A DNA stretch of 64,000 nucleotides. Source: Aspidiotus rigidus. Taxonomy: Eukaryota; Arthropoda; Insecta; Hemiptera; Diaspididae. Below, in pieces: positions 1 to 64,000 of the stretch. Under the pieces are notes generated by a model. It ran no database searches. It saw nothing but the letters and a program-made list of their open reading frames with translations, and had not been told where the DNA came from. The translations under genes and the position numbers were made by a program. Location: contig JAVHKY010000004.1 in assembly GCA_035079385.1 (NCBI GenBank), forward strand, positions 19,313,001 to 19,377,000, in the 5' to 3' direction. Position 1 is the stretch's first letter. Every line of letters starts with the position of its first letter.

Positions 1-715
1 TAGATAGCTCGAGAGTCGAAATTTTTCCAAGTCCCCCTCCGATCATATATAGCTCGAGAGTCGAAATTTGTCTAAGACCCCTCCTATCATATATAGCTCG
101 AGAGCTGAAATTTTTTCCAAGTCCCCCCCCCCCCCCCCTATCATATAAGGCTCGAGAGTCGAAATTTTTTCCAAGTCCCCCTCCTATCATACATAGCTCG
201 AGAGTCGAAATTTCTCTAAGACCCCTCCTATCATATATAGCTCGAGAGTCAAATTTTTTTCCAAGTTCCCCTGCTATCATATATAGCTCGAGAGTCGAAA
301 TTTTTCTAAGACCCCTCCTATCATATATAGCTCGAGAGTCAAAATTTTTTCCAAGTCCCCCTCCTATCATATATAGCTTGAGAGTCAAATTTTCTCCAAG
401 GCCCTTCCTATCATATATAGCTCGAGAGTCAAAATTTTTTCCAAGTCCCCCTCGTATCATATATAGCTCGAGAGTCGAAATTTTTCCAAGGCCCTTCCTA
501 TCATATATAGCTCGAGAGTCGAAATTTTTTGTAAGTCCCCCTCCTATTATATATAGTTCGAGAGTCGAAAATTTTTGTAAGTACCCCTTCTATCATATAT
601 AGCTCGAGAGTTGAAATTTTTTCCAAGTCCCCTCCTATCATATGTAGCTCGAGAGTCGAAATTTTTCCAAGTCGCTCTCCTATCATATATGACTCGAGAG
701 TCGAAATTTTTCTAA
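1..715. repeat. 45-bp satellite array
   Basis: Tandem array of an approximately 45-bp unit built around GCTCGAGAGTCGAAATTT and ending TCCTATCATATA. Neighbouring units differ in a short block: some read CCAAGTCCCC and others CTAAGACCCC or CCAAGGCCCT. In places these alternate, which suggests a dimeric higher-order unit. The array is cut by the window start. The same unit recurs at about 6.1, 19.3-20.6, 24.0, 29.4 and 59.4-62.5 kb, so it is the internal variable-number repeat of a dispersed element rather than a single-locus satellite. Small ORFs in it are translations of the repeat, not genes. Confidence 0.93.
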
Positions 716-806
716 GTTGTTCGCTGGACGGCGGACGGCGGACACCAGACGGCAAACGGCAAATTTCTCAAAAAGCCCCCCATAAAATAGGTTTGCTGTT
801 AAAATT
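716..806 (+). mobile_element. Terminal block of satellite-bearing element
   Basis: Directly after the array comes a GC-rich run of GGACGGCGGACGGCGGAC type, then AAATTTCTCAAAAAGCCCCCCATAAAA and a diverged GGTTTGCTGTTAAAATTT. The same block closes the better preserved copies near 6.2 and 62.5 kb, where it ends in CATAAAACAGGTTCCCTG. This is the downstream end of one element copy whose upstream end lies outside the window. Confidence 0.75.
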
Positions 807-1895
807 TATTGTATCAGTTCCCGTCGTGCTCATTCAGTTTCATTTTTTCATTGGTTCCAAATCTAGTTCAAGGACTTTAAAAATTCTAGAAGGTGACCAT
901 AGGCAACTGAAGAAGGGTTGGAGCTCTGATTTAGTTCGAAGACTTGAAAAATGTTGTGTACAAAGCTATAATTATATTTTTGTTTGGAAGGGTGAGAGCT
1001 CCAGATCAGGATGAGGGCTTGGGCACGCGGGCTCGGACTTTGGCTGAAAAGTGGGAAAAATGTTTTCAAAAGTGACCCGGTTGTAGGGGGGATGTGGAGT
1101 ACCTCTGACTTGGTTTTTGGAGGAATATTTTTAGAATATTGTGATATGATCTAGTTTAAGAGACTTGACAAAATGCACTTAACCTCTCGAAGGAAGAGGG
1201 GGTATTTCGTTTGAAGATGACCATAGATATCCGAGAAGTGAACTTTCAATCTAGTTGAAGTTTTGAAAAAAAAATTGACTTCCAAACTCCATTACTTTTG
1301 GGTTGGAGATTTCACTGATGGCCTCAACAAATGTCTTGAGAAGTGATACCCATACATCTTATCAGACCCTTTTAGCAGCGAGCGAATGGAGCTGCGAGGT
1401 TTTTAGACATCATTTTGGATACCGAATAGATGCACAAAATCAATGTCCCAACCTATGCTTTCTGACCGTTCAATAATTTTAAAAATCGCTGACCTCCGAA
1501 ATGAAGACGGTACTGAAAAAAGAATTGACAAACTATTACGCATAATGAGGATTTTTATTCGAGTACATTTTTTAATTAGATGAAAACTTGATACCTCAAT
1601 TTACAATCTACCTTAAATTCTCTTAATACTATATATAAGAATAATTTATTGTATCGTTCTGTAACTGACGCTAATCATTTCGAGTTCATTTAGGTTCAAT
1701 GAGCACAATTACGTGGAGGGCGAGAGGGGTGGAAAATCGGATTTAATAGGTTAAATAGACGGCGAGTTCACTCAATTTCTTCGTTTCTGATAAAAATGCA
1801 GCTGTACGTTACTTGCTAATTCTTGTTACACACTAGACGCTTTTGTGTTGACGGTGGCTATAGGTAAGACGATAAGTGATTGTGTAGAGGCTGGG

Positions 1896-1904
1896 TATAA
1901 AATA
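1896..1904 (+). promoter_or_regulatory. Possible TATA box
   Basis: TATAAAATA preceded by GGG lies about 480 bases upstream of the ATG proposed for the SLC35A-like gene, so it could be its core promoter. Such words are frequent in AT-rich DNA and no transcription start can be seen, so this is weak. Confidence 0.25.
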
Positions 1905-2383
1905 ATTGTTTGCAATCGTATATACCACGTGTTAGTCGCATAACACGCAACAGCAGTATGCAGGCACAGATTCGTCGCATTAGAACGATTAACGTGTCAA
2001 GCAGGTATCATTCGACCACAGACTTGGACACTAGATTGACTTTGGCGAGGTACGTTTTCAGTCTCAGCTCGTGGAGCGAGATCGCATCCATCGCTCGCGA
2101 GAAGATCGTGTGGTCGAAGTTCACGCTCGCGTCTTTCGTATTATCAGTCAGTTGTACAAAAGTAGCCCCAGTAGCCTGTGTACTAGGTTTAGTCTGTGCT
2201 CGTCTTATTTTAGATTCGTCAAATCGAAATCGCGAGTTAACGAAATTTTGGTACTGGTTTCATTTTTGGTGTATTTTTGTACGAAATTATAATAGTGAAT
2301 GAAAAAAAGAAGAAAATATTACGCATTTCGAGTAAAATTCAATTTAGTCTGGACGATTTGAAATTATGTAAACGCGTTTGACG

Positions 2384-2511
2384 ATGTTCTTGAAAACGGC
2401 ATCTATAAATGGTGACGACGTAGAAGGTGCTAAAGGTTGTGAAAAGTTTAGTTTATGTTGCTACAGAAAGGACGGTAAATACACGGAGGAAGCGGATAAT
2501 AACAATGAAGA
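2384..2511 (+). CDS. SLC35A-like transporter, proposed exon 1
   Basis: A short open segment of 42 codons plus two bases, beginning at an ATG and running into a good splice donor (GA|GTGAGTAAA). It encodes a hydrophilic N-terminal tail ending in a run rich in Asp, Asn and Glu. It ends in phase 2. The acceptor before the transporter exon at 22168 supplies the one missing base, giving Glu, and continues into a Glu/Lys-rich stretch and then the first membrane segment with no stop. Family members carry a hydrophilic cytosolic N-terminus before the first helix, so the join is plausible. The evidence is ORF, donor and phase only; an unseen middle exon is possible. Confidence 0.6.
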
Positions 2512-4715
2512 GTGAGTAAACTGTTTTTAGTACTTTCTGTGTGTACTCGAATCCCTCTCTCACCCAAGTCGTGTTCGAGGATGTTTGTTTAGAAGGACCA
2601 ACGGTTAAAGAGAGTTACATCTTTTTGATTTGAATCACTTTCTGTTATTTTGTGTTATGGAAAACGCATCAGTCCTCATTTTAAAGTGCATGCATTGAAA
2701 AATTGTACGCGTTGTCCTTCACTTCTTTTTCAAAGAAAAAGAAAAATGATGAAATTGAGAAAAATTCTTCGTTTCGCATGTACAATTAATCCATTATTTT
2801 TGTCCTTGAAAGCTGCATTACAAACAAGTATATATCCTGGATTGTTGCAATGATTCTATTCCCTTCATACTTAAAGTTGCCCATGCTGAACCATTGCGCG
2901 TTTCTAGGAGTTGTAGTGGAATACGAGTAAGTGACATCAAAAAAGAGACGTAGTAATTATCATAGATTTCTGGGCTCACCAACAAAGTTTTTCAAAAAAT
3001 ATCAACAGAATCTGAGTCACAGATAAGATCTAGTATAATATTCTAGCCCGGGTCTAGACAGTTTTCTATTTTTAAATCTTTTTAAAGGTTCTTACATTGT
3101 GAGTACATTGAGATAAAGAAACGTGCCGGCTTCTTGTACATTTTAACGAAATATTACTCAACGTGAAAATTCTCATTATCATGTACTCTTGCCTGTATGT
3201 CGTGTCATCTGATTAAACAATCGTTTGCTCTCTCATTTATCAGTTGACCGCTTATTAACTTTTTGTATCGGTCTTCAATTGTCGCGTCTCGCTTTCCACT
3301 TGTTGTGTAACTATTCAAGTCTATTCAAAGGTTATTTGTTAGGAGAGACCTCAAAATTCGGAGTTGTATGAATCATCTAGTAAGAGTAATCCTGAGGCAG
3401 GTTCATTGCCTCGAGATAACCCTAATTGATTAAAAAAAAATAAGCAAGAATTAAGATACACGAACATGTATCCTGACTGTTGATATCTAAATTTTTCACA
3501 AGCTGACTTCCTCGAGAACGCGTTCTGTATGTTGAAATTTATCTGACAAGTTTTATAATTATGCCCTACGTTTGAGTGATAGCTCCCAACTGATTAAGTG
3601 TACTCTGTAACCGGTTATGTAGTATTCAACAGTATGTACAACATAGAACCAATCTTCAGATGTGAGCTCATAGCGATCCTCTCCTGCTTTGCACATACAA
3701 TTACTTCTCAACTGCTTCCTTCCCTTCAATATCTTCCAAACCTTTGCACTTTTTATCCTCACCCTTCTTAACTCCGAATCACATCCCTCTGAATTCTGAG
3801 TCATGAAGACCTTCCGGCTATCAACGATACTGGTCCTTTCATTGTTTCGTATTAAAAAAATATTTTTGTCTTCCATCTCACGATGAATTTGTCTCCGTAA
3901 AACAAAACACCGGTCATCTGCTGTTAGGAACTGAGTCCGCGGGGGGTGGCAACTCTTGCTTGTCAAGACACGTCGTGGCATTTTCTCGGCCCTTTCTTTG
4001 CATCAATGCAATGTAAAAAACTCGACACTTCCCCTTAACCTTCCTCCCACGATATCTCGAATAATATCTTTTCCTATTCATATGTACGAACGAATAGATC
4101 AACATCCACACCATCCATACAAACCTAAGAGCTAATCAGTTTTTTGTGGTCATACGCGGCCTCGTCTAACTTTTCTACTCCCAAATTATGTGAACCACTA
4201 ACTAGAGACCATCGAACTCGTACAACTTACAAAGAGTTCAAACTTCGAGATGTATATGAGAGATCGTAAGAAATTTTGATCTTTGAGCAAAGTGTGATGA
4301 CTGATGAATCTCTGTCCTACTCTAAGGGAGTGATTTAAACAGTAGTACAGACTGGTATTTGATGAAAAATGTCGACTTTCTTGAATAATCGATCTTAATT
4401 GATTATCAAAATTACAGAAGTCGAAATGGAAAAACAAATTCCCTGCTCGCCTCAATTGATGTAATTACTGAAAAAGACCCTACGAGCTGCAAACACAGTA
4501 AGCTGCGAGCTTTTATCAATTATGTAGGAAATTATATTGATATTTCATGATGACTGTAAATTTGTAAGGTCAAGATGGATATTTGATTGATAGAGAGTGC
4601 GGGGGGGGGGGGAGTTGTTCTTTTTCGTTCCTTTGAAAAATCAGCGGTCATTGCACTCTCTGCAATGACAGCGGAGAACTTGTAATCTTTTATATTTTCA
4701 ATTCTTTTTTTTTTT

Positions 4716-4929
4716 CTGAATAGTTGATATTTTCGAAAGTTCCCTTCTTCTATGTAACTATCGTAATTTTTCTTGACATCTCTTTTCTAGGGATTCAAAT
4801 ATAAAAATCCCCCTGATGATATCTGAATAGTTGATATTTTCGAAAGTTCCCTTCTTCTATGTAACTATCGTAATTTTTCTTGACATCTCTTTTCTAGGGA
4901 TTCAAATATAAAAATCCCCCTGATGATAT
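4716..4929. repeat. 107-bp perfect-looking tandem duplication
   Basis: Two adjacent copies of a 107-bp unit, the first starting at the CTGAATAGTTGATATTTTCG near 4716 and the second at 4823. Read by eye they are identical through AAAATCCCCCTGATGATAT, implying a recent local duplication or an assembly duplication. No coding content. Confidence 0.9.
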
Positions 4930-5384
4930 CACATTTTCCTACTTTTACTTTCCTCGTTTTTAGGGATTTTAAGTAGTGTTTGGCCATGATGACGTCACTC
5001 CAACATGCTCGTAATTCTTTGAAAACCCTCCTCTATCAGTACCTAACCATCCTCCAGGAAATTTATGACATCTCGCTCTCCCTCAACTTGCATTTCCTTC
5101 GTGACAACCAACCGAGCTTGAACTCTGTTCATAATGACAAAGACACTCTTACTTTGAGCCCAACTTCTCTTAGGTTTCATACCTAGATGAGAAGTTTAGC
5201 TTAAGACTACATAGTCAGCTTGAAGGTTTAGATCTTGACCTTCCTTTGGGCTCACCTCTAGGTACACAGATCCATAGCCCTAAATTTTAGTGGGAAACCC
5301 GCCCTTTGTTTTATTGGGGTAAGCGGGTGTATCCTTAGAAAACGTCCGCGAACACATCCCCGTCCGAGTTTTGTGTGTCCTCAT

Positions 5385-6387
5385 TAGGGCTGCCAAAAAT
5401 ATACGCCAATATTTAGAAAATATACATTTATTCTTCTCAAAATATATAAATATTATGCATTTATTTTCCGGACAAGTACAAAGCTACAAAATCGTATTGT
5501 CAAATTTTTATATTCATTGTTTTATATCTACCCCCCTATTCATTTATATTTTATTATTGCACGCTATAAAATCATGTTTTTTTTTAATTTTTAAAATCAA
5601 AACTCCTTCTTCCTTCTGTCGTCTCTGTAAATACTTTTGTACATACTGAAACTCCTTTCCACGTCGCAGGCGGTCAGTGGAGCGTATTTTTAGTAGGACA
5701 ATTCACCTGGATCCAAATTTCCCACCACATTGTCTTCTGTTTCACAAGATTTTTCTTGTCATAGTGATTTTTCAACATGCTCGTAATACCCTGACATCGT
5801 CGCGCTGCTTGTTTTTTCCTCTGTTTTCATACTTACAGTTCAAATATGCATTTATAGACCAAATATGCATTTATTCGAGGATATGCAAAAAAACGAAGGC
5901 TTCCTTAACGAAGTTGAACGAGGAACGCAGGGAACCTGTTTTATGAGTCAAATGGGATATGGTATTGAAAATTCAAGGAAGCCTAGACCTAAATAAAGCT
6001 AGTATAAAGAAGGCCTAGACCTACTCAAAGCCTATAGTGTAATATAGTTTGAGAGTCTAAATTTTTCTCGAATAGCTCGACAGTTGAAATTTTTCCAAGT
6101 CCCTTTCATATCATATATAGCTCGAGAGTCGAAATTTTTCTAAGTCCCCCTCCTATCATATATGGCTCGAGAGTCGAAATTTTTCCAAATTTTTCGCTGG
6201 ACAGCGGACGGCGCACGGCGCACGGCAAATTTCTCAAAAAGGCCCCCATAAAACAGGTTCCCTGTTAATATGTTCTTATAAATTTTATACCCTACCCCGC
6301 CTAGAGCTGAAACGCAAAAGCATTGAGTCGGTTGTACGATATAATGTTCCCGAAATTATATGTAAATGCATAAGTTTGGCAGCCCTA
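5385..6387. mobile_element. Non-autonomous hAT-type element
   Basis: Begins TAGGGCTGCCAAA and ends with the exact inverse TTTGGCAGCCCTA. It is flanked by GTCCTCAT on the left and GTCATCAT on the right, an 8-bp target duplication with one mismatch. An 8-bp duplication and a terminus of the form YAGNG are hallmarks of hAT transposons. The 1-kb body has no transposase, so it was mobilised in trans. A separate satellite-bearing element sits inside it (5905-6270), so that insertion is younger. Confidence 0.75.
5905..6270 (+). mobile_element. Satellite-bearing element, near-complete copy
   Basis: Starts in CTTCCTTAACGAAGTTGAACGAGG (contains a TTAAC/GTTAA palindrome), then CAGGGAACCTGTTTTATG. Next come a block rich in CCTAGACCTA words and about three 45-bp satellite units, then the GGACGGCG-type block and the closing CATAAAACAGGTTCCCTG. 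The opening and closing 18-mers are exact reverse complements, which defines sub-terminal inverted repeats. It has no coding capacity. It lies inside the hAT-type element at 5385-6387. Confidence 0.75.
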
Positions 6388-7458
6388 GTCATCATCTTCG
6401 GGAACTGTCTAGAGACTGGTATATTTTCTACCATCAAGTTCATTACGTATGTACATAAGATGACGTCATCAAGCTATGTTAGGCTAGATTGCACAGAAGA
6501 ATTTGTCTTGGCTGGATATCATTATGAATTTATTCTTTCAAACATAGAAGAAATAAAAATAAGACTAGCTGTTTTCCAAAGCGCCGCGAAGCTTGCGAGT
6601 TCCCCTCTGCCATTGAAAAGTTTGCCGTGGTTTCTAAATTTCTTTCATGATAGAACCTGTTTCATCGTCATCTGAAAAAAAAAAAAAAAATGGGTGCCGG
6701 GTGTCGTCCGGAAAAACGTGGCGCTTGTTCGGAGGGGAAATTGGGAAAAAATCTTCGGTCAGAGCCAAATAAATAAAGATCAAGATTTACTACACTGTAT
6801 GTTAGGTCTCCACACGTTCGTCCCCATTGTAAGCCTAGTACAAGTTTTGTATACTGTATGTTAGGCTCACTAGCTCGCAGTATATACTGTATGTTAGGTT
6901 AGATACCTCACGGTTCACTTGTGCTAGCTTTTTTTTTTGAGGGGGGGTCCCAGTGAGGATGTTTCCTCTGGGGTGGGTTTATTTCCGCCAGAAGACATTT
7001 TTAGAAGCTAGCCCTTGCAGAGAGATGATTCTCTGCAACGGGTTTATCCATCTTATGTGATATTTATATCTAGGTATGTGGTTCCATACTTAAGGGTCGC
7101 CCGCAGAGACTCGTCAAGATGACCTATGCACTGGACTGTTTTCGCTGATAATCATCTTCTCAGTTGTTCTGAATTGATCTAAACAGTGATCTCAGGGCAG
7201 CTGGGAGGAAAAAATGTAGGTTAGGGGTACAATTAGCGGGGGGGACTCCTCTACTACTATCCCTAGGAGGTGGGGTAGAGGTGTACAAATAATTACAATA
7301 ATATTTAATGTTGGTTACATGTAATAAAATTATTAACTATGTGTCGTTTAGCTCACATCTTACTCCCTTCTGGTCAAATTCAGTTCGATATTCGACATTT
7401 TTTCAGCTCTGACTCCTTCGATGATTGAAATTTTTCGAAATCCTCTTTTTATTATATA

Positions 7459-7930
7459 CCCGGGTAGGGCAAAATGATGTTACCAATCAAATGGGTTTTG
7501 GTGTGGAGTCTGCTCTAGCGCAAAAAGGCGTAACGTTAGATCCTCTAATCAAATGTGTAAAATTTGTATGTTGAATTCATCTACCACTTGAGCCTCGAAC
7601 GAACTTTCCTCGACAAAATGTGCGGAAAGATGACCAATTCGCCAAAGTTTTCAAAGTAAGAGTATAAGAATTCCCTCATTACAAAATTGTGAGTAAAATT
7701 TGAGAGCTTAAGCAATTTTTCATTTTTGAGAACCTCGGCAATTTTGGCACATTTTGGTAACTTGGCCCGAGAAAGGCGTAAAAAGTTCGGTCTTGGCTCA
7801 AATTATAGATAAAAATTGAGATACAACTTTTGTACACTAAATGTATAGATCTAACGTTCCGTGTTTTTGCACAAAAAAGAATTTAGTGTGACATCTCATT
7901 TGCACAGTGTTATCATTTTGCCCTACCCGG
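7459..7930. mobile_element. MITE with CCGGGTAGGGC ends
   Basis: The left end reads CCGGGTAGGGCAAAATGATG and the right end is its inverse, ATCATTTTGCCCTACCCGG. Both are bordered by TATA, compatible with a TA target duplication. About 470 bp with no coding capacity. The superfamily is not clear from the termini. Confidence 0.65.
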
Positions 7931-9784
7931 TATAGCCTGATAGTCAAAATTTTTAAAGATTGTCTCTTAGCGTAGCATACATGGCTCGATATTTAAAATT
8001 TTTTCATGTACAACTCCTTTTTTACCGGACGGCAAACGGCGAGACGTCAAAATTCTAGAAAAGAAAAGCTTCCCTGTTGAAATCTGAACCATCAAAAGAG
8101 TTGAAAATGTGGAAAAATTTTGAATATCGAACTAAATTAGATGACGGAAGAGTCTCAAAAAAATTTGGACTTTTCAGAACTTTAATTTTGACTCAATTCA
8201 CTATATGAAAGCCAATTCGTCACGTAGAACAGGTGCCTTGATTTCCTCTTTCAATTTTGTCGAGGAAGCCGTCGTTGTTTATTTTTTTTCCCACACACGT
8301 CACATCTATCTTGCAATCTTTGAGTATAGGAGATGTAAAAATATGAATTTAGGTAACCATTTTCAACTTTTTGATACCTACAAGCGACGACTTTGTAGTG
8401 GAAAATTTTCTTGATTCAGTACCTAATTTATATTTTCTTAGAAGATGTTTTTGAAGACCTTCTTTACGATCAAAAAACTTTTTTTCGCTTATTGAAGAAT
8501 ACTCTCAAAAAACCAGAAACGTTCTTCGGTAAAACTATCCTTCAAAGCCTCTTCGAAAATTCAAACTGTTATACTTTCGTGGTCCGTTTCATAGAGAGAG
8601 GGTCTTGGAAAGAGAAAACTAGGGTGAAATTTTTGTTTGCAACGATAATCATTTCAGCCAAATAGAAAAGTACTTTCAAGATTTTAGAAAATTTAATGTA
8701 TTGATGAAGGCAGTATTTCTGAAGGGGGATGAGTATTTGGTACTCGATAATTGAGGAACATATTTCTTTCTTTTTGATTTAGTAGGAACAGTTACTTCTC
8801 ACCTACAGGGAAAAATATGAAATAATGTTATTATGATCTTATTGCACTCTTCTACAATTCGCAAACGTCTGTTGACGACGTATAAACAAGTTGATTGGTT
8901 TCTTTGTAGGTAGACTAGGAATAGCTTGTATTGATAAAAATTTTTTCTGCTTATATGCGCCCTATTCAGCAGAATTTTCACCGTAATCTTTTAGAAATAT
9001 TAGTGTGTAAAATATTCTCGCTATTGTGGTCATCAAAAATATTATGAACCGTTTTACATGGTGTCACAATGTACTAAATCGATATTTATGTTTTGAAAAC
9101 TGATAAGAATCGCTGTAAGTACGGTATTTTTCCTTTGATGAAATGGAGTGCGAGATGTGTAAAATCTGTGGTAATTTGTTATCCTCAGTAAAAAAATATT
9201 TTTCGTTTGTTTTATGATGTGCGAAATTCGAGTTTTACTGCCGAGCTTGTTCACTGCTAGAGCTGAGCATTATTATTGCAGATGTATTATCTCGCCGATT
9301 TTTTATGGGTTTGCGTTGCTCATTATTCAGAGAGATGTAAAATGATCGATAGCGTGCACCATTATCCTTATACTGAACTGTAATCAATAATTTATTTCAA
9401 TAATATCATGTTATTCCTGAGGTGTGAAATATTTTCTGTGCGACTATAGGAGAAATAGAAACTAAATTCGCATATCCTTATATGTGTTCATGATTCTGAT
9501 TTACTTCAGGGAGTCGAATAATTTTTGATTTTCGATTTTCGATTTATATACCTACTCAGGAAAATTCGTATCAATAAGCTATGTACCTATTTTAGGAGGT
9601 AACCTGGAAATATTTCGAACATCGAGCTATACATAGAAGGAGGGGCTTCCATTAGTGTGTATGAGCTGGGTGTATATGTCGGAAATTTCTACCAAATAAT
9701 CGATCCTAAATGATTATATCGAAATCGAAAACTTCCTCCGTAAAACAGTTCCCTACTCGCCTGAAATTCCAGTAATTATCGACA

Positions 9785-10880
9785 AAAACGAGCTAGAACC
9801 CAATGTCCTCCTCTCCCCCTCAACTCCGTCCCTACCGCAGTTAATAACACAGTAAAGACCCTCGGCTTCCGCTTTCACTTCAAACACTAGAAATTAAAGC
9901 CAAAAACCTCAGAACTTTCAACGTTTTGAAATACCTATCCCTTCCTTCTATCGGTTGCAACCGTAAAGTTCTACTTCCCTCTGCCATACTCAAGTCCGAT
10001 CTATCCTAGATCATGGATCACCCATACGTGGACTCGCATCCTCATTACATCTCCCGCTTCTAGGTACATAGTTCAAAATTCCGCCATTTGTATCTGCACG
10101 AGTGCCCTTCGCACTAGCCCTGGTTTAAGTCTTGCCATCCAATCAGGTTATCCACCACTACATTTTCGTCGCTCCTCACCTCTGTCTTAAACTTCCTCGA
10201 GTCCCAGTTCACAACATTCTCTTGATCTCCACCTCAAATCGTTCTTCAATAACATGCTCTACTCTTGCACCCACTCCGTTTACTATGATGAAACTATTAT
10301 CAGAAGCGGCCTTGAGGATTTCGATGCCCTCTAGTGCTCGACGTTTTCTCTCAAGGCTCTCATAATGCAACAGGCAAACTCCACGATTTCGTATTTCTCG
10401 CTCTTTGATATAATGGAATCGACTCTCGTCTTCTTCCCACTAAAAATGGTCTCACTCACACCATCCATCTCAAAATTACGGACGAATAGATCACACTCCG
10501 GCAAAATCAAATCTCATCAAACAAACCAGCCAATTAAAACAAATACCATTCGTACCGAAAATCCCGCCGTCACGAAATCTACCTCACACATCTCCGATTC
10601 GGACATACGCGACTCACACACGCTCACCTTCTTCCCAAACTTTTCCCACTCGCATGCGAACATTGTAGCCTCGACTCCCTCCTCACAATCACCCACATTT
10701 CCGCATGCCCATCTTTAGCTTCTCTCCACCACACCCACCAAATTTCACCATACTCTTGCCGATGCCCTCCCATTTATCCACAACACCATCTCTTATCTAA
10801 AATCTGCGAATTACATTCAACGTATCTACGTAAAACTCGATTCACCATCAAGCTCATAACCCGAGTGCAGTTGAGAGCTT
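9785..10880 (+). pseudogene. Decayed LINE, reverse transcriptase tail and RNase H end
   Basis: Reading across frames gives the end of a non-LTR reverse transcriptase. There is an LGFRF-like strand, then KYLSLPSIGCNRKVLL, then a stretch like ICTSALRTSPGLSLAIQSG, the conserved block after the palm domain. Near 10560-10720 the RNase H-proximal motif FGHTRLTHAHLLPK is legible. Many stops and frameshifts separate them, so the copy is dead. The LINE at 25.4-27.8 kb has the same motifs and is probably the same Jockey/I-type family. The predicted small ORFs here are pieces of it or antisense noise. Confidence 0.7.
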
Positions 10881-11081
10881 GTAAAATAAAATTTAATAAA
10901 AATCTACGTAGTTCATGGATGAGACTTTGTGAACTACGACTTCCTATGTTCCCGTAACAATAATTCGTCCCACGTTGTATTTCTTATTTTATTCATGAGT
11001 TTGGTGGTGGTGAAGTTTGGGAAAATTCATTTATATAATGAATGATGATTCCAAAAACTTGTATTCAAAAATTCCTGCTTA

Positions 11082-11648
11082 AGTGAAGCCGCTTAATGTG
11101 ATCGCTTTCGTTCGCGGTCAAAGTAATCGTAATAAACGACTGACTCTAAAATCCGGGGGTGGAAATTTCATCAAAAAGAATTTTTTTCACGTCATAATTT
11201 TTTTATTGTATGTACTGCAACACAAAATTGTAGCGCACATAATTTTTAACGTCTACATACAGAATACAAAGTTTCACTTTTTATTTGAAAAAAATTCGTT
11301 GATACGCGTTTGTTTTTTACTATCTTCAATCATTTTCTTAATGTATTTTTCGTAAGTACATATATTAATGTAAATCAAGATTTTCACCATAGCACTTGAA
11401 ACCGCGACCCAATACATCGATAGTACCCAGCATTTGTTTATGGGAAGGGGTTTTAGGAGCATTCTGTCATACAATGCCAAAAAATTCACTGCATTCAGAA
11501 GAAAAATCGATTCTATTAAACGGTTTTTTGATCACATTGGGCGGCAAAATTAGTACACATTTAGATACAGGGGGTCCGTTCCCACCCATTCTGATTCTTT
11601 TAACCAAATTATTCTATTAAGCGTGAACACATTAAGCGGCTTTCACTG
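11082..11648. mobile_element. Tigger/pogo-like MITE
   Basis: Ends AGTGAAGCCGCTTAATGTG on the left and, inverted, CACATTAAGCGGCTTTCACT on the right, followed by TA. CAGTGAAACC-type termini with CGCTTAA repeats and TA targets are characteristic of the pogo/Tigger branch of Tc1/mariner. Related GATCACATTGGGCGG and TTAAACGG words recur inside. No transposase is present. Confidence 0.6.
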
Positions 11649-14600
11649 TATCAATCTTCCAAACTATTTTGGCCTACAATCAAAAATTTTGTGATGCAGT
11701 TCCTAAGTAAAATACACATATTGTCGTATAATAAAATATTCCAAGCTAAAATATTGCATTACTAATCACGTTTCGCTTCGATTTTAAAACTGGTTTTGCT
11801 CTGAACTTCGATCCATTTATACTCTATTCAACATTCAGAAGATTTAAAGTGCTTCATTACAAATGATTATATATTCTTAGGCCCACTCGACTTAGGTTAC
11901 ACGAGGACCACTGCAGAAACGTAGTTTGTAAGAAGATAAAAATGTTTAAAATATGGTTTCGGTTTCCTATGAGTCCTTCACAGTTTCGATATTTTTATTC
12001 AGTAGGACAGAGTTTCAGTTTGCGCAGATTCTCACAATCGTTGATGTACGCAGCCAAGAAGAACTCATTGAATTTTAATTTTTTTTTTCAAAGGGGCGAA
12101 CCCACTCCTGTTTCTTTAAACAACTCAAAAAACAAGTCAGTGGTCATTTAGCCATTTACAATATCACGAAATGCTTCAATCCCCCCCTTACTCAACGCTT
12201 TTTCGCCGAAGGTTATATAACCTCAATTTCCTCCTTCAACCGTACAAGAGCCCACAGGCTTCTCCAAAAAACCCTTCACAAAATCATTACTTGGTCATCA
12301 AAAACTGGCAAAACCTTCTTTGTAATTTACAAAAAAAGAAACCCTATCCCCTCCATTCAACCTCTATTTCTACAAATATTTCAAATTTCTCACCACAATT
12401 CCAGAAAACTTTTTGGCTCCACTTTGATCACTTACCTTGAACCCCCCATTATTAAACGTATGGTACTTAATATAATAAAATATTGCTAAGCACCATCGTA
12501 TTTCTACTCTTGATTCGAATATATGAGAAGGGTGATTTGAAGGTGATTCGGAAAAAGGTGCCTTCCAAGCTTATCTCAGGGTAGGGTTGGTGTTGAAATA
12601 TTTGTGTCGTTGAAGTCATAAACACCATTCATGCCAAATTTTTACTCCTGAACAATAGACGTGAATAGTAAAATTTTAAAAATACTTGTATTGACATTAG
12701 ATACTCACAAACCTAAATTTTATAGAACAGGTTTCTAGTGCTCTCCAGTCAACTCCAACAGTGAACTGTAAGTCTTTGACATGAGGAAAACTGCCATCAA
12801 TACTCACAGGAAAATATTTGATACAGCACTTAGCCCGGTAATTTTAACATCTTTTATATCAGATGGCTTATCTTATAGTACATCACGCCTTAAATCAGTC
12901 CAAGAACAAGGCCTGGGAGAAAAAATTACCAGTAACAAAGCAGGGGTGACCTTGAAATATAAACGAGGTCATTTATTAGTAGGCGTGAAATATATTAATC
13001 TTTATTTATTTGGCTCGGTCAGAAAATCTGTCTTTTTTCAACAGATAGCGACTCTTTATCATATCCCGCCTTGAACGTTGAACGGTGGAAAGGCATTGAG
13101 GGACTTTGACCACTATTTTTGCTCCTTGAAAGATAATAAATTCCCACTGGCTCAGCAAGGAAAAACTTGAGGAATTTCTGGCCAGTCACGTTCAACAGGC
13201 CTCTTGTTCCTTCAGGAAAATCCTCCTCAGGCACAATCAGTATCAACAAAAATTATCTTGAGCTATAATCTTGTATTGTAACTGACACTTTACCAATACT
13301 CGATAGTTTGTGCGTTTTTTTTATAGTGCTACTTCACCATAGCAATCTCAAAACCATTGTCCAGCACATAAATAAACTCGCGACTTTTGAGTTTGTATTT
13401 GATTAGGTATCTATAATGCACCTCTTCTAGATAGCCATCTTGATTTGTAGTGAATTGAGATTTGGAAATGGAATATGACTTGTCTTTTCATGTTCAACAA
13501 TATTTTCATACACGTTCAAAAATTTACGAAGTACCTACATAAAATTCGACTTTTGACATCATCATTTTTGAGATACGAACACCAGAACTGTTCAGGCATA
13601 GTTTTTCTCTGTTCCACAATCAGAAAATATAGACCGTCTGTGCCGAGTTTTCAAGGTAAATAATACATAAACTCACCGTGTACTACTTAAACAATAGGAG
13701 CATATTTACGATTGTGTAGAAATTTTCTTTCAACGTCGCAAAATCCTATTTAAAGACTTTGTGCCCTATATACATTAAAAACGTAATAATAATTCACTTG
13801 ACTCATACAGGCGGCCGGCTAGAACGATTGAGAGCAGAATGTGCTGCAGTCTAACAACTGACATATTAGTGAACACTATGAGTTACAAAATGATGTTGAT
13901 ATTTCTTTCCTCTTGTAGGAAATGAAAATGTCTTAAAATTGACCGTCATGATTTTCTCCATAAAATAGATCTGGTGAAATAATTGTGATCCTCTAAAATT
14001 TAACCCGGGGCTTTGAGTCGTATTAAGGCATCAGAACACCCTAAGAGTAGGACTTACCTATTTTTGGCAGATGCGTTGAGAATTTGAGGACTTCTCCTTT
14101 TTATGACTCGCTGAAATTGGGTAATAACTCAAAAATGTTAATAGTTTAAACCTCCCCCTCCCATACTCTATGTAACAACTTTTGTTAGAGGAACGAAAAC
14201 TTTGATGCTCGAAGAAGAAATAACAAAGACTGAAGATGCTGAGACTCTAAAATCCTTTGGTGCCTCCATTCGTTTGAATGCCGAAGTGTAATTTGTCTAA
14301 GGATAATCTAAGCCTCAATGTGATGACTCATTCCCAAGATGAGAGTGTTTTTCCATACCCACGCTGGGAGCAAGTCTAAACATTTCTTTATAGCCTTTTG
14401 TTGACGTTCACCTACTAGTTTGCATTCATAGACTAATAAGGAGTTCTTCATCCTCATTGGCTCGTTTTGGTTCTCTCCTTTCTTGATTCGCAATTTCTAC
14501 CAACCGTCAGGTTGATTTGTGGTCTGCTCTCATCGTTTTCCACATTCTTGTCATTGCCGATCCTCTTTTCAATTTCTTCTTGAATAACTTCATGACTTTG

Positions 14601-17600
14601 TTTGGGTATCTCGCTGAGTATGGTGCAGATCCACTTTGGTGGTTCCTTTTGCCAGCTTGATGGAAGGTTCTCTGTACCATATATGTATGTCTTCTTCTTT
14701 TCCATTATTTACGTCTGACTCTGCTCGATGGCTGTAGATCTACAACGCAGTCAGCCAACGGGACGCTGGAGATGCGAATCCATAGATCGAAAGGTATAGG
14801 AGCTCAGAAGAGGTGAAATATGTGGAAAGAGAATGTCACGAATGGATCTAGATGGGTTTTTGAGGATTGAATACTACAAACCTCACACTGACTGCCCCCG
14901 TACAATAATGAGTAAAGAAGTAGGAAAGTTAAAAATACGGATCCTTTCTGCCCTGTTAGAAACGGGGTTTAAATTACCCATCTCTGAATCAGAAGTCTGC
15001 GGCCAGGAATCGAAAAAACGTTATAAAAGTCCCTACATTTACAAAATATGAAGGGAAGGGAGTGGAAGTTACATTATTAGGACATACGTAAGAGTGATGG
15101 ATATTTGGAACAGTTCAGGTTTTCAGTTATTCTGTCCAAATTATTGGGTAGGATACAGGTACATACAATGTTGTGTTCGTGAAGTTCATGGTTGAGGCAT
15201 AAGACGCAGACTTGTTGACAATTTGAGTGAATCTTCCGGAAACTCGATGGGGCCTAGAGTCCAGACAAAGACAAAATCAACTTTTTTCTTATTGCAAATA
15301 AGAAAAAAGACAGTTATGAAGCCGAAATGAATGAGAGCTGTGTTTCGGAAACTGATGATGTCCAGAATCCAGACAAAGTCTGACATTTTGATTAGGGCAG
15401 GAGTGGAGAAAATGATGAGGATATTGATTGAGAGGCTGAAGTGAGTATAAGTCCAATGTGGATTTACAAAATGAAACGATTGAGCATTCATCCACTATTA
15501 CAAATTTTTTCAAATGGGAACCTTTTATTGCTTAACTACGAGTATTATCATTTTCTTTGATCCCTTTTGAAGCTCCTTTCGGAAATTTACCTTGAAGCCT
15601 CCAAAATTGTTATTCGTCAACTTTTTTCGGGACGAGTATAGCTCTGAAGAGGCTTTGAACTTCCCTAATTCCTTCTTGAAAGAATATTAAGTTTTTCAAT
15701 GTTTTTATTTCTGGATATTCACGAGCGTTTTCAATTGAACTTTTTTCGAGAGAGACATTTCCAAAACAGGAGCGTAGCCAGAACGTTCTTTCGGAAGGGG
15801 GGCATATGAAATTTCGAGGGGGGCGTATCTCAAATTTTTTAATCTCTCATGTTTTTTTTTTTTAGTCATGGGGAATTTGTTTAGGGGGAGGCAAAAGCAC
15901 AACTTTGGCGCCATCCCTCCCTGTTCCGAAACTCTCTCATTAAGAAGTATCTCAATTTTCATGCCTCATTTAGCTCTCAAATGAGAATTAATCTCGATTT
16001 CGTGCCCTCGGTCAAATTGAGATCTTTCCTTCCCACCAAGCCAGGAAAAGATGCGGATGATTGAGAGATTCAATTGATTAGGTGTGAATATGGAATACAG
16101 GCGTGGCCTAGTCCTGGTCTGGAAACAATCGTTTTTCACACTTGGATTCTCTAAAGGTGATGGACATGGGAGTAGGAGTTCGTTAGAGGGTTGATTTTTC
16201 TGAAGTACGTACCAAGAATTCAAAATAAGTGTGCGGACTTTTAAAGTGCGGGCTCAAAGATAAGGACGGTCAGTGATATTCGGCTGCTTGGTCTATTATA
16301 TTATATTCGAGTAGACTGGTGTGACCTGGGATCCAGATGAATATAATTTCGGTTTTAACCAAGGTCAAGCTTTACAACGTGAAGAAATTTCCTTATTTGT
16401 GGGGGTTTGTAGTATGGAGGTACTAGAGAGAGTGAAATGACGAGAAACTTACTACGTGAGGAGGAGTTGAGAGAGATGAGATAAGCAGCGAATATCGCCG
16501 TCAGTTTCGGAGGCTATATTAAAGATGTGGGGGAAAATAATGGACCCAGCCGTGAAGTATGCGTGGGTCGCTCTGGTTTTACTTTTGAACCATGTGTAAG
16601 ACAAAGGGAATGGTCGGGATGTACTCAAATAAGGTTTCTAACGTGACCAATGTAAGTGCTGGCTGTCGTTAAAATCTAAGTGGATGGAAGAGTGGGTTTG
16701 GGCTCAAGGAGGAGAGGACATATAAATGGGTAATAGGAGGCTAAATGTGAAAGTATTATTGAGAGAGTAAAGAACCTGAGATCAGTGTTGTGCTGACCCG
16801 ACCAGAAGAGGCCCGCGAGAAAATTCTTGGAAGTTTGACCATGAGAGTTTTCGAGGGCCCATCCGACCTAAGAAATGTGAGTCAGGACGCTACCGCCCAA
16901 GATTTGATTTTTTAACATTTTTTAATGATTTTCTATCTTTTCCAAGAAATATGGGACCGGTCCGGTCTTCATCAGTCATAATTCTACAAAGGCTTCATCC
17001 AGGTGCCAGGCCTGGTTAATCAATAAAAGAAGGAGATCTTGCAATTTACGTTCTTCTGAAATGAATTAAAAACTATAACGAATCCGAATCGTAATTAGAA
17101 AGAAAATTAAACTTTAATAAACTGTTAATTTCGAGAAGTTACTCGTATTTCAAGGACCATGAAATAAACCCACGTTGAATCACGTTGAATTTTTATTTCA
17201 GGTTTTCAATTTCTTGATCTACGAGTACCGAGGAAAACTTTTTGAAATATTAAATTTTCATCCAAGGGTAATCTAAATTTTTGACCACTTCGAGTTAAGG
17301 TGGCGCTTGAGTGATTGGATAGAAGTATTCATTTTAAATTGTCAGAAGTTTGTTGAAAAACAATTATTTCGTGGACTACGAATTATAAAGAGGAGGTCGT
17401 TTCCAATTTTATCGAGAAAACGATTACTTAAATACTAATATAAAGCAAGAAAGAAATTAATTACTCTCATTCAATTTATGGTTAGTGGTAATGATTAGCT
17501 TTGAATTTATCGTAAAAAAAAATTCTCAAGACTATTGTCAGACCGACTAGTTTTCAAGGCTTAGTATAATACGAAGTGGAAGCACTGTTCAATGTATAGG

Positions 17601-19170
17601 TATTTCTAATATGTCATAAATATACCTCGAATTCATCATGAGAGGGGTGGGGAAAATCAAGGTAAATGCCACCCAACTCGCATGACTGAAATTATGTTAA
17701 TTGTTATTAATAAAAAAAGAAAAAAATCCAACTTTCTATTTTCATTCCAACTTTCAATTAGGATGATTGTATGCATATAGGTACCTGTTTAATTATGGTG
17801 CTCGGGGAAATCGTGTGCCTATATATAGTTTACTAAATTTGTGAATTCTTCTTCTCCTAATTACTAGCAAAGTGAAACAATCGAAATGAGGTAATTTAAT
17901 GGATAAGTAATTCAGGTATTCAATTTCGCGCCCTTCTCTTTCTCCAATCGGAGTAGAAGTACTTGTAAACTCTTTCTGATGGAAGAAAACTTACAAAATC
18001 ATTTGTCACTTTTTCGATTGAAAATTATGGATAATAATTGTTTTTGAATTCTTGGAAATATACTACGCCTCAATGCAGTAAGTATTTTAGCTGGGACAAC
18101 CCTATACTTAACAGTTTGAAACCCTCAAACAGAGAGTGCTTATTTCCTTCTACTTGCCCAAAAAAACGGGTCACGTTTTACTATTACCCATTTCAGTGAG
18201 CTCGGAAAGAAAAAAACTAGTTTCTGCCCGAGTTCATCGTTTAATTTTCAAATTGTCGCGTTCGCGACATAAATATTTATACGAGAGTCTACGTAGGTAC
18301 GTCTATACGTTAGGTATGTACAATTCTACGATTGAGCTACCACGTTTTCCACGTAGGTTAATTAAGATCGCTATACATAGAAAGGGAAAAAAATAACAGA
18401 ATTATATTCTTCCGATGAAATAATGTTTTTTATCCATCCAACCATTTTTCTATCCTAACTGATTACGTGCACGAATAAAAATTTACTGATTTCTGTAATA
18501 CAGAGGGAGGAGGTCAACGACAAGGTTGATCTTCGAGTCTGTGAGCAATGTAACTTTTAATTCTACTTAATTACATTGACTCATTGTTTTATCCGCTTTG
18601 ACAATAACGTGTCTACGTCAACTTACGCTGTTCAGGAAATAGATATCCAAAACGTTATGAAGAATCATGCGATCTTGTCGGTATAATTTTTGGCCGTAGA
18701 CGATTCTTGAAACGCTTTTTGAGAGCGAAATTTTCGTTGTACATATCAATTGAATGTATTCACGAACTTCGTGTGTTACCTGTGTGACTAGATTACCATC
18801 GCCGTTTCAAGTACCTGAATTTACAAAGACCATAAATTTGGTCAAAAATTGGTTTTCCACGTCCCCCCTCCTCATACACCGCTATAAAGGGTCGAAATTT
18901 TTTCAACTTCTTCTCCTGACATATGAAACTCGAGTGTTGAAAAAAATTTTTTGAGTCTTTCTTCTGTTACAATACACCACTCGAGGTTCGAGATGTTCCA
19001 AATCTTTCTTCTTGAGAGTCAACATTTTGACAGCGAATGAAAACTTGATTCACGAGGGGGGCTAATATTCGGAGAAAATGTACTTCTTGTGATTTTGAGA
19101 GGGCAGGTCTTTCAAGTCTTCAAAAATTTGGGAAAATTTTAACCATCATACGTCTTGTATTAGGGGAAAA

Positions 19171-20045
19171 ACTCCTTAACGAAGTTAAACGAGGAATGTA
19201 GGGAACCTGTTCTATGAGTCAAATTGGTTTTGGTATTGAGAATTTAAGCAAGCCTAGACCTACTATAAACCTAGTATAAAATAAGACGTCATCAGTGACC
19301 TGGACCTATTTTAGGGACTTCAAAATATTTCTGTCATATATAGCTTGAGAGTCGAAATTTTTTCAAGTCCCCCTCCTATCATATATAGCTTGGAGGTCAA
19401 AACTGTACCAATCCCCCTTCTGTCATGTAGAGCTCGAGAGTCGAAATTTATTTACGTCCCCCTCCTACCATATATATAGCTCGGAGGATGAAATTTTAAC
19501 AGGGAACCTGTTCTACGGGGGGCTTTTTGAGAAATTTGTCGTGCGCCGTCCAACAAAACGCTTAGAAAAATTTTGATTATCGAACCATATATGATAGGGA
19601 CTTGAAATAATTTCGACCTTCAAGCTACATGTGATAGGAGGGGGACTTGGACAAATTCCCCCGCCTATCATATATAGCTCGAGAGTCGAAATTTTTTCAA
19701 GTCCTCCTCCTATCATAATTATATGGCTACAGGGTCAGAAGTTTTCCAAGTCCCCTTCCTATCATATATAGCTCGGAGGGTGGAATTTTTCTTAGTCCCT
19801 CTCCTATTATATATAGCTCGAGAGTCGAAATTTGTCCAAGTCCCCCTCCTATTATGATATATAGCTCGAGATACGAGAAAAATTTAGACTCTCGAACTAT
19901 CTAGGCTTATACTAGGTCTAGGCCTTCTTTATACTAGCTTTATCTTGGTCTAGGCTTCCTGAATTCTCAATACCATATCCCATATGACTCATAAAACAAG
20001 TTCCCTGCGTTCCTCGTTTAACTTCGTTAAGGAAGCCATCGTTTT
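19171..20045. mobile_element. Head-to-head pair of satellite-bearing elements
   Basis: A plus-oriented copy opens with TTAACGAAGTTAAACGAGG at about 19171 and runs through satellite units. At about 19498 it meets the terminal block of a second copy in the opposite orientation (TTAACAGGGAACCTGTTCTA). That copy closes near 20040 with CGTTTAACTTCGTTAAGGAAG. Both are moderately diverged. Opposite-strand arrangement makes this stretch able to fold back on itself. Confidence 0.7.
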
Positions 20046-20712
20046 TCCTCTCCTATCATGGAGTCGAAATTTTTTCAATTTTTCCTCTCATCATATATAG
20101 CTGTTGTAGGTCTAAATTCATTCAAGTCCCCCTCCTATAGCTCGGAGGTTGAAATTTTTCCGCCCCTTTCCTATCATACGTCGACTGTGTGCCATCCGGC
20201 GAAAAACTTGAAAAATGTTTGACTCCTCTTCTATATCTGAAGGATGAAATTTTTCTAAACGGAAAAATTTCGAATCCTATTGTATATAGCTTGGAGGATG
20301 AAATTTTTTCAAGTCCCCCTCCTATCATATATAGCTTGGAGGTCGATATTTTTCCAAGTCCCTCTTCTGTCATGTATAGCTCGAGAGTCGAAATTTATTC
20401 AAGTCCCCCTCCTACCATATAATAGCTCGGAGGGCACCCGGTGGAAAACAGACACATTTTGACGCCTATTGTATAGCTTCGAGGATGAAATTTTTCTAAA
20501 CAGTAAAATTTCGAATCCTATAGTATAATCTTGGAGGATGAAATTTTTTCAAGTCCCCCTCCTATCATTCGCAGCTCGAGAGGGGAAATTTTTCCAAGTC
20601 CCTCCCCACCTATCAGATATAGCTCGAGAGTCTAAGTCCCCAATCTATCATAATTATACAGCTCGAGAGTTAAGAAACATTGCGTTCCTCGTTTAACTTC
20701 GTTAAGGAAGTT
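20046..20712. repeat. Degenerate 45-bp satellite units
   Basis: About ten degraded satellite units with GCTCGAGAG or GCTTGGAGG cores, ending with a fragment of the element terminus (TTCCTCGTTTAACTTCGTTA) near 20690-20712. The small ORFs here translate the repeat. Confidence 0.8.
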
Positions 20713-22167
20713 CTCATTTTCCATGAACATTTTGATGCTCCCTTTTCTCTCAGTTCGTTCCAGCTGACTCTTCTCTCTGTAATTAATTCCTTCTCGTTGA
20801 AATTTTCGAAGTTCTCGGTTCTCTGTAAGACATCATACATTTTCCAAGGTCCTGCAAAGTAGATAAATCATTTTGCCCCTCTCTACTCCTGAATCAAAAT
20901 TTTTTCAAATGCCCCTAATGCCGCCTCGCTCTGATGATATCACATCCCACAAAACAGTGACGTAGATGAGGGAGGATATGGGAGATATATCCCCCTCATT
21001 GCTTCTTTTTTTTAGCTTTTATAATCACAATACTAATTTTTTTTTAGCGATACCCTACTTCCCCTCCCATTGCAAAATCGTATCCACGCCACTGTTACAA
21101 AGCCTTCAAGTGTTCATGTCTTACCCTGATTTCCGTAACTCCTTCCTCTATGCTGGGAACCCAAATCAAAAGCGACCCGTCGGTAGTTTTTATACATCAC
21201 TGAGTCATATCAAGCTCACTAATGACGTCACATTTTTTTATAAATAATTTTTCCAAGACCTCCTCGAGGTATCAAAGCAGGTCTCATTGTTCGATTATAT
21301 ACATTGGAAAATGACACATTTTTAAGTTTCAGGCTCCGAAATAAAAATTTTCCCAAACTCGGTATACAACCAAACGTAGTAAGCATTCTTTCGTATCCAG
21401 TAGCTCATATATATACGGGGAAAAAAGGAATTTTCTAGATCTCAATTTTGGCATTTTGACCAATCCGAAAAATTTTCGAATCGCTTCTCATTATAAAAGA
21501 ATTTATGAGAGCAGACACGTTAACAGCAATCTTAAATGAAGGTTGAAGTGAAATGGTTTGGAGACCGTTTCGTATGCGAGAGACCCCACCAAGTATAAAA
21601 GTTATTTTTTTGTACCTAACTAGAAATCTAATTCTCGCCAAGTCAACAACTCGTAGTTATCAAATATTTGTGGAAGAGGGGCAGAGAGCCTGCCGCCACT
21701 CGTGGGTATACGACTGTCGGATTAGAAAGGAATGAAGAGGAACTGGCCCGAGCAAGGGAAACAGTTATTTTGGTCTTGATGCTTCGTAGGGTCACCAATG
21801 CTGGAAAACGAGGGGTCTAGTGACGATGTGGAATTTTTGGAAAGGGAGTCGTCAAACTATTCGCGATACCAAGAGCCATCAGCAAAAGAAAATGAAGCGC
21901 GAGACTCGGTCTTTACCCTCTCTCCCTTTTTCAGACAGAAATCTGTATATATGCTTGGTTGCTGTATAAGCTTTTAAAATTATATCACAATTTTTTCGAT
22001 ATGAAGACGCATGAAGAGTTTTATGGTACGATCACAACTGGATTTGAATTTAACTGATCTCCAAAAAATTTGTTTCCCTCTTAGAGGGGTAGATTATCCT
22101 AATTTAATCATAATCTCTTGAATTAACACTAGTACTGTACGAAGTCGTTTTTATTCTCGGATTTCAG

Positions 22168-23221
22168 AGAGAAAAAAAAAGAAGTCAGCAGCAGCAACAG
22201 AACCGAAGTTTTGATGAAATTAGTATGTCTTGTCACACTCACCGTCCAGAACGCGTTGTACGTTCAGTTTCTAAAATTTTCAAGACTCTCTGCCAAAGAC
22301 GAGTTGTTCATCACATCGACGGCGGTGTGCCTCGCCGAAGGACTTAAATTGTGCTCCAGTTGCTTACTCATGGTGACGTACGAGAAGTCGTGGAGGTCTT
22401 TCCATATGTTTTTTTACAACTCGATATTCGTGAAACCGTTGGACTCGTTAAACGTAGGCATTCCGGCCGTTTGCTACGTCATCATGACCAATCTGACGTA
22501 CGTGTCTGGCACCCATCTGGACGTCATCACCTTTCAAATCATCTCACAACTGAAGATTCCTGCCACCGTTGCATGCTCCATGCTCCTCCTAGGAAGTAGT
22601 TTTCGTAAATTGCAGTACTTGTCGTTGATGATGTTGATGGTGGGTGCCGCTGTCGTACAGGTATCCGAAATAGACGATCGGTCGAGCAATATGATCGACG
22701 AAAACGCGGTTAAAAAGTTCCTCATTCCGAACCGAACACTCGGAATTGTAACCGGAATGATCGCCTGTGCCTTGTCCGGTTTTGCGGGCGTTTATTTCGA
22801 AAGGATACTAAAAACGACTAACCTATCGGTTTGGGCTAGGAACGTACAGCTGAGTATCCTGTCATTGCCGCCGGCCTTTGTACAGATCTTGGTCTTCGAT
22901 TGGGAACAAGTCAATACGAAAGGTTTCTTTCACGGGTACAATTATTTCGTGTGGATTGTGATATTATTGCAAGCGCTCGGTGGTCTCATTATTGCCTTGT
23001 CGATGAAGTTGGCGGATAACGTGTCCAAGGGATACGCAACGGCCGCTTCGATCGTCGTGTCCGGCATTAGTTCCACTTTAATATTTCAGTATAGGTTCAA
23101 CTATCAATTTGCTTTCGGTGCTGCGTTGGTGGTGCTTTCCATACCTTTCTACGCCATCACGATAAGATCGAACAAAATTGAAGCCGTGAAGATGGATCCA
23201 GAAAGAGGACAAGAAAGTTAA
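22168..23221 (+). CDS. UDP-sugar transporter, SLC35A family, main exon
   Basis: Encodes a nucleotide-sugar antiporter of the Golgi/ER membrane (UDP-galactose / UDP-GlcNAc / CMP-sialic acid class) that exchanges cytosolic UDP-sugar for luminal UMP. The exon follows a TTTCAG acceptor at 22167. With proposed exon 1 the protein has 393 residues; if translation starts at the first ATG in this exon (22214) it has 335, still near the usual family length of 320-400. About ten hydrophobic segments are visible. Family signatures are GFAGVYFERILK (about residues 247-258 of the spliced form), then SVWARNVQL, and KLADNVSKGYAT (from about 323), the substrate-site helices. The tail is short and hydrophilic. 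No frameshift is seen. The exact sugar cannot be assigned from sequence. Confidence 0.9.
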
Positions 23222-25380
23222 ATTCTAAGAAAAACCTTTCAATACATCGATCTCAATCGTTTTAAAACGTAGGTATCGTAAGCTTTTTTTTCGTGATGAA
23301 GTTCGTAAGGATTTACGAGTAACTCAAATCTGTGACGTGTCCCGAATTCGATAAGAAATCCCCCGTTCTGTATGCAGCACATTTCCAAAGCATCGTCTTC
23401 CACATTCAGAAAACTTAGAAAATGTCAAAATTGTCATTTCGCTAACAATTTTATCCATCCAACTACATCAATTAAGGAGAGCAGGAAATTTGGTTTATGA
23501 GGAATTTTGGGTGATGAAATTCTTCTAAATCCCAATGTATCCTGATCTAGATAGGCCGGTAGTATCAATTTTTCCATGTTCAACTCTTTTTAGCTCTGAA
23601 GTCAAAATTTCTCTTGAGCCACTCTTCTCGTCATACGTATAAGTGGACCGTCGAAATTTGTCTGAACCCCCTCCCGACTTATACAGCTCACAGGTCACAA
23701 TTCCCCAAGTTTTATTCTGAATATTTTAAGAAAACCCTCCGTAAAACAGATTCTTTAGTGAAAAGACGGATCATATTTTACGTTCCATACCTACTAGCTA
23801 GACTTGGAAAATTTTCTAGAATCATTCTAACAGAGAATCTATTCTATGGGGGTTTCTCAAAAAATGCGCCGTGTGATCTCCAACAAAAACAAATGGTCCA
23901 AGTCCAACATTATTTGTGAAAATGGTTTATATATAATGGGAGAGTGACTTCAAAAATTTCAACTTTCGAGCTAGATATGACGGGAGGGAAACTTGGAAAA
24001 ATGTCGATCTCTGAACTATATATGATAGGAAGAGGACTTGAAAATATCGACCTCCGAGCTATATTAGATATGATAGGAATGAAACCTAGAAAGATGTCGA
24101 CTCATGAGACATAATATATCATAGACGAGAAAATGTCGACTTTCTAGAAATGGCACTCGAAAAAATTTTGACCTCCAAACCTAACTCTACTCAGAGAACA
24201 GGTTCCCTATACATTCCTCGTTTAATTCCGTTTTTTCAATTATATAGGCTCACAATTTTTAAAGGTGCAAAAGTTCAAGAGATCTGGCGCAGTATTCCTT
24301 TCTACCCTATCAAACTTGGTCCAACATTAGAATTTTGCAAGTCTCCAGAGTAGGTCAAAGCTTTTATCTCTACCGGGGGCTGATGAGGCGTGGTGCAAAC
24401 GCAAATTCCACTCCACACTGCTTTTAAACTCAAAATTCATCTCTACTTTTCAAACAAGAGATTCTGTGATGTGAAATGTCGGTGAAAATGTTGCTTCATA
24501 ATCGATTGTACAACAATAGGAGAATGAAAAGGGATCACAGAACGTGGGAAAAGTGACCGAATTCAAAATGAAACAAAGGGAAGAGGAGAGCTTCTCCTTT
24601 CTCCCTCTCAAAGTGAGACATTACAATCAATAAATTGAATAAAAATTCCATCATTCGGCAAATTTTATCAACCTCTTTTTATTAGTCTAATTTTCGAGTA
24701 TTCATTCTTCGATAACTTTGGGAAGACTTTCCTGAGACAGGAAAAATGAGGCTAACCTTCACCTAGGCTAGTTTGATAAATCATCTTACCATTTTTTTTT
24801 CTTCTTCTGCCAAAATACACATATCACCTAGTATACCAGGCCTTGGTCTTTTACTTGTTGATCTCATAGAAACGAAATCAGTTTCCCGGCGGCATCGGCA
24901 TCCTCTATCCCAGAAAATCGTCTCTATTTTGTGTGTATCAGCAAAAAGTGGTTTTCTGCAAATCACCCCTCTCTCTTCTTGCATAGAGATCAAGAGACGT
25001 AATTTTTTCAAGATCTCCCTCACATATATAGTGACAGAGGAAGGAAATTTTCTCTTGTCCCCCTCCTCTTATACTCAAAAATCAAAATTCCTCCTAATCC
25101 ACCCTCTCCACCCCCCTCCCTCGCCGCCAGCTCATATTCGTGAGTGTCCCGTAAAAAGGAGGAAACCTTTGAAAGACTCACATGTATACAATGCAATGAA
25201 TGAAATTTTTCCAAGTTATTAAGGTACTCTTTAAAAACCCATTCACCCTTATGCAGCTCAATTTCCAACATTTTCTCAATAAGAGTGGAACGGCGCACCT
25301 CCGACCGAGATCACAATTCACAGGAATTCTTACCTTTCTCCTCCCCCTGTCTATAGCTCAAAGGTTGAAATTTTTCTGAG
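23222..25380. other. Gene-free stretch with element remnants
   Basis: No gene recognised. Between about 23826 and 24230 lie diverged pieces of the satellite-bearing element in minus orientation: an AACAGAGAATCTATTCTATGG-like start, degraded GATATGACGGGAGGGAAACTTGG units, and a closing GAACAGGTTCCCT plus CCTCGTTTAATTCCG. The overlapping ORFs on both strands at 24773-25298 have low-complexity composition and no domain. Confidence 0.5.
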
Positions 25381-25384
25381 TCAA

Positions 25385-25537
25385 TTTTTTGATGAATACG
25401 GCGAGCTCGATGTCTAAAAGTAAATATCTATCCCACACTCGCACTGGCATTGGTTGCAGTCGCAAGCTCCTCCTTCAACTATACAACTTGGTAATTTGTT
25501 CTCAATTGGACTACGGGTCGCCTATCTACGGACAGGC

Positions 25538-25584
<47 letters not shown>

Positions 25585-27765
25585 GCCTATCTTACGCCAA
25601 TTTGGCCAAAGGCCTCGCAACCAACGTTATTACGTTATTATGGTGCGGTTTTACAGGTCTACACTTCCCACGGTGACCAAGTCCGGCTTGGGAAGGTGAC
25701 GAAATCAAGCGCTATTATTACTACAAAATTCGTTTCACTTTTATTTTCCGTGCGCGTGTATGCTTGAGATAGGGGATGTCGGTTTAGCCGGTTAACCGCG
25801 TCTTCACGACGCTGAACCAGTTCCACAACTTTCCCGTCTCGCGCATAAGCCCGTTCGAACGTTTAGATACTGCCGGTAATCTTCACTCCCAGATTAACCG
25901 ACTCGTTGTTGATACGGGTTGATCAGCTCAGTGACGTTAACAGATAACACGATGGTAGAAGTGAATGTTCGTGAATTAACCTGTTACTGTTAACGTTTAC
26001 TCGTAGCTGGGGTCGAACCGCGGACCTTCGGAATACAAGGCCGTGATCTTACCACTACGCCACTGAGCCGCCGGACAGGCTAATAAATCCTCCCTAAAAT
26101 CCTTAGATAAAATTCAATCTACAGCACTACGTTTAGCTTTCGGTACCTTACAGACTAGCCCCACTCTCAGCCTATGCGCTGAGGCAGGAATTCCCCCTCT
26201 AGAATTCCGCTCATTATCGATTACAGTCAATTTTCCCGTCTGCAGCCCATTTTCCCCATCTTTTTACCTACCACCTCTCTCTCCTACCCAAAATTCTCTA
26301 CTCCTCTCTAGAATCTCATATTGACCATCATCTCGAATTTCAGCCCCTTCTCCGCCCTCCGTGGACATTCTCATCACTGGAGGCCGGATTTTTCGGCACT
26401 AAAAATGAAAAGTTTCAGCACTTAATGTTGCATTTTCGGCATTATTCGGCATTTAAAAAAAAATCGATAAAAACATTCGTTTTCAGTGCTTTTACGAATT
26501 CATGATCAACATTTTTCAAATTACGACCTAAATTACACAATTTTGACCAAATAAACGATTTTTGAGGATTAATCTCACCAATAAAAAATCCTGGCAATTT
26601 TTCAAACAATTTTTAATTTTTCAACGTTCAACTTAAAATAATATTTTCAAAAAAAAAAAAAAACTTCAATTTTCATCAAAATCTATATTTCAAGCAAAAC
26701 TAAGCAAATTTTGTCCCAAATTTTATAATTTCAGACGATATTTAACTAAATGGTCATTTTCGGCCTTGTTCGGTTTTAAGCCCTTTTTTCGGCATTTATT
26801 CAATTTTAGGCATTCTTTGGCAAAATAAAAATTTTTTCCCAGCCCCCTAAGCTATGAAATTAACTTCTATCTAATTTTCAGCCACTCGCCTCTTCAGGAA
26901 ATGATTCGGCAAATGCCGAGAAATCCGGGCTCTACTCATCACCAACCTGTGCCTTACAGATGGTTCCAAATCGGACTCCAAAACTGGCTGCGCCTTCTCC
27001 ATCAAGATTGGAGTCTCGCACTTTCGTTTGAAAAACTCAACCTGTATATATTTTGCCGAACTATCTGCAATCTATGCCTGCTTTACTCATTTCACTCTTC
27101 TTCCTCGACCCTGAAAATTCCTCCTGCTCTCTCACTCTCTCCAAGCCTTGAAACACCCTTACTCTTCCGATCCTATCGTATAGCGCATTCTCATAATTCT
27201 GCACACTTAATATCTTCCCTTCTTCAATTGTTTTCCTCTGGATCCCTGATAATATCGGTCTACCGGAACACGACCAGTGGACCTCGCTGTTAAGTAAGCC
27301 TTACTTCTTCCCTCAATAACTGATCGCTCCTCTTCTCCGGCCTATGACTTAAAAATCATTCTACCGTTCACAAATTACCTCATCATGGCACAACCTCTGG
27401 TCTTCTCAACCCTGCAACAAACTTCGTTCAATCAAAAAATACGCGACCCCCTGGTCCTCTTCAATCTGTCCCTCATACCGCGAAGAAATAGTTGTAACTC
27501 GACTACGAATTGGACACACTTGCCTAACCCACTCCTTTCTTATCCTTGGACTCTCTGCCCCTCCATTTACGTTTTCACCTGCCCTTCTCTCATTAACATC
27601 AGGTACTCATTTTCTGTTTCCTCCCATACCCGTCTGCTCTTTCCAATAATTCGGAAACCATAACCAACACCTTGAACTTCCTTCGATCCAGCCGAACATC
27701 TCTCCCCCCCCCCGAGCTAATGACCCGTAGAGTAGATGAACAGCTCGTTAAAAAAAAAAAAAAAA
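25385..27765 (+). pseudogene. Decayed LINE retrotransposon with nested insertions
   Basis: The 3' part of a non-LTR retrotransposon, readable in pieces. A reverse-transcriptase tail (LLLQLYNLVICSQLDYGSPIYG) runs up to 25540 and resumes after a SINE at about 26087 with IQSTALRLAFGTLQTSPTLSL. An RNase H domain starts near 26950 (LTDGSKSDSKTGCAF, then FAELSAIYACF), and the C-terminal motif RLRIGHTCLTHSFL lies near 27500. It ends in a poly(A) run near 27750. A second AT-rich insert with repeated TTCGGCATT words occupies about 26385-26895. Stops and frameshifts make it non-functional. RNase H after RT suggests the I/Jockey branch, and the 9.8-10.9 kb copy looks like kin. Confidence 0.8.
25544..26072 (-). 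mobile_element. tRNA-derived SINE inserted in the LINE
   Basis: Read on the minus strand, it begins GGCGGCTCAGTGGCGTAGTG, which contains an RNA polymerase III A box (TGGCGTAGTGG). It continues to GGTTCGACCCC, a good B box, some 45 bases further on, so the head is tRNA-like. The 3' end is a (TTA)n tail, seen as (TAA)n from 25544. Identical 14-bp direct repeats GGACAGGCTAATAA flank it at 25530-25543 and 26073-26086, the target-site duplication of L1-type retroposition. The host LINE reading frame resumes right after. Confidence 0.85.
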
Positions 27766-28964
27766 GTACCGGTAGTTTACATGACTCTTATAAATCTTGA
27801 GTATCATTGTTACTATAAATTTTACATATAGGCCTATTCAACGAAAGAACACGACTTAGGATATTTTAATCGATGTTATCTCAAAAATGACGTTTTCCCT
27901 TCTTGTTTGTTTTCAGGTTGATTGTTTTAAAAATTAACGTTCTCTGTGATATTCTTCGATTTCCGGAGGATGAAAAATTGTACCGGCAGTTCGATCCCAG
28001 ATTCTATACCTAATTATTATAATTCTATTCGAAAGAATAGACAAGTTTTTATTTTCTTTTTTTATTTTTCGTCTCGAGAAATCGGTATCGTGTAGGTATG
28101 TACGAAGGCTGCAAATAGAGGCTTTCATCTCTTCGAATTGTGTTTCAGTGCTTACCTATAAATGTTATAAATTTTAGTCAAAACTCTTATTATTGTGTAT
28201 CTTATTGTTGTCCATCCTCAGTGATTCACTTTTCCTTTAGGTGTAACTTATGTTTGTATCCTTATTACAGTAGCATTTAATACGAAGCTCCTGTTGAACG
28301 TGCATTTTTAATTGTGTGTTAAGTTAACGTCGTAAACGCTGTAGAAACTCTTTTTTTTATTTGAATTAGAAAGTTTTATTAAATTACAGTGAAAAATGTG
28401 CTTTGTCTAGACTATTGTGAGAAAGTATTCCAAGATCTGTAGATTTATGTGTCTGCCCTCTCCGAACACTTCGATATTATTTTTTCTTCGACTTTTCATA
28501 ATTCATTTTTGACGCTGATAAAGAAGAAACGACTTCCTGTTGTTACGACCCGTGAATGGTCAACTTTACATTCAGCGAATGTCTTTGATGTTGGTGCCGT
28601 CTACTCTCGAGTCAACTTTCAACCACCGTGATGAATTAAAAAGCTAGTCTCCTGACCAGCTTGGTTGTCTGTAAGCCTATGATACTTGAACTGAACTAAA
28701 CTACGCTAGTCTACGGCTTTTATAGACGCGGCGTATGATCCGTAATCTTGAGTAATGACGCGCGCTGTCACAATTTCATGAGTCGCGTCGCATACGCCGC
28801 TCCAGTGCGATCGGCTGTTGAAGGAACAGCTGCTCTACGTTTGAGGAAAAGGTAGTGCTCCAAAGAAAGGTAGCGTTGGAAGGAGGCCGTAACACTGTTG
28901 ATGCGAAAAAAATGAAGATCATATTTCTTGTCTCCTACATGGCTTTTGAGGTAAGGAAAGATTT

Positions 28965-29670
28965 TGTATAATTCTAGAGTCGTTCCCGGGAGATCGGCGA
29001 GGTAGAAAGAAATGGAGAAAAAAACACGCTGCCTACTTCGTTAGGTGTCTTATGGGTGTTTTTTTGTTTATATTTTTTCTATATAAAGATTAAAATATTT
29101 GCTCCTCACCACCTTGGAAGTGTGAGCTCGAAAGTACATATTTTTTTAAGTTCCCCTCTATCAGAAACAGCTCAATATTCGAAATTTTAACAAGTCCCCC
29201 TTCTATCATACATTGCTCGGATGTCGAAATTTTAACATCAGGGAACCTGTTCTATGGGTGTGCTTTTCGAAAATCTTGTCCTACGCTGTACAAAATACGT
29301 CGTGCACCGTCCGGCCAAAACAAAGGGGGTCCGAGTCTAACATCATTGTCGAAAATGGTGTAAGTCCCCTTCCTCTCATATATAGTTCGGATTGGACTTA
29401 GAAGAATTTCAACTTTCGAGCCATGATATAATATGGGAGAGGGACTTGGAAAAATGTCGACTCTCAAACTTTAATATACGATAGGAGAGGAACTCAAGAG
29501 AAACGACGGCTTCCTTGACGAAGTTGAACGAGGAACGCGGGAAACCTGTTCTATGGGTTGAATTGGATTTGGTACTACGTTTTCCTGAGTCTTTGTATAC
29601 TCATAATTTTAGTGTCGTTCTCGGGAGATCGGCGAGGTAGAAAGGAATGAAAACTCACAGTCTACTTCGT
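28965..29670. repeat. Direct repeats flanking a satellite-element fragment
   Basis: Segments at about 28965-29042 and 29594-29670 share CGGGAGATCGGCGAGGTAGA followed by AAG and a CTACTTCGTTAG tail. Between them lie degraded 45-bp units and both termini of the satellite-bearing element (AGGGAACCTGTTCTATGGGTG near 29238 and CTTGACGAAGTTGAACGAGG near 29512). Either the element inserted between pre-existing repeats, or the flank was duplicated with it. Confidence 0.6.
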
Positions 29671-31484
29671 TAGCTCTTCAGGGTTACCTTCACCAGCAAC
29701 TGGTTTACTTTCTAACGCGAAGACTACTTTCCTCTTTGTGGTAAAAGAATCGAAACGATGTACCACATTAGATCGGTGAACAAAATCGAAAGGCTGAGGA
29801 AGAAGAAGAAAAAGGAGAAGGGAAAAAAAGATTGGAACTGGTTCGTGATTCGTTCCGAGCACGAACCTAAAAACCAATGTATCCTTAATAAAAAAATTAC
29901 AATTAAGAAAAAACAAATGGTTTTAAACGTAAGAAATTTAATTTTCAATAATACAATAAAACAATTATTCTGCCGCGTAAAAAGAATAGGTGGGTACTGT
30001 CAAATAAAACGACTTTTATTTGTGCAAAGATTTTGAACAAATAACAAGAAAAAGTAGGCTTTTCCTACACATTCACGTGAACAAAGGTTTGGACTACCTC
30101 GTTTTGACTCTGTTTATTTGATGTTTCAACATTCTTCTCTTTTTAAAGCAGGGCACTCACATTTATTTTGTAATATATATTTTTTGAACATTTTTACAAT
30201 ATAATAAAGTACCAGTCGTTTTTTAATGGAAATTTCATTGGGCTCCTAGTCTAAAATAATAATGAAAAATACAAAATAAAACAAAAAATATTCTCTCTTC
30301 AGGGCCGGATTAAGAGAATTTCCATAGGGAGGCCAGCGGTGGTGGGGGCCCCAAAAATTTCTCGCCTTCGCTTCGCGACGGCTTTAATCTGCATACATTC
30401 GTTTGCATTGGTTATTGAGCACAGTCATAAAATACAAGTATCGTCACATCATAAAAACAGGAATAAGTTACAAACACGCGCAATTATTAATAATTTGCAC
30501 GCGACAAAAAAGATTTCCTGAACATCTTCTGGTACCCTCAGCATCCGATCGACTTTGAACAGCATTTCGCCCCAAAAACAACGCATCATCCTTGTGTTGT
30601 AATTCGCGTGATCCTCTCTAAATCCAGTAATCGATTGATTTTTCAAAAGGAGCTTTCCATAAGCCAACGTCTGCACTGAAATTTGCGTCATCCATATCGA
30701 CATCCATTTCTGGCCTTTCAATTTGTGCACTCACATTTGGTTGATTTTCCATGGCAATTAGTGTTGAAACGGAGATATCGGTTATGATGGGTTCATTTGT
30801 TTCATGTTAAGGTTGACGTAGACGCAGAGGTAGGGGTAGAAGTAGAAGTAGAACTAGGAGTGACTGTGTCCACAGTCTTACAAGAGGATGACTGAAGACT
30901 ACTACTAGAGCTAGTATTTTGGTCCAGGAATCTTTGGAAAAAATTCACAATTCTTGGAATTTTCAAGACTTTTTTTTCTAAATTTTTCATCATGATCTTT
31001 CTTTTTTGCAGCACTAATTTTGTAAGGACGATGTCTAATATGTCTATCATATTTTCTATCCATAATGTATGAAAAAAGAATCGAGGTCAGAAAAAAAAAG
31101 ACGGCTTCCTTAACGAAGTTAAACGAGGAACGCAGGGAGCCTGTTTTATGAGTCAAATGGGATTTGGTATTGAAAATTCAATGAAGCCTAGACCTAGATA
31201 AAGCTAGTCTAAAGAAGGCCTATAGACCTACTATAAGCCCAGTACATATAAAAAAATTTTCTGGCATAGCCAAATAAATGAAGATCATGTTCCATGTCTT
31301 TTATATTTTATCAGTCATCTTGAAATATTTCAGTCTAGGCTTCTACTAGGTCAAGTGTTCGTGAGATATTATTCGTTTACCCCTTTACCTATCTTGGCGT
31401 CGTATAAGTCTTGTATGAGAAATATTTTGAGGTAATTGTGGGTATTCTATATTTTGAGGTATCAACTTTCGTGGGGCGAACGAG

Positions 31485-31514
31485 TGAATTAATTATTTAA
31501 TTATTTAATATCAT

Positions 31515-31545
<31 letters not shown>

Positions 31546-31840
31546 TTAATAATTATTATTATTACGCGGGGTGTACTCGCGAATTTCTGAATCACACGCG
31601 GGGTAGAGATGTGCACGGACGCACGCTTGCACGGACGCACGGTAATTAATTATTTAATTATTTAATTATTTGATTATTTAATTATTTAATTATTTAATTA
31701 TTTAATTATTTAATTATTTAATTATTTAATTATTTAATTATTTAATTATTTAATTATTTAATTATTTAATTAATAATTAATTAATTAATATAATTATTTA
31801 TTATTATTACGCGGGGTGTACTCGCGAATTTCTGAATCAC
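31485..31840. repeat. ATTTAATTATTTAATT array between 40-bp direct repeats
   Basis: A long run of TTTAATTA-type short tandem repeat, preceded by (ATTT)n. It is bracketed by two identical 40-bp copies of a segment containing ACGCGGGGTGTACTCGCGAA, at 31556-31595 and 31801-31840. The second copy abuts the start of the Penelope-like open frame. Confidence 0.85.
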
Positions 31841-32945
31841 CACCCAACGTACCTCCTCGAACCAGGTGTTACTTAATCATATTCCCTACTGGCACAGGTA
31901 CGTTGATGACGTTCTATGTACCTGGACTGGTCACCCAGATCTCCTTGGTGAGTTTCTGAGGTATCTCAATTCCTGGTACCCTTCCATCAAATTTACGTTG
32001 GAAATAGGGGTATTTTCCATCAACTTTTTGGATTTATCGATCTCTATAATAGACGGTATCCATAAGTTTGGAATTTACAGGAAAGATACTACGACCGATG
32101 TTTTAGTCCACGGTGGTTCGTTCGGTCCTGTTGCTCATAAGATGGCTGCTTTTCATAGCCTAGTTCACAGACTGACTCGTATTCCGTTGAGTCAATCTGC
32201 TTTTAAGAAAGAATTACTTACCATAAAACACCTGGCTAGAGTGAATGGAGTCAATGTCGACGTTGACGTGATGGTTCGGAGGAAAGTTACGAGGAGCCTT
32301 CTTGATTCCACCATCTCCCTCCCCCGAGACACGATCCGTGATCGCCGTTTGCGTTGGATCAGTCTCCCTTTCCTGGGGAATTTCTCCCAGCAATTGGGTC
32401 GGGCCCTTCGCCCGTTTGGTTTCAGACCCGCGTTTTACAACCTCACCACAGTCAAGAGGTTGTTTGTGAGACTGAAGGATCCCATACCGGTTGATGAAAG
32501 GAGTGGTGTTTATAAGATGGAATGTGAGGATTGTGGAGGCTTTTATATTGGTGAGACCAGCCGCCAGATGAAAGTTAGAGTAGCTGAGCACCTGAAGTCT
32601 TGGAAGAAGGGACGCTTAGGGGAGTCAGCTTTCGCTGATCATTTGATTAACAGTGGCCACAGTTTCCGCGAGGGATCCGAAAAGCTCCTCCATAAGGAAA
32701 ATTCCTACCGTAAACGTATCGCCCTCGAGAATATAGAGATAATGCGTCACCTCAACACTGACGGTATCACTATACTCAACTCGTACATTCCGGAAGATGG
32801 CTTGATCGAACAGGTTTATGATTCACACCGTGATTTCTCGTTCGGACGATCTTAATACCTCTTTCTTCTCATTCGTTCGTCAGTTGCTTTCATTTCAGGT
32901 TTGAAGATGGTTGTTTAACCGAAAGCGCTCCCTTCGTTTTTATTT
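31841..32945 (+). CDS. Penelope-like element, RT tail plus GIY-YIG endonuclease
   Basis: Open frame from at least 31866 to 32855. Residues near the start carry RYVDDVL, the YxDD catalytic motif of reverse transcriptase, so the upstream RT fingers and palm are missing and the copy is 5'-truncated. After a thumb-like region comes a GIY-YIG endonuclease. It has SGVYKMECEDC with a CxxC pair, FYIGETSRQ with the invariant arginine following, GESAFADHLINSGHSF and a downstream Glu in ALENIEI. This RT plus GIY-YIG order defines Penelope-like retroelements. The ORF is intact to its stop, so the insertion is fairly young or was once selected. It sits inside the hAT relic. It is 63-bp-inverted-repeat-free, unlike the copy at 59.6 kb. 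Confidence 0.88.
32901..32930 (+). other. Conserved 3' hairpin of Penelope-like element
   Basis: After the stop codon lies TTGAAGATGG, then TTGTTTAACC, then GAAAGCGCTC. GGTT pairs with AACC around a GTTT loop, and GAAAGCGCT follows. The other Penelope-like copy (60584-60595) has GGCT/AGCC in the same place, a compensatory pair change. The GA-rich strand, stem and GAAA order recalls the hammerhead cores known in Penelope-like elements, but the catalytic core is not intact here. Confidence 0.5.
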
Positions 32946-33580
32946 TCTGCGATTTGCATTTGTTTACTCTCCCCTTGGAGTATTCGTTTTTTCGTTTATG
33001 ATTTCAGAAGTTCCTACACAAGGAGTAAATTACTAAATAAAGCTTTCTTTCAAGTTAATGGAGAGATTGGCATTAGGTAACGCATATTCTGATTTCTGTT
33101 TTCCTCTCTGCACACCGACGTCTACACCTCCGACTGCTGTTCCAAGGGTGTTTGTAGGGGCGTTGAACGTCATAAGTATTACTACACACCGACGTGTCTC
33201 GATGCAGCGGCATGTTGAAACTTGAAGTTAGGCTTACAGTGATCTTTTGTTCACAGCCAATAACGCCTCACACTTTCTCAGTATTTTCTGGGAGACGTGC
33301 CGCCAGTTGAGTTATTGATTTTAGATACGTCATACGAGCACACTAACCCCTACCCTCCACAACTGATGGTAAAACTAAACGCAAAAATTGTATTGCTAGA
33401 AAGTAAAATACGTACTTAGGTATTTCAATTTGTAAAAGCGTACTCGTGTAACAATGAAAAACTGCATTTTAGAAATGCTTTTCTGTATTTTTCTCATTTT
33501 TTCTTCTCTTTTTCTTTTCTTTTTTTCCTTCTCTTTTGGTGGGGGCCTTGGCCCCCTTGGCCCCCCTCATTACGGCCCTG

Positions 33581-36193
33581 CCCTCTTAATTTTAGTCCCA
33601 TAGATAATATTTCCGATGTCACCGTAATATTCTACCAGGACAATACCTGGTTCCGACGGTTGGGCTACTTTACTCAAGTGACCACGTGGAAGATTTTCGG
33701 ATTTTTTTTTTTTTTTTTTTTTCAAGCTATTTCTATTGGTCTTGCAAAAAGTGCAAAGGATTTTTCTTCAGATTGACGTAAGTAGTAAATCATTTTTTTC
33801 CCCTTTCTTTTCCAGTAGATCGGTAAGAAGAATTCCTCCATATCGTTCCGTTAAAAATATGTCGTTGAAATTACAAGTCCAAAAATCAAAATAATAGAAC
33901 AACGTTCTTTTCAAACAAGCGAACAATATAGTCAACATGAATTTTTTGTAGTAAATAAACATGAGCATAATCGATAAAACTATATCTTTAGATATAAATT
34001 GATGGGCTATTCTAAAATTATCTTTCGATATAACTAATAGTGATGAAAATCGAAATCAAAACATATAAAAACCATGAATGTCATCAATGATTACACAGAT
34101 TGTTAATACGATTTTTTTAAAGTAAATCTACCTACTCCCTTAGAGACAACGTTTTATTGATAACACAAAGCAATAAAATTACCAAGTTTATGAATTTGTC
34201 TTCTCTTAAATTATACCAATTATACCTTGAAACCAAAATAATACCTAATAATGAAAATAGAAGTCAAACCTATAAAAACCCTGTAACCATCATTAATGAA
34301 TAAAAGAATGATCCCACTTTAACTTACCAAAATATTAATTAAAAAGATAAGGAAAAATAAAAATCTACGACAAAGAAAAAGCTTGTTGCATTTTGTGTTG
34401 TTTTATTTGTGGTATGCTCTAGGTGATGCAATTGTACTTAAGTGTTATATCGGTTACAATTCCTAAGAACTAAAAGAGGAGACTTATAAACTTATTGAGA
34501 GATTGTCACGAACTGAGGTAAATAATAAAAACACTTCTGGATATGTAACCTTGTTTATCGATGCTTTGTGTCCAGGCGGTGGTCGAAAGAAGCGAAGCTT
34601 AAGACGATATCACCCCCCCCCCTAAGAATATTTCACAGGGAATGTCTCACAGAATCTTAGGTACCGGAGAAAAGAAAATGTGGAAACGACAAAGCGGACA
34701 AGATACCGCAGTCCTGCCATACGGCCGTCGTACTATTCGCCAACTCAGAAGCTACTCCGGCGTAACTTCTGCGGACTATTGCGGTGAGTCGATCATGTGC
34801 TGTGCTGATCTCCACGAACGAAATGTCGACGCTACCGATTCGGGGAATGATTTCATCCGCCTCTGCGGCGCTTACTTTGACCAGACCCCGTCGGTATCTA
34901 ATATTTCGATCTTATTTAGTAACAGGTTTATCATTCGTCGAATTCATAAGATCACATCAACGAGACGTCTGAAGAAGGCAAAAAGGATCATCGCTCTTAC
35001 TATAGTGATATAAACGTCAATTGGATTTATTTTGACCTATATCTACTTCATAAGCTGATTTAGAAAGTTATATGTACAGAAAGAACGGGTCCTCCATTTT
35101 CTATAAAAACTGATTCAACGAGAGAGAAAGTATATTGAATCCAGGGATGATCATATCGTTTTCATTATAATTAGGTGCTAATAAAAAGTTTTCCTATGCC
35201 TTTTTCTTTTTATGATCCTGCTGAAGATTTGGAATACTCTCGGATTCCAATGGTGATAACCATTATAAGTAATTTGGTGGTCAACACCCAGTAGAACTAC
35301 GTAATTTTTGTTCTTCGACCTACTGGTGAGCTATAGTACCTTGTTTAATCAAAAATTAGATAAATGTTGCCATTAACACACTCACAGACAAATGTAAAAC
35401 CTTAAGACTCGAGGAGACGGGTTCTAACTAGAGTCGATGCTACGGTCCTGGTGATGGAAATAATAACTACTGCTCTATTCGGTGCAGAACAGGATGGGAC
35501 CTACCATCCTGTGGAACCATTGTAGCTGTGAGTAGCATAGGCAAAGAAGAACCCCCACATGTACCTATGCTAGTCGCTTCCGCACAGTGAATGAGGTCAC
35601 TCGTCTCCAATTTATGGCATACTATGCAGTCACTTGCGGCTCCAAGAACAAGATTATGCAACGACAAGAGGGAACTTCCTTGTCCCAAAAGGAGCAGTCT
35701 GACAACCCGTACTTCCCCTGATAATCCCTTACGTATGAAATGAGTGACCAAGAAGCACGTGAAAATGAGAAGATTGGGTCAGTAATGTGTGAGGGAACTT
35801 CAACTGCAACTTTAATTCGATATTTAAAAAAGAAAAAATGAATCTTGTGAGAATAAGAAGGCATACATTCTCTGAAACATGATCGTTTTCATCGAAGTTC
35901 GTGAATCAAACAATAAAAAAAATTTAGAAGTCTCCTCTTTTTTGTTTTACTTATCAATTCGTTCTGTGTCTCACTTTCTTGGCAACTTGACTTCTTTTTG
36001 CCAAAACTACAGCAATTTCTAAATATATTTCTACCAATAAATGAACTCTTAAAATTTTAAACATATGGATACAATGTGCGATGTTGTAATCTAAAGAATC
36101 GATCGGATCCAAAAAATGAGAAATGTACTGGTACCTAACTTTCTCAATATTTTATCAACGAAAATAGCTCGCTAAAAATTTCATTCACTCATA
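33581..36193. other. Stretch without a recognised gene
   Basis: No supported gene. A GC-richer island at 34640-34900 has open frames on both strands but no domain I recognise. The minus-strand ORFs at 35467-35864 also resemble nothing known to me. A canonical AATAAA for the upstream synthetase is not seen in the first 300 bases past its stop at 36194. Confidence 0.4.
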
Positions 36194-37140
36194 TTATCGT
36201 TTTGTCATACATTTTTCAAAAGGCTCGTGACTTTTGAATAGCCCTTCACTAATTTTTGCCCCCAAACTTTTCCTCAATTTCGGGTCCTCTATCATCGTTA
36301 TATGATTTCCTTTTATGGAAATGACGCGAATATTTCTCGACGGAGAGTATACTTCCCAGCCCAACTTTGACATTCTAAATATCTCTTTTTGTTTGTTCAT
36401 ATGATCTTTTAGCTTATTTTGTAAGCAAACATGACCTGGAGTAAATTCGTCGAACTCTGTCGCTTTGAATAAATTCACTGGAAATGACAGGGTATTTATT
36501 TTGTAAGACTCTACCATTTTTCCATACGAGTAAATCTGTTTCCATAGTTGAATATCTCTTTCTATATCTATAATTTTCATTTCAACGCTAATCTTTTTTA
36601 TTTCTTCGATAACTCCTGCGAGATCCATTTTGCTCATGAAATCCCACCATACTGGGTCATTAACAATTTTGGGAAAAACATTACTCTTTGTAATAAAACT
36701 GAGGAAGGAATCTGTTTCCTCGAACTCCATTTTACAGTACGGAGGGTACGTATCGATCAAGCCTACATACTGAACGATATGATGATCAAATTGACCGCTC
36801 GTGAGCTGATGAGCTATTTCATACGCAAGGATACCACCAGAGGAATACCCAGCAATAGCATATGGTCCGTTGGCTTGAACACTTTTCATTATACGAATCA
36901 TTCTGCTGGCCATTTTTTCCATACTTTGTGATAGATTTTCTTCAAGCTTTGGCCATGGCAGAATATAAACAGGGAAATTGCAATCTATGTGATGCATTAA
37001 TGAGAAAGCGTAAGAATGATTTCCTACGCCCGTGGGTACAAAAAATAGGGGGGTCTGACTACCGAAACCACGAGCCGGAATCGCGTAGTCCATACGCAGA
37101 TGCCCAGTGCGATCAGCCTCAAATAAAGCGAGGTTGCTCA
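36194..37140 (-). other. NRPS terminal thioesterase domain
   Basis: Type I thioesterase of the alpha/beta-hydrolase fold that releases the peptide. TPLFFVPTGVG opens the domain, the nucleophile elbow is GYSSGG near 36840-36860, and a GNHITMIEDP motif near 36285-36315 supplies the catalytic histidine. A presence at the C-terminus and normal size (about 260 residues) mark a complete assembly line end. It is intact in frame but lies downstream of both lesions. Confidence 0.88.
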
Positions 37141-40100
37141 TTATTGGATGACGGAATAAATCACTAGTACGCGTTTTTAGACCATATTGTATTGCACGAC
37201 TGCCAAACTGCATGGCAAGTACAGAATTCCCACCAAGTCCGAAGAAATTATCATGACGACTAATGCGCTCAACACCCAGTAGAGAACTCCAGATAAAAGA
37301 TAATTTCTCTTCAATCTCATTTGCCGGTGCTTCATACACCTGGCGAGCAAAAGAATCATCATCTGGTGGTGGAAGAGCTTTTTGGTCAAGTTTTCCATTT
37401 GGAGTGAGGGGCAAGGCGGTTAAACGTACAAATGCACTTGGTATCATGTAGTCAGGTAGTAATGTAACTAGATAATTTCTCAGATCTTGAGCTGTGAATG
37501 AATCTGTCTCCAACACTAGGTAAGCTATCAGATTTTTGTCTACGTCGTCACCCTTTGCAACCACAACTGCTTCTTTTATATTAATATATTCTAACAGGAG
37601 TGCTTCTATTTCCGCAGGTTCAATGCGAAAACCTCGCAACTTTATTTGACCGTCAATTCGTCCTAAATAAATGAGATTTCCCTCTGACACATAACGTGCT
37701 TTATCGCCAGTACGGTAAATTCGTGCGACAGGATGTCCAATAAAAGGGTTAGAAATGAAACGTACTGCTGTTAGGTCTGGATTGTTGAGATAGCCTCGGC
37801 TAACTGTAGTACCTCCGACGTACAGCTCCCCCTCAGCACCTAAAGGTACTAGTCTAAGTAGTGAGTCCAAGATGTAAACCTCTACATCGTGGAATGGTCG
37901 TCCAATTATATTACTATCATCAGGTGATCTTACCTCGTGACAAATAGCCTGAATTGTTGTTTCTGTATTTCCGTACATATTCATGAGGACTGTTGATCTG
38001 TCTGAATATAACTCAAACCATCTATTCAATACACACAAGTCCAGTTCCTCACCCCCAATAAAGATATATTGTAGTATGTCACATTGTAGACTATTTTTTC
38101 TAGCTTGTAATAACATTTTAAAGGCAGAAGGTGTTTGGTAAAGAACAGTGATATTAGAATCGCAAATCCATTCATAGAAATTAAAAGGAGAACGGATGGT
38201 ATTGAAAGGAACAATTGCTAATGAACCACCATACCCAAGGGATCCCCATATTTCCCATACAGAAACATCGAAGGAAATAGAACTAAAAAGACACCATTTT
38301 TTCTCTTTGCTAAATTCAAATTTCTCGTGAGTGACATCAAAGAGTTTTGTCAGCTGACGATGCTCAACCATTACTCCTTTAGGTACTCCAGTTGAACCTG
38401 ATGTATAGATTACGTAGGCAAGATGGCGTGGTCTGAGACCTAGCTCATCTGGTTGTGGATTGTTTGCATTTAGATTGATGGATAAGGGTTTATCTAAATT
38501 GACCATTGGAACATCGTGAGGACCAAGTGCATCTCGACCAGATTCATCCACCAGTAGATAAAATGGTTCAGAATCATTCAGAATATTAATTAATCGCTGA
38601 CTTGAATAAACTGGATCAAGGGGAACATAAGCTCCTCCAGCTTTCAAAACTGCCAAAAGGGCCACAACAAGATTTGGACAACGAGAAACGCAAATTGCGA
38701 CCCTTGTATCTGGTTTTACCCCGCGATCAAGGAGGTAATGGGCCAATTGGTTTGCGCGGTTATTAAGCTCCATATAGCTCAAAGTGGAGCCCTCAAATTC
38801 TAGTGCTGATGCATGGCTATTCAAGTCGACCTGAACTTCAAAATACTCATGAAGACAAAGATCAGGGGAATAATGACTTGTAAGAGTTCCATTCCAGGTT
38901 TCAATTGTAAGAATTCTTTCAGCGTATGGTAAAATATTCAATGTTTGTATAGGTTCTTGAGATTTAGTTTCTAGGGCAAGAATTAGGGATAACAATGCCT
39001 CCTGCATGTAAGAACATATTCTTTCAGGCATTAATGGTTGAACTAGTTGTACTGTTAGTCCTAATCCATTCCCGTAATCTTCAACTGACAATGTCAGTGG
39101 ATAATTATTACGCTCTTAACCACCTAGATATTTTACTCCTGGAATATTTAGCTCCTTGGAATTTCGGTTATGCCGATAGTTCAGTAGTGCACTATATAGT
39201 GGCATACTAGCTGGTATCCGACTACATCGTTGAGCCAAACTCAGTAATGTATGTTCATGAGACAGCAGAGCGCTCAATCTTTCTTGCGTTTCACGTATGG
39301 CGCTTTCAGCATCACTCAAATCTATATTCATGCAAATAGGTAGAGCATTAATCCACAACCCTATTGCATTCTCACTACTTCCTCCGTCTTTCATTCGACC
39401 AAATAAGACAGTTCCAAATACCACTACATCTTGTCTGCTTAGTGAAGAAAGTACCAATCCATAGGCTAAGTGACACATACTAGCTATACTAACCTCTAAT
39501 CCTTGAGCTTGAATGCATAACCTCTCATAGATTGTCTGAGGTAGATGGTATGTAGACTCCGTAACATTTGTTCCATCCAGTTTAATATTACGGAGTCCAA
39601 AAGGTAAAGTTGGTTCATCAATGCCAGCCAGCATTTCACTAAAGAATTTGGTCTGCTCTTTAGGATTGTCCCCTAGAAGGGCGTGAGCCACAAGATTTCG
39701 GTAAGGGATAGGAGGTTGCAATTCTTCCTGTTGATCGCTTATTATCATTTTAATTTCAGCATGTAGAATTTCCATGGTAGCATGGTCGCAAAGAAGATGG
39801 TGTAGAAGGAGGATGGCATAACAATCAGACATAGACTCCTGCCCCACAACAAGTCGTATCAAAGGAGGCTGAGACAGATTCAATGAATAGTGACGCGGAT
39901 TATACATCCTTTTCAACTGTTCAAGGATATCTTTTGTAGAATCTGGTAAGTTTGCTTTCACCAAAACTGATTCTACTTGTCGCAATACCACCTGCGCTGG
40001 TTCACTCAAGTCCTCCCACAAGAAGGCTGTTCGGAAAACATCATGGCGTTCAACCACTTTCTCAAGAGCATCATAATAATTCTTGAATGCCACTTGATTA

Positions 40101-43100
40101 CTAAAATGGAGTTCGGATGAAAGTAGATAAGGATCTCCCTCAGTCACATTTAAGTGATGAAAGAGTATACCGTTTTGTAAGGGACCCAAACTATAAATGT
40201 CCTGAATATTAGAAACTCCTCCTGAGACTTGTGATACTATTAAATCAATATCCTTTTGTGATAGTGATATAAGAGGTAGCATTTCGGGAGTGATGGTTGT
40301 GCAGTCAGGTTCAATTAGGTTCGGTGGAATTTCAAAGGCTTGATAATTCTTGATAGTTTCTGCCATGACGGCCAGGGTGGGTGCTTCAAATACAGCTTGG
40401 ACACTCGTACCTAAACCAAATTGTCGCAGTTTAGCCACGAATTTTATTATTAGTAATGAGTGTCCGCCAAGTGCAAAAAAGTTATCGTGTCGACTAATCT
40501 GTTGTTTTTTTAGTATTGCACTCCATATAGCAGCCACCTTCTCCTCTATTTCCCCCTGTGGAGCTTCATATATTTGATGAGCGATAGAATTTTCATCTGG
40601 ATCGGGTAAAGCTCGACGGTCCAGCTTACCATTACAATTGAGAGGTAAGACTGATAGTAATACAAATGCTGTTGGAATCATAAAATCAGGTAATCTTGTG
40701 ATCAAATGATCCCTCAAGTCCCGTGCATTGAGCAAACCTTGATCCGCTACCACATAGGCTACCAACTGTTTATCTAAATTTTGTTCTCGAAGTATCACTG
40801 CGGCCTCCCTAACATAAGGATGTTCTACTAAGCTCTTCTCTATTTCTGCCGGTTCAATACGAAAACCACGTATCTTGATTTGATGGTCTACGCGTCCAAG
40901 AAAGACCAGATTACCATCTGGTAGATAATGAGCTCTGTCACCTGTACGGTACATTCGGGAGCAAGGGCCACTAAATGGATCAGCTAAAAAGTATTCAGAA
41001 GTAAGCTGGTGGAGGTTGAGGTATCCCCGAGCTACTCCTGCACCGGCAATATAAATTTCACCTTCAGCACCTATCGGTACTGGTTTCCTCTCCGTATTTA
41101 GTAGGTATATTTGAAGGTCAGGAAGAGGTCGTCCAATCGATATAATTGCGTAATTTATTAGAGACTCGATTTTGTAAACAGTAGCAAAAACCAGAGTTTC
41201 GGTAGTTCCATAAATATTGTATAGCAAAGTGGATTTTTTTCTATTCACTTTAAACCACTTATTAACAATCGATGGATCTAAGGTTTCTCCTCCTATTATT
41301 ATGTATCGCAACATATCACATTTTGAGTCATTGTTCATAGCTTGTAATAAGGCCTTGAAGAAAGAAGGTGTCAGATTTAATACAGTAATCCCGGAAGCAC
41401 AAAGCCAGTTGTAAAAGGTTTTCGTAGCTCGAATCATATTCAGCGGAGGAATAGCTAATGAAGCACCATAAAGTAAAGCTCCCCATATCTCCCACAGAGA
41501 AACATCAAATGAAAATGAGTGGAGAAGACACCATTTATCCACACTACTAAAATCAAAATTTGCACGTGTTACATCAAAGAGCCTTGTGACATTACAATGC
41601 TCTACCATCACGCCCTTTGGTTCCCCTGTTGAACCTGAAGTGTAAATCACATAGGCAAGATTTGCTGATGTCAGATTCAGATTTTTTGGCCGTGGATTAG
41701 ATATAGGTAAGTCTCCAGGAAGGTCGAAGTCCATATTAATAACAGGGATACTTGATGTTCCCAAGGCATCTATACCGGCTGAATTCACTAGAAGAAGCAT
41801 AGGTTCAGAACCGTACAGAATGTTCATCAATCGTTTACTTGAATAAGCGGGATCGAGCGGTACATAGCAGCCACCAGCTTTCAAAACGGCCAGAAGGGCC
41901 ACAACAAGATTTGGACAACGAGAAAGACAAATTGCGACCCTTGTATCTGGCTTTACACCGCGATCAAGAAGGTAATGAGCCAATTGGTTTGCGCGGGTAT
42001 TAAGCTCCATATAGCTTAAAGTGATACCCTGAAACTCTAGTGCTGGGGCATGGCTATTCAAGTTGACCTGAACTTCAAAATACTCGTGCAGACAAAGATC
42101 AGGAGAATGATGACCTGCGAGAGTTTCATTCCATGTTTCAATTAGAAGAATTCTTTCAGCGTATGGTAAAATATTCAATGTTTGTATAGGTTCTTGAGAA
42201 TTAGTTTCTAGGGCAAGAATTAGGGATAACAATGCCTCCCGCATATAAGAGCATATGCTTTCAGGCAATATTGGTTGAACTACTTGTACTGTAAATCCTA
42301 ATCCATTCCCGTAATCTTCAACTGACAATGTCAGAGGATAATTTGTACGCTCTTCACCACCTAGAAATTTCACTCCTGGAATATTTATCTCCTTGGAATT
42401 TTGGTTATGCCGATAGTTCAGTAGTGCACTAAATAGAGGCATACCAACTGGTATCCGACTACATTGTTGAGCTAGACTCAGTAATGTATGTTCATGAGAT
42501 AGCAGAGCGCTCAGCCTTGCTTGCGTTTCCCTTATGGCAGTTTCAGCATCACTCAGATCTATATTTATGCAAATTGGTAGAGTATTAATCCACAACCCAA
42601 TTGCATTTTCACTACTTCCTCCGTCTTTCATTCGACCAAATAAGACAGTTCCAAATACCACTACATCATGTTTGCTTAGTGAAGAAAGTACCAATCCATA
42701 TGCCAAGTGACACATACTAGCTATACTAACCTCTAATCCTTGAGCTTGAATGCATAACCTCTCATAGATTGAATGAGGTAGATGGTATGTAGACTCCATA
42801 ACATTTGTTCCATCCAGTTTAATATTGCGGAGTCCAAAAGGTAAAATTGGTTCATCAATGCCAGCCAACATTTCACTAAAGAATTTGATCTGCTCTTCAT
42901 GATTGTCCCGTAGAAGAGCCTGAGCCACAAGGTTTCGGTAAGGGGTGGAGGTTGCAATTCTTCCTGTTGATCGCTTATTATCAGTCTAATTTCGGCTTGT
43001 AGAATTTCCATGGTAGCATGGTCGCAAAGAAGATGGTGTAGAAGGAGGATGGCATAACAATCAGACATAGACTCCTGCCCCACAACAAGTCGTATCAAAG

Positions 43101-46100
43101 GAGGCTGAGACAGATTCAATGAATAGTGACGCGGATTATACATCCTTTTCAACTGTTCAAGGATATCTTTTGTAGAATCTGGTAAGTTTGCTTTCACCAA
43201 AACTGATTCTACTTGTCGCAATACCACCTGCGCTGGTTCACTCAAGTCCTCCCACAAGAAGGCTGTTCGGAAAACATCATGGCGTTCAACCACTTTCTCA
43301 AGAGCATCATAATAATTCTTGAATGCCACTTGATTACTAAAATGGAGTTCGGATGAAAGTAGATAAGGATCTCCCTCAGTCACATTTAAGTGATGAAAGA
43401 GTATACCGTTTTGTAAGGGACCCAAACTATAAATGTCCTGAATATTAGAAACTCCTCCTGAGACTTGTGATACTATTAAATCAATATCCTTTTGTGATAG
43501 TGATATAAGAGGTAGCATTTCGGGAGTGATGGTTGTGCAGTCAGGTTCAATTAGGTTCGGTGGAATTTCAAAGGCTTGATAATTCTTGATAGTTTCTGCC
43601 ATGACGGCCAGGGTGGGTGCTTCAAATACAGCTTGGACACTCGTACCTAAACCAAATTGTCGCAGTTTAGCCACGAATTTTATTATTAGTAATGAGTGTC
43701 CGCCAAGTGCAAAAAAGTTATCGTGTCGACTAATCTGTTGTTTTTTTAGTATTGCACTCCATATAGCAGCCACCTTCTCCTCTATTTCCCCCTGTGGAGC
43801 TTCATATATTTGATGAGCGATAGAATTTTCATCTGGATCGGGTAAAGCTCGACGGTCCAGCTTACCATTACAATTGAGAGGTAAGACTGATAGTAATACA
43901 AATGCTGTTGGAATCATAAAATCAGGTAATCTTGTGATCAAATGATCCCTCAAGTCCCGTGCATTGAGCAAACCTTGATCCGCTACCACATAGGCTACCA
44001 ACTGTTTATCTAAATTTTGTTCTCGAAGTATCACTGCGGCCTCCCTAACATAAGGATGTTCTACTAAGCTCTTCTCTATTTCTGCCGGTTCAATACGAAA
44101 ACCACGTATCTTGATTTGATGGTCTACGCGTCCAAGAAAGACCAGATTACCATCTGGTAGATAATGAGCTCTGTCACCTGTACGGTACATTCGGGAGCAA
44201 GGGCCACTAAATGGATCAGCTAAAAAGTATTCAGAAGTAAGCTGGTGGAGGTTGAGGTATCCCCGAGCTACTCCTGCACCGGCAATATAAATTTCACCTT
44301 CAGCACCTATCGGTACTGGTTTCCTCTCCGTATTTAGTAGGTATATTTGAAGGTCAGGAAGAGGTCGTCCAATCGATATAATTGCGTAATTTATTAGAGA
44401 CTCGATTTTGTAAACAGTAGCAAAAACCAGAGTTTCGGTAGTTCCATAAATATTGTATAGCAAAGTGGATTTTTTTCTATTCACTTTAAACCACTTATTA
44501 ACAATCGATGGATCTAAGGTTTCTCCTCCTATTATTATGTATCGCAACATATCACATTTTGAGTCATTGTTCATAGCTTGTAATAAGGCCTTGAAGAAAG
44601 AAGGTGTCAGATTTAATACAGTAATCCCGGAAGCACAAAGCCAGTTGTAAAAGGTTTTCGTAGCTCGAATCATATTCAGCGGAGGAATAGCTAATGAAGC
44701 ACCATAAAGTAAAGCTCCCCATATCTCCCACAGAGAAACATCAAATGAAAATGAGTGGAGAAGACACCATTTATCCACACTACTAAAATCAAAATTTGCA
44801 CGTGTTACATCAAAGAGCCTTGTGACATTACAATGCTCTACCATCACGCCCTTTGGTTCCCCTGTTGAACCTGAAGTGTAAATCACATAGGCAAGATTTG
44901 CTGATGTCAGATTCAGATTTTTTGGCCGTGGATTAGATATAGGTAAGTCTCCAGGAAGGTCGAAGTCCATATTAATAACAGGGATACTTGATGTTCCCAA
45001 GGCATCTATACCGGCTGAATTCACTAGAAGAAGCATAGGTTCAGAACCGTACAGAATGTTCATCAATCGTTTACTTGAATAAGCGGGATCGAGCGGTACA
45101 TAGCAGCCACCAGCTTTCAAAACGGCCAGAAGGGCCACAACAAGATTTGGACAACGAGAAAGACAAATTGCGACCCTTGTATCTGGCTTTACACCGCGAT
45201 CAAGAAGGTAATGAGCCAATTGGTTTGCGCGGGTATTAAGCTCCATATAGCTTAAAGTGATACCCTGAAACTCTAGTGCTGGGGCATGGCTATTCAAGTT
45301 GACCTGAACTTCAAAATACTCGTGCAGACAAAGATCAGGAGAATGATGACCTGCGGGAGTTCCATTCCAGGTTTCAATTGTAAGAATTCTTTCAGCGTAT
45401 GGTAAAATATTCAATGTTTGTATAGGTTCTTGAGAATTAGTTTCTAGGGCAAGAATTAGGGATAACAATGCCTCCCGCATATAAGAGCATATGCTTTCAG
45501 GCAATATTGGTTGAACTACTTGTACTGTAAATCCTAATCCATTCCCGTAATCTTCAACTGACAATGTCAGAGGATAATTTGTACGCTCTTCACCACCTAG
45601 AAATTTCACTCCTGGAATATTTATCTCCTTGGAATTTTGGTTATGCCGATAGTTCAGTAGTGCACTAAATAGAGGCATACCAACTGGTATCCGACTACAT
45701 TGTTGAGCTAGACTCAGTAATGTATGTTCATGAGATAGCAGAGCGCTTAGCCTTGCTTGCGTTTCCCTTATGGCAGTTTCAGCATCACTCAGATCTATAT
45801 TTATGCAAATTGGTAGAGTATTAATCCACAACCCAATTGAATTTTCACTACTTCCTCCGTCTTTCATTCGACCAAATAAGACAGTTCCAAATACCACTAC
45901 ATCATGTTTGCTTAGTGAAGAAAGTACCAATCCATATGCCAAGTGACACATACTAGCTATACTAACCTCTAATCCTTGAGCTTGAATGCATAACCTCTCA
46001 TAGATTGAATGAGGTAGATGGTATGTAGACTCCATAACATTTGTTCCATCCAGTTTAATATTGCGGAGTCCAAAAGGTAAAATTGGTTCATCAATGCCAG

Positions 46101-49100
46101 CCAACATTTCACTAAAGAATTTGATCTGCTCTTCATGATTGTCCCGTAGAAGAGCCTGAGCCACAAGGTTTCGGTAAGGGGTAGGAGGTTGCAATTCTTC
46201 CTGTTGATCGCTTATTATCAGTCTAATTTCGGCTTGTAGAATTTCCATGGTAGCATGGTCGCAAAGAAGATGGTGTAGAAGGAGGATGGCATAACAATCA
46301 GACATAGACTCCTGCCCCACAACAAGTCGTATCAAAGGAGGCTGAGACAGATTCAATGAATAGTGACGCGGATTATACATCCTTTTCAACTGTTCAAGGA
46401 TATCTTTTGTAGAATCTGGTAAGTTTGCTTTCACCAAAACTGATTCTACTTGTCGCAATACCACCTGCGCTGGTTCACTCAAGTCCTCCCACAAGAAGGC
46501 TGTTCGGAAAACATCATGGCGTTCAACCACTTTCTCAAGAGCATCATAATAATTCTTGAATGCCACTTGATTACTAAAATGGAGTTCGGATGAAAGTAGA
46601 TAAGGATCTCCCTCAGTCACATTTAAGTGATGAAAGAGTATACCGTTTTGTAAGGGACCCAAACTATAAATGTCCTGAATATTAGAAACTCCTCCTGAGA
46701 CTTGTGATACTATTAAATCAATATCCTTTTGTGATAGTGATATAAGAGGTAGCATTTCGAGAGTGATGGTTGTGCAGTCAGGTTCAATTAGGTTCGGTGG
46801 AATTTCAAAGGCTTGATAATTCTTGATAGTTTCTGCCATGACGGCCAGGGTGGGTGCTTCAAATACAGCTTGGACACTCGTACCTAAACCAAATTGTCGC
46901 AGTTTAGCCACGAATTTTATTATTAGTAATGAGTGTCCGCCAAGTGCAAAAAAGTTATCGTGTCGACTAATCTGTTGTTTTTTTAGTATTGCACTCCATA
47001 TAGCAGCCACCTTCTCCTCTATTTCCCCCTGTGGAGCTTCATATATTTGATGAGCGATAGAATTTTCATCTGGATCGGGTAAAGCTCGACGGTCCAGCTT
47101 ACCATTACAATTGAGAGGTAAGACTGATAGTAATACAAATGCTGTTGGAATCATAAAATCAGGTAATCTTGTGATCAAATGATCCCTCAAGTCCCGTGCA
47201 TTGAGCAAACCTTGATCCGCTACCACATAGGCTACCAACTGTTTATCTGAATTTTGTTCTAGATGTATCACTGCGGCCTCCTTCACGTAAGGATGTTCTA
47301 CTAAGCTCTTCTCTATTTCTGCCGGTTCAATACGAAAACCACGTATCTTGATTTGATGGTCTACGCGTCCAAGAAAGACAAGATTACCATCTGGTAGATA
47401 GTAAGCTCTGTCACCTGTTCGATACATTCGAGAGCCAGAGCCACTAAATAGATCAGCTACAAAATATTCAGATGTAAGCTTTTGGCGATTGAGGTATCCC
47501 CGAGCTACTCTTGCACCGCCAATATAAATTTCACCTTGGACACCTATTGGTACAGGAATTCCCAAGCTGTCTAGTAAGTAGATTTTAAGGTCAGGAATAG
47601 GTCGTCCAATCGATATTATGTCGTATTTCAGAGGCTCAATTTTGTAAAAAGTTGCAAAAACTACAGTTTCGGTAAGACCATAAGAATTGTATAATATGGG
47701 AGGCTTTCTTACATTCATTTCAAACCACATATTAACAATTACTGGATCGAGTACATCTCCTGCTATTACCAAATAACGCAACATATCTGATTTGGAACTA
47801 TCACGTTTAGTTCGTGAAAACGTTCTGAATGCAGAAGGAGTCTGATTTAATACAGTAACCCCGGAGGTACAAATCCAGTCGTAAAAATTAAGGGTGGACC
47901 GAATCATGTTCAGAGAAGGAATAGTCAATTGACCACCATTAAGTAAAGCTCCCCATATCTCCCATACAGAAACATCAAATGAAAGTGAGTGGAAAAGACA
48001 CCATGTGTCCTCGTTGGAAAACCTGAATTCAGAACAAGTAATGTCAAATAACCTTGATATATGTCGATGTTCAACCATGACGCCTTTAGGGGTTCCAGTT
48101 GAACCTGAGGTATAAATGACATAGGCAAGATGGGATGGTATGAGATTGAGATTCTCGGTTTGTGGATTGTCTGCGCTTAGATTACTTGGCAGAGGATGAT
48201 CCATATTAATTACTGGTAATTGATGTGTTCCAAGAGCTTCTAGACCAGTTGCATCTGTCATAAGCAGCATAGGTTCAGCATCCTTCAATATGGTATTCAA
48301 GCGTTTACTTGAGTGTACCGGATCTAGGGGTACATATGCCCCACCTGCTTTTAGGATACCTAGTATTGCCACCACCAGTTTTGTATGACGCGCCATACAT
48401 ATAGCTATTTTGGTGTCAGGTTTCACTCCAAGTTGAATGAGGTAATTCGCTAATTGATTGGCTTGGAAATTGAGATCAAAATAGCTCAAAGTTTTTTTGT
48501 CAGATTTTATTGCCGGTGCTTGTTGATTTCGTTTTACCTGGGCTTCAAATAGTTGGTGTATAAAATGGGAAGTAGAACCGCAAGATATTGTTCGATGGTT
48601 CCAGGTTTCAGTTTGCAATGTACACTCTGACCAAGGTAAAACATTCAATTCTTGCACTTTTTGACTTGGGAAATTTGTAAGTGAATCCGCGAGAGATGAA
48701 AGTGCTTCACGCATATAAGCAGTAATTCTATCTCCCGATAATGGAGCAATCACTTGTGTTGTAATACCCAGACTATGACCATTATCCTCTATGTTAATTG
48801 CCAGAGGATAATTTGTCCTTCCATAAAAACCCATAACATCTACTCCTGGAAGGGACAGTTTTGTAGAGAGATTATTATGTCGAAAATTAAGAATTGCGCT
48901 GAATAACGGTGTGTTTGATGGAATATTACTACATCGTTGAGCCATTGTCAATGGAGCATTTTCATGAGCCAGTAAATTGCTTAGACGGATATGTGTTTCA
49001 CGCACACACGATTCAACTGTTGTTTGATCTATATCCAGTCGGAAGGGTAACGTATTCATCCATAAACCTAGCGCTCTTGTATTTTCTCCTCCATTTTTCA

Positions 49101-51883
49101 AGCGTCCTAACAACACTGTCCCAAAAACAACGGCATTTAATCCAGTAACACAGGAAAGTACTCTTCCAAAAGCCAGATGACACAAACTGGCTAAGCTAAC
49201 TTGTAAGTGCTGAGCTTGCAAACGTAAGGTATTGTTTAGGGTTGGAGACAATAGACATTCTACTTCAGTGATTTCAGCACCGCTCACATGAATATCTCTT
49301 AAACCAAATGGCAATGTCGGCTCCTCAATATCAGATAACATATCACTAAAGAATTTGGTATGTTCTTCAGAGCTGAAATCTAGGAATGATTGGGCTACAC
49401 AATTTCGGAAAGGAATAGAAGGCATCAGGTTTTTTTCTTGGGCCATTAATATTGTCTGAATTTCAATATCAAACATTTCCTGAGTGAAACGATCCCAAAT
49501 CAAGTGGTGGTGCAGTTGTACTGCCTCCCAGACCCCAGAAGTAAGTGGGGCGACAATTAGATGAAATAAAGATGCTTTTGTCAAATCTAATCGGTAGTGT
49601 TTTGGATCAAACTGGTTCTCAAGATCCCCTGCTACATTCTGAAATGAGCACTCTGTGAGTACGGAAGGAACTTTACGCCAAACTACCTGCGCTGGTTCAC
49701 TGAGCCCTTCCCAAAGAAAAGCTGTGCGCAAAATATCATGTCGTTCAATAACTTTCTGGAGAGCTACAGTGTAACTATCCAGTGCATTCCTCTCACTGAA
49801 TCTCATAAAAGTCCGTAAGAGATAAGGGTCCTCTTTCTGTGTATTCATGTGATGTGATAGCATACCGTGCTGTAATGGGGTCAAACTATAGATATCCTGG
49901 ATATTGGAAACACCTCCTGAGACACTCGCTACAATGCTATCTATGTCACATTGAGAGAGAGTAATCAATGACAACATTCCTGGAATAATTTCTGTACTAT
50001 CAAGTTGTATCAAGTTATGGGGAACATAGACTGGTTGATAATGACCTACTCTTTCTGCCAAGGCTGATAAATTTAAGCTATTGAATATCGCTTCAACACT
50101 AGTACTTAGTTCAGACTGGTGTAACTGAGCTAACATTTCACCTACATGTAGAGAATTACCACCAAGTGCAAAAAAGTTATCATACCGGCCAACTTTATCA
50201 ATATTTAAAATACTTTTCCAGATGGCTGCTAGGGTTTCTTCTCTAAAGCCTTCAGGTTTTTCATACATTTGGTGTGCAAAAGAAATGTCTTGAAAAGTGG
50301 AAAGAGCTTTCACATCTAGTTTTCCGTTGACAGTAAGGGGCAATGTTTTCAAATTCACAAAAGCAGATGGCACCATATAATTAGGTAGAGCTGCTAGCAG
50401 ATGGTTCCGTAATTCCTGCGCTGTTGCTGATTCTTCATCTGATGTCACAAAGGCAACTAAGTATTTCTTTATATCAGAACCTTTGGACAGCACAACTACT
50501 TCTTTAATTTTAGGGTGTTCCGAAAGTCGTGCTTCTATCTCTGCTGGCTCGATACGGAAACCACGAAGTTTTATTTGTTGGTCTAAACGTCCCAAATAAG
50601 TAATGTTTCCATTGGGCATAAAGTATCCTTGGTCGCCAGTACGGTATAATCTAGCACCTGGTATCTCACTGAAGGGGTCAAGTAGGAAATTTTTAAGAGT
50701 CAGATCAGGTTTATTTAGATATCCACGGGCTACACCTGCACCACCGATGTAAATTTCCCCTTGGCAACCTGATGGAACAGGCTCTCTATTGTCGTCTAAG
50801 ATATAAATACAAAGGTGAGAAAGAGGTCGACCAATTGAAGTATTCCACTTAGATGCACTCAATTGATGAAAAGTAGCATGAACTGTCGTTTCTGTAGTAC
50901 CATACATATTTACAAGAATTGTTTTACATTGGGGAAATTTCTCATTCCAATCGGCCAAAATCTGGGAATTTAAGGCCTCACCTCCAAAAATCACCCATTT
51001 TAGTTGATCAGATTCTGAACAGAATTCTTTTCCTTGCAAAAAAGTTCTAAAAGCCGAAGGAGTCTGATTAAGGATGGTAATGCCGGAAGTACAAATCCAT
51101 TTATAAAAGTCAATTGCGGAGCGACTAGTACTGTAAGGTACTATTGCTAACTGTCCTCCATTACTTAATGACCCCCATATCTCCCAAACGGAAAAATCAA
51201 AGGAGTAGGAATGGAATAAGCACCATATATCATTTTGGTCAAACGAAAATACTCCTCGTGTTACACTGAACAAGCGTACTATTTGTCGATGCTCAACCAT
51301 CACTCCTTTTGGTACTCCGGTTGAGCCTGACGTGTAAATAACATACGCTATATTTGCAGGTGTCAAGTGCAGTTCATCGGGTGTTGGATTGTGAGTACCT
51401 AATTCGGTTGGAAGAGGTTTGTCCAGGTCTATAATTGGTATTTTATGAGACTTGAGCGCAGTCCACCCCTTTGTATCAACTATGAGGCAAAAAGGAGTTG
51501 CGTCATTTAAAATATCAGTCAATCTTTGCCCCGGATAGGCAGGATCTAATGGTACGTATGCTGCACCGGCTTTTAAGATGCCAAGTAAAGCCACGATCAA
51601 CGATGGACCTCGGTCCACGCATAGTGCGACCCGCATTTCCGGAATCACACCTTTTTGGATCAAATAATAGGCCAGCTGATTTGCTTTATTATTAAGCTCG
51701 TTATAGGTAAGTTTTGTACCTTCGTAAACAACAGCAGTAGCGTGTCTAACTTGTTCTACTTGCATTTCGAATAGTTGGTGAACACAGAGAACTCCAGACG
51801 GGTAGGTCACCGCTGTATGGTTCCACTTGTATAGTAGTGATCTGCGATAAAATTCCGATGTATTTGTCAATTTGGATCCTTTT
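36194..51883 (-). CDS. Five-module non-ribosomal peptide synthetase, two lesions
   Basis: A giant multidomain enzyme that builds a peptide by thiotemplating. Order, N to C: A1-T1 / C2-A2-T2 / C3-A3-T3 / C4-A4-T4 / C5-A5-T5-TE. There are five adenylation domains (each with YTSGSTG and NGKLD), five carrier sites (GGNS or GGHS), four condensation domains and one thioesterase (GYSSGG). This predicts a pentapeptide released by hydrolysis or cyclisation. It is one exon with no intron, bacterial in style, yet it has animal repeats on both sides and splices to RPB1-like exons. Exon start 51883 follows TTTCAG. Read straight, the frame breaks at a one-base deletion near 42946 and a TAA at 39116-39118. 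Without them the protein would be about 5200 residues. No 4'-phosphopantetheinyl transferase or tailoring gene is in the window. Confidence 0.93.
37200..40260 (-). other. NRPS module 5 (C-A-T), carries nonsense codon
   Basis: The C domain is similar to those of modules 3 and 4 in its first half and more diverged in its second. TAA at 39116-39118 replaces the GAA of the twins (GGTGAAGAG in modules 3 and 4), in the same frame as the following ORF. The A pocket D-V-W-Y-F-G-M-I-Q is distinct from the others and unassigned. The carrier site GLGGNSV lies near 37230. Confidence 0.87.
39116..39118 (-). other. In-frame nonsense codon in NRPS
   Basis: The plus strand reads TTA here, so the coding strand reads TAA. 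Modules 3 and 4 have TTC (coding GAA, Glu) at the equivalent place. The flanking codons on both sides stay in one frame and homologous to the twins, so this is a single G-to-T change on the coding strand. The downstream ORF has no ATG nearby to restart. Confidence 0.9.
40380..43500 (-). other. NRPS module 4 (C-A-T), carries frameshift
   Basis: Near copy of module 3: the same HHLNVTEGD and HHLLCDH motifs, the same A pocket D-V-W-N-I-G-I-V-F, and GGHSL near 40470. The C domain contains a one-base deletion near 42946. Here the plus strand reads GGGGTGGAGG where the twin (46180) reads GGGGTAGGAGG. The frame is lost in the middle of the C domain, and an ORF in the next frame runs on to 39116. Confidence 0.88.
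42946..42947 (-). other. One-base deletion (frameshift) in NRPS
   Basis: Compared with the tandem twin (around 46180) and the equivalent place in module 5 (around 39705), one A is missing from the plus strand between these bases. It is not in a homopolymer. Downstream homology continues in the next frame, so the loss is a single event. Confidence 0.88.
43610..46740 (-). other. NRPS module 3 (C-A-T), tandem twin of module 4
   Basis: The C domain has HHLNVTEGD near 46620, matching the HH[I/L]xxxxGD motif reported for dual condensation/epimerisation domains, and HHLLCDH at the catalytic histidines. The A pocket reads D-V-W-N-I-G-I-V-F (unassigned), identical to module 4. The carrier site is GGHSL near 43700. 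Equivalent points in module 4 lie 3236 bp away, with only scattered substitutions visible. Confidence 0.88.
46850..49960 (-). other. NRPS module 2 (C-A-T)
   Basis: The C domain starts near 49960. Its N-terminal motif is SLTPLQHGMLSHHM followed by ED rather than GD, and its active-site motif is HHLIWDR (HHxxxD present, near 49500). The A-domain core is near 48100; the pocket reads D-V-W-N-V-A-S-V-F, which I do not recognise as a published code. The carrier site is GGHSL near 46940. From about 47400 downward the sequence is almost identical to module 3, so the 3' end of this module belongs to the duplicated tract. Confidence 0.85.
50100..51860 (-). other. NRPS module 1 (A-T, threonine code)
   Basis: Loading module without a condensation domain. 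The A3 motif YTSGSTGVPKG lies near 51300-51350, A10 NGKLD near 50320, and carrier serine GGNSL near 50150. Aligning the substrate pocket to the GrsA Phe A-domain gives D-F-W-N-I-G-M-V-H plus the invariant K, the well known threonine code. The residues just before the domain (YRRSLLYKWN) match the usual C-to-A linker, suggesting an upstream C domain was lost or never transferred. Confidence 0.85.
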
Positions 51884-51967
51884 CTGAAACTAATTGTTTG
51901 GATCATTCTACTATACTACTGTTTATTTGATTTTGATAAAAAAAAACATTGTTGTCATTATACTTAC
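51884..51967 (-). other. 84-nt spliceosomal intron joining RPB1-like exon to NRPS
   Basis: Minus strand: exon end CTCGA, donor GTAAGTATAATG (a near-perfect consensus), a T-run, and acceptor ATTAGTTTCAG, then the synthetase. The upstream exon ends in phase 2 (GA) and the downstream exon begins with A, giving Glu and an uninterrupted frame. Unspliced, the RPB1-like frame would stop at once (GAG TAA), so splicing is needed to reach the synthetase from the upstream ATG. Confidence 0.8.
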
Positions 51968-54234
51968 TCGAGCAATTCAGGGACATCAATATCAACCATG
52001 GTGGCAACGTAAAATTGTAATTTCTTTAAATTTTCTCTGACCACAAGAGTCGTAGCTCCATTCGTTTTCAATTTTTGTAATTCATTATTGCAATTTATTA
52101 CGCTATTTATGTTCTGTGTGAAATTTACCTACAGGAAAGCAATTTAAAAATGATAAGTCCTATATCCATCCTGTAGTATTTTATTCAAGACCACTCAACT
52201 AACTCTATCACGCTGTTGCGATGAAGGAAAAAGAGGAATTGGCAGTACAGTAACAATCATCCATTCTGGCCTAGCAATACGTGGATCTAAGCCTAAGATA
52301 TTACAGTCCCCTTCGCTGATACGTTTGAATATTTGGAAAACTCGTTCAGCGCTTAAGGAGATCGTCTCACACTCTCTTCCGTCTTCAATGATCCACTTTG
52401 CCTTGACTTCCATGCCGATCCAACAAAAGATTGGTTGACACTGTCCACAGCCATTGCAATTTTGTGTGCTTTTCTATAACAATAAATTCTCCATTTTTAG
52501 AAAAAAAAAACATGTAGGTACTTGAGAGAAATGGTACTAAGATTTGGGAAAGGAGTTGTAAGAATATAAGAAAATCCACATATACATCGTTGGGCTCAGA
52601 TGGGGGGAGGGCAAAAAATTCCACCAGTTCCGTTATGGTTTGATGTTCAGTTCTGAGTTACAACTTTTTCACCTGCCATACTTGTTGTTTTTTCCATTTT
52701 CCCTAAGGTTGTGTTCGCACAGTTCGAAAGAGTATTTTGATTTTTTTACTCCCAAGAGAGTAAAGAACCTTAATCTACCGCTCATGTATCTCAAGTAGGG
52801 CAATTTTCATGAACTAAGTAAGTTGGCTACTTGGGTCGAAGGATGAGTGTTGCACGTACACAAGAGTAAGTTGTTATTTTTCTTTTTGTGAGGTCATACT
52901 TTGAGATACATTAGGTATTACCTCCTCTAATTTTTCATCATCAAGGACGATTGCGTGGTCACTTTTGAAAGTACTTTGAGCTTTGCATAAATCGTGGATG
53001 TAGACTAGCCGTTGGCGAGGTTGATTTTTGGTTTCCAACAAAATTGTCTTCACTGCAGGATGACTCTATCGAAAATTAAAGAATAATATCAAATCATTGT
53101 TTATAAAGTACTTAAATCCAAATTGGGGCTACTAGCTTTTGCTCTCTACTGAAATTCTGTGAGTTAGGCGGACACATTCCAATTAGGAGAAGGCTGTTAC
53201 AAAGAGAATATCTGATTTGCTCGGTCTCCCCCCTTTCGAATGGGCAGACTATCGCACCGACCATTACAGCTGAGGGTTCCCAACATTTTGCAGTCAATCA
53301 TTAGCAATATTGATATTGCTGAGGTCTGCAGGTACCAGCTTGCTATCGATTGGCTGGCGGAGACTCGACATTACGTGGACATAGTTGAGGGGTCGAGACG
53401 ACCCGATAGTTCTACAAAAGTGACTATCGGGGTAAGGCCCTGAGCTGGTTTCAAGAAGAGAGAGCATGGGGATCTGTATGAATAGCACTAATGCGTGAAG
53501 GAACAATGTAAGGCTTTGAGCATGCGTGACCGTGACTCAGATAGAACGAGTAGGAGTGGTTCAAATGTGTTTTGGAAATCTTTTACAGGAAGTTCAATAA
53601 AAAGGCGGAGTTGGCTCGACAGCAAGATGTGTCACGATAGAAACAGGTGCAAGTAGCACTTTCAATATCTTGATGGACTAGGCGTGCCGGATAGGGTTAC
53701 ACTCCTACAACCTCATCTTGACCATTACTGTTGACAGATGCGTAGAAATGATAATCCGGACCAATAATACGCTTTCCTTGAAGACGATAAAACGACACAC
53801 ACATCTTAATTGCAGCCTGAAAGTTACGATGCAATCAAACTTCCAACATAACCCTTTACTGCGTTGATTTTTGGAAGTCTGCGTGAGCCAACGTCCTCTT
53901 GGTGTTTAGATTCAATCGCTGTAGAGCACGCTGGCTGTAGACCGCAGCATTTATTTGCAGGTAGAACGCAACACTAGTAGTGGATGACGGATAGAGCTCA
54001 AACGCGAACAGTGAAATTAAAGGTAGATCGCGAGCGCTAGTATGCACCTCCAAATGGTGCTGACATTCGTGAGTGATTTCTTAAGACTTACCGGATTTAC
54101 GAGCAATTTCGAACAGTAAAAACAGATGCTTTCAAGGATTGCCATCGTTTCTGTGATGAATGCCATATGAAATACGGGTTCTACGAGTTCAATGTGTCCA
54201 AAAGTGTGGTAATCCTGGGTAGTATCCTTCAATT
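51968..54234 (-). CDS. RPB1-like (Pol II largest subunit) clamp exons, fused to NRPS
   Basis: Four exons matching the N-terminal clamp of RPB1: A 54234-54092 ([23 protein letters not shown]; donor GTAAGT), B 53065-52922 ([15 protein letters not shown]; donor GTAATA), C 52473-52204 ([33 protein letters not shown]; donor GTTAGT), D 52113-51968 ([18 protein letters not shown]; donor GTAAGT). Phases are 0/0, 0/0, 0/0 and 2/2 into the synthetase exon, with no stop. The second clamp zinc site (CFYC, HDLC, GCG) is kept. The first is lost: CPGHFGH of the family reads DYHTFGH. The loop after TVLP is about a dozen residues shorter than usual. The rest of RPB1 is absent. This is either the translated 5' part of a chimeric protein or a decayed 5' leader. 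Confidence 0.82.
51994..52005 (-). promoter_or_regulatory. Perfect Kozak start inside RPB1-like exon
   Basis: Minus strand GCCACCATGG with ATG at 51999-51997. The methionine corresponds to the Met of the conserved VATMVD motif of RPB1. From it, ten further residues are read before the intron and then the synthetase. It could be the real initiation codon of the synthetase even if the upstream RPB1-like exons are not translated. Confidence 0.6.
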
Positions 54235-54245
54235 CTGCATCAATG

Positions 54246-54702
54246 TTAAATAAATATTATATCTCTAACACCATGTTTGAATTTAGGTGAAGGAAAAAAA
54301 GTTTTTGGAAGATAAGACAGACAGGCCGTGACAAGATCAGGAAAGTTCCGCTGTTGGCTCAACTGTTGTATTTCCAGTTTGCCTAGTTTGTCCTCAACTC
54401 CATCATTCCCTCCGTCCTTACTGTCGAAATTGCAAAAATGTTTGCATCTAAAATTATAAAAGAAACTACCGAGAAATTTCGATTGGGCTACCTCCGAGAA
54501 AACTTTTCTATTTTTCTGCAAAAATGATGCATACTACGACAAAATGTAATAGTGGAGGATAAACAAGATGAGCACATATTGATTTCATCTTCCTGAGATC
54601 GTTATTAGTCTTAAAAACTACAATGCGTAATTTTACTGGGCCAATATGGCTGGTATCACCAGAAATTTTCCCCAAGACCTGGCACGATTTTCCACAGTTC
54701 AT
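54246..54702 (-). pseudogene. Possible further degraded RPB1 5' exons
   Basis: Two minus-strand segments look like still more diverged RPB1 N-terminus. One (about 54600) reads RIVVFKTNNDLRKMKS, resembling the family's VQFG..SPDE.RRMSV. The other (about 54440-54380) reads DSKDGGNDGVEDKLGKL, resembling the TDGG...PKLGGL stretch. The order and strand fit exon A, but I could not find a convincing donor joining them to it and the cysteines of the first zinc site are not there. Confidence 0.35.
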
Positions 54703-54883
54703 TCAGCCCCTCCAAACTCGCTTACCTAAGAAAACGTTCTATTTAAAAACCAGAAAAGCTAATTATCAGCTAGAAGAAAATATTTCTTCAATGCAATGTT
54801 AATAAATAAGTTGGACTTGGTTTTTAATTTTTATTGATGGCGCTTTCCAACAGTTGAACAAACTTTAAAAAACGCACTATCAT

Positions 54884-55809
54884 TAGACCGGGAGCAAACC
54901 GAAAATTTTTTAATGGAAGGATCTAAAGTTATCGTACCTCATGTCACTTTTTATATTCTTTGTTTCTTGGGCCAGAAAGATCCTGCACTCCTGCTTAATA
55001 TCTGAAATTTGCGTCGAATTTTAGTATAAGACATACGACTTAAGAATCGATCACTCTCGTAGACCTGACAGGCCGGATTATGGTTCCAGACGAGGTAAAA
55101 TTGCGAAATTTGGCCTTGAAACCGCGATTTTAACAATGAACGTAAAGAAAATCTGAACATTATAGGGTTCCTTGCTGAATATTATCGAAAACATCTTTCT
55201 ACATTCATGAATACACCAATCCCAACTTAAATATTTCTCGTGAATCTGCGGATTTTACTTACTAGTAAAGAAAAAAGGCCGTATTGAACTCGTGGGTCAA
55301 GTAGCGTTTCAACTCGTTGCGTTTCCGTCATGAGTGGAATACGAGTGACGGGAAACGTTTCACTTTATATAAACCTACTCTTTACTCACTTGTAAAATAA
55401 TTTGAGAGCCGATTTTCCAAAACTCTTTATTCATGAATGTAGTAAGATATTTTCAATAATTTCAGTACGGAACACTATAATATTCAGATTTTTTTTACGT
55501 TTATTGTTAAAATCGCAATTTCAAGGCCAACTTTCGTACTTTGACCTCGTCTGAAACCATGAATCCGGCCTGTCAGGTCTACCAAAGTGATCAATTCTCA
55601 AGTCGTACGTCTTATACTACAATTCGAATTTCAGATATAGCGCGATCTTTCCAATTAAAAATCTAACAATTTTTGGCCATTCGTGGCTCTCCGGCGACTC
55701 AGCGCTGCGAGAGTTCAAGGACGTCTCTTCTCAAATGAAGAACTCGGAAAATAAGGGTACGGTAATTTTAGATCCCTCCAATAGAAAATTTGCGGTGAGC
55801 ACCCGTCTA
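54884..55809. mobile_element. Long-terminal-inverted-repeat (foldback) element
   Basis: Two arms of roughly 330 bp face each other: left from TAGACCGGGAGCAAACCG (54884) to about 55215, right from about 55432 to GAGCACCCGTCTA (55809). Internal words such as GACCTGACAGGCCGGATTATGG and its inverse recur. The arms are clearly diverged (indels and substitutions). No coding capacity. It lies just upstream of the RPB1-like exons. Confidence 0.7.
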
Positions 55810-58737
55810 CATTTGCAGACCTAAAAGTAGAACTTCACAATGCAATGTTTGGTATCTATGTTGTCCAATAGTCTGAATCAATATCAAACTCTACTTCTTT
55901 GGCATTTTAATGCCCCTTTGAAAAAAAAAAAAAATGACGGTAGGCAGGTGCGTAGCGAAGACTTCACTATCAAGGGGTAAAGTAGGAGTGCGGGATCTTC
56001 TGGTCAAAGAATATAAAGGATGGAATGAGCTATCAATCAGTTCAGTGCGGGAAAACTAATACAAGACAAATATGATTCAAATAAGAATATAAAAATTTCT
56101 CCTCCAAAGTAAAGAACGATGGACGATATTCCCTTACTCACCATTATAATTTTCGCCGTCAACAGGATTTGAGGAATTATCTGATATTTTCGATACCAGA
56201 TGATCCTTGCCATTTTCCAGGATGTTCTGGATCCCATTTTTGGTCACAGAAAACTGACGCTGTAATTGGAAGCATAATATTCCAATTATTCGGATGGAGC
56301 AAACAACAACGATGAAATGGTGCTCTTCTGAGAAGAAAACATTTCTCGGATTCAAAAAAAACTAGGTACCCGACATGATGGAAAATTTTATTCGCAACAA
56401 TGTTATGTTGTCTTCAACCTCTTGTTTATCAATTTCATTTTCAAGTTATTATTTTGAAAACACATTAAAATCGTTTACGCTGCATTAAACTCCTCGTTTG
56501 CTCCATTTTCATTATCAGTGTTCTACCTATGATCCTTCCGGTCCGATTAATAGAACAATGGTTTATAGCAGTAGTTATAAAATACTGGTTCTGGAGTAAT
56601 TTGAATATTCAAAGGTTTGATTAACAGCCCTCTCTTCCGTACGGGAAAATTGGTGATTTGAAAGGAGTAATTGTCCTATTCGTTCTAATTTTACGATTCA
56701 CTTCTCAATCTACTCATTAGCATCTTGGAGGGGTGGCCTTTGAAAGGGGTCTTAGTTCATTAGCACATAAGCATATTATTAAATAGGTGGATTGAAAGGG
56801 GTTATTGCTATTGTTTGTTGGTCTATTATTTCTGTAGTCTGATTGTAGATAGTCTCTTGTTCTCTCCTCTAATGACCTTCTGTTTATTACACGGCTCTAT
56901 CTTGGTCAGGAACCAAATTATCTTATTGCTTTCATATGCACATAATTTTCTATAGTTCTCCTCATCTGTTTGACAATTTTCTGCAGTGCTTTGACCAAAT
57001 ATATTGCTTTTACGTATAAATTTCTATTGTTCTCCGGATTAACTCACATTTCCTTGTTTTATTGAATTTTTTTCCTACCTGGACCACCCCTTATGCAATA
57101 TCACAACTCTCATTTTCAAATGAACCAACTCACAATCTTTTTTTTGTTAAGAATTCTTCCTCAAGGATCACTCAATACCTAATTCATCCTTCCTCATCAA
57201 AATGCAGAATAAGATCTTCAATTCATGCAATGAACCCAAATGAAAAGGCAATTATGTGTGTCAACTCAACGCAAACAATATTACAAAATATATATGACAA
57301 ACATGCGACTGATTTTTCAAAGCTTTTTGAATTTCCAAATGCTATCGCCAAAACACGCGACATTTCCGCAGGTGGTTGACGTGGAGTAGTATGGGAAATG
57401 AGGTTTCCGCTGTGGAAAATAAATTTATCCGCTGTGAAGTTAGATGGATTTGGGATTCCTGTTTGCTACATACGCGTTGTGTTTGAAATTTTCGCAGCAA
57501 TCAAGTGCGTACATGAAGAAATTCTGCCTTTGTTTAATCTGCATTGTATACGGAATGCCAAGCAATTAAATCGTACGCAGCATTCCGCGGCAGAATTCTG
57601 TTGACAACGCTTTTGCGTCAAATTCTGCCTGATAAAAGTACTAGCATTTTGATGCGGCAAATACTACCTGATGAAAATTGTAGCGTTTCTAGGAGGATAA
57701 TGTTTGTCTGTGTATGATGCAGAACTATATGGAACAGGATTACGCTTCAAATACTTATCTGAAAAAAATGCGGTGCCATATGGGACAAATTGTAGCGCGC
57801 CACATCTGCCTCGCGTGTTTGGGTCCCTTTTTGAACCTTTTAATTCCTCATTTTCCCAGAAGATGTATGGTATTTTGCGCCATTTTATCCCGCCGGGAAA
57901 CATTGATGCCATATGGATGACATTTTGCAAAATTTTCAGCAGAACAACTAATCACGCCCACTTTTTGAAATTTGACCAGTCAGAACGCCCACCTCTAGTG
58001 AGATCAAGAACAGGTGTCTAACATGAAATTCATTTTATGGAGAGTTCTTTTACAAAAAGTGGACGTCCCGGAGTAATCCGAGGTACACCATCCAGTGTCT
58101 GACAGAACTCGTCGATAACCGCAGAGGAGATTATCGACGAATTAGCGAAAAAACCTAGGAAATTAGACTTAATTGTGTACTACAAGTTGTATTGGAACTC
58201 ATAAAGAATAAAAAGGTTTTCTGCACATTTTCAAAATATTTTCATTTTTTTTGAACCCCCACAACGATTTCCTAGGTACACCACTGTTTGTTCTGCAATT
58301 ACGGGGTCGACCGTTAATGGTAGGTTGAAGTTTTGCAGTCGACTGTCGATGCGAGGTAAGCGCCGCCAGTTTGTTCTAACGTTTTAGACCCGTTACAGAA
58401 GCAGAAGGTCCAGGAGTTATATCACTGTCTCTCCTTGAAATATACTAAATTATTTACAGAGGGTATGTACACCAAGGGGGGTGTGGAGATCGGAGGAGCG
58501 GTAGTATTTTTCAATGAAAGGAGGGAAGGAGTATCCGATCGTTGGTGTTTAAAGGAAAGGTTAATGGATTTCCATTGCATGTAGGAGTAAGCTGCATTTT
58601 CAGTAGCATTTGGGTGGGTGAGGTGTGTGCATTTTTGGAAGCTATTTCTGTAATTCAAACGAAATTGACGTGGTAGAAGCTGAGAATACGTGCTTCAAAA
58701 TATCGCGTTCTGTCTTTACACATAAAACATAAATTTT
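55810..58737. other. Stretch without a recognised gene
   Basis: I find no supported gene. ORFs at 57062-57379 and 57704-58021 (plus) and 56037-56355 (minus) lack recognisable motifs. Near 57530-57690 there are repeated words of the GCAGAATTCTG / GCGTCAAATTCTGCCTGAT kind that may be part of a small unidentified repeat. Confidence 0.35.
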
Positions 58738-58860
58738 TAAAAAATTTAAAAAGTATGATTTACTCACTATTTCTTCCGGCGACATCAAACAAGATGGGAA
58801 GGAATGCGAGAGCATTTTAGAATTCGCCATCGTATTGGTGAGTGTCGCGTGTGCCAAACA
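58738..58860 (-). other. Exon-like segment duplicated at 63.5-63.96 kb
   Basis: Minus strand: an ATG opens MANSKMLSHSFPSCLMSPEEI and runs into a donor-like GTGAGTAAATC. The same segment recurs near 63545-63965 with Gln and Ile substitutions and an inserted element. It may be a first coding exon present in two copies. The SPEEI ending faintly recalls the SPDEI of the RPB1 N-terminus, but that is too short to rely on. Confidence 0.4.
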
Positions 58861-59349
58861 ATATTTGTAATTTTTCACTACATATTATTATTAACTCCTG
58901 TTTGCAATTGCACTAATGAAACAATAATGTCGTTGTACATGCTCGCTTCTATCGGTTTGAACTCAGCAGACACCTTTTACAAAAATTTTCCTATCAGTAA
59001 GGCCCGAACATCTTTAATTCTGTTTTGTACTTGTATTTTGTCTGATAATGACTTTTTAATCGAAAGCGCGTGCTTATCACAATGATTTTTACGTTGACGT
59101 TTTACGTCTTTGTTAATTTATTTCTTTATCTTACTACACGAGGTAGCTTATGTTATAATCCGGTCTAGGACAATTCTTCGCGCCTTATCTGAGGACTGAA
59201 TGTCACCTTTAAAGTACATTATCTTTGCGGCACTGCCGTCTACAAAAAAATGAAAAAAAAATAGATGAACCCGCTGTCCCGAGTCCCCTAGAGCCTGAAG
59301 TATTTCCAAATCCTGAAAATCATGACGTGACAACTTGAACGCGCTGCAA

Positions 59350-59490
59350 TTTCAAGGAGCCCGTCGTCTTTCCAAGTCCCCCTTCTATCATACATAGCTC
59401 GGAGGTAGGAATTTTTCCAAGTCCCCTTCCTATCATATATGGCTAGTGGGTCGAAATTTCTCCAAGTTTCCCTCCTATCATATAAATAGG
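59350..59490. repeat. 45-bp satellite units
   Basis: Three degraded units (CCAAGTCCCC...TATCATACATAGCTCGGAGG) directly upstream of the inverted-repeat arm of the second Penelope-like copy, so that element appears to have inserted in or next to satellite. Confidence 0.8.
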
Positions 59491-59660
59491 TTGATGGACG
59501 GGTATAAACTATTTAAATAAGCGAGAAACTCACTAAGGAGCTCCGCAGGACCGGTCCATTGGCATAGGTACGTGGATGACATATTGTGCGCTTGGATCGG
59601 TCCTGCGGAGCTCCTTAGTGAGTTTCTCGCTTATTTAAATAGTTTATACCCGTCCATCAA
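59491..59660. repeat. Perfect 63-bp inverted repeat at a Penelope-like 5' end
   Basis: The left arm 59491-59553 is the exact reverse complement of 59598-59660 with a 44-base spacer. The right arm lies inside the element's RT coding region and the left arm is an inverted copy of it. Such partial inverted duplications arise at 5' ends of Penelope-like insertions. It would extrude a stable hairpin. Confidence 0.92.
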
Positions 59661-60620
59661 ATTCACTCTTGAAGTTGGCGGGTTGTCAATAAATTTTCTG
59701 GACTTGACCATATCCGTCATCGACGGTGTCCATGATTTCGGTATTTACCGTAAAAGTACTTCGACCGATATTGCTATCCACTGATCATCTTTCGTACCTT
59801 TTTCCCATAAAGTTGCTACATTTAATAGTTTAATATATCGCCTCACTCAGATCCCGTAGCGTTTAATAAGGAACTCGTGACGATAAAGCACTTGGCTAGA
59901 GTGAATCAGGTCAAAGTGGACATTGACCTTATGGTCTGTAGGAGACTTACAAGAAAAAGTCTCGATTCGACTACCTCCCTCCCCCGTCAAATGCATCTTG
60001 ATAGGCGTAAACGGTGGATTAAGATGCCGTTTTTGGGGAAGTTTTCTTTGGAGTTGAGCCGTGTCCTCCGTTCCTTTGGTTTCCGGCCGGCGTTTCATTG
60101 TACCAATACGGTGAAGAGCCTTCTGGTCACGTTAAAGGATCCGATACCGATGGCCGAGAGGGGGGGTGTTTATAGGGTGGCCTGTGGTGATTGCCCGAGC
60201 GTGTACATAGGGATGACTAGCCGTCAATTAAAAATTAGAGTCGATGAACACAGGAAAGCCTGGGAAAAAAGAAAAGTAGGGGAGTCGGCGTTTGGTGACC
60301 ACTTAATTGAATGTGGTCATAGTCTCAAAGAGGGATCTGAAGTTTTCCTCCACAGGGAAAAATCTTATTTTAGGCGCTTAGCATCAGAAGAAATTGAAAT
60401 TCATCGTCACCGAAATATTAAAGACATTACCGTGCTGAACAGGTACATTCCTGAGGAGGGATTGATTGAATTAGTCTATGAGGATGATTCACATTTCGAT
60501 GACTCGCTGGTTCAGTCATGACCTCCTCGTTCGTTGTTACTCGTTCTTGTTGGTGTTGGGTTCAGTCGCTTTACCGTGAGAATGGCTGTTTAGCCGAAAG
60601 CGCTCGGATTGTTTGACTTT
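59560..60620 (+). pseudogene. Second Penelope-like element, frame broken
   Basis: RT tail at 59572-59784 with RYVDDILCAW (YxDD motif), then a premature stop and frame change between 59780 and 59877. An open frame to 60521 follows with a GIY-YIG endonuclease: GGVYRVACGDC (CxxC), VYIGMTSRQ, GESAFGDHLIECGHS and a downstream Glu. It is 5'-truncated like the copy at 31.9 kb and clearly the same family, though diverged in protein sequence. The 3' hairpin GGCTGTTTAGCC followed by GAAAGCGCT is at 60584-60604. Confidence 0.85.
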
Positions 60621-60705
60621 ATTGCGGTTCTAGTATTTGTATTTTTTACTCTTCGCGAGTATATTTCTCTCCCTCCTATCATATATGGCTCGAGAGTCAA
60701 AATTT

Positions 60706-61842
60706 TAACAGGGAACCTGTTTTATGGGGGACCTTTTAGGAAATTTGCCGTGCGCCGTGCGCCGTCCAGCAAAAAACTTGGAAAAATTTCGACTCTCGAG
60801 CTATATACCAAGAAGGGGACTTCAAAAAATTTCGACACTCGAGGTATATATGATATGAGAGGGACTTGGAAAATTTCAACTCTCGAGTTATCATATATAG
60901 CTGGAGATTCGAGAAAAATTTAGACTCTCAAACTATATTATACTAGGCTTATAGTGGTATGGGTAAAATATGCTGTTTATAGGTGACTCACACAAGTACA
61001 CAACAATTATAACTTTCAACAGCCTGCAACAATAGAGTCTACTACTGAATGATATTATAAGTAAGTATGGGTTTCGTGAGTGAATCAAAAAAGGTAAAAA
61101 TTGAATCTGAACGTGATACCTGCAGAGAATTATTACTTCGCATACCCTTTTAATCTCATATTTTATTGTGTACTTGTGTGAGTGTGTCAGCAACCTGTAT
61201 GTGTAAAATATACTTTTTAAAAGGTGAAAATGGACATGATACCTTATTCTCAGGATAAAACGTAGTAATGACCAATGAGTTGATTCAACTATTCAATTGG
61301 AAAATAGCATATTTTACACAGACAGGTTGCTGACACACTCACACAAACACACAATAAAATATAGGATTAAGAGGGTACGAACTAACAATTCTCTGCAGGT
61401 ATCATGTTCAGATTCAATTTTTACCCTTTTTGATTCACTCACGCAACCCATACTTACTTATAATACCATTCAGTAGTAGACTCTATTGTTGTAGGCTGTT
61501 GAAAGCTATATTAACAGGGAACCTGTTCTATGGGGGGCGTTTTGAGAAATTTTCCGTGTGCCATCTAACAAAAAACAGAAAAATTTCGACTCTCGACCCA
61601 TGTATGATAGGAATTTTTCCAAGTCCCCCTTCTATCATATTATTATATAGCTCAAAAATCAGAATTTTTTCAAGTCCCCCTCCTAAAATCCATATTATAC
61701 TAGGCTTATAGTAGGTGTAGGCCATCTTTATACTAGCTTCATCTAGGTCTAGGCTTCCTTGAATTCCCGATACCAAACCCCATATGACTCATAAAACAGG
61801 TTCCCTGCGTTCCTCGCTTAACTTCGTTAAGGAAGCCGTCGT
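60706..61842 (-). mobile_element. Satellite-bearing element copies in minus orientation
   Basis: One copy opens at 60706 (TTAACAGGGAACCTGTTTTATG) and runs through satellite units to about 60955, where another element interrupts it. A second opens at about 61512 and closes near 61835 with ACTTCGTTAAGGAAGCC. The GTGCGCCGTCC blocks and CCTAGACCTA-type words match the other copies in the window. Confidence 0.7.
60958..61511. mobile_element. Foldback element with about 205-bp arms
   Basis: The left arm (about 61009-61214) and the right arm (about 61305-61511) are inverted copies, roughly 90% alike by eye. Shared words are CAACAGCCT, AATAGAGTCTACTACTGAAT, AATTGAATCTGAAC and GTGTCAGCAACCTGT. The spacer is about 90 bases. 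It interrupts a satellite-bearing element, so it is younger than that copy. No coding capacity. Confidence 0.75.
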
Positions 61843-61969
61843 TTTTCTAAGCCCCCTCATATCATATATAGCACGGAGGTAGGAATTTTAACAGGAACCT
61901 GTTTTATGGGGGGCTTTTTGAGAAATTTGCCGTGCGCCGTCCGGCAAAAACTTGGAAAAATTACGGCTT

Positions 61970-62526
61970 CCTTAACGAAGTTAAACGAGGAACGCAGGGA
62001 ACCTGTTTTATGATTCGAGTGAGATTTGGTATTGAAAATTCAAGGAAGCCTAGATTTGGAGAAAGGTATTAAAAAGAAGGCCTAGACCAACTATTAGTGT
62101 AATATAATATAGTTGGATAAATCAGGTTCCTTGTTAAAATTTCCACTCTTACCTCGAGAGTCGAAAATTTTCCAAGTCCCCCTCCTATCATATATAGCTC
62201 GAGAGTCGAAATTTTTCCAAGTCCCCCTCCTATCATATATAGCTCGAGAGTCGAAATTTTTCCAAGTCCCCCTCCTATCATATATAGCTCGAGAGTCGAA
62301 ATTTTTCTAAGTCCCTCTCCTATCATCTATAGCTCGAGAGTCGAAATTGTTTCTAAGTCCTCCTCCTATCATATATAGCTCGAGAGTCGAAATTTTTCTA
62401 AGTCCCCCTTCTATCATATATAGCTCAAGAGTCGAAATTTTTCTAAGTTTTTCGCTGGACGGCGGACGGCGGACGGCGCACGGCAGATTTCTCAAATAGC
62501 CCCCCATAAAACAGGTTCCCTGTTAA
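61970..62526 (+). mobile_element. Satellite-bearing element, well-preserved copy
   Basis: Opens CTTCCTTAACGAAGTTAAACG, then CAGGGAACCTGTTTTATG. The CCTAGA-type block follows, then seven or so 45-bp units in an almost clean 45-base register (for example TCGAA at 62161 and 62206). The GGACGGCGGACGGCG block comes next and the copy closes with CATAAAACAGGTTCCCTG. This copy gives the clearest structure: inverted sub-terminal 18-mers enclosing a minisatellite. Confidence 0.8.
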
Positions 62527-62790
62527 AATTTCGACTCTGGACCTATAAATGATATGGAGGGGGACTTGGAAAAATTTCAACTCTCGAGCTATCATATATA
62601 GCTGGAGATTCGAGAAAAATTTAGACTCTCAAACTATATTATATTAGGCTACAGTAGGTCTAGGCCTTCTTTACACTAGCTTTATCTAGGTCTAGGCTTC
62701 CTTGAATTTTCAATACCAAATCCCATTTGACTCATAAAACAGGTTTCCTGCGTTCCTCGTTTAACTTCGTTAAGGAAGTCCTCGTTTTTT
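62515..62790 (-). mobile_element. Satellite-bearing element, minus copy sharing an end
   Basis: Starts within the closing AACAGGTTCCCTGTTAA of the previous copy and runs through one or two units and the CTAGGCCTTC block. It ends in GCGTTCCTCGTTTAACTTCG near 62770. The two copies share their junction, like two elements fused at one terminus. Confidence 0.65.
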
Positions 62791-63544
62791 ACATAAACGT
62801 CTCATTTTAAAAATCGAAAATTGGATTCATTGCAAAGGAAACTACAATATAAAAATACGTAAAACTTGAATAGTCTTCCTGGATTCATCCAGAGCAATTG
62901 GTTTACATTCTCTCTCTGTGTGAACACAATGATGTGGAATACGCATCAGTCAAAATACCAATAGTTTCCAAATTTCCTTCTGAATCTCTGAAATTAGACT
63001 TATTTGAAAGGTAACAACAGGGGCTACAATTGTTGTTCCCTTTAATTTTTCAGAGAAATAGACAAAATTCGAGTTATTACAACGATTGAATTTTTAAAAC
63101 TGCGAAGCTTAACGAGTTTAAAAATTTAGAGATTAACGATGGTAGTTTATTGTTGATTAGAGGAATAAGTATGCCTACAATCGGAGGTTATCGAGAATTG
63201 AGACACTCGGCTTAATTTTTTTTCCCCATATTATTAGTCTTACTCGATAGTGAAAACCTCGAGTTTGAATGACTAGAGGACAATTTTCTAGTCTTCATCA
63301 AGTGTGCTGCGAGACTCTTGGTGCCTTCATTTTTTTACATTTATTATTGGTTTATACATGAATTTTTCTGTATAAGTAATTGATAGTAGTTTATTGTTGA
63401 TTTCAGGTGTCTCAGGAGGTGGGGATATTGTTTTCAATTGCCGGTTTTATTTTTCTACATGCAGTATATTTATTTCATTATATTTTTGTTTGAAATTAGG
63501 AAGTTTGGTTTTTCTCTCTCGAGAAAGAAGCATTTTGCCGAAAA

Positions 63545-63965
63545 TAAAATTTAAAAAATTATGATTCACTCACTATTTCTTCCGCCCGGTAAACAATTTG
63601 TTTCTCCTCTAAAGCCCTGGAAAAAATGGGAAAAACTACCCCTCTGAACCCCCATTTGAAGCCTTATTGATCCCCTTGCCCCCCGTTTCTTCCCAGTTGA
63701 AGACCTTTGGATTCCCAGGTTAAAAGGGCTTCAACGGGGACAAGCCTGAAGCCCCTCGGATCTCCGGTCTTCATTTGGTAAAAACTACCCATTTAGTTCC
63801 CATTTAAAACCCTGTTTCCCCTTTTGAATCCCTGAAGCCCTTTGAATTCGAGGGCTTTAAGTGGGAACAATGTTTACCGGGCGGCGAAATCAAACAAGAT
63901 GGGAAGGAATGGGAAAGCATTTGAGAATTCGCCATCGTATTGATGAGCCTCGCGTGTGACAGTTA
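63545..63965 (-). other. Second copy of the exon-like segment, split by a MITE
   Basis: Homologous to 58738-58860: the minus strand has an ATG followed by MANSQMLSHSFPSCLISP, then the inserted element, then the GAAGAAATAGTGAGTGAATC end. The insertion falls inside the would-be coding part, so this copy cannot encode the same peptide. Confidence 0.5.
63585..63881. mobile_element. 297-bp MITE with CCCGGTAAAC ends and an empty-site match
   Basis: Begins CCCGGTAAACAA and ends TTGTTTACCGGG-like (GTTTACCGGG), perfectly inverse over at least ten bases. The interior is rich in near-palindromic AAGCCCT/AGGGCTT words. The paralogous segment at 58774-58785 reads TCTTCCGGCGAC without it, so the empty site is visible and about 2 bp (CG) are duplicated. 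Confidence 0.8.
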
Positions 63966-64000
63966 CAATAATAATTGAAATTTTTCACTTGACTCTGTTA

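Follow-up and report, generated by a model that had tools for sequence, protein, structure and literature searches.

Animal nuclear genomes carry multimodular nonribosomal peptide synthetases (NRPSs), and springtails and a mite are among the arthropods named in the Results and Discussion of one survey of them (Suring et al. 2023, PMC10531068). By word search, the main text of that paper contains no Sitodiplosis, Contarinia, Cecidomyi-, midge, Diptera, Hemiptera, fusion or RNA polymerase. Gall midges carry other horizontally acquired genes (PMC8455502), and the word "nonribosomal" does not appear in the passages of that source examined here. Titles and abstract openings point to no earlier account of NRPSs in gall midges or of RPB1 fused to an NRPS; full texts and subscription journals may differ. 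The nearest kin of the NRPS described here are uncharacterised gall-midge genes, of which nine were compared: LOC129569885, LOC129568840, LOC129573419, LOC129568577 and LOC129568576 in Sitodiplosis mosellana, and LOC116346579, LOC116351985, LOC116348934 and LOC116337195 in Contarinia nasturtii.

The locus analysed here lies in a 64-kb stretch of contig, hereafter the window, and consists of four exons related to RPB1 (POLR2A) followed on the same strand by a five-module NRPS. Judged from sequence, the two may form one chimeric insect gene in which the RPB1-like exons are spliced in frame onto the synthetase, a reading we hold tentatively and at a little under an even chance. The features of the locus and its surroundings are collected in the table.

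Features of the RPB1-NRPS locus and its surroundings (positions are those of the window)
Feature	Position	Strand	Remarks
RPB1-like exon 1	54234-54092	-	insect RPB1 residues ~80-116; homology from FGHIEL; CPGH before it absent
RPB1-like exon 2	53065-52922	-	insect RPB1 residues ~117-164
RPB1-like exon 3	52473-52204	-	insect RPB1 residues from ~174; segment after P248 partly missing
RPB1-like exon 4	52128-51968	-	insect RPB1 residues to ~318; GTAAGT donor at end
Predicted phase-2 intron, 84 nt	51967-51884	-	GTAAGT...TTTCAG, 24% GC; RPB1-like exon 4 to NRPS
ATG in NRPS frame	51904-51906	-	within predicted intron; possible own NRPS start
NRPS ORF 1, 3060 aa	51915-42733	-	A1-T1-C1, A2-T2-C2, A3-T3, part of C3; end out of frame past lesion
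NRPS ORF 2, 1289 aa	42985-39116	-	remaining C3, A4-T4, most of C4
NRPS ORF 3, 973 aa	39115-36194	-	end of C4, A5-T5-thioesterase; own stop
One-base frameshift	~42946 (42944..42949, approximate)	-	inside C3, relative to sister module copy
In-frame stop	39116-39118	-	C4 region
Tandem ~3.24-kb module copies (modules 2 to 4)	38076-48492	-	mosaics, partly 100% identical
Dispersed ~45-bp tandem satellite	1-717, 6072-6188, 19334-20433, 62153-62448		unit like CTCGAGAGTCGAAATTTTTCTAAGTCCCCCTCCTATCATATATAG
Two related ORFs	31836-32855 and 59829-60521	+	66% DNA identity; GIY-YIG matches weak, below Pfam cut-off
Nucleotide-sugar transporter	22133-23221	+	PF04142 9.8e-89, one ORF, 362 aa

The RPB1 exons that the earlier note had read on the minus strand are borne out by profile searches. 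Their joined product of 238 residues matches PF04997 (E=1.8e-40, profile positions 70-281 of 312) and a solved RPB1 (phmmer, 1.2e-59), and 159 of 1486 candidates in a large protein set match it; chance similarity to RPB1 is rejected on these three results. Among the 120 listed of those 159 matches, the top six are Hemiptera, from five species, at 45-46% identity. In each of the four exons only the RPB1 frame is open, the other two frames holding 2-7 stops per exon. Since introns are retained, the piece is no processed retrocopy, and that origin is likewise rejected. A search of viral contigs for relatives of the piece gave five pattern matches, none of them confirmed.

Six insect RPB1s searched against the whole window recover the same four exons, spanning residues ~80-318, which we take to be the clamp region. 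Further RPB1 exons, including a start or 5' exon, are not found in the 64-kb window, where other matches are at chance level (best E 0.24), nor does it hold an exon for the remaining RPB1 domains, the active site or the CTD. Homology opens around residue 80, mid-way through the conserved CPGHFGHIEL motif, which indicates an RPB1 copy truncated at the 5' side and without a start. The earlier proposal, in which the synthetase captured RPB1's promoter, 5' exons and start codon, finds no support in this layout. A crude scan upstream for first exons with a donor in phase 1 returns eight candidates, all with slightly negative coding scores; the scan is low in power either way, because two of the four RPB1-like exons also score just below zero. 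Just upstream of exon 1, the contig carries an inverted repeat of ~215 bp (87%; 54998-55213 and 55428-55638).

The junction between the two parts is as the earlier note had described it, from the donor through the short intron to the acceptor that opens into the NRPS. The introns of the predicted gene measure 1026, 448, 75 and 84 nt, all four are bounded by GT...AG, and their phases are 0 for the first three and 2 for the last. Splice sites and phase are thus compatible across the junction, and no stop interrupts the joined frame from RPB1-like exon 1 into the NRPS. A TTTCAG acceptor in the given phase turns up by chance in 1.3% of 76-nt stretches, 20,000 of which were drawn at random from window DNA presumed to be non-coding; looser in-phase acceptors are commoner, at 3.6% for YYYCAG and 18% for the very loose YYYNAG. 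Read without splicing, exon 4 runs through GAG directly into TAA. NRPS homology begins at 51876-51846, and the ATG inside the predicted intron stands 10-20 codons earlier; an in-frame ATG arises by chance in 30% of random 22-codon open stretches (3714/12285). The adenylation core motif is found in 0 of the 120 listed RPB1-region matches (of 159; length limits ~630-2010 aa).

The synthetase has five modules, arranged as four A-T-C units and a final A-T-TE, in agreement with the earlier count. Core motifs are found for five adenylation (YTSGSTG), five carrier (LGG[NH]S) and four condensation domains (HHxxxD), and the terminal thioesterase matches PF00975 (E=1.2e-18) and carries a GYSSGG motif. 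Read by eye, the first adenylation domain (~51350-50800, minus strand) shows DFWNIGMVHK, presumably the code for threonine. The earlier statement that no stop intervenes is wrong further downstream, since a frameshift and an in-frame stop divide the modules into three ORFs, and no single intact frame crosses all modules in this assembly. Along a 1.8-kb stretch that matches its sister copy at 97.5-100% identity per 200 columns, no one-base gap occurs besides the frameshift, suggesting that this lesion is either recent or an assembly error. If both lesions were real and not assembly errors, the product would comprise at most the RPB1-like part and about two and a half modules.

Modules 2 to 4 are near-copies of one another in parts and diverged elsewhere. 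Identity between modules 3 and 4 is 100% across the first 2.2 kb of the aligned unit, and between modules 2 and 3 it is 97-100% across the last 2 kb. These mosaics, with fully identical stretches of 1-2 kb, suggest recent module duplication or gene conversion within a genome that is likely an animal's. Between copies, dN/dS is 0.39 (C2 versus C4) and 0.36 (A2 versus A3), values that could be computed in two of five comparisons, A3 and A4 being identical and dS saturated in two; the divergence of A2 from A3 may be partly older than arrival in insects.

Sequence searches place the synthetase with genes already present in insects. Four of the 120 listed NRPS matches (2530 scored) are from Sitodiplosis mosellana, at 53-55% identity, and the other listed matches, which are bacterial, fungal or unnamed, all fall below them at 41-50%. 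With the carrier-thioesterase part, the first five of 90 matches are gall midges (four Contarinia and one Sitodiplosis, 41-45%). In a condensation-domain tree, three window domains and 14 Sitodiplosis domains lie on one side with an SH-aLRT of 99. That tree was built by a quick method with no bootstrap from 61 of 98 domains, drawn from 26 of the 120 proteins and the window, with at most two domains per non-midge source, Sitodiplosis as the only midge and the frameshifted C3 left out; it carries flags for a long C1 branch and the odd letter make-up of the window rows. A more careful thioesterase tree of 29 proteins, picked from both match lists, and the window joins the window to seven gall-midge rows at 100/99, with bacteria outside and Serratia marcescens next. 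Within this group the midge rows form a cluster of their own at 99/97, and the window falls outside it on a long branch. An earlier thioesterase tree of 25 rows is concordant (window with gall midges, 99/98), and the condensation and thioesterase trees share composition warnings and long window branches. Ten pattern matches to thioesterase relatives in GTDB genomes gave no confirmed case.

These results are most simply read as an acquired gene that insects already carried. The earlier note had a transferred synthetase land in an intron of a partial RPB1 duplicate; the partial RPB1 and the bacterial ancestry of its neighbour hold up, and a recent landing is unlikely because related NRPS genes are already present in two gall midges.

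The RPB1-like piece is strongly diverged and has nonetheless kept its reading frame. It is 44% identical to an arthropod consensus to which the 16 contributing arthropods are 79-94% identical, and its 238 codons hold no stop. Neutral decay simulated to 44%, with substitutions only and the consensus taken as ancestor, leaves no stop-free run in 1000 and a mean of 8.0 stops; milder targets of 52% and 59% leave one and two stop-free runs in 1000. Constraint was also scored on columns invariant in 19 arthropods; a column was called near-universal if 85% or more of 20 other sequences share it. Of the 50 aligned near-universal residues the piece retains 39 (39 of 54 if four absent columns are counted), versus 28 of 72 residues invariant only in arthropods (Fisher p=2e-5 for 39 of 50). 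Zero stops, set against neutral decay, and the retention of near-universal residues indicate that the piece likely remained a coding, folded domain while most of this divergence built up. Such selection need not have acted within the NRPS gene and could predate the truncation.

The near-universal losses fall in particular places. The 11 replaced residues include the whole of CPGH (C76, P77, G78 and H79 in Nezara numbering), which we take to be the first zinc motif, and the four absent columns (P249, V252, R253 and P254 in Nezara numbering) all lie in one segment, presumably the lid. The piece likely did not evolve as a polymerase. RPB1 trees set it beside stink bugs at 96/92 and 87/89, on a very long branch that makes the placement untrustworthy, with no gall-midge RPB1 among the named rows; trees constrained to group it with Diptera, or with the two beetles, are rejected weakly (p=0.021 and 0.026). 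The two parts of the locus are placed differently, the RPB1 piece leaning to Hemiptera and the NRPS to gall midges (Diptera).

The contig looks eukaryotic on both flanks of the NRPS locus. Members of the 45-bp satellite family lie on either side of it (1-717, 6.1, 19-20 and 62 kb), and the two related ORFs, which we take to resemble Penelope-type retroelements, also occur one on each flank. No tRNA genes and no Rfam landmarks were found in the window.

The chimeric gene would require that the exons be transcribed together with the synthetase, and the points in its favour are the open joined frame, the exons open in that frame only and the rarity of an in-phase TTTCAG. The selection seen on the RPB1 frame calls for an explanation, and so counts for it as well. 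Against it stand the missing RPB1 start, the ATG that the NRPS could call its own, the two lesions, the frequency of loosely defined acceptors and the want of any RPB1-like stretch in the nine gall-midge NRPSs. Most of these same points favour two adjoining units with no fusion protein, an account that we rate as a real possibility, distinctly below even. The NRPS would then begin at its own ATG with an A-first initiation module, and the RPB1 exons would belong to a separate truncated paralogue upstream, whose last exon, exon 4, may terminate at the TAA that follows it; that no start exon shared by the two parts was found in the window agrees with this. The acceptor just ahead of NRPS homology would then be a rare coincidence, the separate fragment would equally need a start, of which the window shows none, and the selection on it would require a cause of its own.

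Decay of the whole locus, with the RPB1 duplicate and the NRPS both dead remnants and their continuous frame a by-product of recently coding sequences in tandem, is improbable. The frameshift and stop speak for it, as does an RPB1 piece without a start, CPGH or part of the lid; yet 238 RPB1 codons and the first ~2990 NRPS codons are free of lesions, every splice motif is intact, dN/dS between module copies is well below one, the simulation opposes long decay of the RPB1 piece, and the frameshift may be no more than recent or an artefact. A misjoin of RPB1-like DNA to a bacterial contig, which the earlier note had raised, is very improbable indeed and is rejected. NRPSs are mostly bacterial, which would suit it, but this one groups with gall-midge genes to the exclusion of bacteria and has a third-position GC of 31%, and the join sits within a clean GT...AG intron. 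Satellites, related ORFs and the transporter give a eukaryotic context on both sides, making a misjoin unlikely.

Under the chimeric reading, a partial, intron-keeping genomic copy of RPB1 would have come to adjoin a resident NRPS gene, and its coding frame would then have been retained by selection as the 5' part of that gene, while features specific to Pol II, namely CPGH and part of the lid, disappeared. The product would carry an RPB1-clamp-like domain ahead of the first adenylation domain, probably serving as a structural or interaction domain and not as a polymerase. The five carrier domains would be loaded with amino acids, and the thioesterase would free a short peptide. This fuller account, of an insect-built new gene in which a repurposed Pol II clamp domain is spliced to a horizontally acquired, module-expanding synthetase, is possible but a shade more doubtful than the fusion itself.

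Transferred genes in animals need a host start, a promoter and often introns, and the chimera, if real, would offer a case in which their acquisition can be read. It could also show a polymerase domain gaining a second use, and would join a host domain to a bacterial assembly-line enzyme, a kind not found in the searches made. Even without a fusion, a multimodular NRPS lineage that this locus shares with gall midges, and of which the literature searches gave no description, points to possible insect-made nonribosomal peptides.

Compared with RPB1/POLR2A (PF04997), the window piece is homologous over residues ~80-318; it differs in being truncated at both ends, in its low identity to the consensus and in its lost motifs. 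NRPSs of Xenorhabdus, Photorhabdus and Serratia have the same domain types as the window NRPS and are among its nearest bacterial thioesterase relatives, at 31-35%, but they fall outside the group that it forms with midges. The gall-midge NRPSs differ from the locus in that an RPB1-like stretch is found in none of the nine (best E 3.0), and two from Sitodiplosis open, by eye, with a condensation-like stretch that the window NRPS does not have. They resemble it in their A-T-C modules, in the terminal thioesterase of seven of the nine (two models list none) and in identity, four being 53-55% identical to the searched NRPS stretch and five 41-45% in the carrier-thioesterase part.
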